Assembly: GCF_900107195.1 (NCBI RefSeq) | Contig: NZ_FNPB01000018.1 | Location: 1-49,838, forward strand | DNA length: 49,838 nt | Direction of reading: 5' to 3' | From: Halobellus clavatus | Lineage (GTDB): Archaea; Halobacteriota; Halobacteria; Halobacteriales; Haloferacaceae | Shown here: positions 1 through 49,838 of the stretch, piece after piece | Position numbering within the stretch: position 1 is the first letter of the stretch | Layout: every line of letters starts with the position of its first letter | Program-made: the position numbers and the translations under genes | Notes under the pieces: model-generated | What the model saw: the letters and a program-made list of their open reading frames with translations, nothing else | The model's database searches: none | Told to the model about the DNA's origin: nothing

Positions 1-196
1 TGGAACAACATCCGGAACGGTTTCCGAGACTCACCGCAGAACCACGCGCCGAGCGGGTTCAGGCGGAAGCTGGATTGCGCGCATATCACACGGTCACGTA
101 CGCAGCCCAACCGACACTGGCACGAACACTCGAGATCGAGACCGAAATCGAAATCGAAATCGAGGGTTCGAGACGGTTCGAGTCCGTCAGTCGGCA
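1..196 (+). other. 23S-5S rRNA intergenic spacer
   Basis: This stretch precedes the 5S rRNA and lacks the usual conserved 3' end of haloarchaeal 23S rRNA, so it is read as the 23S-5S transcribed spacer, with 23S lying just outside the window. It contains a short run of the hexamer GAAATC (about 145-165). No protein is supported here. Confidence 0.6.
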
Positions 197-319
197 TAAA
201 GGCGGCCAGAGCGGCAGGGAGACACCCGTACCCATCCCGAACACGGAAGTTAAGCCTGCCAGCGTGCGAGGTAGTACTGGAGTGAGCGATCCTCTGGGAA
301 CACTGGCTCGCCGCCTACC
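197..319 (+). rRNA. rrf: 5S ribosomal RNA
   Basis: The sequence matches the haloarchaeal 5S rRNA pattern: the 5' GGCGGCC end pairs with the 3' CGCCGCC end, and the conserved internal segment CCCATCCCGAACACGGAAG is present. The length of about 123 nt is normal. It is followed by a hairpin terminator and then tRNA-Cys, the usual order at the end of a haloarchaeal rRNA operon. The ends are set by similarity to known haloarchaeal 5S and may be off by one or two bases. Confidence 0.95.
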
Positions 320-331
320 CATTCATACTTC

Positions 332-367
332 AGCGCCCACGAGGAGCGATCTCGTGGGCGCTTTTTA
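332..367 (+). terminator. hairpin plus T-run terminator after 5S rRNA
   Basis: A perfect 12-bp stem (332-343 with 351-362, AGCGCCCACGAG / CTCGTGGGCGCT) with a 7-nt loop is followed at once by five T residues. It lies just after the 5S rRNA. Archaeal terminators usually need only the T-run, so the strong stem is unusual; it may also act in RNA processing. Confidence 0.7.
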
Positions 368-477
368 TTTCGAACGCGCGAGCGATGCGACGGTCAATCG
401 CTCGCCGAACAGCGGTACGCTCCCGTACCGCGACGGACCGCTAGGCTTAAACGCCGAAACGCAGTACGTAGAGGTGC

Positions 478-553
478 GCCAAGGTGGCAGAGTCTGGCCG
501 AACGCGTCCGCCTGCAGAGCGGATCATCGCCGGTTCAAATCCGGCCCTTGGCT
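478..553 (+). tRNA. tRNA-Cys (anticodon GCA)
   Basis: The acceptor stem GCCAAGG pairs with CCTTGGC. The anticodon stem TCCGC/GCGGA encloses the loop CTGCAGA, giving anticodon GCA (Cys). The T arm is GCCGG-TTCAAAT-CCGGC and the discriminator base is T. CCA is not encoded. No intron is seen. A 12-base copy of its 3' end lies at 2564-2575 (see repeats). Confidence 0.95.
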
Positions 554-554
554 T
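543..554 (+). repeat. putative att core inside tRNA-Cys 3' end
   Basis: The 12-mer GGCCCTTGGCTT at the 3' end of tRNA-Cys is repeated exactly at 2564-2575, with further partial identity to the left. The two copies bracket a segment of about 2 kb holding a SWIM gene and a toxin-antitoxin pair, as expected for a site-specific integration at a tRNA 3' end. Confidence 0.45.
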
Positions 555-803
555 TCTACCCTATACCATAAAGGCCCAAGACGACTATGTCTTGGCATAT
601 CTTCGTTTTTGAAAGCGGTATCTCGGGAACACGACAGAAGTTTCAGAAGCACATCCATCGAAGGTCCACAAGCGACGTTCACGGGTGTCTCGCAGTACCG
701 TCGTAGGGACAGATTCAGCGCGTCTCCCTATCGAGTATTTGGGACCGATATCAAAAATGGCCCTTCTCTGTAGACGGTCAGATTTCACCTCGGCTGGGAT
801 ACG

Positions 804-1604
804 TCATCGTCGATCTTTGAAGTCGTCGAGCGCACGTCGGAACTCCTCTTCGTTGATCCGCGGTTCGGATATCGCCTGTGTTTCGAGTACGCTGGCGTAT
901 TGTTCGAATTCGCTGTCGCTTGGGTCGACCGCGAGCACGCAGTCGACGTACCCATCGAGCGCAGACCGCAAGGCCTTGGCGTAGTGATCGTATGCGGCGT
1001 CGATGCGGACGTGGTTGTCGTCGATTCCCTCGAACAGCGCACGGTAGACGGTTGCGGCCGCCCGGTAGCGCTCGCGCTCGCGGTACTGCTCGGCTACTTC
1101 GAAGAAGTGAGCAAAGTCGATGGCCTCTGTAACGACTGGATAGTCCTCGGTGTGCTGGTCGAACAGCTCCTCGATCTCGTCACGGTACTCTTTGACCGAC
1201 TTGCCGCCGTCGCCGAACCGAGCGAGAAACTGCTCCCGTAGGTCCGGGTTTTCGGCGAGTGTATCGCGCACGAACGCGTGTAGGTCGTCGGACGAGACAT
1301 CCTGGATAACCCGTTCGACGCGTTCGCTCTCCTCTTGGAGCGGATCGGCGACGACGTCCAGCAGCACTGCGACGACGTGCTTGCATTCGCCCGCTCCCTC
1401 GTAAGGACACGTACACCGCGCATCGATGGTGTGTTCGCCTAGATCGACGGTCACGTTGTACAGACTCGTCCCTTGAACCGCGGCTGTAACCACGTCGCCA
1501 AACTGTTCGATTCGCTGAATGCGCCCTTCGTTGCGGTAGTCCCGCCCGCGATCGAACACCGCGTCGGTACAGGTCTCCCGAATTTTTTCGTTGTTGAGGT
1601 CCAC
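804..1604 (-). CDS. SWIM zinc finger protein
   Basis: The 266-residue protein carries a SWIM-type zinc finger near its N-terminus. The ligands are Cys64, Cys66, Cys74 and His76 in a CxC-x7-CxH arrangement, preceded by the typical beta-strand region (VTVDLGEHTIDARCTC). The remainder, about residues 85-266, is acidic and probably alpha-helical, with no domain I recognise. SWIM domains bind DNA or proteins and are found in transposase- and helicase-associated proteins; the exact role here is unknown. The gene runs opposite to the rRNA operon and lies between tRNA-Cys and a copy of the tRNA 3' end, so it may have arrived with the downstream toxin-antitoxin genes. The ATG start gives a compact N-terminus and is preferred. 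Confidence 0.8.
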   Translation of the reverse strand: MDLNNEKIRETCTDAVFDRGRDYRNEGRIQRIEQFGDVVTAAVQGTSLYNVTVDLGEHTIDARCTCPYEGAGECKHVVAVLLDVVADPLQEESERVERVIQDVSSDDLHAFVRDTLAENPDLREQFLARFGDGGKSVKEYRDEIEELFDQHTEDYPVVTEAIDFAHFFEVAEQYRERERYRAAATVYRALFEGIDDNHVRIDAAYDHYAKALRSALDGYVDCVLAVDPSDSEFEQYASVLETQAISEPRINEEEFRRALDDFKDRR

Positions 1605-1648
1605 GATTGGGGAGGACTTGTTGGTCCTGTTCTCGTCCGTTCGCGGCT

Positions 1649-2155
1649 CTATTCATCTAATAGTTCGGTGACGCTCTCGACGGGGGCGTAGTAGCCACGT
1701 TCGTCCCGCCAGACCTCTAGCCATTCGTCCGCGGTTTCGCTGTCGATATGCTCGCGTTTGATGCCGAGGACGAGGAGGCCTATCGATCCAGTGACCGGCA
1801 TATCCAGTTCCGTTGCAAGACGGCGTGCTGCGAGGTCGTCGGTGGCGATCGTCCCGTCGTGTTCAACGGCTCCCCGCAACGCTTCCGTTTCTCCTGGATC
1901 AAGTCGCTCATAGAGGCTCACCCTCCCTATTTCGGGTGGAACGTCACTGACTGCCAGTCCGTTGTCGAACGCCTCGACGGCGCTGGTCAGATACTCGTGA
2001 CCGTGTTTGACTCCCCGTTCAATCTCGTCACGGACTGCGGGTACTACGATCGGAGCTTCGAGTAGGTGAACGAGAAATTTAACCGAGCTCGTACTGGCGA
2101 AATTACTGATGACAGTTGCGTCAGGGAAAACCGGTTGCGGGTATCCGTCCGGCAT
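1649..2155 (-). CDS. PIN-domain toxin (DUF3368-like)
   Basis: The 168-residue protein has the acidic residues of a PIN nuclease: Asp12 in the first strand (FPDATVISNFA), Glu44/Glu46 (RDEIERG), Glu89/Glu91 (DPGETEA) and Asp106/107 (IATDDLAARRLA). The overall pattern fits the DUF3368 branch. Such proteins are predicted ribonuclease toxins that cut RNA until bound by their antitoxin. The start codon follows the antitoxin stop directly (TAG-ATG), so the two are almost certainly co-translated. The upstream partner belongs to UPF0175, the usual mate of DUF3368 proteins. Function is inferred from family and pairing. Confidence 0.8.
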   Translation of the reverse strand: MPDGYPQPVFPDATVISNFASTSSVKFLVHLLEAPIVVPAVRDEIERGVKHGHEYLTSAVEAFDNGLAVSDVPPEIGRVSLYERLDPGETEALRGAVEHDGTIATDDLAARRLATELDMPVTGSIGLLVLGIKREHIDSETADEWLEVWRDERGYYAPVESVTELLDE

Positions 2156-2377
2156 CTATTCGTCGAGGTCGAGTGCAACGTCGATCTCCCGCTGTAACTG
2201 GTCGTCAGTTCGTGGCCCGTAGAGAGACGTGAAGCCAGCGTCTTCCAGCACTTCTTCGAACTCCCATCGGGACAGTCCCGCCGCTTCGGCAGCACGTCCG
2301 AGCGAGAGGTCGCCGAGAACGTACCGACCCACCGCGGTCGCAAGTTCGTCGGAGGACTCACTACTGGAAGAGGCCAT
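2156..2377 (-). CDS. UPF0175 family antitoxin
   Basis: This 73-residue protein has the UPF0175 core LSLGRAAEAAGLSRWEF, a helix-turn-helix-like segment shared by antitoxins paired with PIN/DUF3368 toxins, followed by a short acidic tail (QREIDVALDLDE) that probably wraps the toxin. The ATG at 2377 is preferred to an upstream in-frame ATG at 2431 because family members begin shortly before the helical core and an AT-rich promoter-like stretch (TTATTAG, minus strand) lies just upstream. It would be expected to neutralise the toxin and repress the operon. Confidence 0.8.
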   Translation of the reverse strand: MASSSSESSDELATAVGRYVLGDLSLGRAAEAAGLSRWEFEEVLEDAGFTSLYGPRTDDQLQREIDVALDLDE

Positions 2378-2945
2378 CGTACGTAGTAATCGGATCCACG
2401 GACCTAATAACCTATCGTGGGACGGGGGCACTCATCGACTCACCGGATTGCCATCCAATAGTAATCTAAGACAAAAACATCGATTCATCCGCTATCTGGG
2501 GCGATTTGGAGATATTTCACCTGATGTGATGGCTTATTATACTTAAAACACTGCCTTAATTCGGGCCCTTGGCTTGAATTTTCGATTTACAGTGACGACA
2601 ACCCTCGGGTGCAGCGGGTCTGGAGTCAATCACACAGGCGTCGATCTCAGTTTCGCCCTTTGGGCCGAGGGTGTCAGACGGTTACCTCTTCTACGTATGC
2701 CGGTCGATATCCGACGAAGCGATCGTTACGGAGACCGCGCCATCACGGCGGCCGACTGACTCGACGCCGGCCTCTCGGATTCGATCCCCGGAGCCTGCGT
2801 GACGCTGACGACGAGTGGTCCGTCTCCCCGGTACAGGCGTCGTAGATACACGATATCGAGGAAGTAGACAGTAACGTCCGGAAGCGGGAAGTTCGCCCGC
2901 GCGTTTCAACTTGACCCGATGAGACACCAGTGGTCGTAACGAGAC
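2378..2945. other. intergenic region with tRNA-like repeat and no convincing gene
   Basis: This 568-base stretch holds the AT-rich promoter side of the antitoxin gene, the 12-base tRNA-Cys repeat (2564-2575), and a GC-rich part (about 2690-2930) whose short minus-strand frames do not resemble a known family. The second part may be a decayed gene. I see no RNA gene or complete ORF. Confidence 0.5.
2564..2575 (+). repeat. distal copy of tRNA-Cys 3' end (putative attR)
   Basis: This is an exact copy of the last part of tRNA-Cys (543-554), with 14 of 15 bases matching when extended to 2561. It lies in the same orientation as the tRNA, at the far end of the toxin-antitoxin cassette, beside an AT-rich stretch. 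No integrase gene is present between the copies. Confidence 0.45.
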
Positions 2946-4271
2946 TCAGCGAACCGAGTCGACGAGTACCGACGTGGCGTACGCACCGCGTTCGGGGGCA
3001 TCGAACGTCGGAATTCCGAGTTCCTCCATCCGCTGTCGGTCCGGTTCGAGCGGGTCGTACGGACCGGCAACGGTGAAGACGATCGGCTTGTCCAGTTCCG
3101 CCGAGAGCGTCTCGAGTTCGTCGATCGGGTAGCCGAGCGAGTGTTCGAAGATCTCATAGACGAGCACGATATCGACGTTGTCGTCCCGGGCGACAGTGTC
3201 GATGACTTCACCGAACTCGGGCATCGGTCGGCCCGTATCGACGGGGTTCTCGTCGTAGGTGAATCCGAGGAGCAGGTCGTCGAGTTGGTCTTGGGTCTCG
3301 GCGGTCAGTTCGGGGAAGGTAGCACCGCGCTCGGCGAGATAGTCGGCCATCATAATCCCGGGACCGGCCTGTGCGGTGACGAGACCGACGTTGGGGCCCG
3401 CCGGGGTGGGCGACTTTGCGAGGACGCGACTCGCATCGAGGAGTTCGGTCACCGACCCGGCCATCGCTCCTCCGTTGGCGGTGAGGATCTCTTCGTAGCG
3501 TTCGTACGTCTGGTTCGGTGCGGCCGTGTGCGCCTGCACGAAGTCGCGCATCCGGTTGCCTGATTTGAGTGCGACGATCGGGGTGGTCGCGTCCGAGACG
3601 ACCTCGGCGAACTCGTCGATCTCGGTCGTTCCCTCGATGTGGAGTCCGATCGCCTTCGTCTGGGGATCTTCGTCGAGCTTCGGGATGACGTCAGCGAAAT
3701 CAGTGTTCACGCGGTTCCCCAGGCCGTACATTCCGGAGATGCCATACCCCTCTCGTTCCAACTGGAACGTCGCCGTCACGCCGATGCCGCCGCTCTGTGC
3801 GACCACTGCGACGTCACCCTGCTCAATCTCGTCGAAGCCGGGGACGAACGAACTGAAGATGTTCTTGTGCGGGATGATGTGTCCGGCCGTGTTCGGGCCC
3901 AGGACCGCAATGTCGTACTCCTCGGCGGTCTGTCTGATCTCCGCCTGTCGCGTTTGGCCCGCTTCACCGGCCTCTGCGAATCCACCGGCGAAGACGACAG
4001 CGGCACCGACCCCGGCTCGTCCGCAGTCCTCGATGACGTCCGGCGTCGCTGGCGCCGGAACACAACAGAGCGCGAGGTCGGCGTCGGTATCGGCGACTGA
4101 GTCGACGAACTCGTATCCGTAGACCGTCCCGTCGCCCGACGGATTGACGGGATAGACCGGGCCGTCGAACTCCTTCGCGTTCGCCATCGCATCGTTGCCC
4201 AGTTTGCCCGGCGTCGCCGACGCCCCGATGACCGCGATACTCTGTGGATCGAACAGGTCCGAAATTCCCAT
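2946..4271 (-). CDS. ADP-forming acyl-CoA synthetase, alpha (CoA-binding) subunit
   Basis: The 441-residue protein starts with a Rossmann CoA-binding domain (DPQSIAVIGASATPGKLGN) and continues with two succinyl-CoA-ligase-like domains (VAVVAQSGGIG, then LKSGNRMRDFVQAHTAAPNQ). His248 in the AHT motif matches the phosphorylated histidine of ADP-forming acetyl/acyl-CoA synthetases. These enzymes convert acyl-CoA, ADP and phosphate to acid, ATP and CoA, giving substrate-level ATP. No ATP-grasp beta subunit is fused or adjacent, so the partner must lie elsewhere or the protein acts differently. The ATG at 4271 is chosen because homologues begin close to the MGISDLFDPQS sequence; an in-frame ATG at 4328 would add 19 residues without similarity. 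Confidence 0.8.
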   Translation of the reverse strand: MGISDLFDPQSIAVIGASATPGKLGNDAMANAKEFDGPVYPVNPSGDGTVYGYEFVDSVADTDADLALCCVPAPATPDVIEDCGRAGVGAAVVFAGGFAEAGEAGQTRQAEIRQTAEEYDIAVLGPNTAGHIIPHKNIFSSFVPGFDEIEQGDVAVVAQSGGIGVTATFQLEREGYGISGMYGLGNRVNTDFADVIPKLDEDPQTKAIGLHIEGTTEIDEFAEVVSDATTPIVALKSGNRMRDFVQAHTAAPNQTYERYEEILTANGGAMAGSVTELLDASRVLAKSPTPAGPNVGLVTAQAGPGIMMADYLAERGATFPELTAETQDQLDDLLLGFTYDENPVDTGRPMPEFGEVIDTVARDDNVDIVLVYEIFEHSLGYPIDELETLSAELDKPIVFTVAGPYDPLEPDRQRMEELGIPTFDAPERGAYATSVLVDSVR

Positions 4272-4563
4272 AAGAAATTCATCGGATAGATGCTCAAGTA
4301 GACTTCGAAGCGATCCATACAAAATCATCGATCATAACAAACCGGGCCGTTCCCGTCGCCACCCCGTCGAACCCGACGATTGCCCGTTCTGATGGATCGG
4401 GTCGGGAGACCGGTGCATCACGCACGGGATCACGACGGCAGAATCGAACGACCGGCTGCTGGTCGCGGTGTGCCGACGCACCAGCGCCGTCGCCGGACCT
4501 GCTCGTTCCCGCTGGTTCGCGAAAACGGTAACCGTTATACGCCACGTGGTCAAATCCGGAGAT

Positions 4564-5412
4564 ATGCAACGACGTGCCGCGGCGATTTACGTCGCACTCT
4601 TCATCGTCATCGGTGCGGCCTCGTACTCCCTGATCGCGACGGCGCAAGCGCCACACGTCGAGTTCCAGAATCCGGAGTACGAGCTCGCGCAGGGCGATCA
4701 GTTCCAGGCCGGCGGACAGACCTACACGGTTTCGAGCATCTCTACCTCCGAGCAGGGCGGCGATCACGGTGGCGCGGTCACGACCGTCGTCGAGGGTGAA
4801 CTCCAGTACACCAACGATTCGGCGCGCTACACCGCCACGTGGGAGAACAACACCACGCAGAGCTACGACGGGCAGGAGTGGCGCGTTCTCGTCGAGGACG
4901 CCGAAGAGCCGACCTCGCTCACCCTCCGTGAAGAGCTGAACGAGACGGCCATCCTGCAGGACGACCCCGATGCCAGCAGCGAGATGGTGACACAGAACGG
5001 AACCCAGTACGTCGTCCTCAACGACTCTGAACTCGTCGCCGCCGCCGAGTACTTCCCCGACCCCGAGACCCGGACGTACGCACAGGGCGACACCCTCGAC
5101 TACGAGGGCAACAGCACCACCATCGACTCCGTGACCACGGATGCGGTCACGTTGGCGTGGAACGCGCCACGGACGAACACCATCGGCGTCAGCAACCACG
5201 ACAACGTCACCCTCGACGGACAGACGTACCTCGCGCACTTCGCGGACGAGTCGACGCTGCAGTTGACCCAGGACTTCGAGAGCTACAACCAGCAGACCCA
5301 GGAGATCGATCAGTACACCCTCCACAAGAACGGGCTGTGGGGCGTGAGCATCCTTTCGTTCCTCACGGCGGTCTTTATGATCGGCTTCGCCTACCTCCCC
5401 TCGCGGTACTGA
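4564..5412 (+). CDS. membrane-anchored extracellular protein of unknown function
   Basis: The 282-residue protein has an N-terminal hydrophobic segment (about residues 6-24, AIYVALFIVIGAASYSLIA), a long acidic outward-facing domain rich in Thr, Asn-X-Ser/Thr sites and beta-strand patterns, and a C-terminal membrane segment (LWGVSILSFLTAVFMIGFAYL) ending in PSRY. This two-anchor layout is common in haloarchaeal surface proteins. I recognise no catalytic motif. The ATG at 4564 puts the hydrophobic segment at the start and is preferred to an in-frame ATG at 4468. Confidence 0.65.
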   Translation: MQRRAAAIYVALFIVIGAASYSLIATAQAPHVEFQNPEYELAQGDQFQAGGQTYTVSSISTSEQGGDHGGAVTTVVEGELQYTNDSARYTATWENNTTQSYDGQEWRVLVEDAEEPTSLTLREELNETAILQDDPDASSEMVTQNGTQYVVLNDSELVAAAEYFPDPETRTYAQGDTLDYEGNSTTIDSVTTDAVTLAWNAPRTNTIGVSNHDNVTLDGQTYLAHFADESTLQLTQDFESYNQQTQEIDQYTLHKNGLWGVSILSFLTAVFMIGFAYLPSRY

Positions 5413-5524
5413 TCACCGCACCCTCCTTTCGGTCGACTCGTCGAGTCACTCACCACTCCGTAACGTGCAGTAACGATCATTACTGATCGGAACTGTAATA
5501 TGGGTGGGTCGCACTCACACGGGT

Positions 5525-5683
5525 ATGTCGACTCAGCGACCGTCCGGCGTCGACGACGAGTGGTGTCCCGACTGCGGTGAGGAGATGTCGTTCACGGGCG
5601 TGCAACCGGCCGGCTACGCGCAGTTCTTCTGTGAGCAGTGCCGCTACCGTCGAGACACGTTCGTAGGGACGGCCGGCGACTGA
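5525..5683 (+). CDS. small zinc-binding protein
   Basis: This 52-residue ORF begins MSTQRPSGVDDEWCPDCG and contains two paired cysteine knuckles, CPDCG (residues 14-18) and CEQC, about 21 residues apart, a four-cysteine zinc ribbon. It is preceded by an AT-rich region (TTACTGATCGGAACTGTAATAT) suitable for a promoter. Small single-zinc-ribbon proteins are frequent in haloarchaea and usually have unknown or regulatory roles. It stands alone, between a membrane protein gene and a VOC protein gene. Confidence 0.7.
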   Translation: MSTQRPSGVDDEWCPDCGEEMSFTGVQPAGYAQFFCEQCRYRRDTFVGTAGD

Positions 5684-5763
5684 TCGGACCGCGGGACACC
5701 GACCCCGCGCGGTGACACCGGTGTCACTCCGTTATTTATGCTCCTGGCGGTGGTAGGACTGGT

Positions 5764-6378
5764 ATGAGCGACGAAACGCCAGTCACTGCTGAGAAGCCCG
5801 ACAGCCCGTTTCACACGACGGGGACCGACCACATCACCATCTGGGGGAGTAACGAAGAGGACACCGTCGCATTCTATCGTGACCTGCTCGGAATGCCGCT
5901 CGTCCTCCGACAACCGAACCTCGACGACCCCTCGCAGACGCATCTCTTCTTCGACACCGGCGACGGCCGCATCCTGACGGTGTTCGTCGGCGACCGCGCC
6001 TCGAACCGCGGGCCACAACGCGGTGGGACTGGCTCGGTCCACCACCTCTGTTTCAGCATCGCGCCCGAAGACTTCGAGGACGTCGCCGCCGCCCTCGACG
6101 ACGCCGGTCGCAACTACAACGTCTTCGATCGGGGAATCTTCTTCTCGCTCTACACCCAGGACAACAACGGCCTCGTGATCGAACTGTCCACCGACAAGTA
6201 CGACATCCCCGACGACCGCCGGGGCGACGTGCTCGCGAAGGCCCAGGAACTCCGCGTCGAAGACGGGGCGGACTACGCCAAAGACGAGCATATGAAAGCC
6301 GCCCTCGAGGCGTTAGGTCTCGACGCGACGGCACACGACCTCCCCGACGCGGCCTCGGGTGTCGGCGGCGTCAAGTAG
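5764..6378 (+). CDS. VOC family (glyoxalase/dioxygenase-like) protein
   Basis: The 204-residue protein has a vicinal-oxygen-chelate fold in its first 145 residues: TDHITIWGSNEEDTVAFYRDLLGMPL, a central SVHHLCFSI strand, and a final NGLVIELS strand. His23, His93 or His94 and Glu140 are the likely metal ligands. Such proteins act as lyases, isomerases or ring-cleavage dioxygenases; the substrate cannot be read from the sequence. The C-terminal ~55 residues form a charged helical tail outside the fold. A TATA-like TTATTTA lies about 30 bases before the start. Confidence 0.8.
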   Translation: MSDETPVTAEKPDSPFHTTGTDHITIWGSNEEDTVAFYRDLLGMPLVLRQPNLDDPSQTHLFFDTGDGRILTVFVGDRASNRGPQRGGTGSVHHLCFSIAPEDFEDVAAALDDAGRNYNVFDRGIFFSLYTQDNNGLVIELSTDKYDIPDDRRGDVLAKAQELRVEDGADYAKDEHMKAALEALGLDATAHDLPDAASGVGGVK

Positions 6379-6488
6379 CGGGACGTCCAGCGACGCCACC
6401 GGGTAAGCAGGGCGTCTAGCGAACCGAGACGGTCGTCCGAAGAGGCCGGACGCGTCGCGCGAGTCCGACCTTCGGCCCGAAAGACCCC

Positions 6489-7526
6489 CTACACCTCGAC
6501 GAGCACTTTGATCGCCTCGCGCTCGTCCATCGCCCGGTACCCGTCTTCGATGTGTTCGAGATCGACCGTCTTCGTGAACACCGGCGCGGGATCGAGCGTT
6601 CCCTGCAACACGTCGGCCATCAGTTCCTCGGCATAGGCCCGAACGGGAGCGACGCCGCCCCGCAGCGTGACGTTGTCGCCGAAGAACGAGAAGAGGTCGA
6701 GTCCGCCGTCGAGGCCGTGCGGGACGCCGACGTAGCCGACGGTGCCGCCCGGTCGGCAGACCTCCACCGCCGCCTCCATCGAGGAGGCGGCTCCGACGCA
6801 TTCGGCGACGTGGGAGGCGCCGCCACCCGTCAGTTCCCGCACGCGGTCGATGGCCGCTTCGCCCCGCTCTGCGACGACGTCGGTCGCACCGAACTCCTCG
6901 GCGAGTGCGAGGCGGTCCTCGTGGTGGCCGACGGCGACGATCTGCGACGCGCCGCGCCGATGCGCGGCGAGGACAGCGCACAGCCCCACAGCGCCATCAC
7001 CGACGACCACGCACGTGTCTCCGGCGTCGACGCCGGCGCTCACGATCGCGTGGTGGCCCGTTCCCATCACGTCTGTCAGCGGGAGGAGCGACCGGAGGGC
7101 GTCCTCGTCGTCGGCGTACCGATCCGGCACGCGGACGAGGGTCCCGTCGGCGTTGGGACAGCGGACCTTCTCGCCCTGCGCGCCGCCGTTGTCGCCGCCC
7201 CAGCCGTCACTCTCGACGCAGGAGGTGTGGAGTCCCGTTCGACAGAACTCACAGGAGCCACAGCTGATTTTGAACGGCGCGAACACTCGGTCGCCGGGGG
7301 CCACCGAGCGGACGTCCTCGCCGACGGCCTCGACGATTCCCATCGGTTCGTGGCCGACTGTCGATCCCGGATCGCGGTCGCTCTCGCCGCGGTAGAACCA
7401 CAGATCCGACCCGCAGACGGCGGTGTGAGTCACTCGCACGATGGCATCGTCCGGGCCGTCCAGTTCCGGTTCGGGAACGTCTTCGACACGGACGTCTCGC
7501 GGTCCGTGATAGACTGCTGCGCGCAT
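6489..7526 (-). CDS. zinc-dependent alcohol dehydrogenase
   Basis: The 345-residue medium-chain dehydrogenase has Cys38, His59-Glu60 and Asp152 as probable catalytic-zinc ligands, the four-cysteine structural zinc lobe (Cys89, 92, 95, 103) and a nucleotide-binding GDGAVG (176-181). His194-like residues after the Rossmann strand do not settle NAD versus NADP use. It should oxidise an alcohol or polyol or reduce the carbonyl; the substrate is unknown. The ATG at 7526 begins the canonical MRAAVYHGPRDVRVEDVPEP. The frame stays open further upstream, but that part is not protein-like. A TTAGG-N4-CCTAA palindrome lies 91 bases upstream and may control it. Confidence 0.85.
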   Translation of the reverse strand: MRAAVYHGPRDVRVEDVPEPELDGPDDAIVRVTHTAVCGSDLWFYRGESDRDPGSTVGHEPMGIVEAVGEDVRSVAPGDRVFAPFKISCGSCEFCRTGLHTSCVESDGWGGDNGGAQGEKVRCPNADGTLVRVPDRYADDEDALRSLLPLTDVMGTGHHAIVSAGVDAGDTCVVVGDGAVGLCAVLAAHRRGASQIVAVGHHEDRLALAEEFGATDVVAERGEAAIDRVRELTGGGASHVAECVGAASSMEAAVEVCRPGGTVGYVGVPHGLDGGLDLFSFFGDNVTLRGGVAPVRAYAEELMADVLQGTLDPAPVFTKTVDLEHIEDGYRAMDEREAIKVLVEV

Positions 7527-7616
7527 ACCGACGTTCTGTCGGGCGCGAGCAAAAGCCCGGGGATCGACCGCGCCGGCCGCGCGCCGCACCCGTGGGGCGA
7601 AAGGATTATACAATGA

Positions 7617-7632
7617 TTTAGGCATACCTAAA
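7617..7632. promoter_or_regulatory. iron-box-like palindrome (DtxR/Idr-type operator)
   Basis: TTTAGGCATACCTAAA is a 16-bp palindrome with 14 matching positions. It has the same TTAGG-N4-CCTAA half-sites as the palindromes in front of the iron-transport genes at 11.8 and 15.1 kb. It sits in the intergenic region between the divergent alcohol dehydrogenase and the DUF7260-like gene. Confidence 0.65.
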
Positions 7633-7634
7633 AT

Positions 7635-7760
7635 ATGCACGAGACCGAATCGTCCGCAGGGACCGGAGCGAGCGCCGCCGTGTCGCATCCGGGCTCTCGA
7701 CGGTCGTATCTGGAACGTCGTCGATCGCAATCGGCGTGGGAGGGGAACCGCCGTGCCTGA
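7635..7760 (+). CDS. possible small leader ORF (41 residues)
   Basis: An ATG two bases after the iron-box palindrome opens a 41-codon frame that ends by overlapping the GTG start of the next gene by 8 bases. The product is Ser/Arg-rich with no recognisable domain. The position fits a leaderless upstream ORF coupled to the DUF7260-like gene, but it could equally be untranslated leader. Low confidence. Confidence 0.25.
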   Translation: MHETESSAGTGASAAVSHPGSRRSYLERRRSQSAWEGNRRA

Positions 7761-8544
7761 CGTCGCGGCCGCCGTCTCGGATCTGACCGAAGCGCGCGGG
7801 CACGTCCGGGCGGAGCGACGCGCCACCGAGCGCCAGCATCGAGCCTTCGAACAGTTCCGCCAGACGGTCCGCGAGACCGATCCGGTCTCTGTCGGTGGCA
7901 TCGAGGCGCGCCCGGCGTCGTCCGGCTGGACGACCGAGGCCACCGGAACGACCGGCGATCGATGCCGCCGGATCCGTTCGGCCTTCGAGGAGCAGGTCGT
8001 TCCCCACGTGGACGTGACGGCGTCGACTGGAGTCCGCGGCGCGCTGGCGAGCGAACTGAGCACTGAGGTCGCCGTCGCGCTCGCCGCCGAGGGGGGTGGG
8101 AATCAGTTTACCGAGCCGTTGCGCCAAGCGATCCTTGATCACGTCGGCCAACGTCTCGCAGAGAGCCGAGTGATGCTCCGGGCGCTCGACCGCGAGCGCT
8201 CGTCGCTGGACGACGCGGTCGCGGCGCTGAAACGCGCCGAGCGCTCACTCCCCTCCGCGGACGATTCGACCCGAATCCTGGCCGCCGACAGCGAACTGTG
8301 GGATCGCCGTACGACGGCGGTGGATCTGGCGGAGGAGCTCACCTCGGCGCTCCGCGCGCGGCAGTCCACGCTGGACGCCGTGACCGCCGCCGAAGTGAAG
8401 GCGGGCATCCCTCACGACACGGTGGTCGAGTACCTCTTCGGCGATCGCGACACCACGTACCCCGCGCTGGACGCGCTCCTCCGCGGGATCCGCGAGTGCC
8501 GGCGGCGACGTGATCGACTCGACGACGCGATCGGCGGCCGGTGA
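7753..8544 (+). CDS. DUF7260-like haloarchaeal coiled-coil protein
   Basis: The 263-residue, Arg/Glu-rich protein begins at a GTG (VPDVAAAVSDLTEARGHVRAERRATERQH...) and is predicted to be largely alpha-helical, with several charged heptad-like stretches. There is no signal peptide and no membrane segment. The layout, a helical N-terminal half, a central ELSTEVAVAL stretch and a C-terminal helical tail with RRRRDRLDDAI, matches the haloarchaeal DUF7260 family, whose function is unknown. An iron-box-like palindrome lies 120 bases upstream, so its expression may respond to metal. Confidence 0.65.
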   Translation: MPDVAAAVSDLTEARGHVRAERRATERQHRAFEQFRQTVRETDPVSVGGIEARPASSGWTTEATGTTGDRCRRIRSAFEEQVVPHVDVTASTGVRGALASELSTEVAVALAAEGGGNQFTEPLRQAILDHVGQRLAESRVMLRALDRERSSLDDAVAALKRAERSLPSADDSTRILAADSELWDRRTTAVDLAEELTSALRARQSTLDAVTAAEVKAGIPHDTVVEYLFGDRDTTYPALDALLRGIRECRRRRDRLDDAIGGR

Positions 8545-8632
8545 TCGCCGTCGGTGACCACCTCTCCCACTCGAGCGAACCGCCGCTCGGAGTCGGTGAG
8601 GCCGTCGCGCTGGACGACCTCGCGTCGACGCG

Positions 8633-8869
8633 CTAGTCCTCTCCGATGTACAGCGGCGAGTCCGTGGTCGGACACGATTCGCGCCCGCAGACACCGGCCT
8701 CGTCACCGGCGCGCTCGACCCCCGACGAGAGCCGGTGGAGTTCCCACGTCGCCTCGTGTCCGGTCTCTGATCGGTGGGTCTCGATGACCCCACGTGCAGC
8801 CGCGAGTTTCTCGAACGTCTCCCGCAGGCCGCACTCCGGACACGTAACCGTCGCGCGCTTCCGATTCAT
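8633..8869 (-). CDS. small zinc-finger protein (DUF7542-like)
   Basis: The 78-residue protein starts MNRKRATVTCPECGLRETF. It has a CxxC pair followed by two His (THRSETGHEATWEL), a C2H2-like metal site, and a second Cys pair near the C-terminus (GVCGRESCPTT). This fits a small haloarchaeal family I associate with DUF7542; its role is unknown. The ATG at 8869 follows a good TATA-like sequence on the minus strand (GTTAAGTAC), so the transcript is probably nearly leaderless. Confidence 0.6.
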   Translation of the reverse strand: MNRKRATVTCPECGLRETFEKLAAARGVIETHRSETGHEATWELHRLSSGVERAGDEAGVCGRESCPTTDSPLYIGED

Positions 8870-8894
8870 TGTCGGAACCACGCCCGAGACGTAC

Positions 8895-9227
8895 TTAACG
8901 CCGTGGTTCGTCCCACCGGCGGCTCTCAGCGCCGGCTGGGCTCCGGCTCTGTGTGACGCCTCTGTGATCGAGAGAGTCACACGTTCCATCGTCCGTGGCT
9001 ATCAGGTCGTGACGACGGAGTCGGTGATCGTCCCGACGGCGCGCCGCCCGGTACTCTTCGGCGGCCCGCGCAGCGCGCTCGGCCGTTTCGCGGTCCGGAA
9101 ACCGATGGCCGACAACGGGCACTGGCTGCACACCCGTCCGCGCACACACGACGGTGTACTCGCCAGCATCGGTCGCGAGCATCTCAATCTCGGTTCGGAG
9201 GGTCCTGAGAGAGGGAATCGGAGACAC
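8895..9227 (-). CDS. conserved small haloarchaeal protein (DUF7552-like)
   Basis: The 110-residue protein has a conserved N-terminal part, about residues 8-76: LRTEIEMLATDAGEYTVVCARTG, then VVGHRFPDRETAERAARAAEEYRAA and LRRHDLI. This pattern is common in a haloarchaeal family of unknown function (DUF7552-like, from memory). The last 35 residues are low in conservation and may be non-native extension. It lies 39 bases downstream of the cupredoxin lipoprotein gene on the same strand and could be the last gene of that transcript. Confidence 0.55.
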   Translation of the reverse strand: MSPIPSLRTLRTEIEMLATDAGEYTVVCARTGVQPVPVVGHRFPDRETAERAARAAEEYRAARRRDDHRLRRHDLIATDDGTCDSLDHRGVTQSRSPAGAESRRWDEPRR

Positions 9228-9266
9228 CTCGGCTCACACCGTAGTTGGGACCGGGCCGAGTGCCGT

Positions 9267-11759
9267 TCACTCGACGACGACAGTGCCAGTCATTCCGGCG
9301 GCCTCGTGGGGGATGCAGACGTACTCGTGGACTCCGGTTGTCTCGAAGGTGTGGACAAATGACTGGCCGGATTGGACCGCTCCGGTGCCATTCTCCCACC
9401 CGGACTCTGCGGCCGACTGCGACTCGAACCCACCAGAAGCCCAGTAGGTTGCACTGTCCGGCATTTCTTCTTCGTACGCCGTCACGGAGTGTGGTTCGCC
9501 GGCGCCGTGACTCCAGACTACTGTGTCGCCCTGTGAGACTGTGAGTTCGCTCGGCTCGAATGCCACTGCTTGCATCTCGATGATGTGGTCGGCGTCTTCG
9601 GGGATGCCTTCGACCACGTTCGGCCCACCCTGGAGAGCCGAACTGTCAACTCCCCCCGACGCTGATCCGTCGCCCGAGCCGCCGACTCCGCCAGCGAGAT
9701 CCAGACCGAGCGGGAGGTCCTCGACGGCGTCGACGAGCGCGAACTGCGCGTACTGGGACGCGTCGGCGAACGCTTCGGCGGCTGCATTCACGTTGCCGTC
9801 CTCGTCGAGTGCGGTAATGTAGGCGTTCAGTTGCGCCTCGAACGTCTGGTAGGCGTTCCGGTCGGCCTCCTCGACGAGTTCGTGGACGCGTGCCTCCTCG
9901 AAGTGCGCGAAGACACCCTGCAGTACTCTGTTTGCGGCCTCCCCGTGAGAGCCGCTGCCCCCACTCTCGCCGACGATGGCGTAGACTGATGCGACGGCCT
10001 CAGCGTTGAACCGGGTCGCGGCTGAGGAGACGTCCCTGCCGTTACCGGCAGCGTCGATGAGTGCCGACAACGCGGACTCGAAGGTCTCGTACTGCGATTC
10101 GTCGGCCTCCTCCAGTGCTTCGTGGTAGCCGCCCGCACCGGACTCGAAGTGCTGGAAAGCACTCTGTCCGATCGCTTGCGCTCGTGCGTCGTCACCCAAG
10201 GCGGCGAGGACTGAGGCGTCGAAGCCGCGGGCAGCCATATAGCCCGCTTCGGCACCGCTCACCGTTGCGTCCGAGCCGGCAGCCGTCTCGAACTCGAGAA
10301 GCGTCGACTGCACCCCCTCGTAGTGGGTGACAACCGCGTCGTCGTCACCGGCGCTGAAGGCGTCGATGAGGCCACTGAGGTGTTCCTCCTCGAAACTCGC
10401 ATACAGTTCCTCGCTGGTCGACTCCACAGTCTCGTGGAAGCCGAGTTCGTTCTCTTCGAAGCGCGCGAAGAGATCCTCGGCGATCGAGCCGGCGACCTCG
10501 CCCTCCCCACGGCGGTAGCGCTCCCGTGCGTCGGCGAACCGCGCCCGGAAGAATGCCGATTCGAGCAGCGGCGCGCTCGATCCCCCGAGCGCTTCGATCC
10601 CCGTTAGGAGGTTCGAGTCGACCGCCGCGAGCGCTTCGTCGGCACCGCTGGCATCGCCGGATTCGATTGCGGACTGAAGCGACGAGAGTCCGGATTCGAA
10701 GCCCTCGTACGCGTCCTCGTCTGCCGATTCGAGCGCCTCGTGGGCCCGGGCGCCCTCGAAGTGCGCGAAGACGTCTTGGACTATCGTCGACGCCCGGCCG
10801 GGCTCACCGACTGCCGCAAGCCAGCGGGCATCGTGGACGCGGGCCCGATAGATCGTGAGTCCCGCAGCGTGAGCGCCGTTCGTTGAGGATCCGCCCTCGC
10901 TGGCTAACGCGGCGGCATCCCAGCCGCGCGACTGAATCGCCGACAGGTGTCCAGTCCCGGCGTGGGTCTCCGTCGGCGCGACGACGTAGCTCCCCTCGAT
11001 AGCGGCGACGAACGCAGCCGCCGCCTCGCTTCGGACCCCCTCGACGTCCCCACTTCCGGCTGCGGCGACGACTCCATCGAGTGCGCTCTCTAAGCGGCCG
11101 TAGACATCGCCATCGGCAGATTCGAGCGCCTCGGAGGCCGATGACGCCTCGAAGCGACTCCGGACCGCTTCGGCGACAGTCCCAGCGCTCTCGACGTCGC
11201 CGACGGTGGCAGCCATTTCGGCGTTTTGTGCCGTGACGCCGAGCAGCTGGAGGTCGAGCGCGTCGGCGGTGGCGCCGTCGACGACCGTCCGCTGTGCCGA
11301 CGAGAGCGCATCGTCGGCGTCTATCGCCGCCTCGCGAGCGCGTTCGAGATTATCCGCGGCGAGTCCCTCGGTTCGGAGCGCGCCGAGTGCCTCCTCGAAC
11401 CCTTCGTAATTACTCTCCCCGGTCGATTCGAGCACCTCGTGGGCACCGTACTCGCCGGTCGCTCCCTCGAACCGCGCGAAGGTGTTCTGGACAACCTGCG
11501 AGCCCGATCCCGGCTCACCGGCGACACCGAATGCCAGCGCGTCCCACACCCGGGCTCGGTAGGCGTTCCACTCGGCGGCGACAGCTGCATTCGCCGTGAC
11601 CCCAACAGGATTCGACTTGCCCGTCTCGGTCCCAGTCTCGCTTTCGGAGCCCGTTTCGGTCGTCGTCCCAGTCGTTTGTAGGCTGCTACATCCTGCGAGG
11701 CCGAGCGTCGCCAATGCGGCCGCGCTGACCGATAACACGTCGCGTCTCTGCGGTGCCAT
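9267..11759 (-). CDS. DUF5059-type lipoprotein with C-terminal cupredoxin, probable iron/copper protein
   Basis: The 830-residue protein opens with a TAT-like/lipobox signal (MAPQRRDVLSVSAAALATLG then LAGC, Cys24). A Thr/Ser/Glu-rich tether and six helical repeats of about 100 residues follow. Each repeat has an F-x-x-F-E segment, and five of the six also carry HExxE (HEVLE, HEALE, HETVE, HEALE, HELVE). The last ~115 residues are a cupredoxin with a full type-1 copper set: His in GEPHSV, then Cys, His and Met in YVCIPHEAAGM. It should be anchored on the outer face of the membrane. A perfect 18-bp iron-box palindrome sits 2 bases before the ATG, and the gene lies next to an iron ABC transporter. 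A role in iron capture with copper-dependent redox, similar in idea to EfeO, is inferred. The repeats also contribute to the unusual length. Confidence 0.8.
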   Translation of the reverse strand: MAPQRRDVLSVSAAALATLGLAGCSSLQTTGTTTETGSESETGTETGKSNPVGVTANAAVAAEWNAYRARVWDALAFGVAGEPGSGSQVVQNTFARFEGATGEYGAHEVLESTGESNYEGFEEALGALRTEGLAADNLERAREAAIDADDALSSAQRTVVDGATADALDLQLLGVTAQNAEMAATVGDVESAGTVAEAVRSRFEASSASEALESADGDVYGRLESALDGVVAAAGSGDVEGVRSEAAAAFVAAIEGSYVVAPTETHAGTGHLSAIQSRGWDAAALASEGGSSTNGAHAAGLTIYRARVHDARWLAAVGEPGRASTIVQDVFAHFEGARAHEALESADEDAYEGFESGLSSLQSAIESGDASGADEALAAVDSNLLTGIEALGGSSAPLLESAFFRARFADARERYRRGEGEVAGSIAEDLFARFEENELGFHETVESTSEELYASFEEEHLSGLIDAFSAGDDDAVVTHYEGVQSTLLEFETAAGSDATVSGAEAGYMAARGFDASVLAALGDDARAQAIGQSAFQHFESGAGGYHEALEEADESQYETFESALSALIDAAGNGRDVSSAATRFNAEAVASVYAIVGESGGSGSHGEAANRVLQGVFAHFEEARVHELVEEADRNAYQTFEAQLNAYITALDEDGNVNAAAEAFADASQYAQFALVDAVEDLPLGLDLAGGVGGSGDGSASGGVDSSALQGGPNVVEGIPEDADHIIEMQAVAFEPSELTVSQGDTVVWSHGAGEPHSVTAYEEEMPDSATYWASGGFESQSAAESGWENGTGAVQSGQSFVHTFETTGVHEYVCIPHEAAGMTGTVVVE

Positions 11760-11761
11760 AT

Positions 11762-11779
11762 TTTTAGGCTAGCCTAAAA
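11762..11779. promoter_or_regulatory. perfect iron-box palindrome
   Basis: TTTTAGGCTAGCCTAAAA is a perfect 18-bp palindrome ending two bases before the lipoprotein start codon on the minus strand. It closely resembles the operators of DtxR-family iron regulators (Idr1/Idr2, SirR) described in haloarchaea. Its position at the start of a probably leaderless transcript fits a repressor site. Confidence 0.85.
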
Positions 11780-11798
11780 CAACTTAGTCGCTTCGATT

Positions 11799-11814
11799 TT
11801 TAGGTGGGCCTAAT
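11799..11814. promoter_or_regulatory. second iron-box palindrome
   Basis: TTTAGGTGGGCCTAAT keeps both half-sites TTAGG-N4-CCTAA, with a non-palindromic centre. It lies 20 bases beyond the perfect site and overlaps the stop codon of the ABC ATPase gene. Two sites in 53 bases suggest cooperative binding. Confidence 0.7.
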
Positions 11815-12715
11815 CCTCGTCGATCGCCCGGTGGGGGGCGATATGGGGTCCGGTCGGGGCGTCGCCGTCGACGCTGGCATCGACACGGAAGACGTCCGAG
11901 AGGAGTTCCTCGGTGACGACGTCTCGCGGCGGGCCCCAGTCGTACGGTTCACCGTCTTTCATCGCGACGAGGTTGTCGGCGAAGCGGGCGGCCTGCCCGA
12001 TGTCGTGGAGGACGACGCCGACGGTGACGCCCTGTTCGCGGTTGAGGGTCCGGATCACCTCCATCACGCGGAGCTGGTGGTGGAGATCTAGATACGTCGT
12101 CGGCTCGTCGAGGAGGAGCACGTCGGTCTCCTGTGCGAGGACCATCGCGATCCACGCGAGCTGTTTCTGGCCGCCGCTGAGGTTCTGCATCGTCTCGTTG
12201 CGCAGGTCTGCCACGCCCGCCAGTTCGATCGCACGCTCGACCGCCCGCCGATCGTCCGCCCCGACGGACTCGAAGAACCCCCGGTGGGGATACCGGCCGT
12301 GGTAGACGAGTTCCTCGACGGTGAGGCTGGCGGGGGAGTCGTGCTCCTGCGACAGGAGGCCGAGCCGCTGCGCCAGTTCCTTCGATTCGATCGACTGCAC
12401 CGCCTCGCCGTCGATGCGGACTCGTCCCGCCTCAGGGGTGAGCTGGTCGGCCATCGCCTTCAGCAGCGTGCTCTTGCCGCTGCCGTTCGGGCCGACGAGG
12501 GCGGTGACCTCGCCCGCGGGCAGGAGGACGGCTTCGCACTCGACGACCGGCTCGTCGGTCGTCGGGTAGCCGATCGCGAGTTTCTCGCCGCGGAGTTCGA
12601 CTGCGGATTTCCGCCTGTCGGCGGTGCCTCGCCCGGTCGCCCCGTTCGATTCAGGCGCTGGCTCGCTGCTCTCGCCGGTCGGATCCGTCCGTTCGAATCG
12701 GCCGTTGTCGTGCAT
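11810..12715 (-). CDS. iron/siderophore ABC transporter ATP-binding protein
   Basis: The 301-residue protein has all ABC ATPase motifs in order: Walker A GPNGSGKS (75-82), Q-loop Gln123, signature LSGGQ (179-183), Walker B VLLLDE (199-204) and switch His237. It belongs to the FepC/BtuD type that powers uptake of iron-siderophore or cobalamin complexes. The first ~38 residues form an acidic, unstructured extension. Its ATG shares one base with the stop of the permease gene (TGATG), so the two are translationally coupled. Iron boxes upstream of the operon support iron rather than cobalamin. Confidence 0.9.
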   Translation of the reverse strand: MHDNGRFERTDPTGESSEPAPESNGATGRGTADRRKSAVELRGEKLAIGYPTTDEPVVECEAVLLPAGEVTALVGPNGSGKSTLLKAMADQLTPEAGRVRIDGEAVQSIESKELAQRLGLLSQEHDSPASLTVEELVYHGRYPHRGFFESVGADDRRAVERAIELAGVADLRNETMQNLSGGQKQLAWIAMVLAQETDVLLLDEPTTYLDLHHQLRVMEVIRTLNREQGVTVGVVLHDIGQAARFADNLVAMKDGEPYDWGPPRDVVTEELLSDVFRVDASVDGDAPTGPHIAPHRAIDED

Positions 12716-13875
12716 CAGAGCTCACCGATATTCTGCTGCTTGCGCATAAGATAGAGGAAGTACGGGCCGCCGATCAGCCCGGTTACGACGCCGACGGGAA
12801 TCTGCACCGGGCTCAACGCGAGGCGCGCGCCGACGTCGGCGACGACCATCAGCGCTGGCCCCAAGAACACACAGCCGAGGAGCAATCGCCGGTAGTCGCC
12901 GCCGACGACGAGGCGCACGACGTGGGGGATGACGAGCCCGAAGAACCCGACGACTCCCGCGACCGCGATGGCCGCACTCGCCGCCAGAATGGCGACGCCC
13001 GACAGCAGGAACCGGATGCGCTCGACCTGCATCCCCAGCGAGCTGGCTGTCTGCTCGCCGAGCAGGAGGACGTTCAACTGCCGCGCAGCGGCGAGCGCGA
13101 AGACGACGGCGACCAGCGTCGGAACGAGGGCGATCCGGAACTGCTCCCAGCCGACGCCGGTGAGCGAGCCAGTGATCCACGCGATGGCAGATTGCACGGT
13201 TCCGAGGTCGTCGGCGAAGAAGAACAGCCCCCGTTGCAGCGACTGGAACACCATATTGACGATCACGCCGGCCAGGACGAGTCTGACCGGACTCGTCCCG
13301 TTCTTCCACGCGATGACGTACACCAGCAGGAACGCGATCGTTCCCCCGAGGGCCGCAACGAGCGGGAGCAGCGGCGAGAGGCTGCTGAACACGACGAGGG
13401 TCAGAAGCACCGCGAACCCCGCGCCGGAACTCACGCCCAGGATGAACGGACTCGCCAGTTCGTTGCGCGTGACGGCCTGGAAGATGGCTCCGGACACCGC
13501 GAGGCTCATCCCGACGAGCACCGCGACGAACACCCGCGGCAGTCGGATGTTCCAGACGATGAGGCTCCGACGGTTCATCTCGGGGAGTTCGGTGCCGAAC
13601 ACGAACGCCTGCCACGCCTCGGGGTCGAACACCACCTCCGGGTTGAACACGGCCTGCCACGCCTGGAGCGCGGACATCGAGTAGGAGCCGAAGCTCACCT
13701 GAATCAGGCCGCCGGCGACGACGACCAGCACGCTCCCGAGACAGAGCGTGACCAGCGCGCTGTCGACTACCCCGGGCCACCGGCTCGAACTGTCGGCGTC
13801 GGCGGTGATCGCTCGCTCGCTCGCCGTCATCGCCGTTCGGTTCGGCTCGTCCCGTTCGTCGGCCACCGCTCCCAC
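12715..13875 (-). CDS. iron/siderophore ABC transporter permease (FecCD family)
   Basis: The 386-residue protein is a polytopic FecCD/BtuC permease with a cytoplasmic acidic N-terminus (about 35 residues) and about nine to ten hydrophobic helices, including the family sequence SGAIFQAVTRNELASPFILGVSSGAGFAV and the later GxxxFxGLVIPHxxRL region (VGFFGLVIPHVVRLVVGG). It forms the membrane channel for the adjacent ATPase and binding protein. Start choice is uncertain: ATG at 13875 or 13830 (residue 16) both keep the first helix. It lies 25 bases after the binding-protein gene and overlaps the ATPase by one base. Confidence 0.9.
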   Translation of the reverse strand: MGAVADERDEPNRTAMTASERAITADADSSSRWPGVVDSALVTLCLGSVLVVVAGGLIQVSFGSYSMSALQAWQAVFNPEVVFDPEAWQAFVFGTELPEMNRRSLIVWNIRLPRVFVAVLVGMSLAVSGAIFQAVTRNELASPFILGVSSGAGFAVLLTLVVFSSLSPLLPLVAALGGTIAFLLVYVIAWKNGTSPVRLVLAGVIVNMVFQSLQRGLFFFADDLGTVQSAIAWITGSLTGVGWEQFRIALVPTLVAVVFALAAARQLNVLLLGEQTASSLGMQVERIRFLLSGVAILAASAAIAVAGVVGFFGLVIPHVVRLVVGGDYRRLLLGCVFLGPALMVVADVGARLALSPVQIPVGVVTGLIGGPYFLYLMRKQQNIGEL

Positions 13876-13900
13876 CGAGCAGGATCAGCGTCGCGGCGCA

Positions 13901-15100
13901 TCACTCGAAGGTCCCGTCGACGACGTCGGCGACGCGCTGGCGGTCGAACAGTTCTCCCTCGAAGTCGTACAGCGCCCCCGCGAGCCGTTCGGTCACGAGC
14001 AGATTCGAGATGGGCCCCTGATACAGCGGCCCCGCGCGGTAGACGTCGTCGTTCGCGACCGCGGTGAGGTCGCGAGCGATCTCGTGCTCTCGCAGAAACG
14101 CGACGACCGTGTCGCGGAACTCCGTGCGGGATTTCGCCTCCTGGCCCCGGATCAACAGGACTTCGGGATCCACGTCGAGGAGGGTCTCGAAGTCGATCGC
14201 GCCGCGGCTGGCGTAGAAGTCCTTGACGGCCGTGTTCGCTAGCGCGTCTCTCACCTCGAGGTCGTTGAGGTGCTTGAAGCTCGTTCCCTCGTCGATGACG
14301 TACGGATAGAAGGTCTCGGGCTGGTCGCCGCCGCCCCAGACGACCGCCGCCGAGGGCCGTTCGCTCCGGGCGGGGACAACCGGGGCCAACGCCGCCTGGA
14401 AGTCGTCGTGGATCGCCTCGAACGCCTCGTAGCGCTCCTCCTCTTGGAACACCTGTGAGAGCTTCTCGAAGGCCTCGTACAGCGTGTAGTAGCGGTAGTC
14501 GTCGTGCCAGCCGTAGTTCCGCGAGAAGCTACTGTTGCCGAAGATCGGCCCGACCTGCGTCCGGAGTTCTTCGACGTCGCCTTCGCTCCATTCGCCGCGG
14601 TTCAGGAGGAAGTTCGGATCGAAGACGTGCACGTCGGCGTCCAGCGCGTAGAACTGTTCCTTCCCGACGCCACCGTCGCCCCAGAGCTTCTCGATCTCGC
14701 TCCCGTCGACGCTGACCCCGGGAATCTCGTCGTAGTACTGCGTGTGGTAGCGACTCGGCAGCCAGACGGCCGCCGGCGGCTCCTGTCCCAGCGCGATCCC
14801 CATATCCGCCCAGCTCCCGTTGTTGGCGACCCACGTGTCGGGAACCGACTCGAAGGCGACCGTTCCGACGGGGACCAACTCGACGCTGTATGACTCTCGA
14901 TCGGACGATTCGGTGGGACTCTCTGCTCCGGCCTCGGTGCCAGTCGCGGCTTCTGTGTCGGTCGCCGTGGCGGCGTCTTCATCGCCTGTTCCCGACCGGC
15001 CGCTGCACCCCGCGAGTGCGCCTGCGGTCGCGATGCCGACGCCGTACCGGAGACAGTCTCGCCGCGTCGCCTGCTCCGTCCCGCTCCGTTCGTGTGACAT
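13901..15100 (-). CDS. iron/siderophore ABC transporter substrate-binding lipoprotein
   Basis: The 399-residue protein has a twin-arginine-like start (TRRDCLRYG), a lipobox ending LAGC, and an acidic, Ala/Thr/Glu-rich tether (about 35-66). The body matches periplasmic-binding proteins of the FecB/FepB class, with the two-lobe layout: VPVGTVAFESVPDTWVANNG in the first half and LLDVDPEVLLIRGQ in the second. It should present a ferric complex to the permease encoded just downstream. It is the first gene of the fecB-fecC-fecD-like operon. An iron box lies five bases upstream of the ATG. Confidence 0.88.
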   Translation of the reverse strand: MSHERSGTEQATRRDCLRYGVGIATAGALAGCSGRSGTGDEDAATATDTEAATGTEAGAESPTESSDRESYSVELVPVGTVAFESVPDTWVANNGSWADMGIALGQEPPAAVWLPSRYHTQYYDEIPGVSVDGSEIEKLWGDGGVGKEQFYALDADVHVFDPNFLLNRGEWSEGDVEELRTQVGPIFGNSSFSRNYGWHDDYRYYTLYEAFEKLSQVFQEEERYEAFEAIHDDFQAALAPVVPARSERPSAAVVWGGGDQPETFYPYVIDEGTSFKHLNDLEVRDALANTAVKDFYASRGAIDFETLLDVDPEVLLIRGQEAKSRTEFRDTVVAFLREHEIARDLTAVANDDVYRAGPLYQGPISNLLVTERLAGALYDFEGELFDRQRVADVVDGTFE

Positions 15101-15104
15101 ACTC

Positions 15105-15120
15105 TTTAGGCCAGCCTAAA
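15105..15120. promoter_or_regulatory. iron-box palindrome upstream of transporter operon
   Basis: TTTAGGCCAGCCTAAA is a 16-bp palindrome with 14 of 16 matching positions, located five bases before the start codon of the binding-protein gene. It shares its half-sites with those at 7617, 11762 and 11799. Confidence 0.8.
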
Positions 15121-15140
15121 TATTAAAGTCCCTTTCGAAG

Positions 15141-15156
15141 TTTCGGCGGGCCTAAA
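15141..15156. promoter_or_regulatory. degenerate second iron box
   Basis: TTTCGGCGGGCCTAAA differs from the TTTAGG-N4-CCTAAA pattern at one half-site position. It lies 36 bases further from the gene than the strong site, an arrangement similar to the double site at 11762/11799 (37 bases). Confidence 0.5.
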
Positions 15157-15277
15157 CTCCGGCTCGTCTCCCGGAGCCGAATAACTATATACTATACATA
15201 GACAACATATCTATACTTATAACTATGTTCACCGTGGATTCGCGAGCCACTTTGCGCCACACTACCGGGTGGTAACG

Positions 15278-16633
15278 ATGGCTGCGTTCGGTCTCGAGTC
15301 CCTCCCGATCGACACGAACGTGTTCAATCTCTTCGTCGCGGGCGCGCTGGGGATGTTGCTCGGCTTAGAGCGCGAGTGGTCGAACAAGTCCGCCGGGATC
15401 CGGACGTTCACACTCACGAGTCTCCTCGGAGTCGCGGCCGCCATCGTCGGCGGGCCCGTTCTCCTGGCCACCGGGGGCCTCCTGGTTCTGGTGCAGGGGG
15501 TCCTCCTCGGCGCTCGTGGCCTCCTCGCCGAAGCCACCAGCCCCGTTCGCTCCGTCGATTCAGCTGCCACTGACGATTCCGTCCATTCGACCGCCACTGA
15601 CGATTCCGTCCATTCGACCGCTACTGAGGACGCAGCCGACGAGGGCGGGAGCCTCGCACTCACGACGTCGACGTCGCTCCTCGTCGCGTACGCCGTTGGC
15701 GTCCTCGTCGGAACCGACTACGTCCTCGTGGGGGTCGTCATCGCGATCACGTCGTCGTTCCTCCTGGTACTCCGTCGAGAACTGCACGCGTTCGCCAACC
15801 GCCTCTCACACCGAGAGGTCCGCAGTGCGGCGGAGTTCGCGATCATCGCGTTCGTCGTCTACCCGCTGCTGCCCGCCGGCACGTACGGTCCCTGGAACGC
15901 CATCGAGCCCCGGCTCATCTGGATGCTCGTGATCGCTGTCAGCGGCATCGGCTTCGCGAACTACGCCCTGATGCAGCGCTACGGCGGCCGGGGAATGCTC
16001 GTCACGGGCTTTCTGGGCGGGCTGGTGAACTCGACCGCCGTCATCGGCGAGATCGCCAACCGAGCCAAGACGAACGTCGACACGTTCGGGCTCGCGGTCG
16101 CGACGATCCTGATCGCGGACGCCGCGATGGCCGTTCGGAATCTCGTTATCGTGGTCGCGTTCGTTCCGCAGTCTGCGTTCGGCGTCGGGCTCCCGCTCGG
16201 GCTCATCGCCGTCGGCGGCCTGTTGTTGACGGGCTACGAGCGGACCTGGCGGGGAGAGATGGAACTCGACCTCGACTCGCCGTTCAGCAGCGCCAACGCA
16301 CTGACGTTCGGACTCCTGTTTCTCGTCGTGCTCGTCGTCACCGCGGGCGCACAGCAGATTTTCGGCACCGCGGGATTTCTGGTGACGAGCTTCCTCTCCG
16401 GGTTGCTCTCCAGTGGGACCACCACCACGACGGCCGTCTCACTCGCGAGCACCGGGCAGGTCTCTCCCGCTGTCGCTGCGCAGGGCGTCCTCGCCGGCAC
16501 GCTCGCGAGCATCTTGGTCAAAGTGTGGCTCGCGGTCGGCATCAACCGCGACCTGTTCCGTCCGGTCGTCCTCCGGTCGGCGTACCTCTCGCTCCTGGGG
16601 CTGGTCGGTGTCCTGGGCGTTCAGGTGCTGTGA
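15278..16633 (+). CDS. MgtC/SapB family (DUF4010) membrane protein
   Basis: The 451-residue protein begins with the MgtC/SapB domain: LFVAGALGMLLGLEREWSNKSAGIRTFTLTSLLGV contains the family GLEREW and GIRTFTL features. It continues with a DUF4010 region (about residues 190-450) of several membrane helices with SGIGFANYALMQRYGGRGM and GFLGGLVNSTAV. The function of the family is unclear; MgtC proteins modulate ion or ATPase homeostasis. Between residues 95 and 125 there is a Ser/Thr/Asp-rich loop created by a 27-bp tandem duplication. The ATG at 15278 is preferred to a GTG nine bases upstream. The AT-rich stretch at 15180-15230 probably holds the promoter. Confidence 0.85.
   Translation: MAAFGLESLPIDTNVFNLFVAGALGMLLGLEREWSNKSAGIRTFTLTSLLGVAAAIVGGPVLLATGGLLVLVQGVLLGARGLLAEATSPVRSVDSAATDDSVHSTATDDSVHSTATEDAADEGGSLALTTSTSLLVAYAVGVLVGTDYVLVGVVIAITSSFLLVLRRELHAFANRLSHREVRSAAEFAIIAFVVYPLLPAGTYGPWNAIEPRLIWMLVIAVSGIGFANYALMQRYGGRGMLVTGFLGGLVNSTAVIGEIANRAKTNVDTFGLAVATILIADAAMAVRNLVIVVAFVPQSAFGVGLPLGLIAVGGLLLTGYERTWRGEMELDLDSPFSSANALTFGLLFLVVLVVTAGAQQIFGTAGFLVTSFLSGLLSSGTTTTTAVSLASTGQVSPAVAAQGVLAGTLASILVKVWLAVGINRDLFRPVVLRSAYLSLLGLVGVLGVQVL
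15566..15619 (+). repeat. 27-bp perfect tandem repeat within the MgtC/SapB gene
   Basis: Two identical, in-frame 27-base units (15566-15592 and 15593-15619) begin GCCACTGACGATTCCGTCCA and encode the loop sequence ATDDSVHST twice; a degraded third unit follows (GCTACTGAGG). It lies between membrane segments, so copy-number change would alter only a hydrophilic loop. Confidence 0.9.
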
Positions 16634-16661
16634 TGTCGGGCAGTGGCGCGGAGCGATGGGC

Positions 16662-18161
16662 TCAATCGCCCTTCGCCGGACGTTCGAGGGTGGGCTCCTC
16701 GACGTCGACTTTCGACTCCGTGAGCGTGCTCTCCCGCCACGTCCCGCGCCGATACCACGCGTAGGCGACGACCGCGCCGACGACGTTCGAGACGGCGAAC
16801 GCGATCCAGATGCCCGTCTCTCCGATCTCGCCGGCGGCGATCCACGCGATCGGGAACCGGACGACGCCGAGCATGAACACGGAGATGGCCGCCGCGGTGA
16901 GCGTCCGCCCCGCCCCGCGGAGGCTTCCCGTGTACGCCCGCATAATCCCGATGAACCCGAAGCTCAGCGCCACGTAGCGGAGGAACCGGGTCGTGACGTC
17001 GACGACGGCGGGATCGGTGGTGAACAGATCCGCGATGGTCGGGGCGGCCATCCACGCCAGGACACCAGCGCCGGTGAGCACGACGAAGAGGACCTTCGCC
17101 GCTAGCCCAGCCGCGGTCGCTGCCCGTTCTGGTTTGTCGGCGCCGACGTTCTGGCCGGTCATCGTCTCGACGCCGCGCGCGACCGCGATGGCGGGCAGGA
17201 AGATGACTGAGAACACGCGCGTCCCGATGCCGTACGCGGCGATGACCGTGTCCGGGAACAGCGCGACGATGACCAAGAGCAGATTCATCGACAGCGCTCG
17301 GCCCGTGCCCTCGACCGACGCCGGAACTCCGATTCGGGCGAGTCGGCGGAGGGACGCGAGATCCGGCGCCATATCGCGGAGCCGGATCTGGACGCCACGG
17401 TTCCCACGGAACATAATCGCCAGCCCGACGACGAGGGCCAGCGCCCGCGAGAACACGGTCGCGACGGCCGCGCCGGTGATGCCCGAGCCAGTGTAGCCGG
17501 TCGCCACGAGCAACGACGCCTCCAGGCCACCGAGCCCGAGCATCCCGAACAGGGGGTTCCCGGCGAACCCGAAGATCAGGAAGGGGTCGAGGACGATGTT
17601 CAACACGACCGACCCGAACATCACGAGCATCGGCGTGATGGTGTCGCCGTAGCCGCGCATCAGCGCGATGAAGACGAAGAAGCCGAACATGAAGACGAGC
17701 CCGAGCGAGATGACTTCCATATAGCTCGTCGCCATCGGGAGGACGTCTTCTGAGGCCCCCAACAGTTCGAGGAACGCGTCGACGCCGACGTAGCCGACGG
17801 CTCCGAGGAGGATCGAACCGACGATCGCAAACGAAACCGTCTGTGAGGCGGCGTACTCGGCTTCGCGCTCCTCGCCCGCGCCAGTGAACTGCGCGACGAG
17901 GACGCTGCCGGCGACGGAGATGCCCATCCCGAGCGAGATCAGCAGAAAGACCATCGGGAAGGCGAAACTGATCGCCGCCAGCGCGTCGGTGCTGTACTGG
18001 CCCAGCCAGAACGTGTCCGCGAGGTTGTACGCCGTCTGGAAGAGGTTCGTCACCACGATCGGCATCGACAGGAAGAACAGCGGCTTCGCGATGTCGCCGG
18101 ACGTGAGATCGAACTCTTCGGGACCCTTGAACAGGGAACTGACCCGATTCAGGAGCCCCAT
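16662..18161 (-). CDS. MATE family efflux transporter
   Basis: The 499-residue protein has twelve predicted helices in two related halves. The first opens with PLFFLSMPIVVTNLFQTAYNLADTFWLG and the second with RRLARIGVPASVEGTGRALSMN, both typical of the MATE (NorM/DinF) family. These carriers export cationic drugs or metabolites, using Na+ or H+. The C-terminus is a charged tail. The ATG at 18161 shares a base with the stop of an upstream 48-codon ORF (TGATG). A TetR regulator gene lies divergently upstream with an inverted repeat between, so the exporter is probably drug-inducible. Confidence 0.9.
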   Translation of the reverse strand: MGLLNRVSSLFKGPEEFDLTSGDIAKPLFFLSMPIVVTNLFQTAYNLADTFWLGQYSTDALAAISFAFPMVFLLISLGMGISVAGSVLVAQFTGAGEEREAEYAASQTVSFAIVGSILLGAVGYVGVDAFLELLGASEDVLPMATSYMEVISLGLVFMFGFFVFIALMRGYGDTITPMLVMFGSVVLNIVLDPFLIFGFAGNPLFGMLGLGGLEASLLVATGYTGSGITGAAVATVFSRALALVVGLAIMFRGNRGVQIRLRDMAPDLASLRRLARIGVPASVEGTGRALSMNLLLVIVALFPDTVIAAYGIGTRVFSVIFLPAIAVARGVETMTGQNVGADKPERAATAAGLAAKVLFVVLTGAGVLAWMAAPTIADLFTTDPAVVDVTTRFLRYVALSFGFIGIMRAYTGSLRGAGRTLTAAAISVFMLGVVRFPIAWIAAGEIGETGIWIAFAVSNVVGAVVAYAWYRRGTWRESTLTESKVDVEEPTLERPAKGD

Positions 18162-18307
18162 CAGCGCGTCGCCTCCGGTGTGAGGGCGTCTCCCGCGCCG
18201 GCTCGCCGCGCGGGGCGTCGGGAGCCGACCGCGAGATCGACAGGTCCGTTCCGGCTGGGCGCTCGGGACATCGTCTCCGAGGCCTCGGCCGGCGTATCGT
18301 CGTCCAT
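18161..18307 (-). CDS. possible 48-residue leader ORF upstream of the MATE gene
   Basis: An ATG at 18307 opens a frame that ends in TGATG, overlapping the exporter start. The predicted product (MDDDTPAEASETMSRAP...) is Asp/Glu-rich at the N-terminus and Arg/Ala-rich afterwards, with no known domain. The exact stop-start overlap and its placement just after the TetR-operator-like repeat suggest a translated leader or small partner protein, but chance cannot be excluded. Confidence 0.4.
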   Translation of the reverse strand: MDDDTPAEASETMSRAPSRNGPVDLAVGSRRPARRAGAGDALTPEATR

Positions 18308-18325
18308 TGTGTCAGTATCGTACTT

Positions 18326-18339
18326 ACTGACCAGTTAGT
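18326..18339. promoter_or_regulatory. inverted repeat, probable TetR operator
   Basis: ACTGACCAGTTAGT is an imperfect 14-bp palindrome (10 of 14 positions symmetrical). It lies in the promoter zone of the minus-strand MATE transcript, about 20-30 bases before the leader ORF and facing the divergent TetR gene. Confidence 0.55.
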
Positions 18340-18484
18340 CAAAAGGCTTTGGAACCCGAAACAATCACGAAAATTGATCCTATCCGGATCGAATCGCCGG
18401 AATACGACTGACCGACGCGTTTGATACGTCTCCACATCCCTTCGGTCACAACGATTATCCTACCGCGGGAGCAAGCGAAGGCCG

Positions 18485-19075
18485 ATGGCCGAACCATCGG
18501 ACCGGTCCGCCGGCGGGCCGAACGAGGAGATTATGCAGGCGACCTACGAGGCGCTTCGCCAGCACGGCTACGCCGACCTGACGATCAAGCGGATCGCCGA
18601 CGAGTACGGCAAATCGACGGCCGCGATTCACTATCACTACGACACCAAAGAGGCTCTGCTCGCCGCCTTCCTCGACTACCTCCTCGAACGATTCGTCGAC
18701 TCGATCCGCGAGATCGAGACGACAGATCCCGAAGCGCGACTCGAACTGCTCTTGGACGAACTCCTCGTCACCCCCCAGGAGAACCGAGCCCTCTCTGTCG
18801 CGCTCCTCGAAATGCGAGGGCAGGCTCCCCACAAGAACGCCTTCGAGGATCGCTTCCGGCAGAACGACGAGTACATCCGATACATGCTCAAGGCAGTCAT
18901 CAACCACGGCATCGACGAGAACGTGTTCCGCGATGTCGACGCCGATCACGTCACCCGATCGCTGATGACCATCGTCGACGGGGCTCGGACCCGCTCGGTC
19001 GTGCTGGACGACGTCGGCGCGTTCGAGACTGCCCGGGAGACCGCTCGCGAGTACGTCGACGCGACGCTCCGGTAA
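18485..19075 (+). CDS. TetR/AcrR family transcriptional regulator
   Basis: The 196-residue protein has an N-terminal TetR helix-turn-helix (about 14-60: EEIMQATYEALRQHGYADLTIKRIADEYGKSTAAIHYHY) and a helical C-terminal ligand and dimer domain. Such regulators repress neighbouring exporter genes and release DNA on binding a small molecule. The divergent MATE gene and the intervening inverted repeat make that exporter the likely target. The regulator may also control itself. Confidence 0.88.
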   Translation: MAEPSDRSAGGPNEEIMQATYEALRQHGYADLTIKRIADEYGKSTAAIHYHYDTKEALLAAFLDYLLERFVDSIREIETTDPEARLELLLDELLVTPQENRALSVALLEMRGQAPHKNAFEDRFRQNDEYIRYMLKAVINHGIDENVFRDVDADHVTRSLMTIVDGARTRSVVLDDVGAFETARETAREYVDATLR

Positions 19076-19178
19076 CCCCATCGAGCGCCCTCGCTCCGCG
19101 TACCGAGGCGTACTGACCAGCCCGGTGCAGGGGATCCGCCACGAAGCGAGACACGGCTCGTTCACACGGATACACCAC

Positions 19179-19195
19179 AAAACGGACCCGACGGG
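19179..19195 (+). repeat. distal copy of tRNA-Arg 3' end (att-like)
   Basis: AAAACGGACCCGACGGG is an exact 17-base copy of 20283-20299, which spans the 3' end and flank of tRNA-Arg. It lies between the TetR gene and the Doc toxin gene, so with 20186-20208 it brackets the toxin cassette. Confidence 0.6.
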
Positions 19196-19337
19196 CGCTG
19201 GTTCGACTGTCGAACGACTTCATCTTTCAGGCGTCAGACGGTCGAAATCGACGTCCTGAAAACGGTGATTTCTGACGTCTCTCACCCGGCCCATCCATAG
19301 CAACATCTACACTCGTGCAGTGTCGAGATTGGAGCGA

Positions 19338-19826
19338 ATGGCCGACTCGTTGTGGTGCCCGTCGGTCGAAGACGTCGTCGCCATCCACGACGACATCGTC
19401 GCGGAGTACTCCGATACTCCCGCCGGTATTCGGAACCGTGGCGACATCGAGTTCGCATTAGACTACATCGAAGCGGGCAGCTTCGACTCCGCACCGGAAA
19501 CTATCCACGAAAAGGCGTTCCACCTCCTCCGATTCCTCGTCGCCAATCACCCGTTCGTCGATGCGAACAAACGGACCGCACTCAACGTGACGGTCGTCTT
19601 CTACTTCCTCAACGGGTATCGGTTCGAGTACGACGACGAAGTGAGAACGATCCTGAAAGAATTCGGGACCGACGAAGCGGCGGTTGATGAGGAGGACACC
19701 ACCAAGTATCTCCGATCCCACACGGAAGAGCTGGATCTGGCCGGCGAGATCGAGGAATGGCGAGAGGAACTCGTCCGGTACGGGCTCGATCAGTTGACCG
19801 GCGATTCCTCGGATCCGAATGATTAA
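19338..19826 (+). CDS. doc: Doc/Fic-family toxin
   Basis: The 162-residue protein carries the Fic/Doc active-site motif HPFVDANKR (71-79), preceded by the usual helical lead-in IHEKAFHLLRFLVAN. Doc proteins phosphorylate elongation factor Tu and stop translation; other Fic proteins AMPylate targets. A start at the ATG 19338 (MADSLWCPSV) matches the family beginning; a GTG 18 bases upstream is possible. The next gene, 25 bases on, encodes a small acidic protein and is the best antitoxin candidate, although in classical phd-doc the antitoxin gene comes first. The cassette is bracketed by copies of the tRNA-Arg 3' end. Confidence 0.85.
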   Translation: MADSLWCPSVEDVVAIHDDIVAEYSDTPAGIRNRGDIEFALDYIEAGSFDSAPETIHEKAFHLLRFLVANHPFVDANKRTALNVTVVFYFLNGYRFEYDDEVRTILKEFGTDEAAVDEEDTTKYLRSHTEELDLAGEIEEWREELVRYGLDQLTGDSSDPND

Positions 19827-19851
19827 CGGCGTTCGACGCGTCCATTCAGGT

Positions 19852-19992
19852 ATGGCCACCGAAGAAGGCGCAGAAACGACCTCCCCGCTTGACGACGTGA
19901 TGGCGGACATCCGGCGGGAACTGGTTCGGCGGGTCGCGGCGGACGACCGAGATTCGAACCGGGACATTTACGACGCTCTCGAAGACGAATAA
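19852..19992 (+). CDS. small acidic protein, putative antitoxin partner of Doc
   Basis: This 46-residue frame (MATEEGAETTSPLDDVMADIRRELVRRV...) has an amphipathic helix (VMADIRRELVRRVAA) and an acidic C-terminal tail (IYDALEDE). It starts 25 bases after the toxin stop and has no other recognised domain. Antitoxins are often this small and acidic. The assignment is based on adjacency only. Confidence 0.5.
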   Translation: MATEEGAETTSPLDDVMADIRRELVRRVAADDRDSNRDIYDALEDE

Positions 19993-20185
19993 CCGGACTG
20001 TACTGAGAGATCGTTAGTCGGATCCGGTCAGAGCAATTAATCCGCGAGAGATTTTCTCTATCGAACCCAGCGTTGCCTGTACGCGATCCCCACCGATGCA
20101 CCACTGAACATCACCTGTCGAACGAAAGCACGCGCCTTGGAGTATTTCGGTGTCGACCCCGCCGCTGTCATACGATGAGAACGAT

Positions 20186-20208
20186 ACGGACCCGACGGAA
20201 TTTGAACC
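20186..20208 (+). repeat. second partial copy of tRNA-Arg 3' end (att-like)
   Basis: Twenty-two of 23 bases match the 3' part of tRNA-Arg (20286-20308), including the T-arm; the copy lies exactly 100 bases from the intact tRNA and has the same orientation. It has no anticodon arm, so it is a remnant, not a second tRNA. Confidence 0.75.
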
Positions 20209-20286
20209 TCGGTCGCTCACTCCGTTCGCTCCCTGCTTCAAATCCCGCAGGTTGCGTTTTCACTACTCACTTCGTTCGCAGGAAAA

Positions 20287-20359
20287 CGGACCCGACGGGA
20301 TTTGAACCCGCGACATCCTGGTCCGGAACCAGGGACTCTGTCCACTGAGCTACGGGCCC
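20287..20359 (-). tRNA. tRNA-Arg (anticodon CCG)
   Basis: On the minus strand, acceptor GGGCCCG pairs with CGGGTCC. The anticodon arm CCTGG-TTCCGGA-CCAGG gives anticodon CCG (Arg). The T arm is GCGGG-TTCAAAT-CCCGT. CCA is not encoded and no intron is seen. Copies of its 3' end at 20186 and 19179 mark it as a probable integration target. Confidence 0.95.
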
Positions 20360-20439
20360 TCGAAGACGAGTAGACCGGCCGGTGGTATAACGATTGTGAA
20401 CGGAAACGAGAGACGCCGTGAACGCAACAGGGAGCAGTC

Positions 20440-21027
20440 TCAGGGCGCTTCGCCGGTCTCGATCGTGAAGTCCGCGCGGGGGTACGCGACGCAGGTGAGG
20501 GTGTAGCCGTCGTCGAGTTCGGCGTCGTCGAGCATCTGCTGGTTGTCGTGTTCGACGTAGTCTTCGGCGTTGCCACCGGAGGTGATCTGGCCGGCGCAGG
20601 AGACGCACTGGCCCTGTCGGCACGCGTAGGGGAGGTCCCAGCCCTCGTCCTCGCCCTGATCGAGGAGCGGTTCGTCGTTCGCGACTTCGATCGTCTCGCC
20701 CTGCTTGGCGAACTCGACCTCGAAGTACTCGATCTCGTCTTCCGGGATGTCGCCGGGATCGGACTCCTCGGCCTCGCCGGCCTCTTCGAGTTCAGCGCCC
20801 TCCTCGCCACCGGTGACCGCCCCTGCGGGGGCTGCGCCGCCGCCGATGGATCGGTTCATCGGTTCCGGGAAGTCTGTCTCCGGGAGCGTGCTCGCCCGCT
20901 GTTCGAGCACCTCCTGCGAGATGTCGCCGGTGGCCGTCCACCCGGTACCGCGAGCGTAGTGGATCGCCACCACGAGGAGCGTCAGGGTCACCCCGAGACC
21001 CAGCCCCACGAAGTTGATTTCGACCAT
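20440..21027 (-). CDS. membrane-anchored [2Fe-2S] ferredoxin
   Basis: The 195-residue protein has an N-terminal membrane helix (about 4-23), a long acidic linker, and a plant-type [2Fe-2S] ferredoxin domain at the C-terminus. The cluster ligands are Cys136, Cys141, Cys144 and Cys179 (CRQGQCVSC ... LTCV). It would carry electrons at the inner face of the membrane. The ATG at 21027 (MVEINFVGLG) starts just before the helix; an in-frame ATG at 21105 would add 26 residues that overlap the next gene's stop and is not preferred. Confidence 0.88.
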   Translation of the reverse strand: MVEINFVGLGLGVTLTLLVVAIHYARGTGWTATGDISQEVLEQRASTLPETDFPEPMNRSIGGGAAPAGAVTGGEEGAELEEAGEAEESDPGDIPEDEIEYFEVEFAKQGETIEVANDEPLLDQGEDEGWDLPYACRQGQCVSCAGQITSGGNAEDYVEHDNQQMLDDAELDDGYTLTCVAYPRADFTIETGEAP

Positions 21028-21105
21028 ATCGGCGCTACGGAATCGGGGGTTAAGGAAATTGTGATTGTCGCGTCGGTGCCGCCACGAACGGCGAGATTCT
21101 GGCAC

Positions 21106-22008
21106 TCACTCGCCGCGCCGTTTCACGTCGTGTCGACCGAAGCCGTAGCGAAGCCGGTTCGCGAGCCGGCGGGCGAAGCGGCCGTCGTCGGCTCGACTGC
21201 CGAAGCGCTCAGCGAGGGCCTGATAGATCAGCGGCACCGGCACCTCCTGTTCGAGGGCCTCCTGGACGGTCCAGGTCCCGGTCGATCCCCCGGCCACGTG
21301 GTCGGCGACGTCGCCCAGGTCGTTGCCCTCCTCGCGGAAGGCCTCCTCGCAGAGTTCCAAAAGCCACGAACGGATGACCGCACCGTTGTTCCACGTCCGG
21401 GCGACCGACTCCAGATCGAGATCGTACCGGCCGTTCGCGAGGAGTTCGAAGCCCTCGCCGTAGGCCTGCATCAGCGCGTACTCGACGCCGTTGTGGACCA
21501 TCTTGACGTAGTGACCCGATCCGCTCGCGCCCATCCGGTCGTGACCCGCTGGCCCGGTCGCGACGGCGTCGAAGACGGGCGTCAGCGCCTCGTAGGCCCA
21601 CTCGGGGCCGCCGATCATCAGCGAGAAGCCGCGTTCGGCGCCGGCCGGCCCGCCGGAGGTCCCACAGTCGAGGTACGCCGCGTCGGTCGATTCGGCGCGC
21701 CGCACCGACGCCTCGAAGTGGGAGTTGCCGCCGTCGACGACGACGTCGTCGGCAGCGAGATGCGGGTCGAGTTCTTCGAGGGTCGCGTCCACGGCCTCGC
21801 CGGCGGGTACCATCAGCCAGATTCGCTTCTCCTCGCCGAGGCGGTCGGTGAGGTCCGCGAGGTCCTCAGCGGGGGTCGCGCCCGCGTCGGCAGCCGTCGC
21901 GACGGCCTCCGCGTCGAGGTCGAACGCCACTACGTCGTGTCCGGCGTCGATCACGCGGTCGACGACGATCTGTCCCATCCGGCCGAGGCCGACGACGCCA
22001 AGTTGCAT
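21106..22008 (-). CDS. gnd: 6-phosphogluconate dehydrogenase (decarboxylating), short form
   Basis: The 300-residue protein has the N-terminal Rossmann motif GLGRMG (7-12), then the 6PGDH signatures VDGGNSHF, SGGPAGAERGFSLMIGG and the catalytic-lysine region HYVKMVHNGVEY. It converts 6-phosphogluconate to ribulose 5-phosphate, CO2 and reduced nicotinamide cofactor in the oxidative pentose-phosphate pathway. At 300 residues it belongs to the short form, unlike the ~470-residue enzyme of enteric bacteria. The gene is upstream of the ferredoxin gene, 78 bases apart on the same strand. Confidence 0.92.
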   Translation of the reverse strand: MQLGVVGLGRMGQIVVDRVIDAGHDVVAFDLDAEAVATAADAGATPAEDLADLTDRLGEEKRIWLMVPAGEAVDATLEELDPHLAADDVVVDGGNSHFEASVRRAESTDAAYLDCGTSGGPAGAERGFSLMIGGPEWAYEALTPVFDAVATGPAGHDRMGASGSGHYVKMVHNGVEYALMQAYGEGFELLANGRYDLDLESVARTWNNGAVIRSWLLELCEEAFREEGNDLGDVADHVAGGSTGTWTVQEALEQEVPVPLIYQALAERFGSRADDGRFARRLANRLRYGFGRHDVKRRGE

Positions 22009-22077
22009 ACCAGCGCTTCCGCCCCCGGGCGAAGTAGTGATTGCGGTTTCCCGCGGTGTCGAGTCGGCCGCCCCCGC

Positions 22078-22950
22078 TCAGCGCCGCTCGACGAACGCCT
22101 CGGCGAGCCGGTCGCCGGCGCCGTCATCGGCCCGGAAGAACAGTTCGGGCTCGATGAGTTCGATCTCCACGAGGCGGAATATCTCGTCCCGAACGATCCC
22201 GTCGACGCGGGCGTACAGCGGCACCTGCCCCCGCAGTTCGGCCGTCACCGCGGCGACGACGTCCGCCGCCTGCTCGACGAGCCCCGCCTGTGGGGACTCG
22301 GCCGTCACGCGTCCGCCGTGTTCGGACTGCACGCGGAAATCGCCCGCCTCGGGGTGCTTCCGGACGGCGTGGCTGTACGCGCCGTCGAAGAAGACCAGCG
22401 ACCACTCCCCCGCCTCGATCTCGTCGGCGAAGCGCTGGACTAACACGTCACGGCGAGCGATGAGGTCCTCGAACCACGTCTGGGCTGCGTCGGCGTCGGC
22501 CCGAGATATTCGCTTCGTCTCGAACGCTCCGGCACTCATCGCGGGCTTTACGACCACCTCGTCCCAGCCGCGATCGGCCATCAGCCCGTCGAGTGAGACG
22601 CCCGCGCCGCGATCGAGATACGCCGTCTGCAACGTCGGCACTCCCCGTTCGGCGAGGTCGCGGAGGTAGAACTTGTGGCTGTTCCACCGCAGCGTCCGGA
22701 CCGAATTCCACACCGTCGTCGGCGCGCAATCGAGTCGGTCGAGCCACGCGTCGAACGCGTTCGCTCGCCGGTAGTAGTCCCAGATCGTTCTGACGAGGAC
22801 CGCGTCGAACTCGCCCCACTCGACCGGTTCGTCCGACCAGACGACCGGCTCGGCGGTGATGTCGCGGGCCTCGAGCGCGGTTCGGAAGGCGTCCTCGTCG
22901 TCGATGAGCGACGGCAACTCGGCGGCGGTGGCGAGGGCGACGTCTGTCAC
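22078..22950 (-). CDS. ATP-grasp family protein (RimK/DcsG-like)
   Basis: The 290-residue protein has an ATP-grasp fold: an N-terminal domain with LVRTIWDYYRRANAFDAWLDRL, a central WNSHKFYLRDLAERGVPTLQT, the nucleotide-binding lysine stretch VVVKPAMSAGAFET, and the metal-binding end RLVEIELIEPELFF. It would join a carboxylate and an amine or thiol using ATP; related proteins act in glutamate ligation or cycloserine synthesis. The substrate is unknown. It lies 69 bases upstream of gnd on the same strand. Confidence 0.8.
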   Translation of the reverse strand: MTDVALATAAELPSLIDDEDAFRTALEARDITAEPVVWSDEPVEWGEFDAVLVRTIWDYYRRANAFDAWLDRLDCAPTTVWNSVRTLRWNSHKFYLRDLAERGVPTLQTAYLDRGAGVSLDGLMADRGWDEVVVKPAMSAGAFETKRISRADADAAQTWFEDLIARRDVLVQRFADEIEAGEWSLVFFDGAYSHAVRKHPEAGDFRVQSEHGGRVTAESPQAGLVEQAADVVAAVTAELRGQVPLYARVDGIVRDEIFRLVEIELIEPELFFRADDGAGDRLAEAFVERR

Positions 22951-23021
22951 GGCCCGGCGTCGGCCACCCGCGACGATAAGTGAGGCGATACACGTTTGTC
23001 ATCCGGCCCGCCAGAGGACGT

Positions 23022-24119
23022 ATGGACCCACGTGTCCGCGAACACGCGGAACTCCTCGTCGAGTGGAGCGCGCGGATCGAACCCGGAGATAACGTCGTCG
23101 TCAGCGTCGCCGAGGGAACTCACGACCTCGCGGTCGCCGTTGCGGACGTCCTCGGTGAGATCGGCGCGAACGTCGCGACGACCTACGCCTCCGACGAGGT
23201 CAAGCGCGCGTACCAGCGCGCGCACGACGGCGACTTCGAGACGCCGACCCACGAACGCGCGCTCTACGAGCACGCGGATTCGGCACTGTTCCTGAAGGGC
23301 GGCCGCAACACCTTCGCGACTGCCGACGTCGACGGCGAGACCCAGAAGGCCGCCAAACGGGCGAATTCACCGATTCGCGAGGCGCGTCTCGCGACCGACT
23401 GGGTCTCGACGCTCCACCCGACCCGGTCGCTGGCTCAGCAGGCAGAGATGGCCTACGAGGCGTATCAGGACTTCCTGTACGATGCGATCCTCCGGGACTG
23501 GGACTCGCTGGCGGCCGAGATGGGCCAACTCAAAGACCGACTCGATCAGGGCAGCGAGGTTCGACTCGTCCGTGGCGACGCCGAACTCACGATGTCGATC
23601 GAGGGCCGCACCGCAGTCAACTCCGCGGCTTCGGTCGCGTACGGCTCGCACAACCTCCCCTCCGGAGAGGTGTTCACCGCGCCCTACAACGTCGAGGGCG
23701 AGGTCCGCTTCGACGTGCCGATGACCATCTCCGGCTCCCGCGTGCGGGACCTCTGGCTGCGCTTCGAGGACGGTCGCGTCGTCGACTACGACGCGGCGGT
23801 CGGCGCGGCGACGATCGGCGACGTGCTCGACACCGATCCGGGAGCCCGCTCGCTCGGCGAACTCGGCATCGGGATGAATCGCGGCATCGATCGCGTGACC
23901 GGCAACGGGATCCTCGACGAGAAGATGGGCGATACGATCCACCTCGCACTCGGCCGCGCGTACGACGCGTGCGTTCCCGCGGGCGAGTCGGGCAACGAGT
24001 CTGCCGTCCACGTCGATCTCATCACCGACGTGAGCGCGGACGCGCGACTCGAAATCGACGACGAGGTGGTCCAGCGGAACGGCCGCTTCCGCTGGGAGGA
24101 CGGCTTCCGGTCCGCGTAG
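23022..24119 (+). CDS. aminopeptidase, M29 (thermophilic) family
   Basis: The 365-residue protein matches M29 metallo-aminopeptidases. Probable ligands are in SGEVFTAPYNVEGE, the ELGIGMN segment, EKMGDTIHLALG (His) and SAVHVDLITDV (the family H-x-D). It should release N-terminal residues from peptides in the cytoplasm, with two metal ions. The ATG at 23022 (MDPRVREHAELLVEWS) gives the usual family start; the in-frame codon at 22980 adds no similarity. It is divergent from the ATP-grasp gene. Confidence 0.88.
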   Translation: MDPRVREHAELLVEWSARIEPGDNVVVSVAEGTHDLAVAVADVLGEIGANVATTYASDEVKRAYQRAHDGDFETPTHERALYEHADSALFLKGGRNTFATADVDGETQKAAKRANSPIREARLATDWVSTLHPTRSLAQQAEMAYEAYQDFLYDAILRDWDSLAAEMGQLKDRLDQGSEVRLVRGDAELTMSIEGRTAVNSAASVAYGSHNLPSGEVFTAPYNVEGEVRFDVPMTISGSRVRDLWLRFEDGRVVDYDAAVGAATIGDVLDTDPGARSLGELGIGMNRGIDRVTGNGILDEKMGDTIHLALGRAYDACVPAGESGNESAVHVDLITDVSADARLEIDDEVVQRNGRFRWEDGFRSA

Positions 24120-24188
24120 GTATCCGAGCCCCGCGGATGGGGAGTCGCTTTCGACGTACTTTTTATCGGCGGCCGTCTCGATCCGTCT

Positions 24189-24668
24189 ATGGCTGAATTC
24201 AAAGTCGTCGTCTCCGATCAGACCGGAGACACCCAGCAGTTCGAGGTCGACGGACAGGACGCGAACCGATTCCTCGGCCGCGAACTCGGCGATGAGGTCG
24301 ACGGCGGTGCCGTCGATCTCGACGGACGGACGCTCGAACTCACCGGCGGGTCCGACGAGGCTGGCCGCCCGATGCGAGACGACGTGGCCGGCGCGGACCT
24401 GAAGGAACTGCTCCTCGAGGGCGGCGTCGGCTACAAGCCCTCGCGCGACGGCGAGCGCAAGCGCATCACGGTCCGCGGCCGACAGATCTCGGAGGCGACC
24501 GCGCAGGTCAACGCCTCGATCGTCGACGGGACCATCGCCGGCGAACCCGAAGAAGAGGAAGAAGCAGATGAGGCCGACGACGAAGCCGCCGAGGCCGACG
24601 AAGACGCTGCGGCTGACGACGAAGCGGACGCGGAAGACGAAGCGGACGCTGACGCGGACGACGAGTAA
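24189..24668 (+). CDS. rps6e: 30S ribosomal protein S6e
   Basis: The 159-residue protein has the S6e core, with [13 protein letters not shown], a central [39 protein letters not shown] and the final [10 protein letters not shown]. It then has a ~40-residue tail made almost only of Glu, Asp and Ala, a haloarchaeal addition; the core itself is normal. It is a component of the small ribosomal subunit. A TATA-like TTTTTAT lies about 27 bases before the start, so the transcript is probably leaderless. Confidence 0.95.
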
Positions 24669-24675
24669 CCCGTCC

Positions 24676-25104
24676 GTGTCCGAGCGCGTTCCGAGCGATC
24701 ACGCCGCCGTGACGAACTTCCGGGCGACGCTGGCCCGTAGCGGCGGTACCAGACGACCCTGTCTCCGACTTCCCGACGACGCCGCGGTCGAGGCCGGCGA
24801 CGTCGTCCGTCTCTTACTCGACGGAACGTCGACGCACGCCCGCGTCGAATCGGATGCCCGCGGTGCCCTCGTCCGGGGCGCGTACGACAACGAGCGACTG
24901 ACGCGCGACCCGCCGGACGGCGAGAACCGGCTCGTCGAGTGGTGCCGGACGCACGACCGCGCCCCCGACGACGCGGTCGAACTCGACGAACTCGACCCCG
25001 GCTTCTGCTATGGACTCCGGGAGCCCGGCGACCGACTCGTCTACGACGTTCCCCGCCGGCCGAACGAATCGCTGCAGGACATCGCTTCTTCGCTCCGCGA
25101 CTGA
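24676..25104 (+). CDS. conserved haloarchaeal protein (DUF7112-like)
   Basis: The 142-residue protein starts at a GTG, seven bases after the S6e stop, so the two are likely cotranscribed. It has the pattern RVPSDHAAVTNFRATLARSGGTRRPCLRLPDDAA, then VVRLLLDGT and a final VPRRPNESLQDIASSLRD, which I associate with DUF7112. No catalytic motif is evident. The conserved link to S6e suggests a role near translation, but this is inference. Confidence 0.7.
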   Translation: MSERVPSDHAAVTNFRATLARSGGTRRPCLRLPDDAAVEAGDVVRLLLDGTSTHARVESDARGALVRGAYDNERLTRDPPDGENRLVEWCRTHDRAPDDAVELDELDPGFCYGLREPGDRLVYDVPRRPNESLQDIASSLRD

Positions 25105-25170
25105 CCCGCCGACCGTGCCCGCTGTGGCCGCGTGAGTAAGCCTTACCACGGCTCCGGCGCTCCATCTGGT

Positions 25171-26961
25171 ATGAGTCAGGTGCCCGAACGCAGCGAGATC
25201 GACCCCGACTACAAGTGGGATCTCGCGAGCATCTACGAGGACGACGAGGCCTGGGAGGAGGCGTACGAAGCGGTCGACGCCCGCGTCGACGACCTTCGGG
25301 AGTACGAAGGCCACGCGACCGACGACGCCGAGACGCTCCGCGAACTCTTCGAGCTCCGCGAGGAGATCATGCGCGAGGTCGCGAAGGTGCGCAGTTACGC
25401 GAGCCTCCGGAGCGCCGAAGACACCCGAAATCAAGAGTACCAGGCCCTGCAGGCGAAAGCCGAATCGCTCTCGTCCTCGGCGCAGTCGGCGGCGAGTTTC
25501 CTCGAACCGGAACTCCAGGAACTCGACGAGGCGGACGTCGACTCGCTCATCGAGACAGAGCCGGCCCTCGCAGCGTACGAACACTACTTCGACGACGTGT
25601 TGCGGATGAAGCCCCACACCCGCTCTGCGGAGGTCGAGGAACTCCTCGCCGAACTCGGCGAAGTCGCCGGCGCGTCGTCGGACATCTACGGGATGCTCTC
25701 GAACGCTGATATGACGTTCCCGACCGTCGAACGCCCCGACGGCGAGGCGGTCGAGATCTCACTGGGTAACTTCACGAAGCTCCAGAAGCACCCGGATCGC
25801 GGCTTCCGTCGGGAGGTCTACGAACAGTTCTACGACGAGTGGGCCGAGGTGCGCAACGCCGTCGGTACGTCGCTGAAGAACAGCGTCAAGAAGGACGTGA
25901 AGTACGCCCGGGCACGGAACTACGAGACCGCCCGCGAGGCGGCGCTCAACGGGCCGAACGTCCCCGTCGCGGTGTACGACACGCTCGTCGATACCGTGCG
26001 GGCGAACCTCGACAGCCTCCACCGGCACACCGAACTGAAGCGCGACGCGCTCGACGTCGACGAACTGGAGATGTGGGACCTCTATATGTCGCTGACGGGC
26101 GACGAGGGCCCGGACATCCCCTACGAACAGGCCAGGGAGTACATCGTCGAAGCCGTCGCGCCGCTGGGCGAACCCTACCAGACCCGCGTTCAGAACGGCC
26201 TCGATTCGCGCTGGGTCGACGTCTACGAGAACCGCGGGAAACGCTCGGGGGCGTTCTCCGCGGGGACGTACGACACCCAGCCGTTCATCTCGATGAACTA
26301 CCAGGACGACATCTCCTCGATGTTCACGCTGGCACACGAACTGGGTCACTCGATGCACTCCGAACTCGCGAAGGACGCCCAGCCGTGGCAGTACGCGGAC
26401 TACACGATCTTCGTCGCAGAGGTCGCCTCGACAGTCAACGAGACGCTCCTCACGCACTACCTGCTCGAAACCCTCGACGACGACGAACTGCGGATGCACA
26501 TCCTCGACGAGTACCTCGAACGGTTCCGCGCGACCCTCTATCGGCAGACGATGTTCGCGGACTTCGAGCTACAGATCCACGAGATCGCCGAAGCGGACGG
26601 CGCGCTCACGCCGGATCGCTTCGACGAATGCTACCGCGAGGTGAAGGCGGAGTTCTACGAGCCGGCCCGGATCGACGACCGGATCGCTCGCGAGTGGATG
26701 CGCATTCCGCACTTCTACTACAACTACTACGTCTACCAGTACGCGACGGGCATCTCCGCCGCGGTCGCAATCGTCGATCAGATCCTCAACGAGGGCGAAG
26801 ACGCCGCCGCAGCGTACCGGGAGGCGCTCTCACTCGGCGGTTCGAAGTACCCGATCGAGGTGCTCGAGACCGCCGGTGTCGATATGACGTCCCCCGAACC
26901 GATCGAGTCAGCGCTGTCGGTCTACGACGACTACCTGGACCGGATGGCGGAGTTGCTCTGA
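25171..26961 (+). CDS. pepF: oligoendopeptidase F (M3 family)
   Basis: The 596-residue protein has the M3 zinc motif HELGH (389-393) with a downstream glutamate in the FVAEVASTVNETLL helix as the third ligand. The N-terminal helical domain fits PepF/oligoendopeptidase F. It should cut short peptides (about 7-17 residues) in the cytoplasm. The ATG at 25171 (MSQVPERSEIDPDYKWDLASIY) matches homologues; an in-frame codon 39 bases upstream is not needed. Confidence 0.93.
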   Translation: MSQVPERSEIDPDYKWDLASIYEDDEAWEEAYEAVDARVDDLREYEGHATDDAETLRELFELREEIMREVAKVRSYASLRSAEDTRNQEYQALQAKAESLSSSAQSAASFLEPELQELDEADVDSLIETEPALAAYEHYFDDVLRMKPHTRSAEVEELLAELGEVAGASSDIYGMLSNADMTFPTVERPDGEAVEISLGNFTKLQKHPDRGFRREVYEQFYDEWAEVRNAVGTSLKNSVKKDVKYARARNYETAREAALNGPNVPVAVYDTLVDTVRANLDSLHRHTELKRDALDVDELEMWDLYMSLTGDEGPDIPYEQAREYIVEAVAPLGEPYQTRVQNGLDSRWVDVYENRGKRSGAFSAGTYDTQPFISMNYQDDISSMFTLAHELGHSMHSELAKDAQPWQYADYTIFVAEVASTVNETLLTHYLLETLDDDELRMHILDEYLERFRATLYRQTMFADFELQIHEIAEADGALTPDRFDECYREVKAEFYEPARIDDRIAREWMRIPHFYYNYYVYQYATGISAAVAIVDQILNEGEDAAAAYREALSLGGSKYPIEVLETAGVDMTSPEPIESALSVYDDYLDRMAELL

Positions 26962-27040
26962 GCCGGTCTCGGCTGTCGACGCTCCCTGCGTGAAGGGGCG
27001 CCGACACAAGCGGTAAATCGCTCGCGTCCAGCGATCCGAT

Positions 27041-28432
27041 ATGGACGCCAACCGCACCGCGCTCGACACGGCGGCGGACCTGCCGCTCGAAGACCTCTCG
27101 ACGCGACTCTCCGGCGACGTCGTCACGCCGACGGACCTCGCATACGACGACGCGCGCCGCGTGTGGAACGGGATGGTGAACGCCTACCCGACCGCCATCG
27201 CGTACTGTCACTCCGTCGGCGACGTCGTCGCGAGCGTCTCGTTCGCCCGCGATCACGGCCTCGACGTCTCCGTTCGAAGCGGCGGGCACAGCGTCTCCGG
27301 CGCGTCGGTCGTCTCCGGGTCGCTCGTCGTCGACTGCTCGCAGATGGAGTGGGTCCGTATCGATCCCGACGAGCGGACGGCCCGCGTCGGCCCGGGAGCC
27401 ACGTGGGGCACGGTCGACCGCGCCGCCCAGTCGTTCGGGCTCGCGACGCCCGGCGGCGTCTACACCGAGACGGGCGTCGCCGGGCTCACGCTCGGCGGCG
27501 GCACCGGCTACCTCTCGCCGAAGCACGGCTTCGCCGCCGATAACCTCCGCTCCATCGACGTCGTCACGGCTGATGGGGAACGGGTGACCGCCGACGCCGA
27601 CGGGCGCGAGGACCTCCTGTGGGCCGCCCGCGGCGGCGGCACCGTCGGCGTCGTCACGGCCTTCGAGTTCGAGTTGCATCCGCTCGATCACGACGTCGCG
27701 TACTTCGAGTCGTGGCTGCCGCTCGACGAGGCGACGCCGTCGCTCCGGACGTATCGCGACTTCCAGCGGACGGCACCGGACGAGGCCTGCGTCTTCCCGT
27801 ACTTCGGGTCCGTCCCGGCGACTGCGGCGTTCCCGGCCGACCGTCACGGCGACGACGCGCTGGTGCTCGCGGGCGCCTACACCGGCGTACCCGAGAACGC
27901 TCGCGAGGTGTGCGATCCGTTCGTGGCCCACGAAGCCGCGTTCGCGAGCACCTTCGACGCGATGTCCTACCTCGACCTGCAGTCGATGATGGACGACGAC
28001 TTCCCGGATGGCCGACGCTACTACTGGAAGTCGGTCCCCCTCGCGACGCTCGACGACGGGACGCTCGAAGCCCTCAGTGAGGCGGCCGAACGCGCCGCTT
28101 CGACTCTCTCGACGATCGTCCTCTGGCCGATGCACGGCGCGGTCGAACGGATCGACACCGAGACGAGTCCGGTCGTCGGCCGTGACGCCGTGGCGGTGGC
28201 GAACGTCGAGGCCGCCTGGGACGATCCGCTGGCGACGACGGAGAACGTCGAGTGGGTTCGCGAGACCTGCCGCCGGCTCCGCGGCGACGGCGCGGTGTCC
28301 GGCACCTTGCCGAACTTCGCCGGTGGCACGGAACCGGACGCCGAGGACGTGTACGCGGAGAACGCCGCGCGACTCCGAGCGGTCCGCGAGCGCTACGACC
28401 CCACCGGCATCTTCACTCACGAGCGGGCGTGA
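27041..28432 (+). CDS. FAD-binding oxidoreductase, BBE-like
   Basis: The 463-residue protein has the PCMH-type FAD domain with VSVRSGGHSVSG, where His83 would carry the covalent flavin, followed by VGPGATWGTV and GLTLGGGTGYLSPKHGFAADN. The second cysteine of bicovalent berberine-bridge enzymes is absent, so flavin attachment is probably through His only. A berberine-bridge-type C-terminus (ENAARLRAVRERYDPTGIF) completes the fold. It likely oxidises a sugar or alcohol with oxygen or another acceptor; the substrate is unknown. Confidence 0.88.
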   Translation: MDANRTALDTAADLPLEDLSTRLSGDVVTPTDLAYDDARRVWNGMVNAYPTAIAYCHSVGDVVASVSFARDHGLDVSVRSGGHSVSGASVVSGSLVVDCSQMEWVRIDPDERTARVGPGATWGTVDRAAQSFGLATPGGVYTETGVAGLTLGGGTGYLSPKHGFAADNLRSIDVVTADGERVTADADGREDLLWAARGGGTVGVVTAFEFELHPLDHDVAYFESWLPLDEATPSLRTYRDFQRTAPDEACVFPYFGSVPATAAFPADRHGDDALVLAGAYTGVPENAREVCDPFVAHEAAFASTFDAMSYLDLQSMMDDDFPDGRRYYWKSVPLATLDDGTLEALSEAAERAASTLSTIVLWPMHGAVERIDTETSPVVGRDAVAVANVEAAWDDPLATTENVEWVRETCRRLRGDGAVSGTLPNFAGGTEPDAEDVYAENAARLRAVRERYDPTGIFTHERA

Positions 28433-28687
28433 GTGGGTCGGCGGCGGCCAGTGGAGTTACTCCCGGCGACAGACGGCAGCGTGACTCCTGGGCGTCTCCT
28501 GCGACGCAATCGCAGTGGCGAACAGTCGGCACCGCCGTCGCTTCGTGGCTCCCGCGTCGGTCTGCCGAGCGACCGCTGGCCGACGCGGGGTCGTTCTCAG
28601 GTCACAGGGACGCTGGTCCCGTCATCGGATATAAACCGTCGGCAGCGTAGCCGACAGTATAAGTGAGCCGACGCCTAACGCGTGGAT

Positions 28688-29770
28688 ATGAACTATCGGA
28701 CACTGGGCGATTCCGACGTCGAAGTGAGCGAAGTCGGTTTCGGCGCGTGGGTCGTCGGCACCGACTGGTGGGGCGACCGCACGCGCGAGGACGCGATCGG
28801 ACTGCTCCATCACGCGATCGACGAGGGCATCACCTACTTCGACACCGGCGACGTGTACGGTCACGGCGAGAGCGAGGAAGTTCTCGGGGAGGCGCTCGCC
28901 GACTACCGCGAGGAGGTCACTGTCGCGACGAAGGTGGGCTATGACTTCTACAACAACCCGCAAGCGGGGCACGGCGAACTCCCGAAGGAGATCACGGGTG
29001 AGTGGCTCCGCTCGGCGACCGAGAAGAGCCTCGACCGCCTGGATATGGAGTACGTCGACGTCCTTCAACTCCACAACGCCAACGTCGACGAGGTCGACGC
29101 CGACGTCCTCGAAACGCTCGACGAACTCCGCGAGGAGGGACTCGTCCGCGCCGTCGGCTGGGCGCTCGGCCCCTCGATCGGCTGGCTCGCCGAGGGCGAT
29201 ATGGCGATCGAAGAGGAGTTCGACTCCGTCCAACTCGTCTGGAACCTCTTCGAGCAGGAGGTCGGCAACCACTTTCTGGAGACGATCGAAGAGACCGACT
29301 CCTCGACCAGCCTGATCCCGCGAGTCCCGCACTCCTCTGGGCTGCTCAACGAGCAGGTGACGCCTGAGACCGGTCACGACCTCGACGACCACCGCGGCTT
29401 CCGCCCGGACGCGTGGTACGAGACGGGCTGGGAGAAACTCGAGACGCTGCGGTTCCTCGAACGGGACGGCGAGCGCACGATGGGGCAGGCCGCCATCGCG
29501 TACCTCCTCAGTTACGACGAGGTCGCCTCGGTGACGCCGACGTTCCACACCAAAGAAGACATCTCCGCGTGGGCGGCCGCGAGCGAGGTGCCGAAGCTCA
29601 CCGACGACGAACTGGCGCGCGTCGCCGACCTGTATCAGACGAACTTCGATATCGACCGCGACGACGGGATGGACGAACTCCGGTCGTCGGTCGACGGCGA
29701 AGACATCCGCGCCGCCGGTATCGACAAGCGCGCGACGACGGGACCGCGGAACACCGCGTCGTCGGACTGA
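28688..29770 (+). CDS. aldo/keto reductase
   Basis: The 360-residue protein has the aldo/keto reductase tetrad: Asp52, Tyr57, Lys82 and His129 (FDTGDVYGHGE, VATKVGYD, VDVLQLHN). It reduces aldehydes or ketones with NADPH, acting in the cytoplasm. The ATG at 28688 is preferred to the in-frame GTG six bases upstream. A TATA-like GTATAAGT lies about 30 bases before the start. It is followed six bases later by a small membrane protein gene, probably in the same transcript. Confidence 0.9.
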   Translation: MNYRTLGDSDVEVSEVGFGAWVVGTDWWGDRTREDAIGLLHHAIDEGITYFDTGDVYGHGESEEVLGEALADYREEVTVATKVGYDFYNNPQAGHGELPKEITGEWLRSATEKSLDRLDMEYVDVLQLHNANVDEVDADVLETLDELREEGLVRAVGWALGPSIGWLAEGDMAIEEEFDSVQLVWNLFEQEVGNHFLETIEETDSSTSLIPRVPHSSGLLNEQVTPETGHDLDDHRGFRPDAWYETGWEKLETLRFLERDGERTMGQAAIAYLLSYDEVASVTPTFHTKEDISAWAAASEVPKLTDDELARVADLYQTNFDIDRDDGMDELRSSVDGEDIRAAGIDKRATTGPRNTASSD

Positions 29771-29776
29771 CGCCGT

Positions 29777-29947
29777 ATGAACGCTCGTCGCACCGCCTTT
29801 CTCGTCGCGACCGCGCTCGCTCACCTCGCGCTGACCGCGTGGGTCAGACGCGACGCGGACCGGCGAGGGATCGACCCCTCGCCGTGGGATGCGCTGACGC
29901 TCTTCACGGGCGTCGTCGGCGCGATCGGGTACCGGCGTCGTCGCTGA
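29777..29947 (+). CDS. small membrane protein
   Basis: This 56-residue frame (MNARRTAFLVATALAHLALT...) has an N-terminal hydrophobic helix (about 7-22) and a weaker second hydrophobic stretch (LTLFTGVVGAIGY) ending in an Arg-rich tail. It starts six bases after the aldo/keto reductase stop. It is too small to assign, but the hydrophobic profile and close spacing support a real gene. Confidence 0.5.
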   Translation: MNARRTAFLVATALAHLALTAWVRRDADRRGIDPSPWDALTLFTGVVGAIGYRRRR

Positions 29948-29972
29948 GCCCTTCGGTCTCGACCCGTCGGAG

Positions 29973-30155
29973 TTACTTCCCGACGTGCGGCCAACCGCTG
30001 GACTCGACGAACGACGACGCGCCGCAGGCTCCGCACGCTTCGGGCGGTTCGTAGCTGTGCCCACCGCTCTCGATATACTCCGCGACGGTCCCGGCGTGCG
30101 CGACTTGACATTCGGTGCAGACGTACAGATCTGGCTGCTCTGGTGAGTGTGCCAT
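29973..30155 (-). CDS. zinc-ribbon protein
   Basis: The 60-residue protein has a four-cysteine zinc ribbon, VCTECQ and CGACGASSF, separated by an acidic helix (VAEYIESGGHSYEPP). The ATG at 30155 sits behind an unusually AT-rich promoter stretch (30156-30195 reads TTAATTATTATATGTG on the minus strand), implying strong, probably leaderless transcription. The function is unknown; small haloarchaeal zinc ribbons often act as regulators or ribosome-associated factors. Confidence 0.7.
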   Translation of the reverse strand: MAHSPEQPDLYVCTECQVAHAGTVAEYIESGGHSYEPPEACGACGASSFVESSGWPHVGK

Positions 30156-30430
30156 ACGCCAGTTTGAACGTATACACATATAATAATTAACATTATTTGA
30201 CTCACTCGGGTGAGCGCAATTCGGGGTGAATCGACCGCGGACGCCGAGGTGCCGGGCCGAAACGGCCGCTTCGAGTGTCGGTTGCGAACAGTCAGACCCG
30301 AGACACGCGAACCGCCGCTGGCGCGCGAACGGGAACCCCTCCGTTTCGCTTCGAAACCCGCAGACTGCATCGCGTCTGACGTTGCACTCGCAGTATTCGT
30401 GGAGTGGAAACGAACCCCTGAGCCGCGGGC

Positions 30431-31918
30431 TTACGCTAAGAAGACGTGTCGCGGCCGGTCGGCGAGCACGTCGCGACCCCACTCGACGGTCTCGCTGAAG
30501 TCCTCCGAGCGGAAGAACGCCATCGCGTTCTCACGGGAGTCCCACTGGCTGGAGATGAACATGTCGTTCTCGTCTTCGACGTTCACGAGCAGGTCGGTCT
30601 CCTGGTGCCCGTCCATCTCCGCGAGGACCTCGCCGACGTCGTCGAACGTGTCGTGGAAGTTCTCTCGGTACTCCGACTTCACCGTGTAGAACATTCCCAT
30701 CGTTCCGAAGCCGGACTCTTCGCCGGCCCGAGAGACGATTCCGGGCAGTTCAGACAGGAATCCCGCGGCCGTCTCCGCGGCCGAAGCTGTGTCCCAGATG
30801 CTCACCACGGCGCTACGGTCCCGGTTGCGGGCCTCGTAGACCGCCGTCTTGACGTGCGTGCCGTAGTGCTCGAAGTTCCCGCGGAGCCCCTCGACCTCGT
30901 CGAACAGTTCGTCGGTGTCGGCCTCCGAGTACAGCACCGTCGCGTACACGTCTTCGCCGTGGGGCTGGCCGGCGTAGATGTCCATCTCGGACAGCTCCGC
31001 GCGGATGCTGTCTTCGTCTGCTCCCTCGCCGTCGTCGTCGTCGCCGTCGTCGCCGTCGTCGCCGTGGGAGTGCGCGCCGCCGTCGTCGCCGTGAGAGTGC
31101 GCGCCGCCGTGGGCGTGGGCCGACGCGCCGTCGTGTTCGCTCGTCGGGACCGCCTCTCCCTCCAGATATGCACCCAGGTCGGCGGGCGGGAAGCGGCGGC
31201 CGACGTAGAACTGGCCGAACTCCCCGTACTTCGAGGAGACTTCGTCGAAGCGCATGTCGTAGACGATGTCTTTGATGTGGGTCGGATCGTCCGAGAAGAG
31301 CGTCACGCCCCACTCGTAGTCGTCGAAGCCGACCGAAGACGCGATGACCTGCTTGATCTTCCCGGCGTACTCCTTGCCGGTCTCGGCGTGGGTCTCCATC
31401 ATCTCCGCGCGCTCCTCGAAGTCGATGTCGTACCAGTTGTGTTCTTCCCCGCGGCGCTTGGACATCGGGTAGAACGAGACGTACTCGTCGTCGGGGATCT
31501 CGGGCTGCAGTTTGCCCTCCATGTAGTTCTGGAGTCCCTGATCGACGGAATCGGGATCGTCGAAGTACTCCGGCGTCGAGTACCCCGAGATCTCCGTCAC
31601 GGAGACGTACGAGGTCGGCTGGGTGGTGAAGCCGGCCAGCGCGGTCCGCTCGAAGGCACGTTCGGCGCGCGAGAGGTCGTCGAGCGTCGGTCGGAAGTGT
31701 ACGACGAGGAGGTCGGCCTTGTGGCCGAGGACGGAGAAGACGGCTGATGCGCCCTCGTCGCTGTCGGCGACTTCCTCGTGTCTACGGAGGTGTTCCGTCC
31801 CTTCCGCGATCGCCCGCTCGCGCTCGTGCTCCGGCGCGTCGCGCCACGCGTCCCAATCGACGGTGCGGAAGTCGTGCAGTACGAACCAGCCCTCGTCTGT
31901 CGGTGGGGCCTCAGGCAT
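30431..31918 (-). CDS. pitA: PitA-type fusion: chlorite-dismutase/HemQ-like domain plus monooxygenase domain
   Basis: The 495-residue protein has a chlorite-dismutase/HemQ-like heme domain (about 8-250) with His177 in ETHAETGKEYAGK as the probable heme ligand and RRFPPADLG at its end. A His/Asp-rich linker (about 260-305, AHAHGGAHSHGDDGGAHSHG) joins it to an antibiotic-biosynthesis-monooxygenase (ABM) domain (about 310-495). The same domain order defines haloarchaeal PitA. A role in heme handling or coproheme decarboxylation is inferred from the family. The linker could bind metal. Upstream lies only a short gap before the GT2 gene, on the same strand. Confidence 0.88.
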   Translation of the reverse strand: MPEAPPTDEGWFVLHDFRTVDWDAWRDAPEHERERAIAEGTEHLRRHEEVADSDEGASAVFSVLGHKADLLVVHFRPTLDDLSRAERAFERTALAGFTTQPTSYVSVTEISGYSTPEYFDDPDSVDQGLQNYMEGKLQPEIPDDEYVSFYPMSKRRGEEHNWYDIDFEERAEMMETHAETGKEYAGKIKQVIASSVGFDDYEWGVTLFSDDPTHIKDIVYDMRFDEVSSKYGEFGQFYVGRRFPPADLGAYLEGEAVPTSEHDGASAHAHGGAHSHGDDGGAHSHGDDGDDGDDDDGEGADEDSIRAELSEMDIYAGQPHGEDVYATVLYSEADTDELFDEVEGLRGNFEHYGTHVKTAVYEARNRDRSAVVSIWDTASAAETAAGFLSELPGIVSRAGEESGFGTMGMFYTVKSEYRENFHDTFDDVGEVLAEMDGHQETDLLVNVEDENDMFISSQWDSRENAMAFFRSEDFSETVEWGRDVLADRPRHVFLA

Positions 31919-31984
31919 ACTCTTCTCTTACTCGGCCTCCCGTATGGGCGTTGCGAGTCACTCCCACGTCCTGGGAACGGTGCG

Positions 31985-33415
31985 CTACTCCGTCGAGTCC
32001 GTGTCGGCGGACTTCGGGGTCGTGTGGAACGTCTGCGGCGGGAACAGGAAGCCCCACAGCGCGCCGACAGCGTGCAGGAAGATCACCAGTGGTGACAGCA
32101 CGAGTACGGGCAACGCCTGCGCCCGGTAGTCGTAGTATCTGACGCCCGCGACGACCCAGACGGCCGCGAGCACCAACAAGACCCACGTGACCGCGCGAAG
32201 CGGTTCGAGAATCGGGAGTTCGAGCGGACTCACTGCCAGCGGGAAGGTGAGAACCAACAGGATCGGGCTGAATCCCCAGACGACGTTCCGGACGGTCAAG
32301 AGTATCTGGTGGCCCAGCGGGAGGTACTCCTCGCTCCGGATGGTCCCGACCAGCCAGCGGCGTCGCTGGTCGAACATCTCGGTGAGCGAGAGGGGCGATT
32401 GGTTCCTGAATCGCGTCTCGACGACCTCGAAACTGGCCCCGTTCTCCACGGCGAACCACATAAAGACCGTATCCTCGATCAGCGTATCGAAATCCCAGGT
32501 GATCGTGTCCTCGACGGACTTCCGGACGGCCAGCCCGCCGCCCCAGGAGTACAGCGGGATCGTCGCTTCCGCGTAGCCGAGTTGTTCGAGTTGGAACCCC
32601 ATCCGGAGGATCTCAGCCCAGTAGGTCCACCATGAGTCGGTCTTCATCGGCCACTCGCGGAACTGTACGAGGTCGGCGTCCGGCAGTCCGTCGAACTCGG
32701 TCACGAGCGTGTCCTCGTCGAGGTAGAGCACATACTCCCGGTCACACGGCACGTTGCGGCGGGCCCACTCTAAGGCCCGTCCCTTGTTGGTCGCGACGCA
32801 CTCGAACGATTCGGGGACGACGTGTACCGTCGCGCCCGTGACGTCGATGTCCGACTCTGCGATCACGTGCCGGTCGGTCAGCGAATCGGGGAGGTGATCG
32901 ATCGTCCGCTGAACCGTCCCTGTCGCGTCGACTGTCAGGATCCTGACCTGGACGTCGTCGGCCCCGTACTCGATCGGTGGCTCCCCGCTCTGCCATCCCA
33001 GCGCGAGGTTGAACAGCCACACCACGGCGGCGACGAGATACAGCACTGCGAAGACCCACAGTCCCGCCGTGATCCCGCTCTGGATCGGCGGCGGGATCGA
33101 GACGCCGACGAGACTGAGTGCGACCGAGCCCGCCATTCCGACGAGTAAGAGTACCAGTCCGACCGCCAGCACCCGGTCGGGTTCGACCGGATACTCCCTT
33201 TCGATCTCGACCGGGACGCGCGATCCGTGTTCGCGGGGATCCTCGCCGAACTCCGGCAACGGATAGGTCTCGGGATCGATCCACGAGACCAGGTTCTCTG
33301 GGCTGAGCCGACCACCCCACGAGTACCCGTCGTCAGCGTCGGTGTCACCCCGTTGCGCCGGGGTCTCCTCGACACGCTCTTCGGTCGTCGTCGACGCGTC
33401 GGCGTCGTCTGCCAT
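31985..33415 (-). CDS. membrane glycosyltransferase, GT2 family
   Basis: The 476-residue protein has two N-terminal membrane helices (about 82-103 and 116-138), a GT2 catalytic domain with the DED metal motif (233-235, YLDEDT), a second acidic pair (ED 314-315) and QRRRW (350-354), and two or three C-terminal membrane helices. This layout matches processive, membrane-bound GT2 enzymes that build exopolysaccharide or glycolipid. The product is unknown. It precedes pitA on the same strand by 66 bases, but a functional link is not evident. Confidence 0.85.
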   Translation of the reverse strand: MADDADASTTTEERVEETPAQRGDTDADDGYSWGGRLSPENLVSWIDPETYPLPEFGEDPREHGSRVPVEIEREYPVEPDRVLAVGLVLLLVGMAGSVALSLVGVSIPPPIQSGITAGLWVFAVLYLVAAVVWLFNLALGWQSGEPPIEYGADDVQVRILTVDATGTVQRTIDHLPDSLTDRHVIAESDIDVTGATVHVVPESFECVATNKGRALEWARRNVPCDREYVLYLDEDTLVTEFDGLPDADLVQFREWPMKTDSWWTYWAEILRMGFQLEQLGYAEATIPLYSWGGGLAVRKSVEDTITWDFDTLIEDTVFMWFAVENGASFEVVETRFRNQSPLSLTEMFDQRRRWLVGTIRSEEYLPLGHQILLTVRNVVWGFSPILLVLTFPLAVSPLELPILEPLRAVTWVLLVLAAVWVVAGVRYYDYRAQALPVLVLSPLVIFLHAVGALWGFLFPPQTFHTTPKSADTDSTE

Positions 33416-33493
33416 CGAGTTCGCTCTCTGAGAAGATCCCCCAGGAGATAAACGCTGTCGTCGCGTCCGGTCGGAACCGACCCACTGCTTCGG

Positions 33494-35308
33494 TTACCCG
33501 CCGAGGATCGTCGGTCCGAACACCAGCAGCAGCAGCGACGCGAGCATCGTCAGCCCCACGCCGGTCGTGATCGTGGTGACCACCCGGTCGCGATCGTCGA
33601 TCGGTAACCGCGAGACGACCGTCTCGACGCTCGCTCGGAGGATCCGCCCGCCGTCGAGTGGATAGCCTGGAATGCAGTTGAACAGCCCGAGTTGCAGATT
33701 GATCCACGCCGTCCAGAAGGCGACGTTCGCGAGCAGGAACACGCCCGTCCCGAGGAACTCGAGCGTCCCCGTGATCGCATAGAAGTTGTGGACGTTCCCC
33801 GTGAATCCGGGGAAGTTCGGGATCCCGAGCACGAGCGATGCGAGCGGCAGGACCAGCGAGACGTACACCGTCGCGAGCGGCGAGTCTCCGATGGTTCCCG
33901 CGAGGCCGGTCGCGTCGGGTCCGCCGTCACCGCCGAGCAGTTCGAGGTACGTTCCCGCCGGATAGGACTGGACACCGAAGTCCGTCACCAACAGCCCGCT
34001 CGTCCCCGGGAAGATGTTCACGCCGAGGAATCCGTTGCCGTCCTGCTGGCTCGTTCCGAGCGTCACGTCGTACGTCTGGAACGACCCGTCCTGATACACT
34101 TCCACCGCGACAGTCTCTCCAGGTTCGGTTCGGTCCAGGGCCTGCGTGAGTTCGGTCGACGAGACGATGCGCTGACCGTCGATCGCCGTCACGATCAGCC
34201 CCGGTTCGGTGGGGGCCCCCGACTGCGCCAGCGGACCGTCCTCAACGACCCGTGTGAGGTACGCGCCGATCGGGATCGTGACGGTCCCTCGTTCGGTCGT
34301 GACCGTCGCGAATCGGTCCTCGCCGACGGCCGCGGCGAACCCAGAGCGGGTGTAGACCGCGGTCCCGTTCACGCGCGTGACGCTCACCGGATCGTCTTCG
34401 ACGCTGATGTCCGCCGGGTTCCCGGCGACCGAGCCGGCGATCATCAACGACCGCTCGACCGTCACGGTACGCGCGTCCCGGTCTGCGGCGCTATCGCCGC
34501 CGTCGAGTTCGACCGAGACGCTCCGTGCGTCGGTCCCGAGCAGCGCCGCGTCGAGCGAACTCTCGTTTCCGACGGGGACTCCGCCCACAGCAGTGATCCG
34601 GTCGCCCTGTTCGACGCCGGCGGTCGCCGCGGGCGAGCCGTCGTATGCGCCCTGGACGGCCATCCCCGGCGCAACGCCGATGCTGCCGACGATCGGGCCG
34701 AACAGGAGCACGAACGCCACGAACGTGATGAAGAAGTTGTTCGTCACGCCGGCGGAGAACATTCGCGTCCGGCCGCCTCTGTCCGCGTTCTGCTGGCTCT
34801 CTTCGTCCGGTTCGACGAACGCACCGAGCGGGATCACCGTGAAGAGGAAGACCCCCATCGACTCGATGTCGATCCCCTCGACGCGACAGAGGATGCCGTG
34901 CCCGCCCTCGTGCACGACGAGGCCGACAAGCAGCCCGAAGACGATCTCCGGCGCGACAGAGAGCGGCAGGAAGTCGTTGACGCCGGGAATCACGAGGAAG
35001 TTCTGCGGTTGGTTCACCTGCGAGGGCGCGGGGGGATTCTGCACGATCGCGATCCCCTGCAGCAGCAAGAAGAGGAACATCCCCGCCATTATCACGAGCG
35101 CGGCTCCGACGCCCAGGTTCGTCCACGCGCGCCAGAACCGCTTCGGCGTTGCGATCCAGTCGATGAGATCGCGCCCCCGTTTCGTGTGTATGGTCGTGAA
35201 CGGCCCCCGAATCTTCACCGAAGCGGGCACGAGCCCGCGCTGTGAGAGGAAGAACGCCCCCGCCGAATAGGCGGCGAGGCCGACGAGCACCCACAGAAGC
35301 GTATTCAT
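33494..35308 (-). CDS. site-2 protease family zinc metalloprotease with two PDZ domains
   Basis: The 604-residue protein has membrane helices, the HEGGH zinc motif (133-137) in VGLVVHEGGHGIL, and a C-terminal NCIPGYPLDGGRI that supplies the third ligand, the hallmark of S2P/RseP (M50) proteases. Two PDZ-like domains sit between: VQGAYDGSPAATAGVEQGDRITAVGG and DGPLAQSGAPTEPGLIVTAIDG. It should cut membrane-bound regulators or signal peptides within the membrane. The substrate is unknown. The two PDZ insertions give a length greater than the simplest family members. Confidence 0.9.
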   Translation of the reverse strand: MNTLLWVLVGLAAYSAGAFFLSQRGLVPASVKIRGPFTTIHTKRGRDLIDWIATPKRFWRAWTNLGVGAALVIMAGMFLFLLLQGIAIVQNPPAPSQVNQPQNFLVIPGVNDFLPLSVAPEIVFGLLVGLVVHEGGHGILCRVEGIDIESMGVFLFTVIPLGAFVEPDEESQQNADRGGRTRMFSAGVTNNFFITFVAFVLLFGPIVGSIGVAPGMAVQGAYDGSPAATAGVEQGDRITAVGGVPVGNESSLDAALLGTDARSVSVELDGGDSAADRDARTVTVERSLMIAGSVAGNPADISVEDDPVSVTRVNGTAVYTRSGFAAAVGEDRFATVTTERGTVTIPIGAYLTRVVEDGPLAQSGAPTEPGLIVTAIDGQRIVSSTELTQALDRTEPGETVAVEVYQDGSFQTYDVTLGTSQQDGNGFLGVNIFPGTSGLLVTDFGVQSYPAGTYLELLGGDGGPDATGLAGTIGDSPLATVYVSLVLPLASLVLGIPNFPGFTGNVHNFYAITGTLEFLGTGVFLLANVAFWTAWINLQLGLFNCIPGYPLDGGRILRASVETVVSRLPIDDRDRVVTTITTGVGLTMLASLLLLVFGPTILGG

Positions 35309-35495
35309 CGTCAGACCAGAGGGGTCCGGTGCGGAAATGTGTTATTACCCCACCTTGTTATTCCGCCGGGCGCGCCGACGCGGGAACCGGGTGGACAGTC
35401 CCGCCAGCGACCGACGTACTGCTCCGGTCTCTTCCGCTCGCGAACGGGTCGTACACCGTAGCTATTTTTTCCGTGAATAAATAGTCCCGTCGTAG

Positions 35496-36680
35496 ATGCC
35501 GACACGTCGCCGCGTCCTGCTTTTCGGTGCGACCGCCGCCGTCGGCGGGGTCGGGTATGTCACCCGACGCGACGCCGCCGTGCCAGCGTCCGCGGTCTCG
35601 GCCGTGACCGACCGGCTGGATCCGACGTGGCAGTCGGTCTCCGACGGCCCGTGGAACGTCCGCTGGGAGGTCGCCGTCGACGGACCGCCGACAGCCACCG
35701 CACAACTGTCGGACGGTTCGGTAGTCGTCGCCGGGACGCAGTCAGCGGCGGAGAACGCGCCGGGATGGTTCTCCGAGATCGACGCCGACGGAGCCGTCCG
35801 TACTGCGCGAACGCTCCCACGGACGACGTCGAACGGACCGCCGTCGGCGATACTCCCCACGGCCGATGGGGTACTGATCGGCGGCGACGATGACGGGGAT
35901 GCAGCGTGGGTCGTCGCGCTGACCGACGAGGGCGCAGACCGATGGGAGAACCGCTACCAGCCGGCGGGTGGCTCCGGCCGTGCTCCGCTCGCGATTCTCC
36001 CCACTCAGTCGCCGGATGCCGCGTACACCCTCGTATCACAGCGCGAATCGTTCGACGACTGGCGCGACTCGGCGTGGCTCCTCGGGGTGGACGCGAACGG
36101 CCACGTCCGCTGGAACCGAACCTACGACGCCGACGTCTCGTACGTCGACGGTGCGTGCGCACTCGACGCCTCGACGTCCCTTCTCGTGGGCAGACTCGAC
36201 GGTACCGACGGCGTCGAGTCGCCGGCGGGCGCTCTCGCCATCGAACACGGCGGCGTCGCGTGGCGTCAAACGTACCCCGCGAGCGTGCTCCGGGACGTCG
36301 CGCCCGCAGTTGCGGACGGCGCGGCGGCCGTCGCCGTCGGACGGGCCGACCGCCGTGACCGCGACGATGTCGGGGTGATCGCTCGCCTGAGCGAGCGAGG
36401 TCGCGTACAGTGGTGGCGAACACTCGGCTCGGACGAGGGCGCTCTCACGATGCACAGCGTCCAGCCGACGACACAGGGCTACCTGCTGGCAGGGCTCGTT
36501 CGACGGGACGACCGGGACGACGTGCCGTTCTGCGGGCTGTTCGAGCCCAGCACCGGCCGCTGTCGGTGTTATCGCTTCGACCGACAGCGGGGTGCGCGGC
36601 CCGTGCTCGTCGGTGACCAGTTGCTGTCCGTCAGCGAGACCGCAGCGGGGACCGTGATCCGATCGCTCGGGAGGACGTGA
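35496..36680 (+). CDS. TAT-exported beta-propeller-like protein
   Basis: The 394-residue protein begins with a twin-arginine signal (MPTRRRVLLFGATAAVGGVG). The mature part has repeated strand patterns of a beta-propeller: SVVVAGTQ, GVLIGGDDDG, SLLVGRLDG, GYLLAGLVR, each followed by a Trp-containing segment such as ARLSERGRVQWWRTLG. Quinone (PQQ-like) or delta-60-like repeat proteins look similar. No active-site residue is certain. One base separates it from the following polytopic membrane gene, which suggests the pair is cotranslated and works at the cell surface. Confidence 0.7.
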   Translation: MPTRRRVLLFGATAAVGGVGYVTRRDAAVPASAVSAVTDRLDPTWQSVSDGPWNVRWEVAVDGPPTATAQLSDGSVVVAGTQSAAENAPGWFSEIDADGAVRTARTLPRTTSNGPPSAILPTADGVLIGGDDDGDAAWVVALTDEGADRWENRYQPAGGSGRAPLAILPTQSPDAAYTLVSQRESFDDWRDSAWLLGVDANGHVRWNRTYDADVSYVDGACALDASTSLLVGRLDGTDGVESPAGALAIEHGGVAWRQTYPASVLRDVAPAVADGAAAVAVGRADRRDRDDVGVIARLSERGRVQWWRTLGSDEGALTMHSVQPTTQGYLLAGLVRRDDRDDVPFCGLFEPSTGRCRCYRFDRQRGARPVLVGDQLLSVSETAAGTVIRSLGRT

Positions 36681-36681
36681 T

Positions 36682-38424
36682 ATGGCACGCAGGCTCCTCA
36701 GAGGACTCAGACTCGCGCTCGCCCGGTTGCCGGGAGTCCCCAACCTCGATCGGCTACTGGGCGTCGTGAGTGGGACGATCCTCGCGTGGAACGCCCCCCC
36801 GGGGCTGTTTCCGGCCTCGGGGCCCGACTGGATCGCGTCGGTGCTCGCCGGCGTTCAGTCCGGTTCGCTGGGGGCGCTCGTCCCGCTCTGTCTGAGCGTC
36901 TTGCTTCTGGGTCTCGTCGTCGTCGCGACCATCCCACGGGTGTACGTTGGCCCCCTCAGTGAACCGATCGGCCGGCACTCGCGGGTTCGAATGGTGCTTG
37001 GGGCGTACGCCTTCGCCGTCGGGGCAGTGTTCTACCTCTGGGGGCTGTCCGTCGACGGTTCGAGCCTCCCTGCCGGACTGCGCGGACCGCCACAGTGGCT
37101 GTTGAACGCCACGATGCTCTCCGGATTTCTCCCCGTCGGCGTCGCCCTGTCCCGGGTCGAGTCGCGGCCGATTCACCATCCGGACAACTACTTCGCTCGG
37201 CCACTGGTGGGGCTTTCGACGGCCGACGACTCCGCCGCCGGCTGGCGTGCTGACTTCGAGACGCTGGCTGGGCGTCCCCGACTGCGACCGCTCGTGAGCC
37301 TGCTGGTGGCGGCTGCGGGGACTAGCGTGTTCGTGGTTCCTGCGACGCTTCTCGGGATCTTCGTCGGGACGCTCAGCCTCTATTATCCCGTCATCGAGAT
37401 CGTGGCACTCGTGGGTGCCGTCGGGAGCTGGGTGCTGCGGCGCGACCGGACACCGGCTCCTGACTCCCCGATCGGCGGCGGGTTCGACGCCGCCCGAGAC
37501 GTGGACTCGTCGTTCTATCGACAGCTCCGAACAGCCGTAACCCCGCGGGCCTGGGGGGTGTTTCTTCCGGTGCTCCTCGGTGTGCTGTTCGCGGTGGCTC
37601 CGCTGCTTCTCGCCGGCGCGTATCACACGCCGACCACTGCCTTCAGCCCGTCAGCGCTGCTCGGCGCGTACTGGTCGCTCGCCGAGATTCGGACCCTCGG
37701 GAGCCTGGGGTACGCCGTCGACGTCACGGGCGACGCCGCCGTCTGGGCGGCACTCAGCCTCACACCCCTCGTCGTGGTCTGCTACTGTCTCTGGTACTGG
37801 TTCCGCATCGTCCGTCGGATTCCGACGCTCCTGTATCACGCGGATGCGGCCTCCGTCCGTGCGCATCTCGACGAGACTGCGAAGACGCCCAACGTAAGCA
37901 GGCCAAAGGGGTTGTTACTCCCCCTGTGCCTCGTCGTGTGGGCGTGGTTGTCCCACCGCTTCACGTGGGGCGCAGCGTTCGTGCCGATTCCCCTCGCACG
38001 GAGCGAGTTCGGCTTCCTCCTGGTGTGGTCTGTCGGGATCGGGGTCCTCGCGTGGACGGTCTACGAGGCCGTGCAGTCAGCGCCGACCGTCCCGGAGAGC
38101 CCCGTCCGAGAGATCTACGTCCCGCTCGGCGTCCAGATCTTCGTCGTGATGGATATGGGGCTCGATCGGGTGATCGAACTCGGCAGTCTGCTCACGCTGT
38201 TGGTGCTCTTCGTCTCGCTGTACTACCTCTTCCCGAGGTCCGAAGTCCTCTTCGACCTCCCGCGCTCTCGACGCATCCTCGCGTTCGCGTCCGTCGGGTC
38301 CACGTTCGGCTTCCTCCTGTGGTTGCAGTACGACGTTGGACTCAGCCTCCTCCTCGGTGCAGCGGTCTTTGTCGTCTTCGTTCTCGGCGGCGAGTGGCAC
38401 GACCTCATCGAAGAGAGCGACTGA
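36682..38424 (+). CDS. polytopic membrane protein of unknown function
   Basis: The 580-residue protein has about 12-14 hydrophobic segments and no recognised motif. There is a hydrophilic middle portion (about 165-200, HHPDNYFARPLVGLSTADD) and another around residue 260. It starts one base after the stop of the TAT-exported propeller protein, so the two probably act together. It could be a permease or an exopolysaccharide- or lipid-related protein; I do not recognise the family. Confidence 0.6.
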   Translation: MARRLLRGLRLALARLPGVPNLDRLLGVVSGTILAWNAPPGLFPASGPDWIASVLAGVQSGSLGALVPLCLSVLLLGLVVVATIPRVYVGPLSEPIGRHSRVRMVLGAYAFAVGAVFYLWGLSVDGSSLPAGLRGPPQWLLNATMLSGFLPVGVALSRVESRPIHHPDNYFARPLVGLSTADDSAAGWRADFETLAGRPRLRPLVSLLVAAAGTSVFVVPATLLGIFVGTLSLYYPVIEIVALVGAVGSWVLRRDRTPAPDSPIGGGFDAARDVDSSFYRQLRTAVTPRAWGVFLPVLLGVLFAVAPLLLAGAYHTPTTAFSPSALLGAYWSLAEIRTLGSLGYAVDVTGDAAVWAALSLTPLVVVCYCLWYWFRIVRRIPTLLYHADAASVRAHLDETAKTPNVSRPKGLLLPLCLVVWAWLSHRFTWGAAFVPIPLARSEFGFLLVWSVGIGVLAWTVYEAVQSAPTVPESPVREIYVPLGVQIFVVMDMGLDRVIELGSLLTLLVLFVSLYYLFPRSEVLFDLPRSRRILAFASVGSTFGFLLWLQYDVGLSLLLGAAVFVVFVLGGEWHDLIEESD

Positions 38425-38579
38425 GACCGAGACCGGCGCGCGAGGACCCACGCTCGGTCGGTCGATACGCTCCCTCCCGGAACCACTGTCCTCGCCTCAC
38501 AGACTGTGACGAGCTCTCGTGTCGGACGGTGCGGACGCCGGACGAACACCTTTTGCCGATGCCGAGCCATTACCGCTAA

Positions 38580-39119
38580 ATGTTCGACAGTCGTTCGTAC
38601 GAGGTCCGCCAGAAGATTTCGATCGGGAACAAGTACCGCATCTACGAGGGGAACACGGCGATCCTCGAATCCGCGCAGAAGAAACTCCGACTCAAGGAGG
38701 ACTTCCGCTTCACCGACCCCGAGACGGGCGCGGAGCGCTTCCGCGTCACGGCCGACAGCATCCTCGACATCACGGCCGCCTACGACATCGTCGACTCCCA
38801 GACCGACGAGCGCGTCGGCGCGGTCAAGCGTGAGGCCATCTCGTTCTTCAAACACGAGTACTCGCTCTTCGGCCCCGACGGCGACAAGGTGGCGACGATC
38901 CGCGAGGACAGCGTCCCGATGGCGATCGCCCGCCGCTTCATCACGACGCTGATCCCGTTCTCCTACGAGATTGTCAGCGTCGACGGCACCACGATCGGCG
39001 AAGCGAAGGGGGCGTTCTCGCTCCGGGACCGGTACTCGATCGACCTCTCTGGCGACGACGTCGACCCGCGATTGGTGGTCGTGGGGATGATCGTCGCCGA
39101 TGCGATCGAGGAGAACTAG
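38580..39119 (+). CDS. LURP-one-related (tubby-like) protein
   Basis: The 179-residue protein matches the LURP-one-related family: a beta-rich body with the repeat pattern YEVRQKISIGNKYRIYEGN, GAERFRVTADSILDIT and RVGAVKREAISFFKHEYSLFG, and a C-terminal helix (VVVGMIVADAIEE). The fold resembles phospholipid scramblases and tubby proteins. It has no signal peptide. The role in archaea is not established. Confidence 0.8.
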   Translation: MFDSRSYEVRQKISIGNKYRIYEGNTAILESAQKKLRLKEDFRFTDPETGAERFRVTADSILDITAAYDIVDSQTDERVGAVKREAISFFKHEYSLFGPDGDKVATIREDSVPMAIARRFITTLIPFSYEIVSVDGTTIGEAKGAFSLRDRYSIDLSGDDVDPRLVVVGMIVADAIEEN

Positions 39120-39207
39120 GACACGCTTTCTGCTACCCGCGGACGCGGGAGATCCGACGTTGCCCGAGCAGTCTCACAGACTGGGTCGGACACTTCGTTA
39201 CGTCGGG

Positions 39208-40287
39208 TCAGGCCCGGGGCAGTTCGATCCGAAACACGCTCCCCGTCGGTTCGTTGTCCTCGACCCAGACCTCTCCGCCGTATATGTCAACCAATGTGTC
39301 GACCAGGTGCAGTCCGATCCCCGACCCGGGGCTCTCGAGTCCCATCTGCCCCCGACCGAAGACAGTCTCCTTTCGGTCATCCGGAATACCCAACCCGTTG
39401 TCTGCGACGGCCACCTGAACCGTATCGCCAGCCACTTCGAGGCTGATCGCTACCTGCGGTGTATCTTCGGTATTGTGCGTGACAGCGTTGTTCAGGAGGT
39501 TTCTGAACACCGACGAAAGCAACTGGTTTGCCTCGACTGTCACCCCGTCGGGCACTTCTCCTTCGATCGTGAACTCCGCCTCGCTGTGAGTGGCCCGAGC
39601 CTTCTCGATTTCGGCGCGGAGCACACGGACGGGGTCACTGGGACGTAGTTCGGCGTCCTGTTCACCGTCGAGAATCTTCAGAAAGTCCCCGACCGTCTCG
39701 GTCAACTGCGTGATATGATCGGCCGCATCGATGACCCGGGACAGGTACTCCTCGCCGCCGGGTTCGACGTAGTCCTCGAGAGTGGTTCCCCACCCGGTTA
39801 TGACCGACACGTCGTTGCGGATGTCGTGGCGCACGATCTGATTGAGAACGGCGAGTTCCCGGTTTCGTCGCCGCAGTTCCCGCTCCTGACTCGCACGCTC
39901 GATTGCGTACCTGATCGTTCGCTGAAGGAGTTCCGGCGAAACTTCGTCCTTGACGAGGTAGTCCTGTGCGCCCTCCTCGACCGCCTTGACTCCCAGTCGT
40001 TGATCGTTCATCCCGGTCAACACGACGAGCGGGACAGTCTCGGATGCAGCCAACATCGACTGGACCGTCTCTATTCCCGCGCTATCCGGTAGATTGAGAT
40101 CCAGAAGCACGAGATCGATCTTCTCGCTCTGCGCTTCGATCCCTTCCGAGAGGCTGCTGGCGTGAATGACCTCGGGGCCACCCGCCGACTTCTGTTCCCA
40201 CTGGCTGTCAATCAGGTACTCCTCGATAAGACGAACGTCGGTCGGGTTGTCCTCGACGAGTAGCAGTGTGAGTTCGTCAGATGTCAT
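39208..40287 (-). CDS. receiver-histidine kinase hybrid (REC-HisKA-HATPase)
   Basis: The 359-residue protein has an N-terminal receiver domain with phospho-acceptor Asp63 (LLDLNLPD) and Lys113, then a HisKA segment with His154 (IVRHDIRNDV), and an ATPase domain with N-box NLLNNAVTHN and G-box GSGIGLHLV. The HDIRN form is typical of haloarchaeal kinases. There is no membrane helix, so it is cytoplasmic. Its start overlaps the stop of the upstream receiver gene by 11 bases; with the large kinase before that, they form a three-gene operon (39208-43823). Confidence 0.9.
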   Translation of the reverse strand: MTSDELTLLLVEDNPTDVRLIEEYLIDSQWEQKSAGGPEVIHASSLSEGIEAQSEKIDLVLLDLNLPDSAGIETVQSMLAASETVPLVVLTGMNDQRLGVKAVEEGAQDYLVKDEVSPELLQRTIRYAIERASQERELRRRNRELAVLNQIVRHDIRNDVSVITGWGTTLEDYVEPGGEEYLSRVIDAADHITQLTETVGDFLKILDGEQDAELRPSDPVRVLRAEIEKARATHSEAEFTIEGEVPDGVTVEANQLLSSVFRNLLNNAVTHNTEDTPQVAISLEVAGDTVQVAVADNGLGIPDDRKETVFGRGQMGLESPGSGIGLHLVDTLVDIYGGEVWVEDNEPTGSVFRIELPRA

Positions 40288-40732
40288 CGGTCGATTGCGA
40301 GAGTTTTGTGGTGTGCAGCCAAAAGCGTTCTATTTGCGCCGCGAGCGATTCACATTCGTCGATATCGATCGGTTTCACCAGATATGCGTTCGCGTGGTTC
40401 TGATACGCCGCCTCGATATCGTCCGATGCATCCGAACTCGTCAGCATCAGTACCGGGATCTGTTTCAATTCGTCGTCTGTCTTGATACGTTCGAGCACTT
40501 CGATCCCGGAGTGTCCGGGAAGGTTGAGATCGAGCAACACGAGTCCAGGGCGCGGCGCATCCGCGTACGGCGGCCGCTGTTCGAGGAATTTCAGCGCCTC
40601 TGCGCCATCGCTCACCCGGTGGAGGCGGCTGCCAGCGTCTGCAGAAAACCCCTCTTCGAGCAGTCGTGCGTCAGCCGGGTTGTCCTCGACGTGGAGTATC
40701 ACGGTCTCGGATCGGTTCGGTTCCTCAGTCAT
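40277..40732 (-). CDS. single-domain response regulator (receiver only)
   Basis: The 151-residue protein is a lone receiver domain with phospho-acceptor Asp68 (LVLLDLNLPG) and Lys120 (AYLVKPID), and no output domain. It resembles the Rcp1/CheY-like regulators that pair with phytochrome-like kinases. Its start overlaps the large kinase stop by 8 bases and its stop overlaps the next kinase by 11, so it is translated as a unit with both. It likely receives phosphate from the large kinase and passes it on. Confidence 0.9.
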   Translation of the reverse strand: MTEEPNRSETVILHVEDNPADARLLEEGFSADAGSRLHRVSDGAEALKFLEQRPPYADAPRPGLVLLDLNLPGHSGIEVLERIKTDDELKQIPVLMLTSSDASDDIEAAYQNHANAYLVKPIDIDECESLAAQIERFWLHTTKLSQSTDDI

Positions 40733-43700
40733 CGGTTGTTGCGTGTAGTGTGAAGTGGAACGTCGACCCCTCGCCTCGTTCGGATTCGACCCAGATATCG
40801 CCGCCGTGGCGATCGACTATTTTGCGACACATCGCCAGTCCGATTCCGGTGCCGGAGTACGATTCCCGGCCGTGGAGTCGTTCGAAGACCTGGAAGATCC
40901 GCTCGGTGTCTTTGGCCGTCATCCCGATGCCGTTGTCCTCCACGGCGAACGCCCACTTGTCGTCGGTTCGCTCTGCCGAGATGTGAACGCGCGGTTCCGT
41001 GTCGCCGGCGTATTTGATCGCATTGTCCAGCAGATTCTGGAGCAGTCGGACGAGTTGTTGTTCGTCACCCTGCACGGTGGGAAGTCTGTCGGCGGTGACT
41101 GTGGCGTTATTTTGGTCGATGGCCACTCGAAGGTTCTGGTGGGCCGTTTCATATACCTCGTCCATACTGGTCGGGCTGAGCGGGTCCCCACGCGTATCGA
41201 CTCGTGAATACTCGAGCAGCGCTTGGATCATCTCGGACATCCGTTCGGCCCCGTTCACGGCGAAATCGATGAACTCCTGCCCATCTTCATCGAAGTCGTC
41301 CCTGTACCGGCGCTCCAGTAACTGGAGGTAACTCGACACCGTCCGGAGGGGTTCCTGCAGGTCGTGCGAGGCGACGTAGGCGAACTGTTCCAGATCCTCG
41401 TTGGATCGTTCTAGTTTCGCACGGGTCTCCTGCAACGCCTGTTCGCGTTCCATCCGAAGCATCGCACTCGTGATAGTGGAACCAAACAACTCGAACAGCC
41501 CGATGTCCGTATCGCTGAACTCCTGTTCGGACACGGAGCCGGTTACAATCACGCCTTGGTCGCCGAGAGGGACAATGACCTCGGCGCGGATATCCGTGTC
41601 CGCATTGTACCGTCCTTGGACCGTCGAAACGTCCTCGAAGACGGCCTTTTCGCCCCGCTCGAACACCGTCCACGTGAGGCTACTCCCCGGTTCGTACCTG
41701 GGCGACGAGCCGAGCAGGTCTCGCGCCGCTGGCGTCTCGCTGATCGGGATCAGCGCCTCCTGTTGCTCGTCGTACGACCAGATCCCCGTTATTTCGAGAC
41801 CGAGTATCTCCTCAGCAGATTCGACAGCGACGTCGCCAACCTCATCAATCGAGTCCGCTTCCATCAGTTCCCCGGCGACCTCCTGAAGGTCACGGAGTTT
41901 TTCCTCCAGACGATTCTGCGCCAACTCGTACCCGGCCCACTGAACAAGGAGTTCGACGAACGCTTGTTCTGATTCGGTGAACGAGTACTCGCGGCTCTCG
42001 CTGCCGGCAAAGCACAGGGTCCCGTACAGTTCCTCGTTGACGACGACTTTTCCCCCGAGATAACAACCGAGGCTGAACCGTTCGTATGCCGGATCGGACG
42101 CAAATCCTTCGTCGACAGCATCCTGCACGCCGAGTAATCCGTTCCGCTGAATTGTCTTGCGACAGTACGCCTCCGAAAGCGGGCCAGATGCGCCCGTCTG
42201 AAGAAGATCGTGAGACCCCACCGCCTCGACGATGTACTGCGTATCGTCGTCGATCCGTGTTAGAAAGGCAAACGGGAGACCGAGGCGCTCGCGGCCGAGT
42301 TCGAGGATCTGGTTGAGTTTCTCTTCGAACGACAGGTCTGTATCGGACGTGATCCGGTATAGATCACGGAGCGATCGCTCACTTTCACGGAGTCCACGGA
42401 GTGCCTCTTTACGTTCGGTGACGTCGTTGAGAAACGCCACCACCTCGATGAGATCGCCGTCGGCATCGTACAAGGGCACTGACGATAGCGTCACGTCGAC
42501 CCGTGTTCCGTCTTTGGTCCGACGCTGGAGTTCGACCTTCGAAAACGATTCTCCGTTGAACGCACGCTCTCTGAGTTCGTCGTGACCGTCCCGCTTCTCG
42601 TCCGGAATCACGGGGTTGAATTCGCCAAGGACTTCCGATTCGGACCAGCCAAAGATCTCTTCGGCGGCCGAGTTCCAGAGCGTAACCTCACCGGTGGGAT
42701 CGATCGCGATAATCGCCACGGGTGCAGCCTCGATGAACGATTCGAGTCGGTCTGAGACGTCTCTGAGTTCCCGTTCCCGTCGTCGCCGATCGGTGATGTC
42801 CGTCACGGTGAGGATGGCTTCGCCCTGCGTTCCCGGCCCGGTGACCGGCATCGTCCGCGCCCAGAGGTGCCGCTTTTCGCCGTCGACTTGTACCGTACAC
42901 TCACTCTCGGTCTCTTCGGAGATCGACTTCTCCGCGAGTTCATCCCTGAGCACCGACTGGAGCGACTCACCGACCGGGGCGTCTACCTCGGGGCGGAGGC
43001 ACACCGATGCACGACCCGCGGGGTTCGTCTCGACGATCCGCCCGTCAGCATCGATAACGAAGACGGCGTCGTCGAGCGACTCGACGAGTCGCTGCCTCGC
43101 AATCGGAACGACATCGAGTAACTGGTATCGGAAGACACCAACCGCTAGCACGGTCGTACCGAGAGCGAACCCCAGCGGCGTCAGATCGATATACGCCGGT
43201 CCGACGCCACTGACCACTGTCAAGTTCACTGCCCACGGAACGAGTGTCCCGACGACGATGGCCGCGGTTTGTGCCCTATACAGCCTGTTGGAGGCAACGG
43301 CGAACCGCAGCAACAGGACGGTTGCCACGAGGAAGAGCACGTACGAGTACGCTAGGTGGATCCAAAACGCGTAGCCGGCGTTTGCCGCCGTCCAGGCCAG
43401 TAGTGACAGCTCTCCCACCTGTGTGAGGCCGACGCCTTCGTAGAACAGCCCGTGATCACCGTTCGTCGCCAGCGCGACGAGCGTAAACACGGGATGTACG
43501 CAGAGCGCGGCGAGCACCGGCCGAGATACCCATTCGTGCCGTCCGGTGAACCGGAGCGCGAACACGAGGAACGCGGCTGGAAGAATCACGAGTCCAGCGT
43601 ATCCCACGAACTCCCAGAGCAGTTTCGTGTCCAACTCGGGGGCTATTAGTCGGGCCGAAAACGCAATCGTCGTCAGCGCGATTGCCCCGACAACGGCGCC

Positions 43701-43823
43701 AAACGCCCGCTCGGTCGGACCGTCCCGGTGTCGCCAGAGCACATACCCGGTGAGCGTGACCGTACTTACCGCTGCGAGCACATATCCAGCGATGGCGAAG
43801 AGCAGGTAACTCGGCAGCGCCAT
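40725..43823 (-). CDS. sensor histidine kinase with 7TM N-terminus, two PAS and two GAF domains
   Basis: The 1032-residue protein begins with about seven membrane helices (1-230, the histidine-kinase N-terminal 7TM type). Two PAS domains (about 250-360 and 375-490) and two GAF domains (about 505-655 and 665-800) follow. HisKA has phospho-acceptor His820 in ASHDLQEPLRTV, and an ATPase domain ends the protein, with NLLDNAIKYAG, VEDNGIGM and GTGIGLAMC. The kinase core is of the phytochrome-like group. It may sense a light, redox or small-molecule signal; no chromophore cysteine is certain. The ATG at 43823 (MALPSYLLFAIAGY) starts the membrane region; an in-frame ATG at 43892 adds 23 residues of doubtful value. 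Confidence 0.9.
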   Translation of the reverse strand: MALPSYLLFAIAGYVLAAVSTVTLTGYVLWRHRDGPTERAFGAVVGAIALTTIAFSARLIAPELDTKLLWEFVGYAGLVILPAAFLVFALRFTGRHEWVSRPVLAALCVHPVFTLVALATNGDHGLFYEGVGLTQVGELSLLAWTAANAGYAFWIHLAYSYVLFLVATVLLLRFAVASNRLYRAQTAAIVVGTLVPWAVNLTVVSGVGPAYIDLTPLGFALGTTVLAVGVFRYQLLDVVPIARQRLVESLDDAVFVIDADGRIVETNPAGRASVCLRPEVDAPVGESLQSVLRDELAEKSISEETESECTVQVDGEKRHLWARTMPVTGPGTQGEAILTVTDITDRRRRERELRDVSDRLESFIEAAPVAIIAIDPTGEVTLWNSAAEEIFGWSESEVLGEFNPVIPDEKRDGHDELRERAFNGESFSKVELQRRTKDGTRVDVTLSSVPLYDADGDLIEVVAFLNDVTERKEALRGLRESERSLRDLYRITSDTDLSFEEKLNQILELGRERLGLPFAFLTRIDDDTQYIVEAVGSHDLLQTGASGPLSEAYCRKTIQRNGLLGVQDAVDEGFASDPAYERFSLGCYLGGKVVVNEELYGTLCFAGSESREYSFTESEQAFVELLVQWAGYELAQNRLEEKLRDLQEVAGELMEADSIDEVGDVAVESAEEILGLEITGIWSYDEQQEALIPISETPAARDLLGSSPRYEPGSSLTWTVFERGEKAVFEDVSTVQGRYNADTDIRAEVIVPLGDQGVIVTGSVSEQEFSDTDIGLFELFGSTITSAMLRMEREQALQETRAKLERSNEDLEQFAYVASHDLQEPLRTVSSYLQLLERRYRDDFDEDGQEFIDFAVNGAERMSEMIQALLEYSRVDTRGDPLSPTSMDEVYETAHQNLRVAIDQNNATVTADRLPTVQGDEQQLVRLLQNLLDNAIKYAGDTEPRVHISAERTDDKWAFAVEDNGIGMTAKDTERIFQVFERLHGRESYSGTGIGLAMCRKIVDRHGGDIWVESERGEGSTFHFTLHATTDD

Positions 43824-43923
43824 CAGTCCCGTGCCCCTGCCGAACGCCTGTCTGTAGCCGACTCTGCCACGGCGGGGCACCGAGACTGACAACCGATCTC
43901 GGGAACTGCTAGGGAGCCAATCC

Positions 43924-44814
43924 TCACGCTGTATCCTCTGTTACGATCGGGCGGAGGGCGCTTTCTGGCACCTCGTCTATCTCGGCTTCGAGTTCCTCGA
44001 TACGGGTGATAAGGCGTCTGTATTCCTCGTTTTCGTCACGGTCTTGGTACCCCAGTTCAGTCTTGAGAAGTGCCTGCTTCGACCGGAGGGCGAGATACTC
44101 CCGGACCAGTGCATCGTGCTCTCGACGGTCCAGAACCGTGTTTACGACGTCCAGAAGCTCTGATCTGTCTGTCGGCTTCGTGAGATACTCGTCGAAATCG
44201 AGAGCAACGATATCAGTGTCAGGGTCCTGTGAGGTCAGTAACACGATCCGGCAGTCGAGATTGTTCTGTCGGATCCACTCGACCAGTTCGTCACCCGACA
44301 GACCGGGCATTCGACGGTCGAGAACCACTAGATCAACATCGTCGTCGAATGCCTTGATCGTCTCGTCCCCGTCGTAGGTGACTCGAACGTCGTAGTCAGG
44401 TTCGAGCCACTCGCTGTGCATCTCCGCGAGTCGCCTGTCGTCGTCCGCAACGAGCACAGTTGGCGGGCCCACGTCTTCGGCAAGGTGTCGTTCCCCCCAG
44501 TCCACCAGCGACTGAATAGTGGCCTGGAGTTCCTCGCCTTTGGGAGTCAGCGAGTATTCGACACGGAGCGGACTCTCGCTGATCACCCGCCGTTCGACGA
44601 GGCCCGTCTCCTGCAGTTCGTCCAGCGCGTCAGTCAGGACCTTCGCAGAAATCGGCTCTAGCCGCGTCTGAAGGTCGTTGAACCCCAATGAACCGGAATC
44701 GAGCAACAATCGAATAATGACCGGATACCACTTCTTCGAGATGAGGTTGGCTGCCTCAGCGAGGTACTTGTTCTCGTCTGCTGACCCATCAGACGAGCGA
44801 TCCGACCTAGTCAT
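43924..44814 (-). CDS. HxlR-REC-HalX fusion transcription regulator
   Basis: The 296-residue protein joins an N-terminal HxlR-type winged helix (about 15-110: KWYPVIIRLLLDSGSLGFNDLQTRL ... LVERRVISESPLRVEYSLTPKGEEL), a receiver domain (118-228, Asp166, Lys213) and a C-terminal HalX helical domain (about 230-285). The DNA-binding domain is thus before the receiver, the opposite of most bacterial regulators. It should bind DNA under control of a kinase; HalX-REC proteins of haloarchaea usually lack a DNA-binding domain. The start at 44814 (MTRSDRSSDGS) is preferred to an in-frame ATG at 44838. It lies 48 bases downstream of the next receiver gene on the same strand. Confidence 0.85.
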   Translation of the reverse strand: MTRSDRSSDGSADENKYLAEAANLISKKWYPVIIRLLLDSGSLGFNDLQTRLEPISAKVLTDALDELQETGLVERRVISESPLRVEYSLTPKGEELQATIQSLVDWGERHLAEDVGPPTVLVADDDRRLAEMHSEWLEPDYDVRVTYDGDETIKAFDDDVDLVVLDRRMPGLSGDELVEWIRQNNLDCRIVLLTSQDPDTDIVALDFDEYLTKPTDRSELLDVVNTVLDRREHDALVREYLALRSKQALLKTELGYQDRDENEEYRRLITRIEELEAEIDEVPESALRPIVTEDTA

Positions 44815-44862
44815 ACCAATACTAGTTCTTCCCCTCATTAAACAGTACCGCGGAACGCGAAC

Positions 44863-45333
44863 CTACTGCACCCAGAAATCGGTCAACGCTTCGAGAGCGG
44901 ATAGATACTCGTCGACGTCTGTTGGTTTGGACACGTATGCGTTCGCACCGAGTTCGTACGCACGGGTGATGTCTTTCTCCATAGTGGATCCCGAGAAGAT
45001 GACCACCGGAATGGCTCGCAGTTCGTCGCTCGATTTGATCCGTGCCAGAATGTCGAATCCGTCGACTCCGGGCATATTCAAGTCTGACAAGATGAGCGCG
45101 GGCGAGACCACCTCTCCCCGACGGATCTGTGCGAGGAGATCAGGAATCTCGCGACTGCTCCGCAGACACAATACGTCGGCGTCGAGACCGGCGAACGCCT
45201 CCTCGAAGAGTCGAACGTCTCCGGGATTATCCTCCACGACGAGGACATCGGCGTCGCCCGTTTCGTCCGCGATGTCCAGTGGCTCAACCGGGGGATGCGA
45301 TGGGCCACGACTCCCGAGTCGGCGGAACGTCAT
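44863..45333 (-). CDS. single-domain response regulator (receiver only)
   Basis: The 156-residue protein is a receiver with phospho-acceptor Asp84 (LILSDLNMPG), a Lys in VSKPTD and a ~25-residue N-terminal lead (MTFRRLGSRGPSHPPVEP). It has no output domain. The sequence form (VVEDNPGDVRLFEEAF, IFSGSTMEKDI) is that of haloarchaeal Rcp1-like regulators. An in-frame ATG at 45411 is possible but adds Arg/Ser-rich sequence. It is the first gene of the minus-strand signalling group and faces the fibre-like operon across a 582-base gap. Confidence 0.85.
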   Translation of the reverse strand: MTFRRLGSRGPSHPPVEPLDIADETGDADVLVVEDNPGDVRLFEEAFAGLDADVLCLRSSREIPDLLAQIRRGEVVSPALILSDLNMPGVDGFDILARIKSSDELRAIPVVIFSGSTMEKDITRAYELGANAYVSKPTDVDEYLSALEALTDFWVQ

Positions 45334-45619
45334 CGGGGCCCCGATCGACGGACACCAGAGACGTTCGCACTGGCCGCCCCGGCGGCTAGTCGCCGGAGAC
45401 GGTCGCTCCACAGCTGCAGAGTACTATGGAGACTCCGCCGTGGTGCCCTCGGGACGGGCCCGCGTGCTGACTCTGTCCCTGCGCGCTTGGTATCGATCCG
45501 TTCGTCAGTGTTCCCCGGACCGGCAGGGTCGGTGTGTTGCTTCACGGGGGTCTTGGTGCCTATTGCACTAAGCTGTCGTTTCACGCTTAATTCCGCGCCA
45601 ACCGATCGGTAACGAGCGT

Positions 45620-45639
45620 CACTTACCAGCCGGTAGGTG
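45620..45639. promoter_or_regulatory. palindrome copy (CACTTACC-type)
   Basis: CACTTACCAGCCGGTAGGTG is a 20-bp palindrome (16 of 20 positions symmetrical), almost identical to the sites at 45836 and 48828. It is about 290 bases upstream of the receiver gene (minus strand) and lacks the TATA-region motif that follows the other two copies. Confidence 0.6.
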
Positions 45640-45835
45640 AGAGTTGCAGCGGATTGCACATTCGGATCCCATCAGATCTTGTTTATATTCAAGTATATTC
45701 TGCCCGACAGATGCTTCCTCGAGATCTGAGCAACGACCGGGCTGTGCAAACGCTATCACCAATATATGCTGATTTCGCGTCCGTGGCCAGCTAAAACGCT
45801 ATTATTCGGCCTCTCTCCGTCTCGTCGGGAGATGG

Positions 45836-45897
45836 CACTCACCGTCCGGTAAGTGCCCCTGCAAACCTATCGGTTAGGTTATACTTATGCGTGAATA
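45836..45897 (+). promoter_or_regulatory. promoter with palindrome and shared TATA-region motif (fibre-like operon)
   Basis: CACTCACCGTCCGGTAAGTG (45836-45855) is a palindrome with 16 of 20 symmetrical positions. Exactly 35 bases after its start begins CGGTTAGGTTATACTTATGC (45871-45890), followed by GTGAATA, which resembles the promoter at 48863. The start codon is 45 bases beyond the motif start. The AT-rich TTATACTTA probably holds the TATA box. Confidence 0.7.
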
Positions 45898-45915
45898 GTC
45901 CTTCTACATTCTTGT

Positions 45916-46521
45916 ATGGCAAAACCCATCCCCACCCTGTTGGTGGCAGGCCTGCTGCTGGTCGCCACCGTCACCTTCGGAGCGAGTGCATTCACCGCGG
46001 CAACGGTCGACCGTTCGGCAGACGTTAACGTTGCTACCGATAGCAGCGGGCTGCTGGCGCTCACCGACGGGAACTCCGGTAACCTGGTTTTCCAGGACGG
46101 AAGTACCGAACAGCTTAGCATCGACTTCACCAACGGCACGGCGACCGGTGCCAACGTCAATGCGACGTTCGAACTCGGTGACCCCGCCAACCCGACAACC
46201 TCGAACGCATTCAAGATCACGAACCAAGACAATGAACAGCACCAGATCAACGTCAAATACACCGGCGCAACCACGAACACTGAAGAAAACCTGAACTTCA
46301 GTATCTACGACAGTAACGGCCTCGTCGACTCGGTCACTGAAGAGGGGACCACGGCTTCGTTCACTGCGCCCGCTACCAAAACGTTCTACGTCGTCGTGAC
46401 GGTTGATACCGGTGGCGGGGCTGGGACGGCCGATCTGACGTCGGCGTCTGACCTCTCCGGAGAGCTTTCGTTTACCATCGACGACGTGGACAACGGCGGC
46501 GCTAACTCCGACGGCAGCTAA
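45916..46521 (+). CDS. secreted DUF1102-like (TasA/camelysin-like) protein
   Basis: The 201-residue protein has an N-terminal hydrophobic signal (about 8-24) followed by an SipW-style mature start, SAFTAATVDRSADVNVATDSS. The rest is a Thr/Ser/Asn-rich beta-sandwich pattern with several N-X-S/T sites and ends in an acidic tail. The N-terminal motif AFTxxxxDRxxxV recurs in the third operon gene. It is upstream of a dedicated signal peptidase, as tasA and abpA-type genes are. I infer an extracellular, possibly fibre-forming protein; no structure-defining motif proves it. Confidence 0.7.
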   Translation: MAKPIPTLLVAGLLLVATVTFGASAFTAATVDRSADVNVATDSSGLLALTDGNSGNLVFQDGSTEQLSIDFTNGTATGANVNATFELGDPANPTTSNAFKITNQDNEQHQINVKYTGATTNTEENLNFSIYDSNGLVDSVTEEGTTASFTAPATKTFYVVVTVDTGGGAGTADLTSASDLSGELSFTIDDVDNGGANSDGS

Positions 46522-46585
46522 GCCGAACTGAGTTTTCACCGCGCATCGCACGCTGATCACACTTTCGGACACAATACTCAAACAT

Positions 46586-47662
46586 ATGTACAAAAAGGCT
46601 GGACTCGTCGTCATCGTCGCTGTGACGCTTGCGCTCCTCGCTCCAGCCACCTCACCCGTTCAGATTTCGTACGTGACCTCCGACAGTATGGAGCCGGCGA
46701 TCCAGACGAACGACGGCTACATTCTGGTTCCCCCTGGTGAGGTCATCCCGGGTGAGATCGTTACGTACTATTCCGACGAACGCGACGGCTACGTCACTCA
46801 TCGCGTCGTAGGGACGACGGCAGACGGCTTTCTCACGCAAGGGGACGCCAACCCGACGACCGATCAGGCAGCCGGAAACCCGCCGGTCGAGCGCAGCGCG
46901 ATTATCGGCCAGGTGTTCACCATCGGTGGCCAGCCGGTTCTGATCCCGCAGTTGGGCGTTGTTCTCGGACTCGTTCGCGCCAACTGGATGCTGTTGTTCA
47001 CTCTGATGAGCCTGTCGGTGATCGTGGGCGTGCTCCGCGGTGAATCCGATCGCCCTCGGGACAGCAAGGAGTCGGCCCTGCAGAGCCGAGAGATCGTTAT
47101 CCCAACGATTCTGGTGGCGATCTTCGTCAGTGTGCTCTTGATCTCGTCGGGTGCGGTCCACACGGAACTGACGTACTCGGTCACCGAAACCGGGACGGAT
47201 AACCCCCAAGTACTCGCCGTCGGCGAGAGCACGACGACCTCTCTGGATGCCAATATCGTCAGTACGCCGCTGACACAGGTACTCACCGATACAGAAGGGA
47301 TCGTCATCACTGATACTACCATTGCGGAACCCAGTGCGGCAGCGGACCAAGGCCAGTCTGGAGCGCTCGACTCGCTTCGAGAGCCGCTCATCACCCGGTC
47401 AAGTACGACCCTCAGTGCCACTGTCCCTGCGCAGGCAGAACCGGGAAGTCACACGGCTCGGATCAGTCTGTACCCTTACCCTGCCACCCTGCCCAGAGGG
47501 ACCCTCGAGCAACTCCAGTCGATCCATCCGTGGCTGGCCGCACTGGGCTCAGTACTCGTGATCTTCCTCCCGGTCTACACGCTGTATTGGCTGCTGATCG
47601 ATACGACTGCGCCGATCAGAGGTTCGCGCAGCCGCTGGCTCCGCCGACTGGGTGATCGCTGA
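46586..47662 (+). CDS. signal peptidase I (Sec11/SipW-like) with extracellular C-terminal domain
   Basis: The 358-residue protein has an N-terminal membrane helix (5-22) and the archaeal/ER-type signal peptidase motifs: TSDSMEP with catalytic Ser34, THRVVG with His72, and TQGDANPTTD with Asp87. This is the S26B (Sec11/SipW) class. After about residue 165 there is an extra part: a membrane helix (IVIPTILVAIFVSVLLISSG), an outward beta-rich domain of ~140 residues and a C-terminal helix (about 318-340). The extension is uncommon in general Sec11 and may fit a dedicated substrate. Its stop overlaps the next ATG by one base. Confidence 0.9.
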   Translation: MYKKAGLVVIVAVTLALLAPATSPVQISYVTSDSMEPAIQTNDGYILVPPGEVIPGEIVTYYSDERDGYVTHRVVGTTADGFLTQGDANPTTDQAAGNPPVERSAIIGQVFTIGGQPVLIPQLGVVLGLVRANWMLLFTLMSLSVIVGVLRGESDRPRDSKESALQSREIVIPTILVAIFVSVLLISSGAVHTELTYSVTETGTDNPQVLAVGESTTTSLDANIVSTPLTQVLTDTEGIVITDTTIAEPSAAADQGQSGALDSLREPLITRSSTTLSATVPAQAEPGSHTARISLYPYPATLPRGTLEQLQSIHPWLAALGSVLVIFLPVYTLYWLLIDTTAPIRGSRSRWLRRLGDR

Positions 47663-48528
47663 TGGGACGCCGTCGCTCCCGATCGCGGGGCTCGGATGGC
47701 CGGTCGATCTGGACTGTTCTGGGCGTCGTCCTCCTGCTGGTGACGGCTCCAGTCGGATTCGGCCTCAACACCACCACTGATGCGTTCACGAGTCTGTCGG
47801 CTGACCGTGGCTCGTCGGTCGACGTGGCCGACGATACCGGCAGCATCTTCGGTCTCGACGTTGCCCCGAGCGTGGCGGCGGGTACGACCGACCGGCTTGT
47901 CACCGTCACCAACAACGCTGGCCAGACCATCAACTTCACCGTCGCTGCACACACAGGGACCGTCTCGAACAGCCAAGCCACGCTCCAGCCGAAGGAGTCT
48001 CTCGTCGTGTCGGTTGACGTTGCGTGCAGCGCACGCGCGGACAGCGTTTCGTTCACTGTTGAGGGGACAGCTGGCGACCGCTTTAGCGGGAAGACGACTC
48101 GCTCGACAACCATCGGCACGAGTAACTGTGGGGCAGGACCAGCCCCCATCACTAGCGGCGACTCGTCCGCTGGCGGGTCGAACGGGAAAGGCAGCTTCAC
48201 GCTTCAGAACGCGAAATCAACGTCACTCACTATCGTGGCGATCAACTTCACGGACACCAATTCGTCCGCGACAAAAATTTCGAATTCCGGCGCCCTCACC
48301 TCGAACCGGTCCTTCGAGTACAGTGACGGCGCCTTCTCGTTCGGCACGAAAGTCGATCTGACGACGAACCAGACGCTGGCCCCCGGAGAGACTGTCGAAG
48401 TGACCGCCGACAAATTCAGAAAGCAGGGCGGATCGCCAAACGTCGATATGACGGGGAAGTACGTCGAGTTCGTCCTCTATCTCAGCAGCGGAGAGCAGGT
48501 CACGGTGCGAGTCACGTTCCCTCAGTGA
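47662..48528 (+). CDS. second secreted DUF1102-like protein
   Basis: The 288-residue protein begins with an Arg/Ser-rich stretch, a hydrophobic signal (about 17-34) and then the motif DAFTSLSADRGSSVDVADDTG, the same motif as the first operon gene. The mature part has a beta-strand pattern with NNAGQTINFTV, two cysteines (VDVACSARADS, TSNCGAG) and a Gly/Ser-rich hinge. Start and stop overlap the peptidase gene by one base (TGATG). Order and pairing (substrate, peptidase, substrate) resemble tapA-sipW-tasA. Function is inferred. Confidence 0.7.
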   Translation: MGRRRSRSRGSDGRSIWTVLGVVLLLVTAPVGFGLNTTTDAFTSLSADRGSSVDVADDTGSIFGLDVAPSVAAGTTDRLVTVTNNAGQTINFTVAAHTGTVSNSQATLQPKESLVVSVDVACSARADSVSFTVEGTAGDRFSGKTTRSTTIGTSNCGAGPAPITSGDSSAGGSNGKGSFTLQNAKSTSLTIVAINFTDTNSSATKISNSGALTSNRSFEYSDGAFSFGTKVDLTTNQTLAPGETVEVTADKFRKQGGSPNVDMTGKYVEFVLYLSSGEQVTVRVTFPQ

Positions 48529-48909
48529 TGGGCCGGCCAACCGAAAGAAGACGCTGTGTCCTTTCCGCAGGCGAACCGCCTGAGACGGTTGCGCGTCACT
48601 CCAAACGCAGTCCGCCTGCGTGACGCAGTGAACGGTGACTGTCAAACGGTCGCCGTCGCGATCGACGATAGGCGGCGTAAGCCACTGCCCATCCGACGGA
48701 CGAAACTATCGCAGTGCTGAAAGGGACCCGAGTAATCGCACTTCACCGTGTGAGGGACGCTCGTGTCTGTCTTCATACAATCCGACGGTCGTGTGTCACA
48801 GCGCCCGTCGATTCCCGGTATGTAAGCCACTTACCGGCCGGTAACCGGCGATGAAAAGCGATCGGTTAGCTCGTACTTATGGGCGAATAAGGCGAACGGA
48901 TAGATATCT
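48529..48909. other. intergenic region with a promoter palindrome
   Basis: Between the operon end and the DUF5305-like gene lie 381 bases with no convincing gene. The left part is GC-rich with small inverted stretches; the right end carries the palindrome at 48828 and the TATA-region motif. No RNA gene is evident. Confidence 0.6.
48828..48889 (+). promoter_or_regulatory. promoter with palindrome and shared TATA-region motif (DUF5305-like gene)
   Basis: CACTTACCGGCCGGTAACCG (48828-48847) contains the perfect 14-bp palindrome TTACCGGCCGGTAA. Exactly 35 bases after its start begins CGGTTAGCTCGTACTTATGG (48863-48882), followed by GCGAATA, which matches the motif at 45871. The start codon is 47 bases beyond the motif start. 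Confidence 0.7.
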
Positions 48910-49521
48910 ATGAATTCGCAATCGGAATCTGTTCTCCGGCTCAAATATATACTCAGCCGGTACGGAACGCTCGTCATCGTCGGCTTACTGCTGGTGAGTA
49001 CTGTCGCCTTCGCGAGTACGGCCTTCGCGTACGGTGAATCGCCGGAGATACGGCAGATCACCGAACAGACGGACAAACAGTCGTTCGAGACGACGGTGAA
49101 TACGAGCGCCGCAGTGACGGAGAACACGACCCTGTATGAACCCAATCAGACGCTCTCGAATATGCCGGTCTATCTGCTCTCTGCCTCGCCAAACGTCACG
49201 ATAAGCGCTCAGACAGCGGTCCCCGACGATCGCGCCGTAGCGGTCACCCACCAGATCAGCATCAAACTCTATGCGACCCGAGGTGACGACGTGTTCTGGA
49301 GCGAGACGAGAACGCTCGCGAGCGACTCGGTGCAGGTCACCGACGGACGTCTCGAAACGCAGGCGACGATCGACGTTCGCGAGATCCGAAGTGGGCGATT
49401 GAACGAGGTGCAGTCGGAAGTGCAGAATATCGGGAACCTCCGCGCCGAGATTTACGTCGACACGGTGTACGAGTCAGAGAAGCATTCGTCTTTAGCTAAG
49501 ACTCACACCTCGGTTGCGTAG
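48910..49521 (+). pseudogene. DUF5305-like gene, truncated by an insertion sequence
   Basis: The frame encodes 203 residues, of which about 191 appear native. There is an N-terminal membrane helix (about 19-40, LVIVGLLLVSTVAFASTAFA), then an extracellular domain with repeated NVTISAQ/VTHQISIKL strands matching the haloarchaeal DUF5305 family. The last 12 residues, beginning at codon 192 (49483), come from the insertion sequence end, and the expected C-terminal membrane helix is missing. DUF5305 genes often lie near archaeal signal peptidases, which fits the preceding operon. Whether the truncated protein is made is unknown. Confidence 0.7.
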
Positions 49522-49838
49522 CGGTAGCGAGCGTCTCTTGCAGGATCGGTCGTTGTTGGTGGATCTTCTGTGCGTCTTCGATCAGTCGCTCCAGCAGTGG
49601 CGGTGGCGAGTAGCCGAGGAACTCGCCGAGTTCGTGGAGGATGAGCTGGGCGTGCGACCGGAAGGTCGCCGCCCAGCGTTCCGGCGGAAACACGATTTCA
49701 TCGGCGGCCTGCTCGGTGACCAGACCCAACAGATCACGACTCACCAGCAGTGACAGCAACGCCGCGTACAACAGAATCTTCACGACATCCGGGTCGCTCG
49801 TGTCGAACTTGTCCAGTTCGTACTGTGTCTTCAGCTCA
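49483..49838 (-). mobile_element. right end of an ISH8-like (IS4 family) insertion sequence
   Basis: From about 49483 (CATTCGTCTTTAGCTAAGAC) the sequence changes from the DUF5305-like gene to a transposase on the minus strand that runs off the window. The boundary is inferred from where the protein similarity ends; the target-site duplication cannot be checked because the left end is outside the window. Confidence 0.75.
49496..49838 (-). CDS. IS4-family (ISH8-like) transposase, C-terminal part (partial)
   Basis: The frame stays open from the window edge to a TAG at 49496. It encodes ELKTQYELDKFDTSDPDVVK followed by a helical region and the sequence DEIVFPPERWAATFRSHAQL, which is typical of the C-terminus of haloarchaeal ISH8-group transposases. 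The conserved Glu of the DDE triad is probably in the outside part. Length in the window is about 113 residues of an expected ~400. It disrupts the preceding DUF5305-like gene. Confidence 0.8.
   Translation of the reverse strand, partial: ELKTQYELDKFDTSDPDVVKILLYAALLSLLVSRDLLGLVTEQAADEIVFPPERWAATFRSHAQLILHELGEFLGYSPPPLLERLIEDAQKIHQQRPILQETLATATQPRCES

What the first reader, a model, noticed from the sequence alone, without database searches (positions are those of the whole stretch)
19179..20359. Nested copies of the tRNA-Arg 3' end around a Doc toxin cassette
Seen: a 17/17 copy at 19179, a 22/23 copy at 20186 exactly 100 bases from the intact tRNA-Arg, and the Doc plus small acidic gene between the first two. 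The double copy suggests two successive integrations, or one plus a decayed att. No integrase is present. This is the second tRNA-bounded toxin cassette within 20 kb (with tRNA-Cys at 0.5 kb).
Basis: seen in the sequence. Interest (0 to 1): 0.65.

Follow-up and report, generated by a model that had tools for sequence, protein, structure and literature searches.

The report
Integrase-free toxin cassette at tRNA-Arg
A salt-loving archaeon carries a 1 kb toxin gene cassette slotted precisely behind an arginine tRNA gene; the same ends bound many other small gene cassettes behind tRNA genes in related archaea, most without a recombinase gene of their own, which suggests a shared gene-shuffling system.

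Summary
The copies are real. The outer 17/17 match (19179-19195) lies outside chance (0 of 2000 simulations). It ends a 1004-bp unit (19183-20186) holding a Doc toxin and a 46-aa partner. The same unit, 93% identical in Doc protein, directly follows tRNA-Arg(CCG) in another genus whose PepF is only 70% identical; others follow tRNA-Arg(TCG).

The unit belongs to a cassette family with conserved ends: a left end (three boxes in the first ~150 bp) and a 52-bp right end, then a 13-nt tRNA 3' copy. I found 74 such right ends; 62 lack a nearby integrase, 12 sit beside an SNJ2-type integrase and share the same consensus. Of 45 bounded units, 37 lack any integrase piece; cargo varies and units occur in tandem.

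The inner copy (20186) is something else: the end of a ~100-nt tRNA-tail hairpin unit seen behind many tRNAs.

Best reading: a non-autonomous cassette moved in trans by an SNJ2-type integrase. Recombination itself is inferred. No matching integrase was found in this genome, and none beside a CCG-type right end.

The parts
20287..20359 (-). intact tRNA-Arg(CCG), the anchor
   Evidence: ARAGORN; Rfam RF00005
20187..20286 (-). ~100-nt tRNA-tail hairpin unit: hairpin, inverted T-arm copy (about 20234-20247), CAGGGAGC, inner hairpin, GACCGAGG, then a second tRNA 3' end
   Evidence: folds with z -3.48
20186..20208 (-). inner tRNA 3'-end copy (22/23), end of the hairpin unit and left boundary of the Doc cassette
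19183..20186 (-). Doc cassette, 1004 bp, from the base after the inner copy to the end of the outer 13-nt att copy
   Evidence: unit W, size 1004; same boundaries in G029
20038..20186 (-). left end; motif GCTTTCGTTCGACAG at offset 57 and AAAATC box at offset 128 found here; the GCGTACA box is present by eye but below the scan threshold in this unit
19201..19252 (-). right end, 52-bp conserved stretch ending in GTCGTTCGACAGTCGAAC (19201-19218)
19179..19195 (-). outer copy: 13-nt tRNA 3' end (19183-19195) plus TTTT of the chromosomal flank
   Evidence: chance
19338..19826 (+). Doc toxin gene, 162 aa, motif HPFVDANKR
19852..19992 (+). 46-aa acidic partner gene, presumed antitoxin, no family match
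   Evidence: beside Doc on the same strand in 38 of 38 loci
19120..19182 (-). flank beyond the cassette, resembling the flank that follows a tRNA copy without Doc in G002, G040 and G015

Best explanation
The segment is a complete, non-autonomous integrative cassette. Its left end and right end are the recombination sites of a family of haloarchaeal elements that insert at the 3' end of tRNA-Arg genes. A tyrosine integrase of the SNJ2 type, made by another element with the same right end, is proposed to excise the cassette as a circle and to insert it by recombination within the 13-nt tRNA 3' end, so that the tRNA is restored and a partial copy marks the far side. The cargo is a Doc toxin with a small partner, which would kill or arrest cells that lose the cassette and so keep it in place. 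Shown: boundaries, conserved ends, recurrence at two tRNA-Arg genes in several genera, tandem units, integrase linked to the same right end. Inferred: the circle, the trans-acting integrase, the toxin-antitoxin function.
For: Precise unit: same 1.0-kb unit between tRNA-Arg(CCG) and a tRNA copy in G029, another genus; the far copy there ends CGCCCG like that host's tRNA, here GGTCCG like this host's. Horizontal spread: Doc 93% and DNA 88% against G029 while PepF is 70% identical; Doc dN 0.033, dS 0.159. Right end: 18 of 18 Doc loci at 84% identity or more have the motif about 114-120 nt (in one, 413 nt) from the Doc start, against 3 of 20 below 81% (38 loci, best hits rather than a random draw). 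Family: 74 distinct right-end+att sites, 12 with an SNJ2-type integrase start within 260 nt inside and 62 without, one consensus in both groups. Left end: three boxes in 34, 30 and 32 of 37 integrase-less units, 0 of 45 in interior control windows. Tandem units of different cargo at one tRNA: G053, G312 and others. Integrases linked to the right end form one clade (8 of 36 rows, support 100/99), and SNJ2 integrase is 45% identical. Candidate empty sites: flank beyond the cassette matches the flank after a tRNA copy in G002, G040, G015 (3 of 12 compared score above all 200 shuffles).
Against: No integrase with this right end was found in the window's genome: 10 matches, none with the motif within 330 nt of its start; the nearest intact ones are 48-50% identical. 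All 12 integrase-linked right ends carry the Arg(TCG) type of att; none of the 18 CCG-type right ends does, so a CCG-specific helper is not identified; two sister-clade integrases beside a CCG copy have only a partly similar right end. Integrase-bearing units show the left-end boxes less often (4, 3 and 2 of 8). No circular form was seen; exact right-end+att patterns gave 0 hits in viral contigs. 9 of 12 flanks compared do not match.
Confidence: 0.68

Rival explanations
1. Relict: a former SNJ2-type integrated element lost its integrase by internal deletion in each lineage, and what is left is not mobile.
For: The archaeal recombinase review (PMC8371274, passages) says integrase-less integrated elements presumably arose by loss after integration. 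Fragments of integrase remain in 3 of 45 units.
Against: 37 of 45 units have no integrase piece yet keep both ends. The same ~1.0-kb Doc architecture recurs in distant genera with 86-93% identical Doc while a host gene is 68-74% identical. Integrase-less units share left-end boxes better than integrase-bearing ones.
Confidence: 0.2
2. Homologous recombination: the cassette moved as part of larger DNA exchanged between haloarchaea around conserved tRNA genes, and the tRNA copies are by-products.
For: tRNA-Arg with its upstream ferredoxin gene is conserved in 10 of 10 same-genus loci fetched and could serve as homology. Haloarchaea are known to exchange DNA (recalled).
Against: Boundaries lie exactly at the 13-nt copy, and the same unit sits at two different tRNA-Arg genes and in arrays with other cargo.
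Confidence: 0.08
3. The tRNA copies are general degenerate repeats with no link to the toxin genes.
For: 3'-end copies occur downstream of 14 of 41 tRNA genes of this genome.
Against: Those copies lie within 225 nt and, where inspected, end a separate hairpin unit; only Arg(CCG) has a copy further out, and that copy follows the family right end.
Confidence: 0.04

Closest known systems
SNJ2-type (pleolipovirus) integrative elements of haloarchaea
   Same: Tyrosine integrase, short att (13 bp for SNJ2 in the review PMC8371274, passages) at a tRNA 3' end; the right-end-linked integrases are 45% identical to SNJ2 integrase
   Different: Most units here carry no integrase and no viral gene was seen in the ~1 kb cassettes; ends are conserved while cargo changes
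Cis-mobilizable elements (CIMEs) and tandem ICE/CIME accretions of bacteria (recalled; PMC5704250 and PMC7563491 seen in search listings only)
   Same: Integrase-less units flanked by att sites, tandem at one locus, presumed moved in trans
   Different: Here in haloarchaea, ~1 kb, with long conserved left and right ends shared by many cargoes
Integron gene cassettes (recalled)
   Same: Small interchangeable gene cassettes in tandem at one platform, recombinase supplied elsewhere, toxin-antitoxin cassettes among them
   Different: tRNA 3' end as att, no attI/attC pair shown, SNJ2-type rather than IntI integrase, platform is a tRNA gene
Tycheposons of Prochlorococcus (recalled; not found)
   Same: tRNA-targeting elements with small cargo, some without a recombinase
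   Different: Different hosts and recombinase; restore a whole tRNA as I recall it
phd-doc toxin-antitoxin of phage P1
   Same: Doc fold and HxFxDxNKR motif
   Different: Partner is a 46-aa protein encoded after, not before, the toxin and has no match to a known antitoxin

Membership tests
SNJ2-type integrated element | encodes an SNJ2-family tyrosine integrase | tested here: not met
   no match in contig C14
SNJ2-type integrated element | short att copy at a tRNA 3' end | tested here: met
   13 nt, 19183-19195
SNJ2-type integrated element | ends recognised by the integrase | tested here: inconclusive
   right end shares the consensus of 12 integrase-linked right ends, but all of those are Arg(TCG) type; recognition not tested
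Trans-mobilised integrative cassette (CIME-like) | both att boundaries present and no integrase | tested here: met
Trans-mobilised integrative cassette (CIME-like) | a related autonomous element with the same ends exists | tested here: met
   right end: clade; left end only partly
Trans-mobilised integrative cassette (CIME-like) | excision and transfer by a helper integrase | not testable with these tools
   needs bench work
Integron gene cassette | attC site and IntI-type integrase | tested here: inconclusive
   linked integrases score 76 bits or less to XerC and below the integron model cut-off; attC folding was not tested
phd-doc toxin-antitoxin | Doc toxin with Fic/Doc motif | tested here: met
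   motif in 38 of 38 loci, HPFVDANKR in 34 and HPFVDGNKR in 4
phd-doc toxin-antitoxin | Phd-type antitoxin upstream | tested here: not met
   small gene follows Doc by 28-37 nt in 38 of 38 loci; no family match

The most novel reading that the evidence does not exclude
Haloarchaea have an integron-like system: tRNA-Arg genes act as the platform for tandem arrays of interchangeable, integrase-less gene cassettes with common ends, served in trans by SNJ2-type integrases and stabilised by toxin-antitoxin cassettes; the conserved tRNA-tail hairpin units may be accessory, decoy or folded attachment sites of the same traffic.
Probability: 0.3. Interest if true: 0.85.

Novelty: new variant of a known kind. 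Interest (0 to 1): 0.62.

Why it matters
If right, it explains how single genes and toxin-antitoxin pairs move between haloarchaeal genera without an integrase of their own, and gives a testable pair of ends (left end, 52-bp right end, 13-nt core) and a named integrase clade to test. It also shows that tRNA-Arg genes in this class hold arrays that standard island finders, which look for an integrase, would tend to miss. The separate tRNA-tail hairpin family, found behind 17 kinds of tRNA, is unexplained and could be studied in any lab haloarchaeon.

Tried and rejected
Rejected: that both copies come from successive integrations of one element type. The inner copy ends a hairpin unit that occurs without the cassette. 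Rejected: that Doc is always in such cassettes; 17 of 38 Doc loci, all below 81% identity, have no right end.

Led nowhere: exact right-end+att patterns in viral contigs, 0 hits each. Rfam gave only the tRNA and a sub-threshold match. A right-end-linked integrase in the own genome was not found. PADLOC gave only weak partial matches for Doc. Flank comparison failed in 9 of 12 loci. The partner of the PIN protein matched only an implausible family below its cut-off, so I do not name it.

Dropped or biased rows: right-end counts come from loci fetched because they carry the motif or Doc, so they are not prevalence; sites whose att differs by more than 2 from six listed forms were not counted. 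Only 40 of the roughly 130 motif places were fetched with long flanks. Of one search's 71 loci, many are bacterial chance matches and were left out, which used 32. Integrases shorter than 280 aligned residues or with a stop were dropped from the tree. In one search, 22 of the 29 hairpin cores were aligned.

Literature: eight searches listed no paper that describes these cassettes or hairpin units; I read passages of PMC8371274, PMC3119063 and PMC11078007 only. Subscription papers are not held, so absence from print is not shown.

Full report
Observation. The window is one whole contig (C14) of a haloarchaeal genome of 30 contigs. tRNA-Arg(CCG) lies at 20287-20359 on the minus strand. Its 3' end recurs at 20186-20208 (22/23) and at 19179-19195 (17/17). 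Simulated sequence never reached 17.

Control on other tRNAs. Of 41 distinct tRNA genes with enough flank in this genome, 14 have a copy of 12 nt or more of their own 3' end within 1.5 kb downstream and 1 upstream; the upstream one, and one of the 14, are the tandem tRNA-Asp pair. All downstream copies but one lie within 225 nt. The exception is the outer copy of this finding. So the inner and outer copies need separate explanations.

The cassette. Reading away from the tRNA, the outer copy closes a 1004-bp unit (20186 to 19183). In G029, a different genus, the same unit lies directly behind tRNA-Arg(CCG), closed by a copy at +984, DNA identity 88% over 1030 columns. The copy there carries that host's own tRNA ending, CGCCCG, whereas here it reads GGTCCG, again the host's own. 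This is what site-specific recombination inside the tRNA 3' end leaves. Host divergence is far greater: PepF is 70% identical to G029, 68% to G052, 74% to G044 and 69% to G138, against Doc 93, 86, 86 and 87%. Only this genome among the 17 of its genus has a Doc above 70%.

Ends. A search of 391 genomes of the class with the right-end motif (18 nt, up to one mismatch) hit 102 genomes, and the reversed control pattern none in the rows listed. Each inspected site falls into two kinds: right ends, where the motif is followed within a few bases by a tRNA 3' end (Arg-TCG, Arg-CCG, or in G400 Lys), and left ends, where the motif follows the tRNA by about 60-100 nt. From the loci at hand I collected 74 distinct right-end+att sites; 12 have the start of an SNJ2-type integrase within 260 nt inside, 62 do not, and both groups give one consensus over 52 bp. 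Between motif and att, 18 of 18 CCG sites read CAGC or TAGC, while TCG sites mostly read NGGA or NAGA, so the linker follows the target.

Units. Forty-five units could be bounded on both sides: 37 without any integrase piece, 3 with a fragment, 5 with a match of 250 aa or more. Eleven are Doc cassettes, eight of them between 988 and 1044 bp; PIN-protein cassettes recur at 934, 938 and 948 bp in three genomes; a DUF5615/DUF433 pair fills a 1007-bp unit; others carry NUDIX, glyoxalase with methyltransferase, glycosyltransferase, or a P-type ATPase (the ATPase and some others judged by eye). G053 has three tandem units behind tRNA-Arg(TCG), the third being Doc. Left-end boxes were found in 34, 30 and 32 of the 37 integrase-less units and in none of 45 interior windows. 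They are rarer in the eight integrase-bearing units (4, 3, 2), which suggests that the small cassettes are a family of their own and not just recent deletions.

Integrase. The integrases linked to the right end are 79-100% identical to that of Halorubrum halophilum (L168), apart from L270 (61%) and broken copies. The eight intact ones in the tree form one clade with support 100/99 (L270 was not among the rows). SNJ2 integrase is 45% identical. The window's genome holds other SNJ2-type integrases but none with this right end. All integrase-linked right ends found are of the TCG type. Two integrases of 64% identity, one being sister to the clade, sit beside CCG copies with a partly similar right end. 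Thus a helper for the CCG cassettes is plausible but not found.

Cargo. Doc keeps the Fic/Doc motif and the small gene on the same strand 28-37 nt downstream in 38 of 38 loci. dN is well below dS in all 14 comparisons of Doc. The toxin's target is not tested; P1 Doc acts on EF-Tu (recalled).

Site. The ferredoxin gene upstream of the tRNA is conserved in 10 of 10 same-genus loci fetched, while the TetR and MatE genes beyond the cassette are not found there. In G013 a 13.0-kb element and in G014 a 12.7-kb element, each with an SNJ2-type integrase match, occupy the same tRNA. The flank after the outer copy resembles the flank after a copy without Doc in G002, G040 and G015, which I take as likely empty sites; nine other flanks did not match.

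The inner copy. It ends a ~100-nt unit with an inverted copy of the T-arm, a conserved CAGGGAGC, an inner hairpin, GACCGTGG and the second tRNA end. The core pattern occurs in 64 of 145 genomes. Of 38 cores examined, 28 lie within 400 nt downstream of a tRNA, of 17 kinds; the inverted arm fits its own tRNA better than others (9.54 against 8.33 of 11; 0 of 5000 permutations). The structure covaries (22 cells changed on both sides, 9.9 in shuffles), though part of this follows from the arm and the copy both resembling the same tRNA. What it does is unknown; decoy att site, terminator or mobile hairpin are all open.

Verdict. An ordinary-looking Doc gene turns out to be one cassette of a large family with common ends at haloarchaeal tRNA-Arg genes. 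The kind (integrase-less units moved in trans) is known from bacteria; the haloarchaeal family with shared long ends and tandem toxin cassettes I did not find described in eight searches of an open-access library.

Noticed in passing
window 20187-20286; own genome tRNAs Gly, Ser, Leu, Glu, His, Arg; L357-L386: A ~100-nt tRNA-tail hairpin family with an inverted T-arm copy that matches its own tRNA, in 64 of 145 haloarchaeal genomes; not in Rfam.
   Followed up: partly
window 478-2574: tRNA-Cys 3' end recurs as 11-12 nt at 2564, enclosing a UPF0175 gene (2156-2431) and an ORF at 1649-2155 that looks like a toxin partner but has no Pfam match.
   Followed up: partly
G000:C15:7737-7905: A left end of the same element family directly behind tRNA-Arg(TCG) in the window's genome; the element runs off the contig. 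A near-identical left end starts a 5.6-kb integrase-bearing element in G323.
   Followed up: partly
L113 (G053) 17266-17508: An orphan copy of the 46-aa partner gene without intact Doc begins the first, 8.0-kb unit of the array.
   Followed up: no
L356, plasmid pCBA1230-01 of Halolamina sp. CBA1230: Right end and linked integrase on a plasmid where the core CCTGCAG is followed by non-tRNA sequence, so the core may be as short as 7 nt or other targets may be used.
   Followed up: no
relatives behind tRNA-Arg(CCG), e.g. L093, L094, L103, L107: A second, shorter mini-unit of about 54-70 nt ending in the tRNA 3' end (CTCCCCCGACG...TCCCGTCGGGTCCG), also behind tRNA-Arg(TCT) in the window's genome.
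   Followed up: no

Follow-up and report, generated by a model that had tools for sequence, protein, structure and literature searches.

A conserved four-gene haloarchaeal operon with a dedicated S26B signal peptidase, probably for assembly of a Sec-routed fibre related to the Tat-fimbriae

Introduction

The closest known relatives of the locus analysed here are the Tat-fimbriae ('tafi') of Haloarcula, whose core component is TafA (Galeva et al. 2025, iScience 28:111793, as cited in PMC12687288); a literature search on TafC/TafE and tafi returned a citing paper alone. A second point of comparison is the tapA-sipW-tasA operon of Bacillus subtilis, in which the dedicated ER-type peptidase SipW processes TasA, a protein with Phe at P2' (PMC10269814), and TasA filaments are started by TapA, which combines an Ig domain with a flexible N-terminus (PMC10151520). 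Solved structures used for comparison are the bundling pilus of Pyrobaculum calidifontis (AbpA, 7UEG), a fibre resembling TasA, and 9P0A, chain C of which is annotated 'Pilin' and has the sequence of a haloarchaeal-type Tat pilin. In TasA, TapA and Pyrobaculum bundling pili, the freed N-terminus acts by donor-strand completion. The locus was proposed in a preliminary description as a possible archaeal TasA-like fibre system, and was compared here with each of these systems.

Locus organisation and interruption of the fourth gene

The window is the entire contig C14 (49,838 nucleotides) of a 3.75-Mb haloarchaeal genome (G000). The operon comprises four genes, encoding a secreted protein E (g1), an S26B signal peptidase (SP, g2), a second secreted protein C (g3) and a DUF5305 membrane protein D (g4) (Table 1). 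Three tightly packed plus-strand genes had been reported previously, and that report is confirmed; g1 and g2 lie 64 bp apart, and g2 and g3 overlap by 1 nt (TGATG). As an account of the whole operon it was incomplete, in that the conserved DUF5305 gene was overlooked, as were the promoter element common to g1 and g4 and the IS insertion described below.

Table 1. Features of the operon and its surroundings (positions in the window)
Feature	Position	Strand	Description
g1 (E)	45916-46521	+	201 aa; Sec-type signal, cleavage zone GASAFT, mature protein all-beta; candidate major fibre subunit
g2 (SP)	46586-47662	+	358 aa; S26B signal peptidase with membrane and extracellular C-terminal extension
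g3 (C)	47662-48528	+	288 aa; second secreted protein, AFT...DR motif; Ig-like and second domain
g4 (D)	48910-49482	+	5' half of DUF5305-family gene; listed ORF extends to 49521 into IS sequence
HxlR-REC-HalX regulator	43924-44838	-	Pfam domains; divergent from operon; candidate regulator
Response regulator	44863-45411	-	stand-alone receiver domain; divergent from operon
Palindrome CTCACCGTCCGGTAAG	45838-45853	.	TTACC-N4-GGTAA type, upstream of g1; likely operator
Promoter element ATCGGTTAGGTTATACTTATG	45869-45889	+	upstream of g1
Palindrome CTTACCGGCCGGTAAC	48830-48845	.	upstream of g4
Promoter element ATCGGTTAGCTCGTACTTATG	48861-48881	+	upstream of g4
IS element end	49483-49838	-	inverted repeat CATTCGTCTTTAGCTAAGA; transposase-like 3' end at 49496-49837; contig end

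A recent IS insertion splits g4 in this assembly. The remaining half of the gene lies at the end of contig C19 (G000:C19:708396-708950), matches DUF5305 (PF17231) at 94.7 bits (cut-off 29). Its reading frame continues that of the half in the window; the joined protein has 422 aa, and 212 of 403 aligned residues are identical to the intact D of locus L090. One IS element has its two ends on the two contig ends, where the inverted repeats are nearly identical and are flanked by an 11-bp target duplication (AGTCAGAGAAG); copies or parts of this IS occur at five places in the genome, several of them at contig ends. The interruption is concluded from the IS ends on both contigs, the duplication and the in-frame junction; since g4 is interrupted, the four-gene system may be non-functional in this strain. 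Elsewhere, at 3310-7128 of L037, a DUF5305-family ORF encodes 1272 aa, which is three to four times as long as usual.

Signal peptidase and conservation of the operon

The middle gene had been assigned to the S26B peptidases with Ser34, His72 and Asp87 as catalytic residues. This assignment holds: g2 matches the archaeal signal peptidase I model TIGR02228 (NCBIfam) at 58.6 bits, above the cut-off of 51.85, and the three residues are invariant across eight homologues of 36-41% identity, so that g2 has both the model score and the Ser-His-Asp set by which archaeal S26B signal peptidases are recognised. It also matches SEC11C/SEC11A and, weakly, the SipW model NF046067 (1.8e-5). The C-terminal membrane/extracellular extension noted earlier exists, but it is common to the whole subfamily and is therefore not unusual, contrary to what had been supposed.

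Against 392 genomes of the order, the peptidase profile gave a bimodal distribution of scores among the matches listed: approximately 30 genomes reached at least 276 bits, a single one scored 223 and the others did not exceed 194; in a 393-genome sample of the phylum, peptidase matches at 1e-60 all fell within the same order. Thirty-four high-scoring (window-type) loci from eight haloarchaeal families were then picked by peptidase score alone, so that gene order in them is an independent result. E, SP and D were found in the same order and on the same strand in all 34, with C between SP and D in 33 (the exception, L040, being the sole locus without C). Gene order in relatives, the absence of which had been named in advance as evidence against a fibre system, is thus conserved. 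A contig search returned a single locus, from a Haloarcula MAG (L002).

In the peptidase tree, 20 Taf-type enzymes lie on one side of a long branch with 100/99 support. Locus L116, initially classed as Taf-type, sits within the window-type part of the tree and has the order E-SP-D-C.

Homology and predicted fold of the secreted proteins

Both secreted proteins are remote homologues of tafi components. For g1, the TafE model of NCBIfam is matched at 1.5e-5, and TafE matches were found in 14 of 33 E homologues (best 1.7e-7); for g3, TafC is matched at 1.3e-6, and 17 of 27 C homologues have TafC matches (best 1e-18). The matches of g1 and g3 are significant but far below the curated equivalog cut-offs. 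Profile-profile comparison (hhalign) linked the E family to Taf-type subunits at 99.7%, and E to C through a mature N-terminal motif in common at 96.5%.

PDB sequence searches with single proteins gave no match. The E-family profile gave a full-length match to the solved pilin 9P0A at 8.2e-6, in an alignment that includes the signal-peptide region; the aligned 9P0A sequence carries a twin-arginine signal and closely resembles a Taf-type protein in L043, and is thus Taf-type rather than window-type. AbpA was out of reach of the E sequence profile. No match to PF12389 (camelysin/Peptidase_M73) was found in g1, g3 or any of the 33 E homologues, one of which gave a weak Pilin_N match.

An AF2 model of mature g1, built from a 33-sequence alignment, is all-beta (pLDDT 80.8) with its first seven residues disordered. 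A jelly-roll fold of the TasA/camelysin type had been anticipated, with AbpA as a further structure for comparison. When the model was compared with 350,542 PDB chains, the sole match at E<=0.001 was AbpA (7UEG), a weak one (TM 0.44, 11% identity), and TasA was absent from the top 50 structural matches.

In the model of mature g3 the first domain is confident (pLDDT mostly 90-98 over mature residues 20-110) and the second is poor. The model matches generic Ig-like proteins, including the pilus chaperones FaeE, CsuC and Caf1M, for which reason a chaperone-usher reading of g3 was weighed. It was rejected on the TM of about 0.3, the poorly modelled second domain and the length of many C homologues, which at merely 160-185 aa are too short for a second domain; the modelled similarity to pilus chaperones is treated as generic Ig-like. 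As previously noted, one of the secreted proteins contains two cysteines: g3 has exactly two, Cys122 and Cys156, and a pair with a constant 34-residue spacing recurs in the long-form C of 12 loci (the window, L035, L036, L090, L091, L093, L094, L096-L098, L102 and L114). The conserved pair probably forms a disulfide.

Export route and cleavage signature

The starts of type AFTxxxxDRxxxVxVA previously seen after the hydrophobic signals are present in both proteins (AFTAATVDRSADVNVA in g1, AFTSLSADRGSSVDVA in g3), and an aromatic residue occupies the SipW-type position after the signal peptide in 33 of 34 E proteins. Signal types were assigned as motif calls, not with SignalP. On these calls, g1 and g3 are without a Tat motif and their signals look Sec-type; the twin-arginine motif occurs in 23 of 26 Taf-type E proteins versus 3 of 34 of the window type. 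The Sec-type operon has kept both the dedicated peptidase and the AF(T/S) signature at the cleavage site.

Exceptions in export route are distributed by clade, with Tat-type E in L101/L105/L106 and in L116, and Tat-type C in L111/L114, where E is Sec-type. Placed on the peptidase tree, the motif calls suggest at least three switches of export route. Whether the export route of fibre operons can alternate between Sec and Tat within one superfamily, sometimes for just one of two co-operonic subunits, while the private peptidase and the aromatic signature stay fixed, is a proposition for which we judge the chances evenly balanced; if true, the pair of peptidase and cleavage site, not the translocon, would set fibre identity.

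Promoters and candidate regulators

The promoter sequence TCRGTTAGNTNNTACTTAT occurs exactly twice in the 3.75-Mb genome, in the g1 promoter and at 48862 before g4. The palindrome motif is matched 8 times in the window, where 0.96 matches would be expected, with palindromic sites at 45622, 45838 and 48830, and similar palindromes precede E or D in several relatives. The HxlR-REC-HalX regulator is the sole full-length match in its own genome; relatives of it lie close to the operon at seven other loci, the match in some cases being confined to the HxlR/REC part. That it binds the TTACC-N4-GGTAA palindrome is offered as a guess. Large kinases are common in haloarchaea, and those beside many loci were for this reason rejected as conserved neighbours; in the window, a 7TM-PAS-GAF histidine kinase is encoded at 40725-43892, divergent from the operon. 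The gene at 30434-31918 encodes a fusion of a chlorite dismutase-like domain and an ABM monooxygenase domain.

Comparison with known systems

The operon shares with the tafi the E, C and S26B peptidase families (and, in L058, DUF5305), and the homology of the subunits is remote but clear. Two relatives have TafA above the NCBIfam cut-off, and their clusters hold E, TafA, C and an S26B peptidase; the DUF5305 gene accompanies them in L058. The operon differs from the tafi in its Sec-type signals, where tafi subunits have Tat signals, in its compact and fixed E-SP-C-D order, and in the separate grouping of its peptidase. No TafA match above the NCBIfam cut-off was found in G000, the best being on contig C18 (41.7 bits against a cut-off of 190), where a further Taf-like cluster combines Tat-type proteins with an S26B peptidase and a DUF5305 gene. 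Beside that cluster, at 1370-3073 of L033 (G000:C18), a secreted protein of 567 aa is encoded in which a TTNKQIK...SKNGQIQLK repeat recurs many times in near-identical form; is it a repetitive fibre or adhesin?

With tapA-sipW-tasA the operon shares a dedicated ER-type peptidase and an aromatic residue just past the cleavage site (PMC10269814), and likewise a major and an accessory secreted protein, the gene of the accessory protein overlapping the peptidase gene in both (PMC10151520). A parallel between g3 and TapA may be drawn by analogy. The operon differs in lacking a camelysin/M73 sequence link, in its extra DUF5305 gene and in gene order. The proposal of a TasA-like fibre system is accordingly retained in part: the conserved operon, the dedicated S26B peptidase, two secreted proteins with a common SipW-like signature and the 7UEG fold match stand, but membership of TasA/camelysin by sequence does not.

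Discussion

The operon probably encodes a four-gene fibre-assembly system, a Sec-routed variant of the tafi superfamily. In the proposed mechanism, the fibre would be built mainly of g1, with g3 in an accessory role as initiator, cap or anchor. The two would be exported as precursors in which an aromatic residue closely follows the signal peptide, a site that would suit cleavage by the private S26B peptidase g2. The freed N-terminus (FTxxxxDRxxxVxV) would then serve as the donor strand completing the beta-sandwich of the next subunit, and the membrane protein g4 may anchor or organise the fibre. We know of no chaperone or usher for such a system, and assembly is assumed to be spontaneous or platform-assisted.

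This reading is favoured because the E-SP-C-D order is kept in 33 of 34 loci, E is homologous to Taf subunits and 9P0A, C homologues match TafC (17 of 27) and TafA clusters hold the same families; because g1 is modelled as all-beta with a disordered N-terminus and matches 7UEG; and because of the aromatic cleavage position (33 of 34), the E/C motif and the g1/g4 promoter unique in the genome. Counting against it are the weakness of the 7UEG match, the position of TasA outside the top 50, the lack of PF12389 matches, TafE and TafC matches below cut-offs, the inclusion of the signal-peptide region in the 9P0A alignment and the interruption of g4.

Of the alternatives, the one that survives best, though we consider it unlikely, is a complex, either soluble or associated with the S-layer, that has its own peptidase. 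In it, g1 and g3 would be secreted Ig-like/beta proteins acting without polymerisation (for example in sensing, adhesion or glycan binding) and held in place by the DUF5305 protein. Generic beta-sandwiches, carbohydrate-binding modules among them, make up many of the PDB matches of the models, the prediction for g3 is poor in its C-terminal half and two-component genes adjoin the operon, all of which would suit such a complex. Homology of E to Taf-type subunits and to a solved pilin, the N-terminal motif that E and C have in common and a pilus as the best fold match of g1 argue instead for polymerisation.

A direct orthologue of tapA-sipW-tasA, with g1 as TasA/camelysin and g3 as TapA, is very improbable. 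The weak SipW-like match of the peptidase, the aromatic cleavage site, the overlap of accessory and peptidase genes, as in tapA-sipW (PMC10151520), and the confident Ig-like domain of g3 are outweighed by the missing Peptidase_M73 match in g1, g3 and all E homologues, on which direct TasA/camelysin membership is rejected, and by the different gene order, the DUF5305 gene and the sequence ties to TafE/TafC; the present data lean to E being closer to Taf than to camelysins. The genome's sole PF12389 match is elsewhere, on contig C15, in a cluster of Tat-signal camelysin-like proteins (L034, G000:C15:148000-164000, approximately 8054-13710), two of them with von Willebrand-like insertions (DxSxS, metal-site), where no window-type peptidase match was found. 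A type IV pilus or archaellum-like system, hinted at by the weak Pilin_N match in one of 33 E homologues, is refuted by the S26B (not prepilin) peptidase and the all-beta mature protein, and has neither a class III signal nor an assembly ATPase in the operon.

Haloarchaeal fibres outside the type IV class have been described only recently, and as Tat-dependent. As a Sec-routed fibre operon, the system would be a compact sister to these, conserved in eight haloarchaeal families, and its four genes would form a minimal set for testing what the peptidase, the accessory subunit and the as yet unstudied DUF5305 protein do. It would connect archaeal fimbriae with the SipW/TasA principle known from the fibres of bacterial biofilms, and its natural Sec/Tat swaps would help to address the question of why Tat serves for some surface proteins of archaea.
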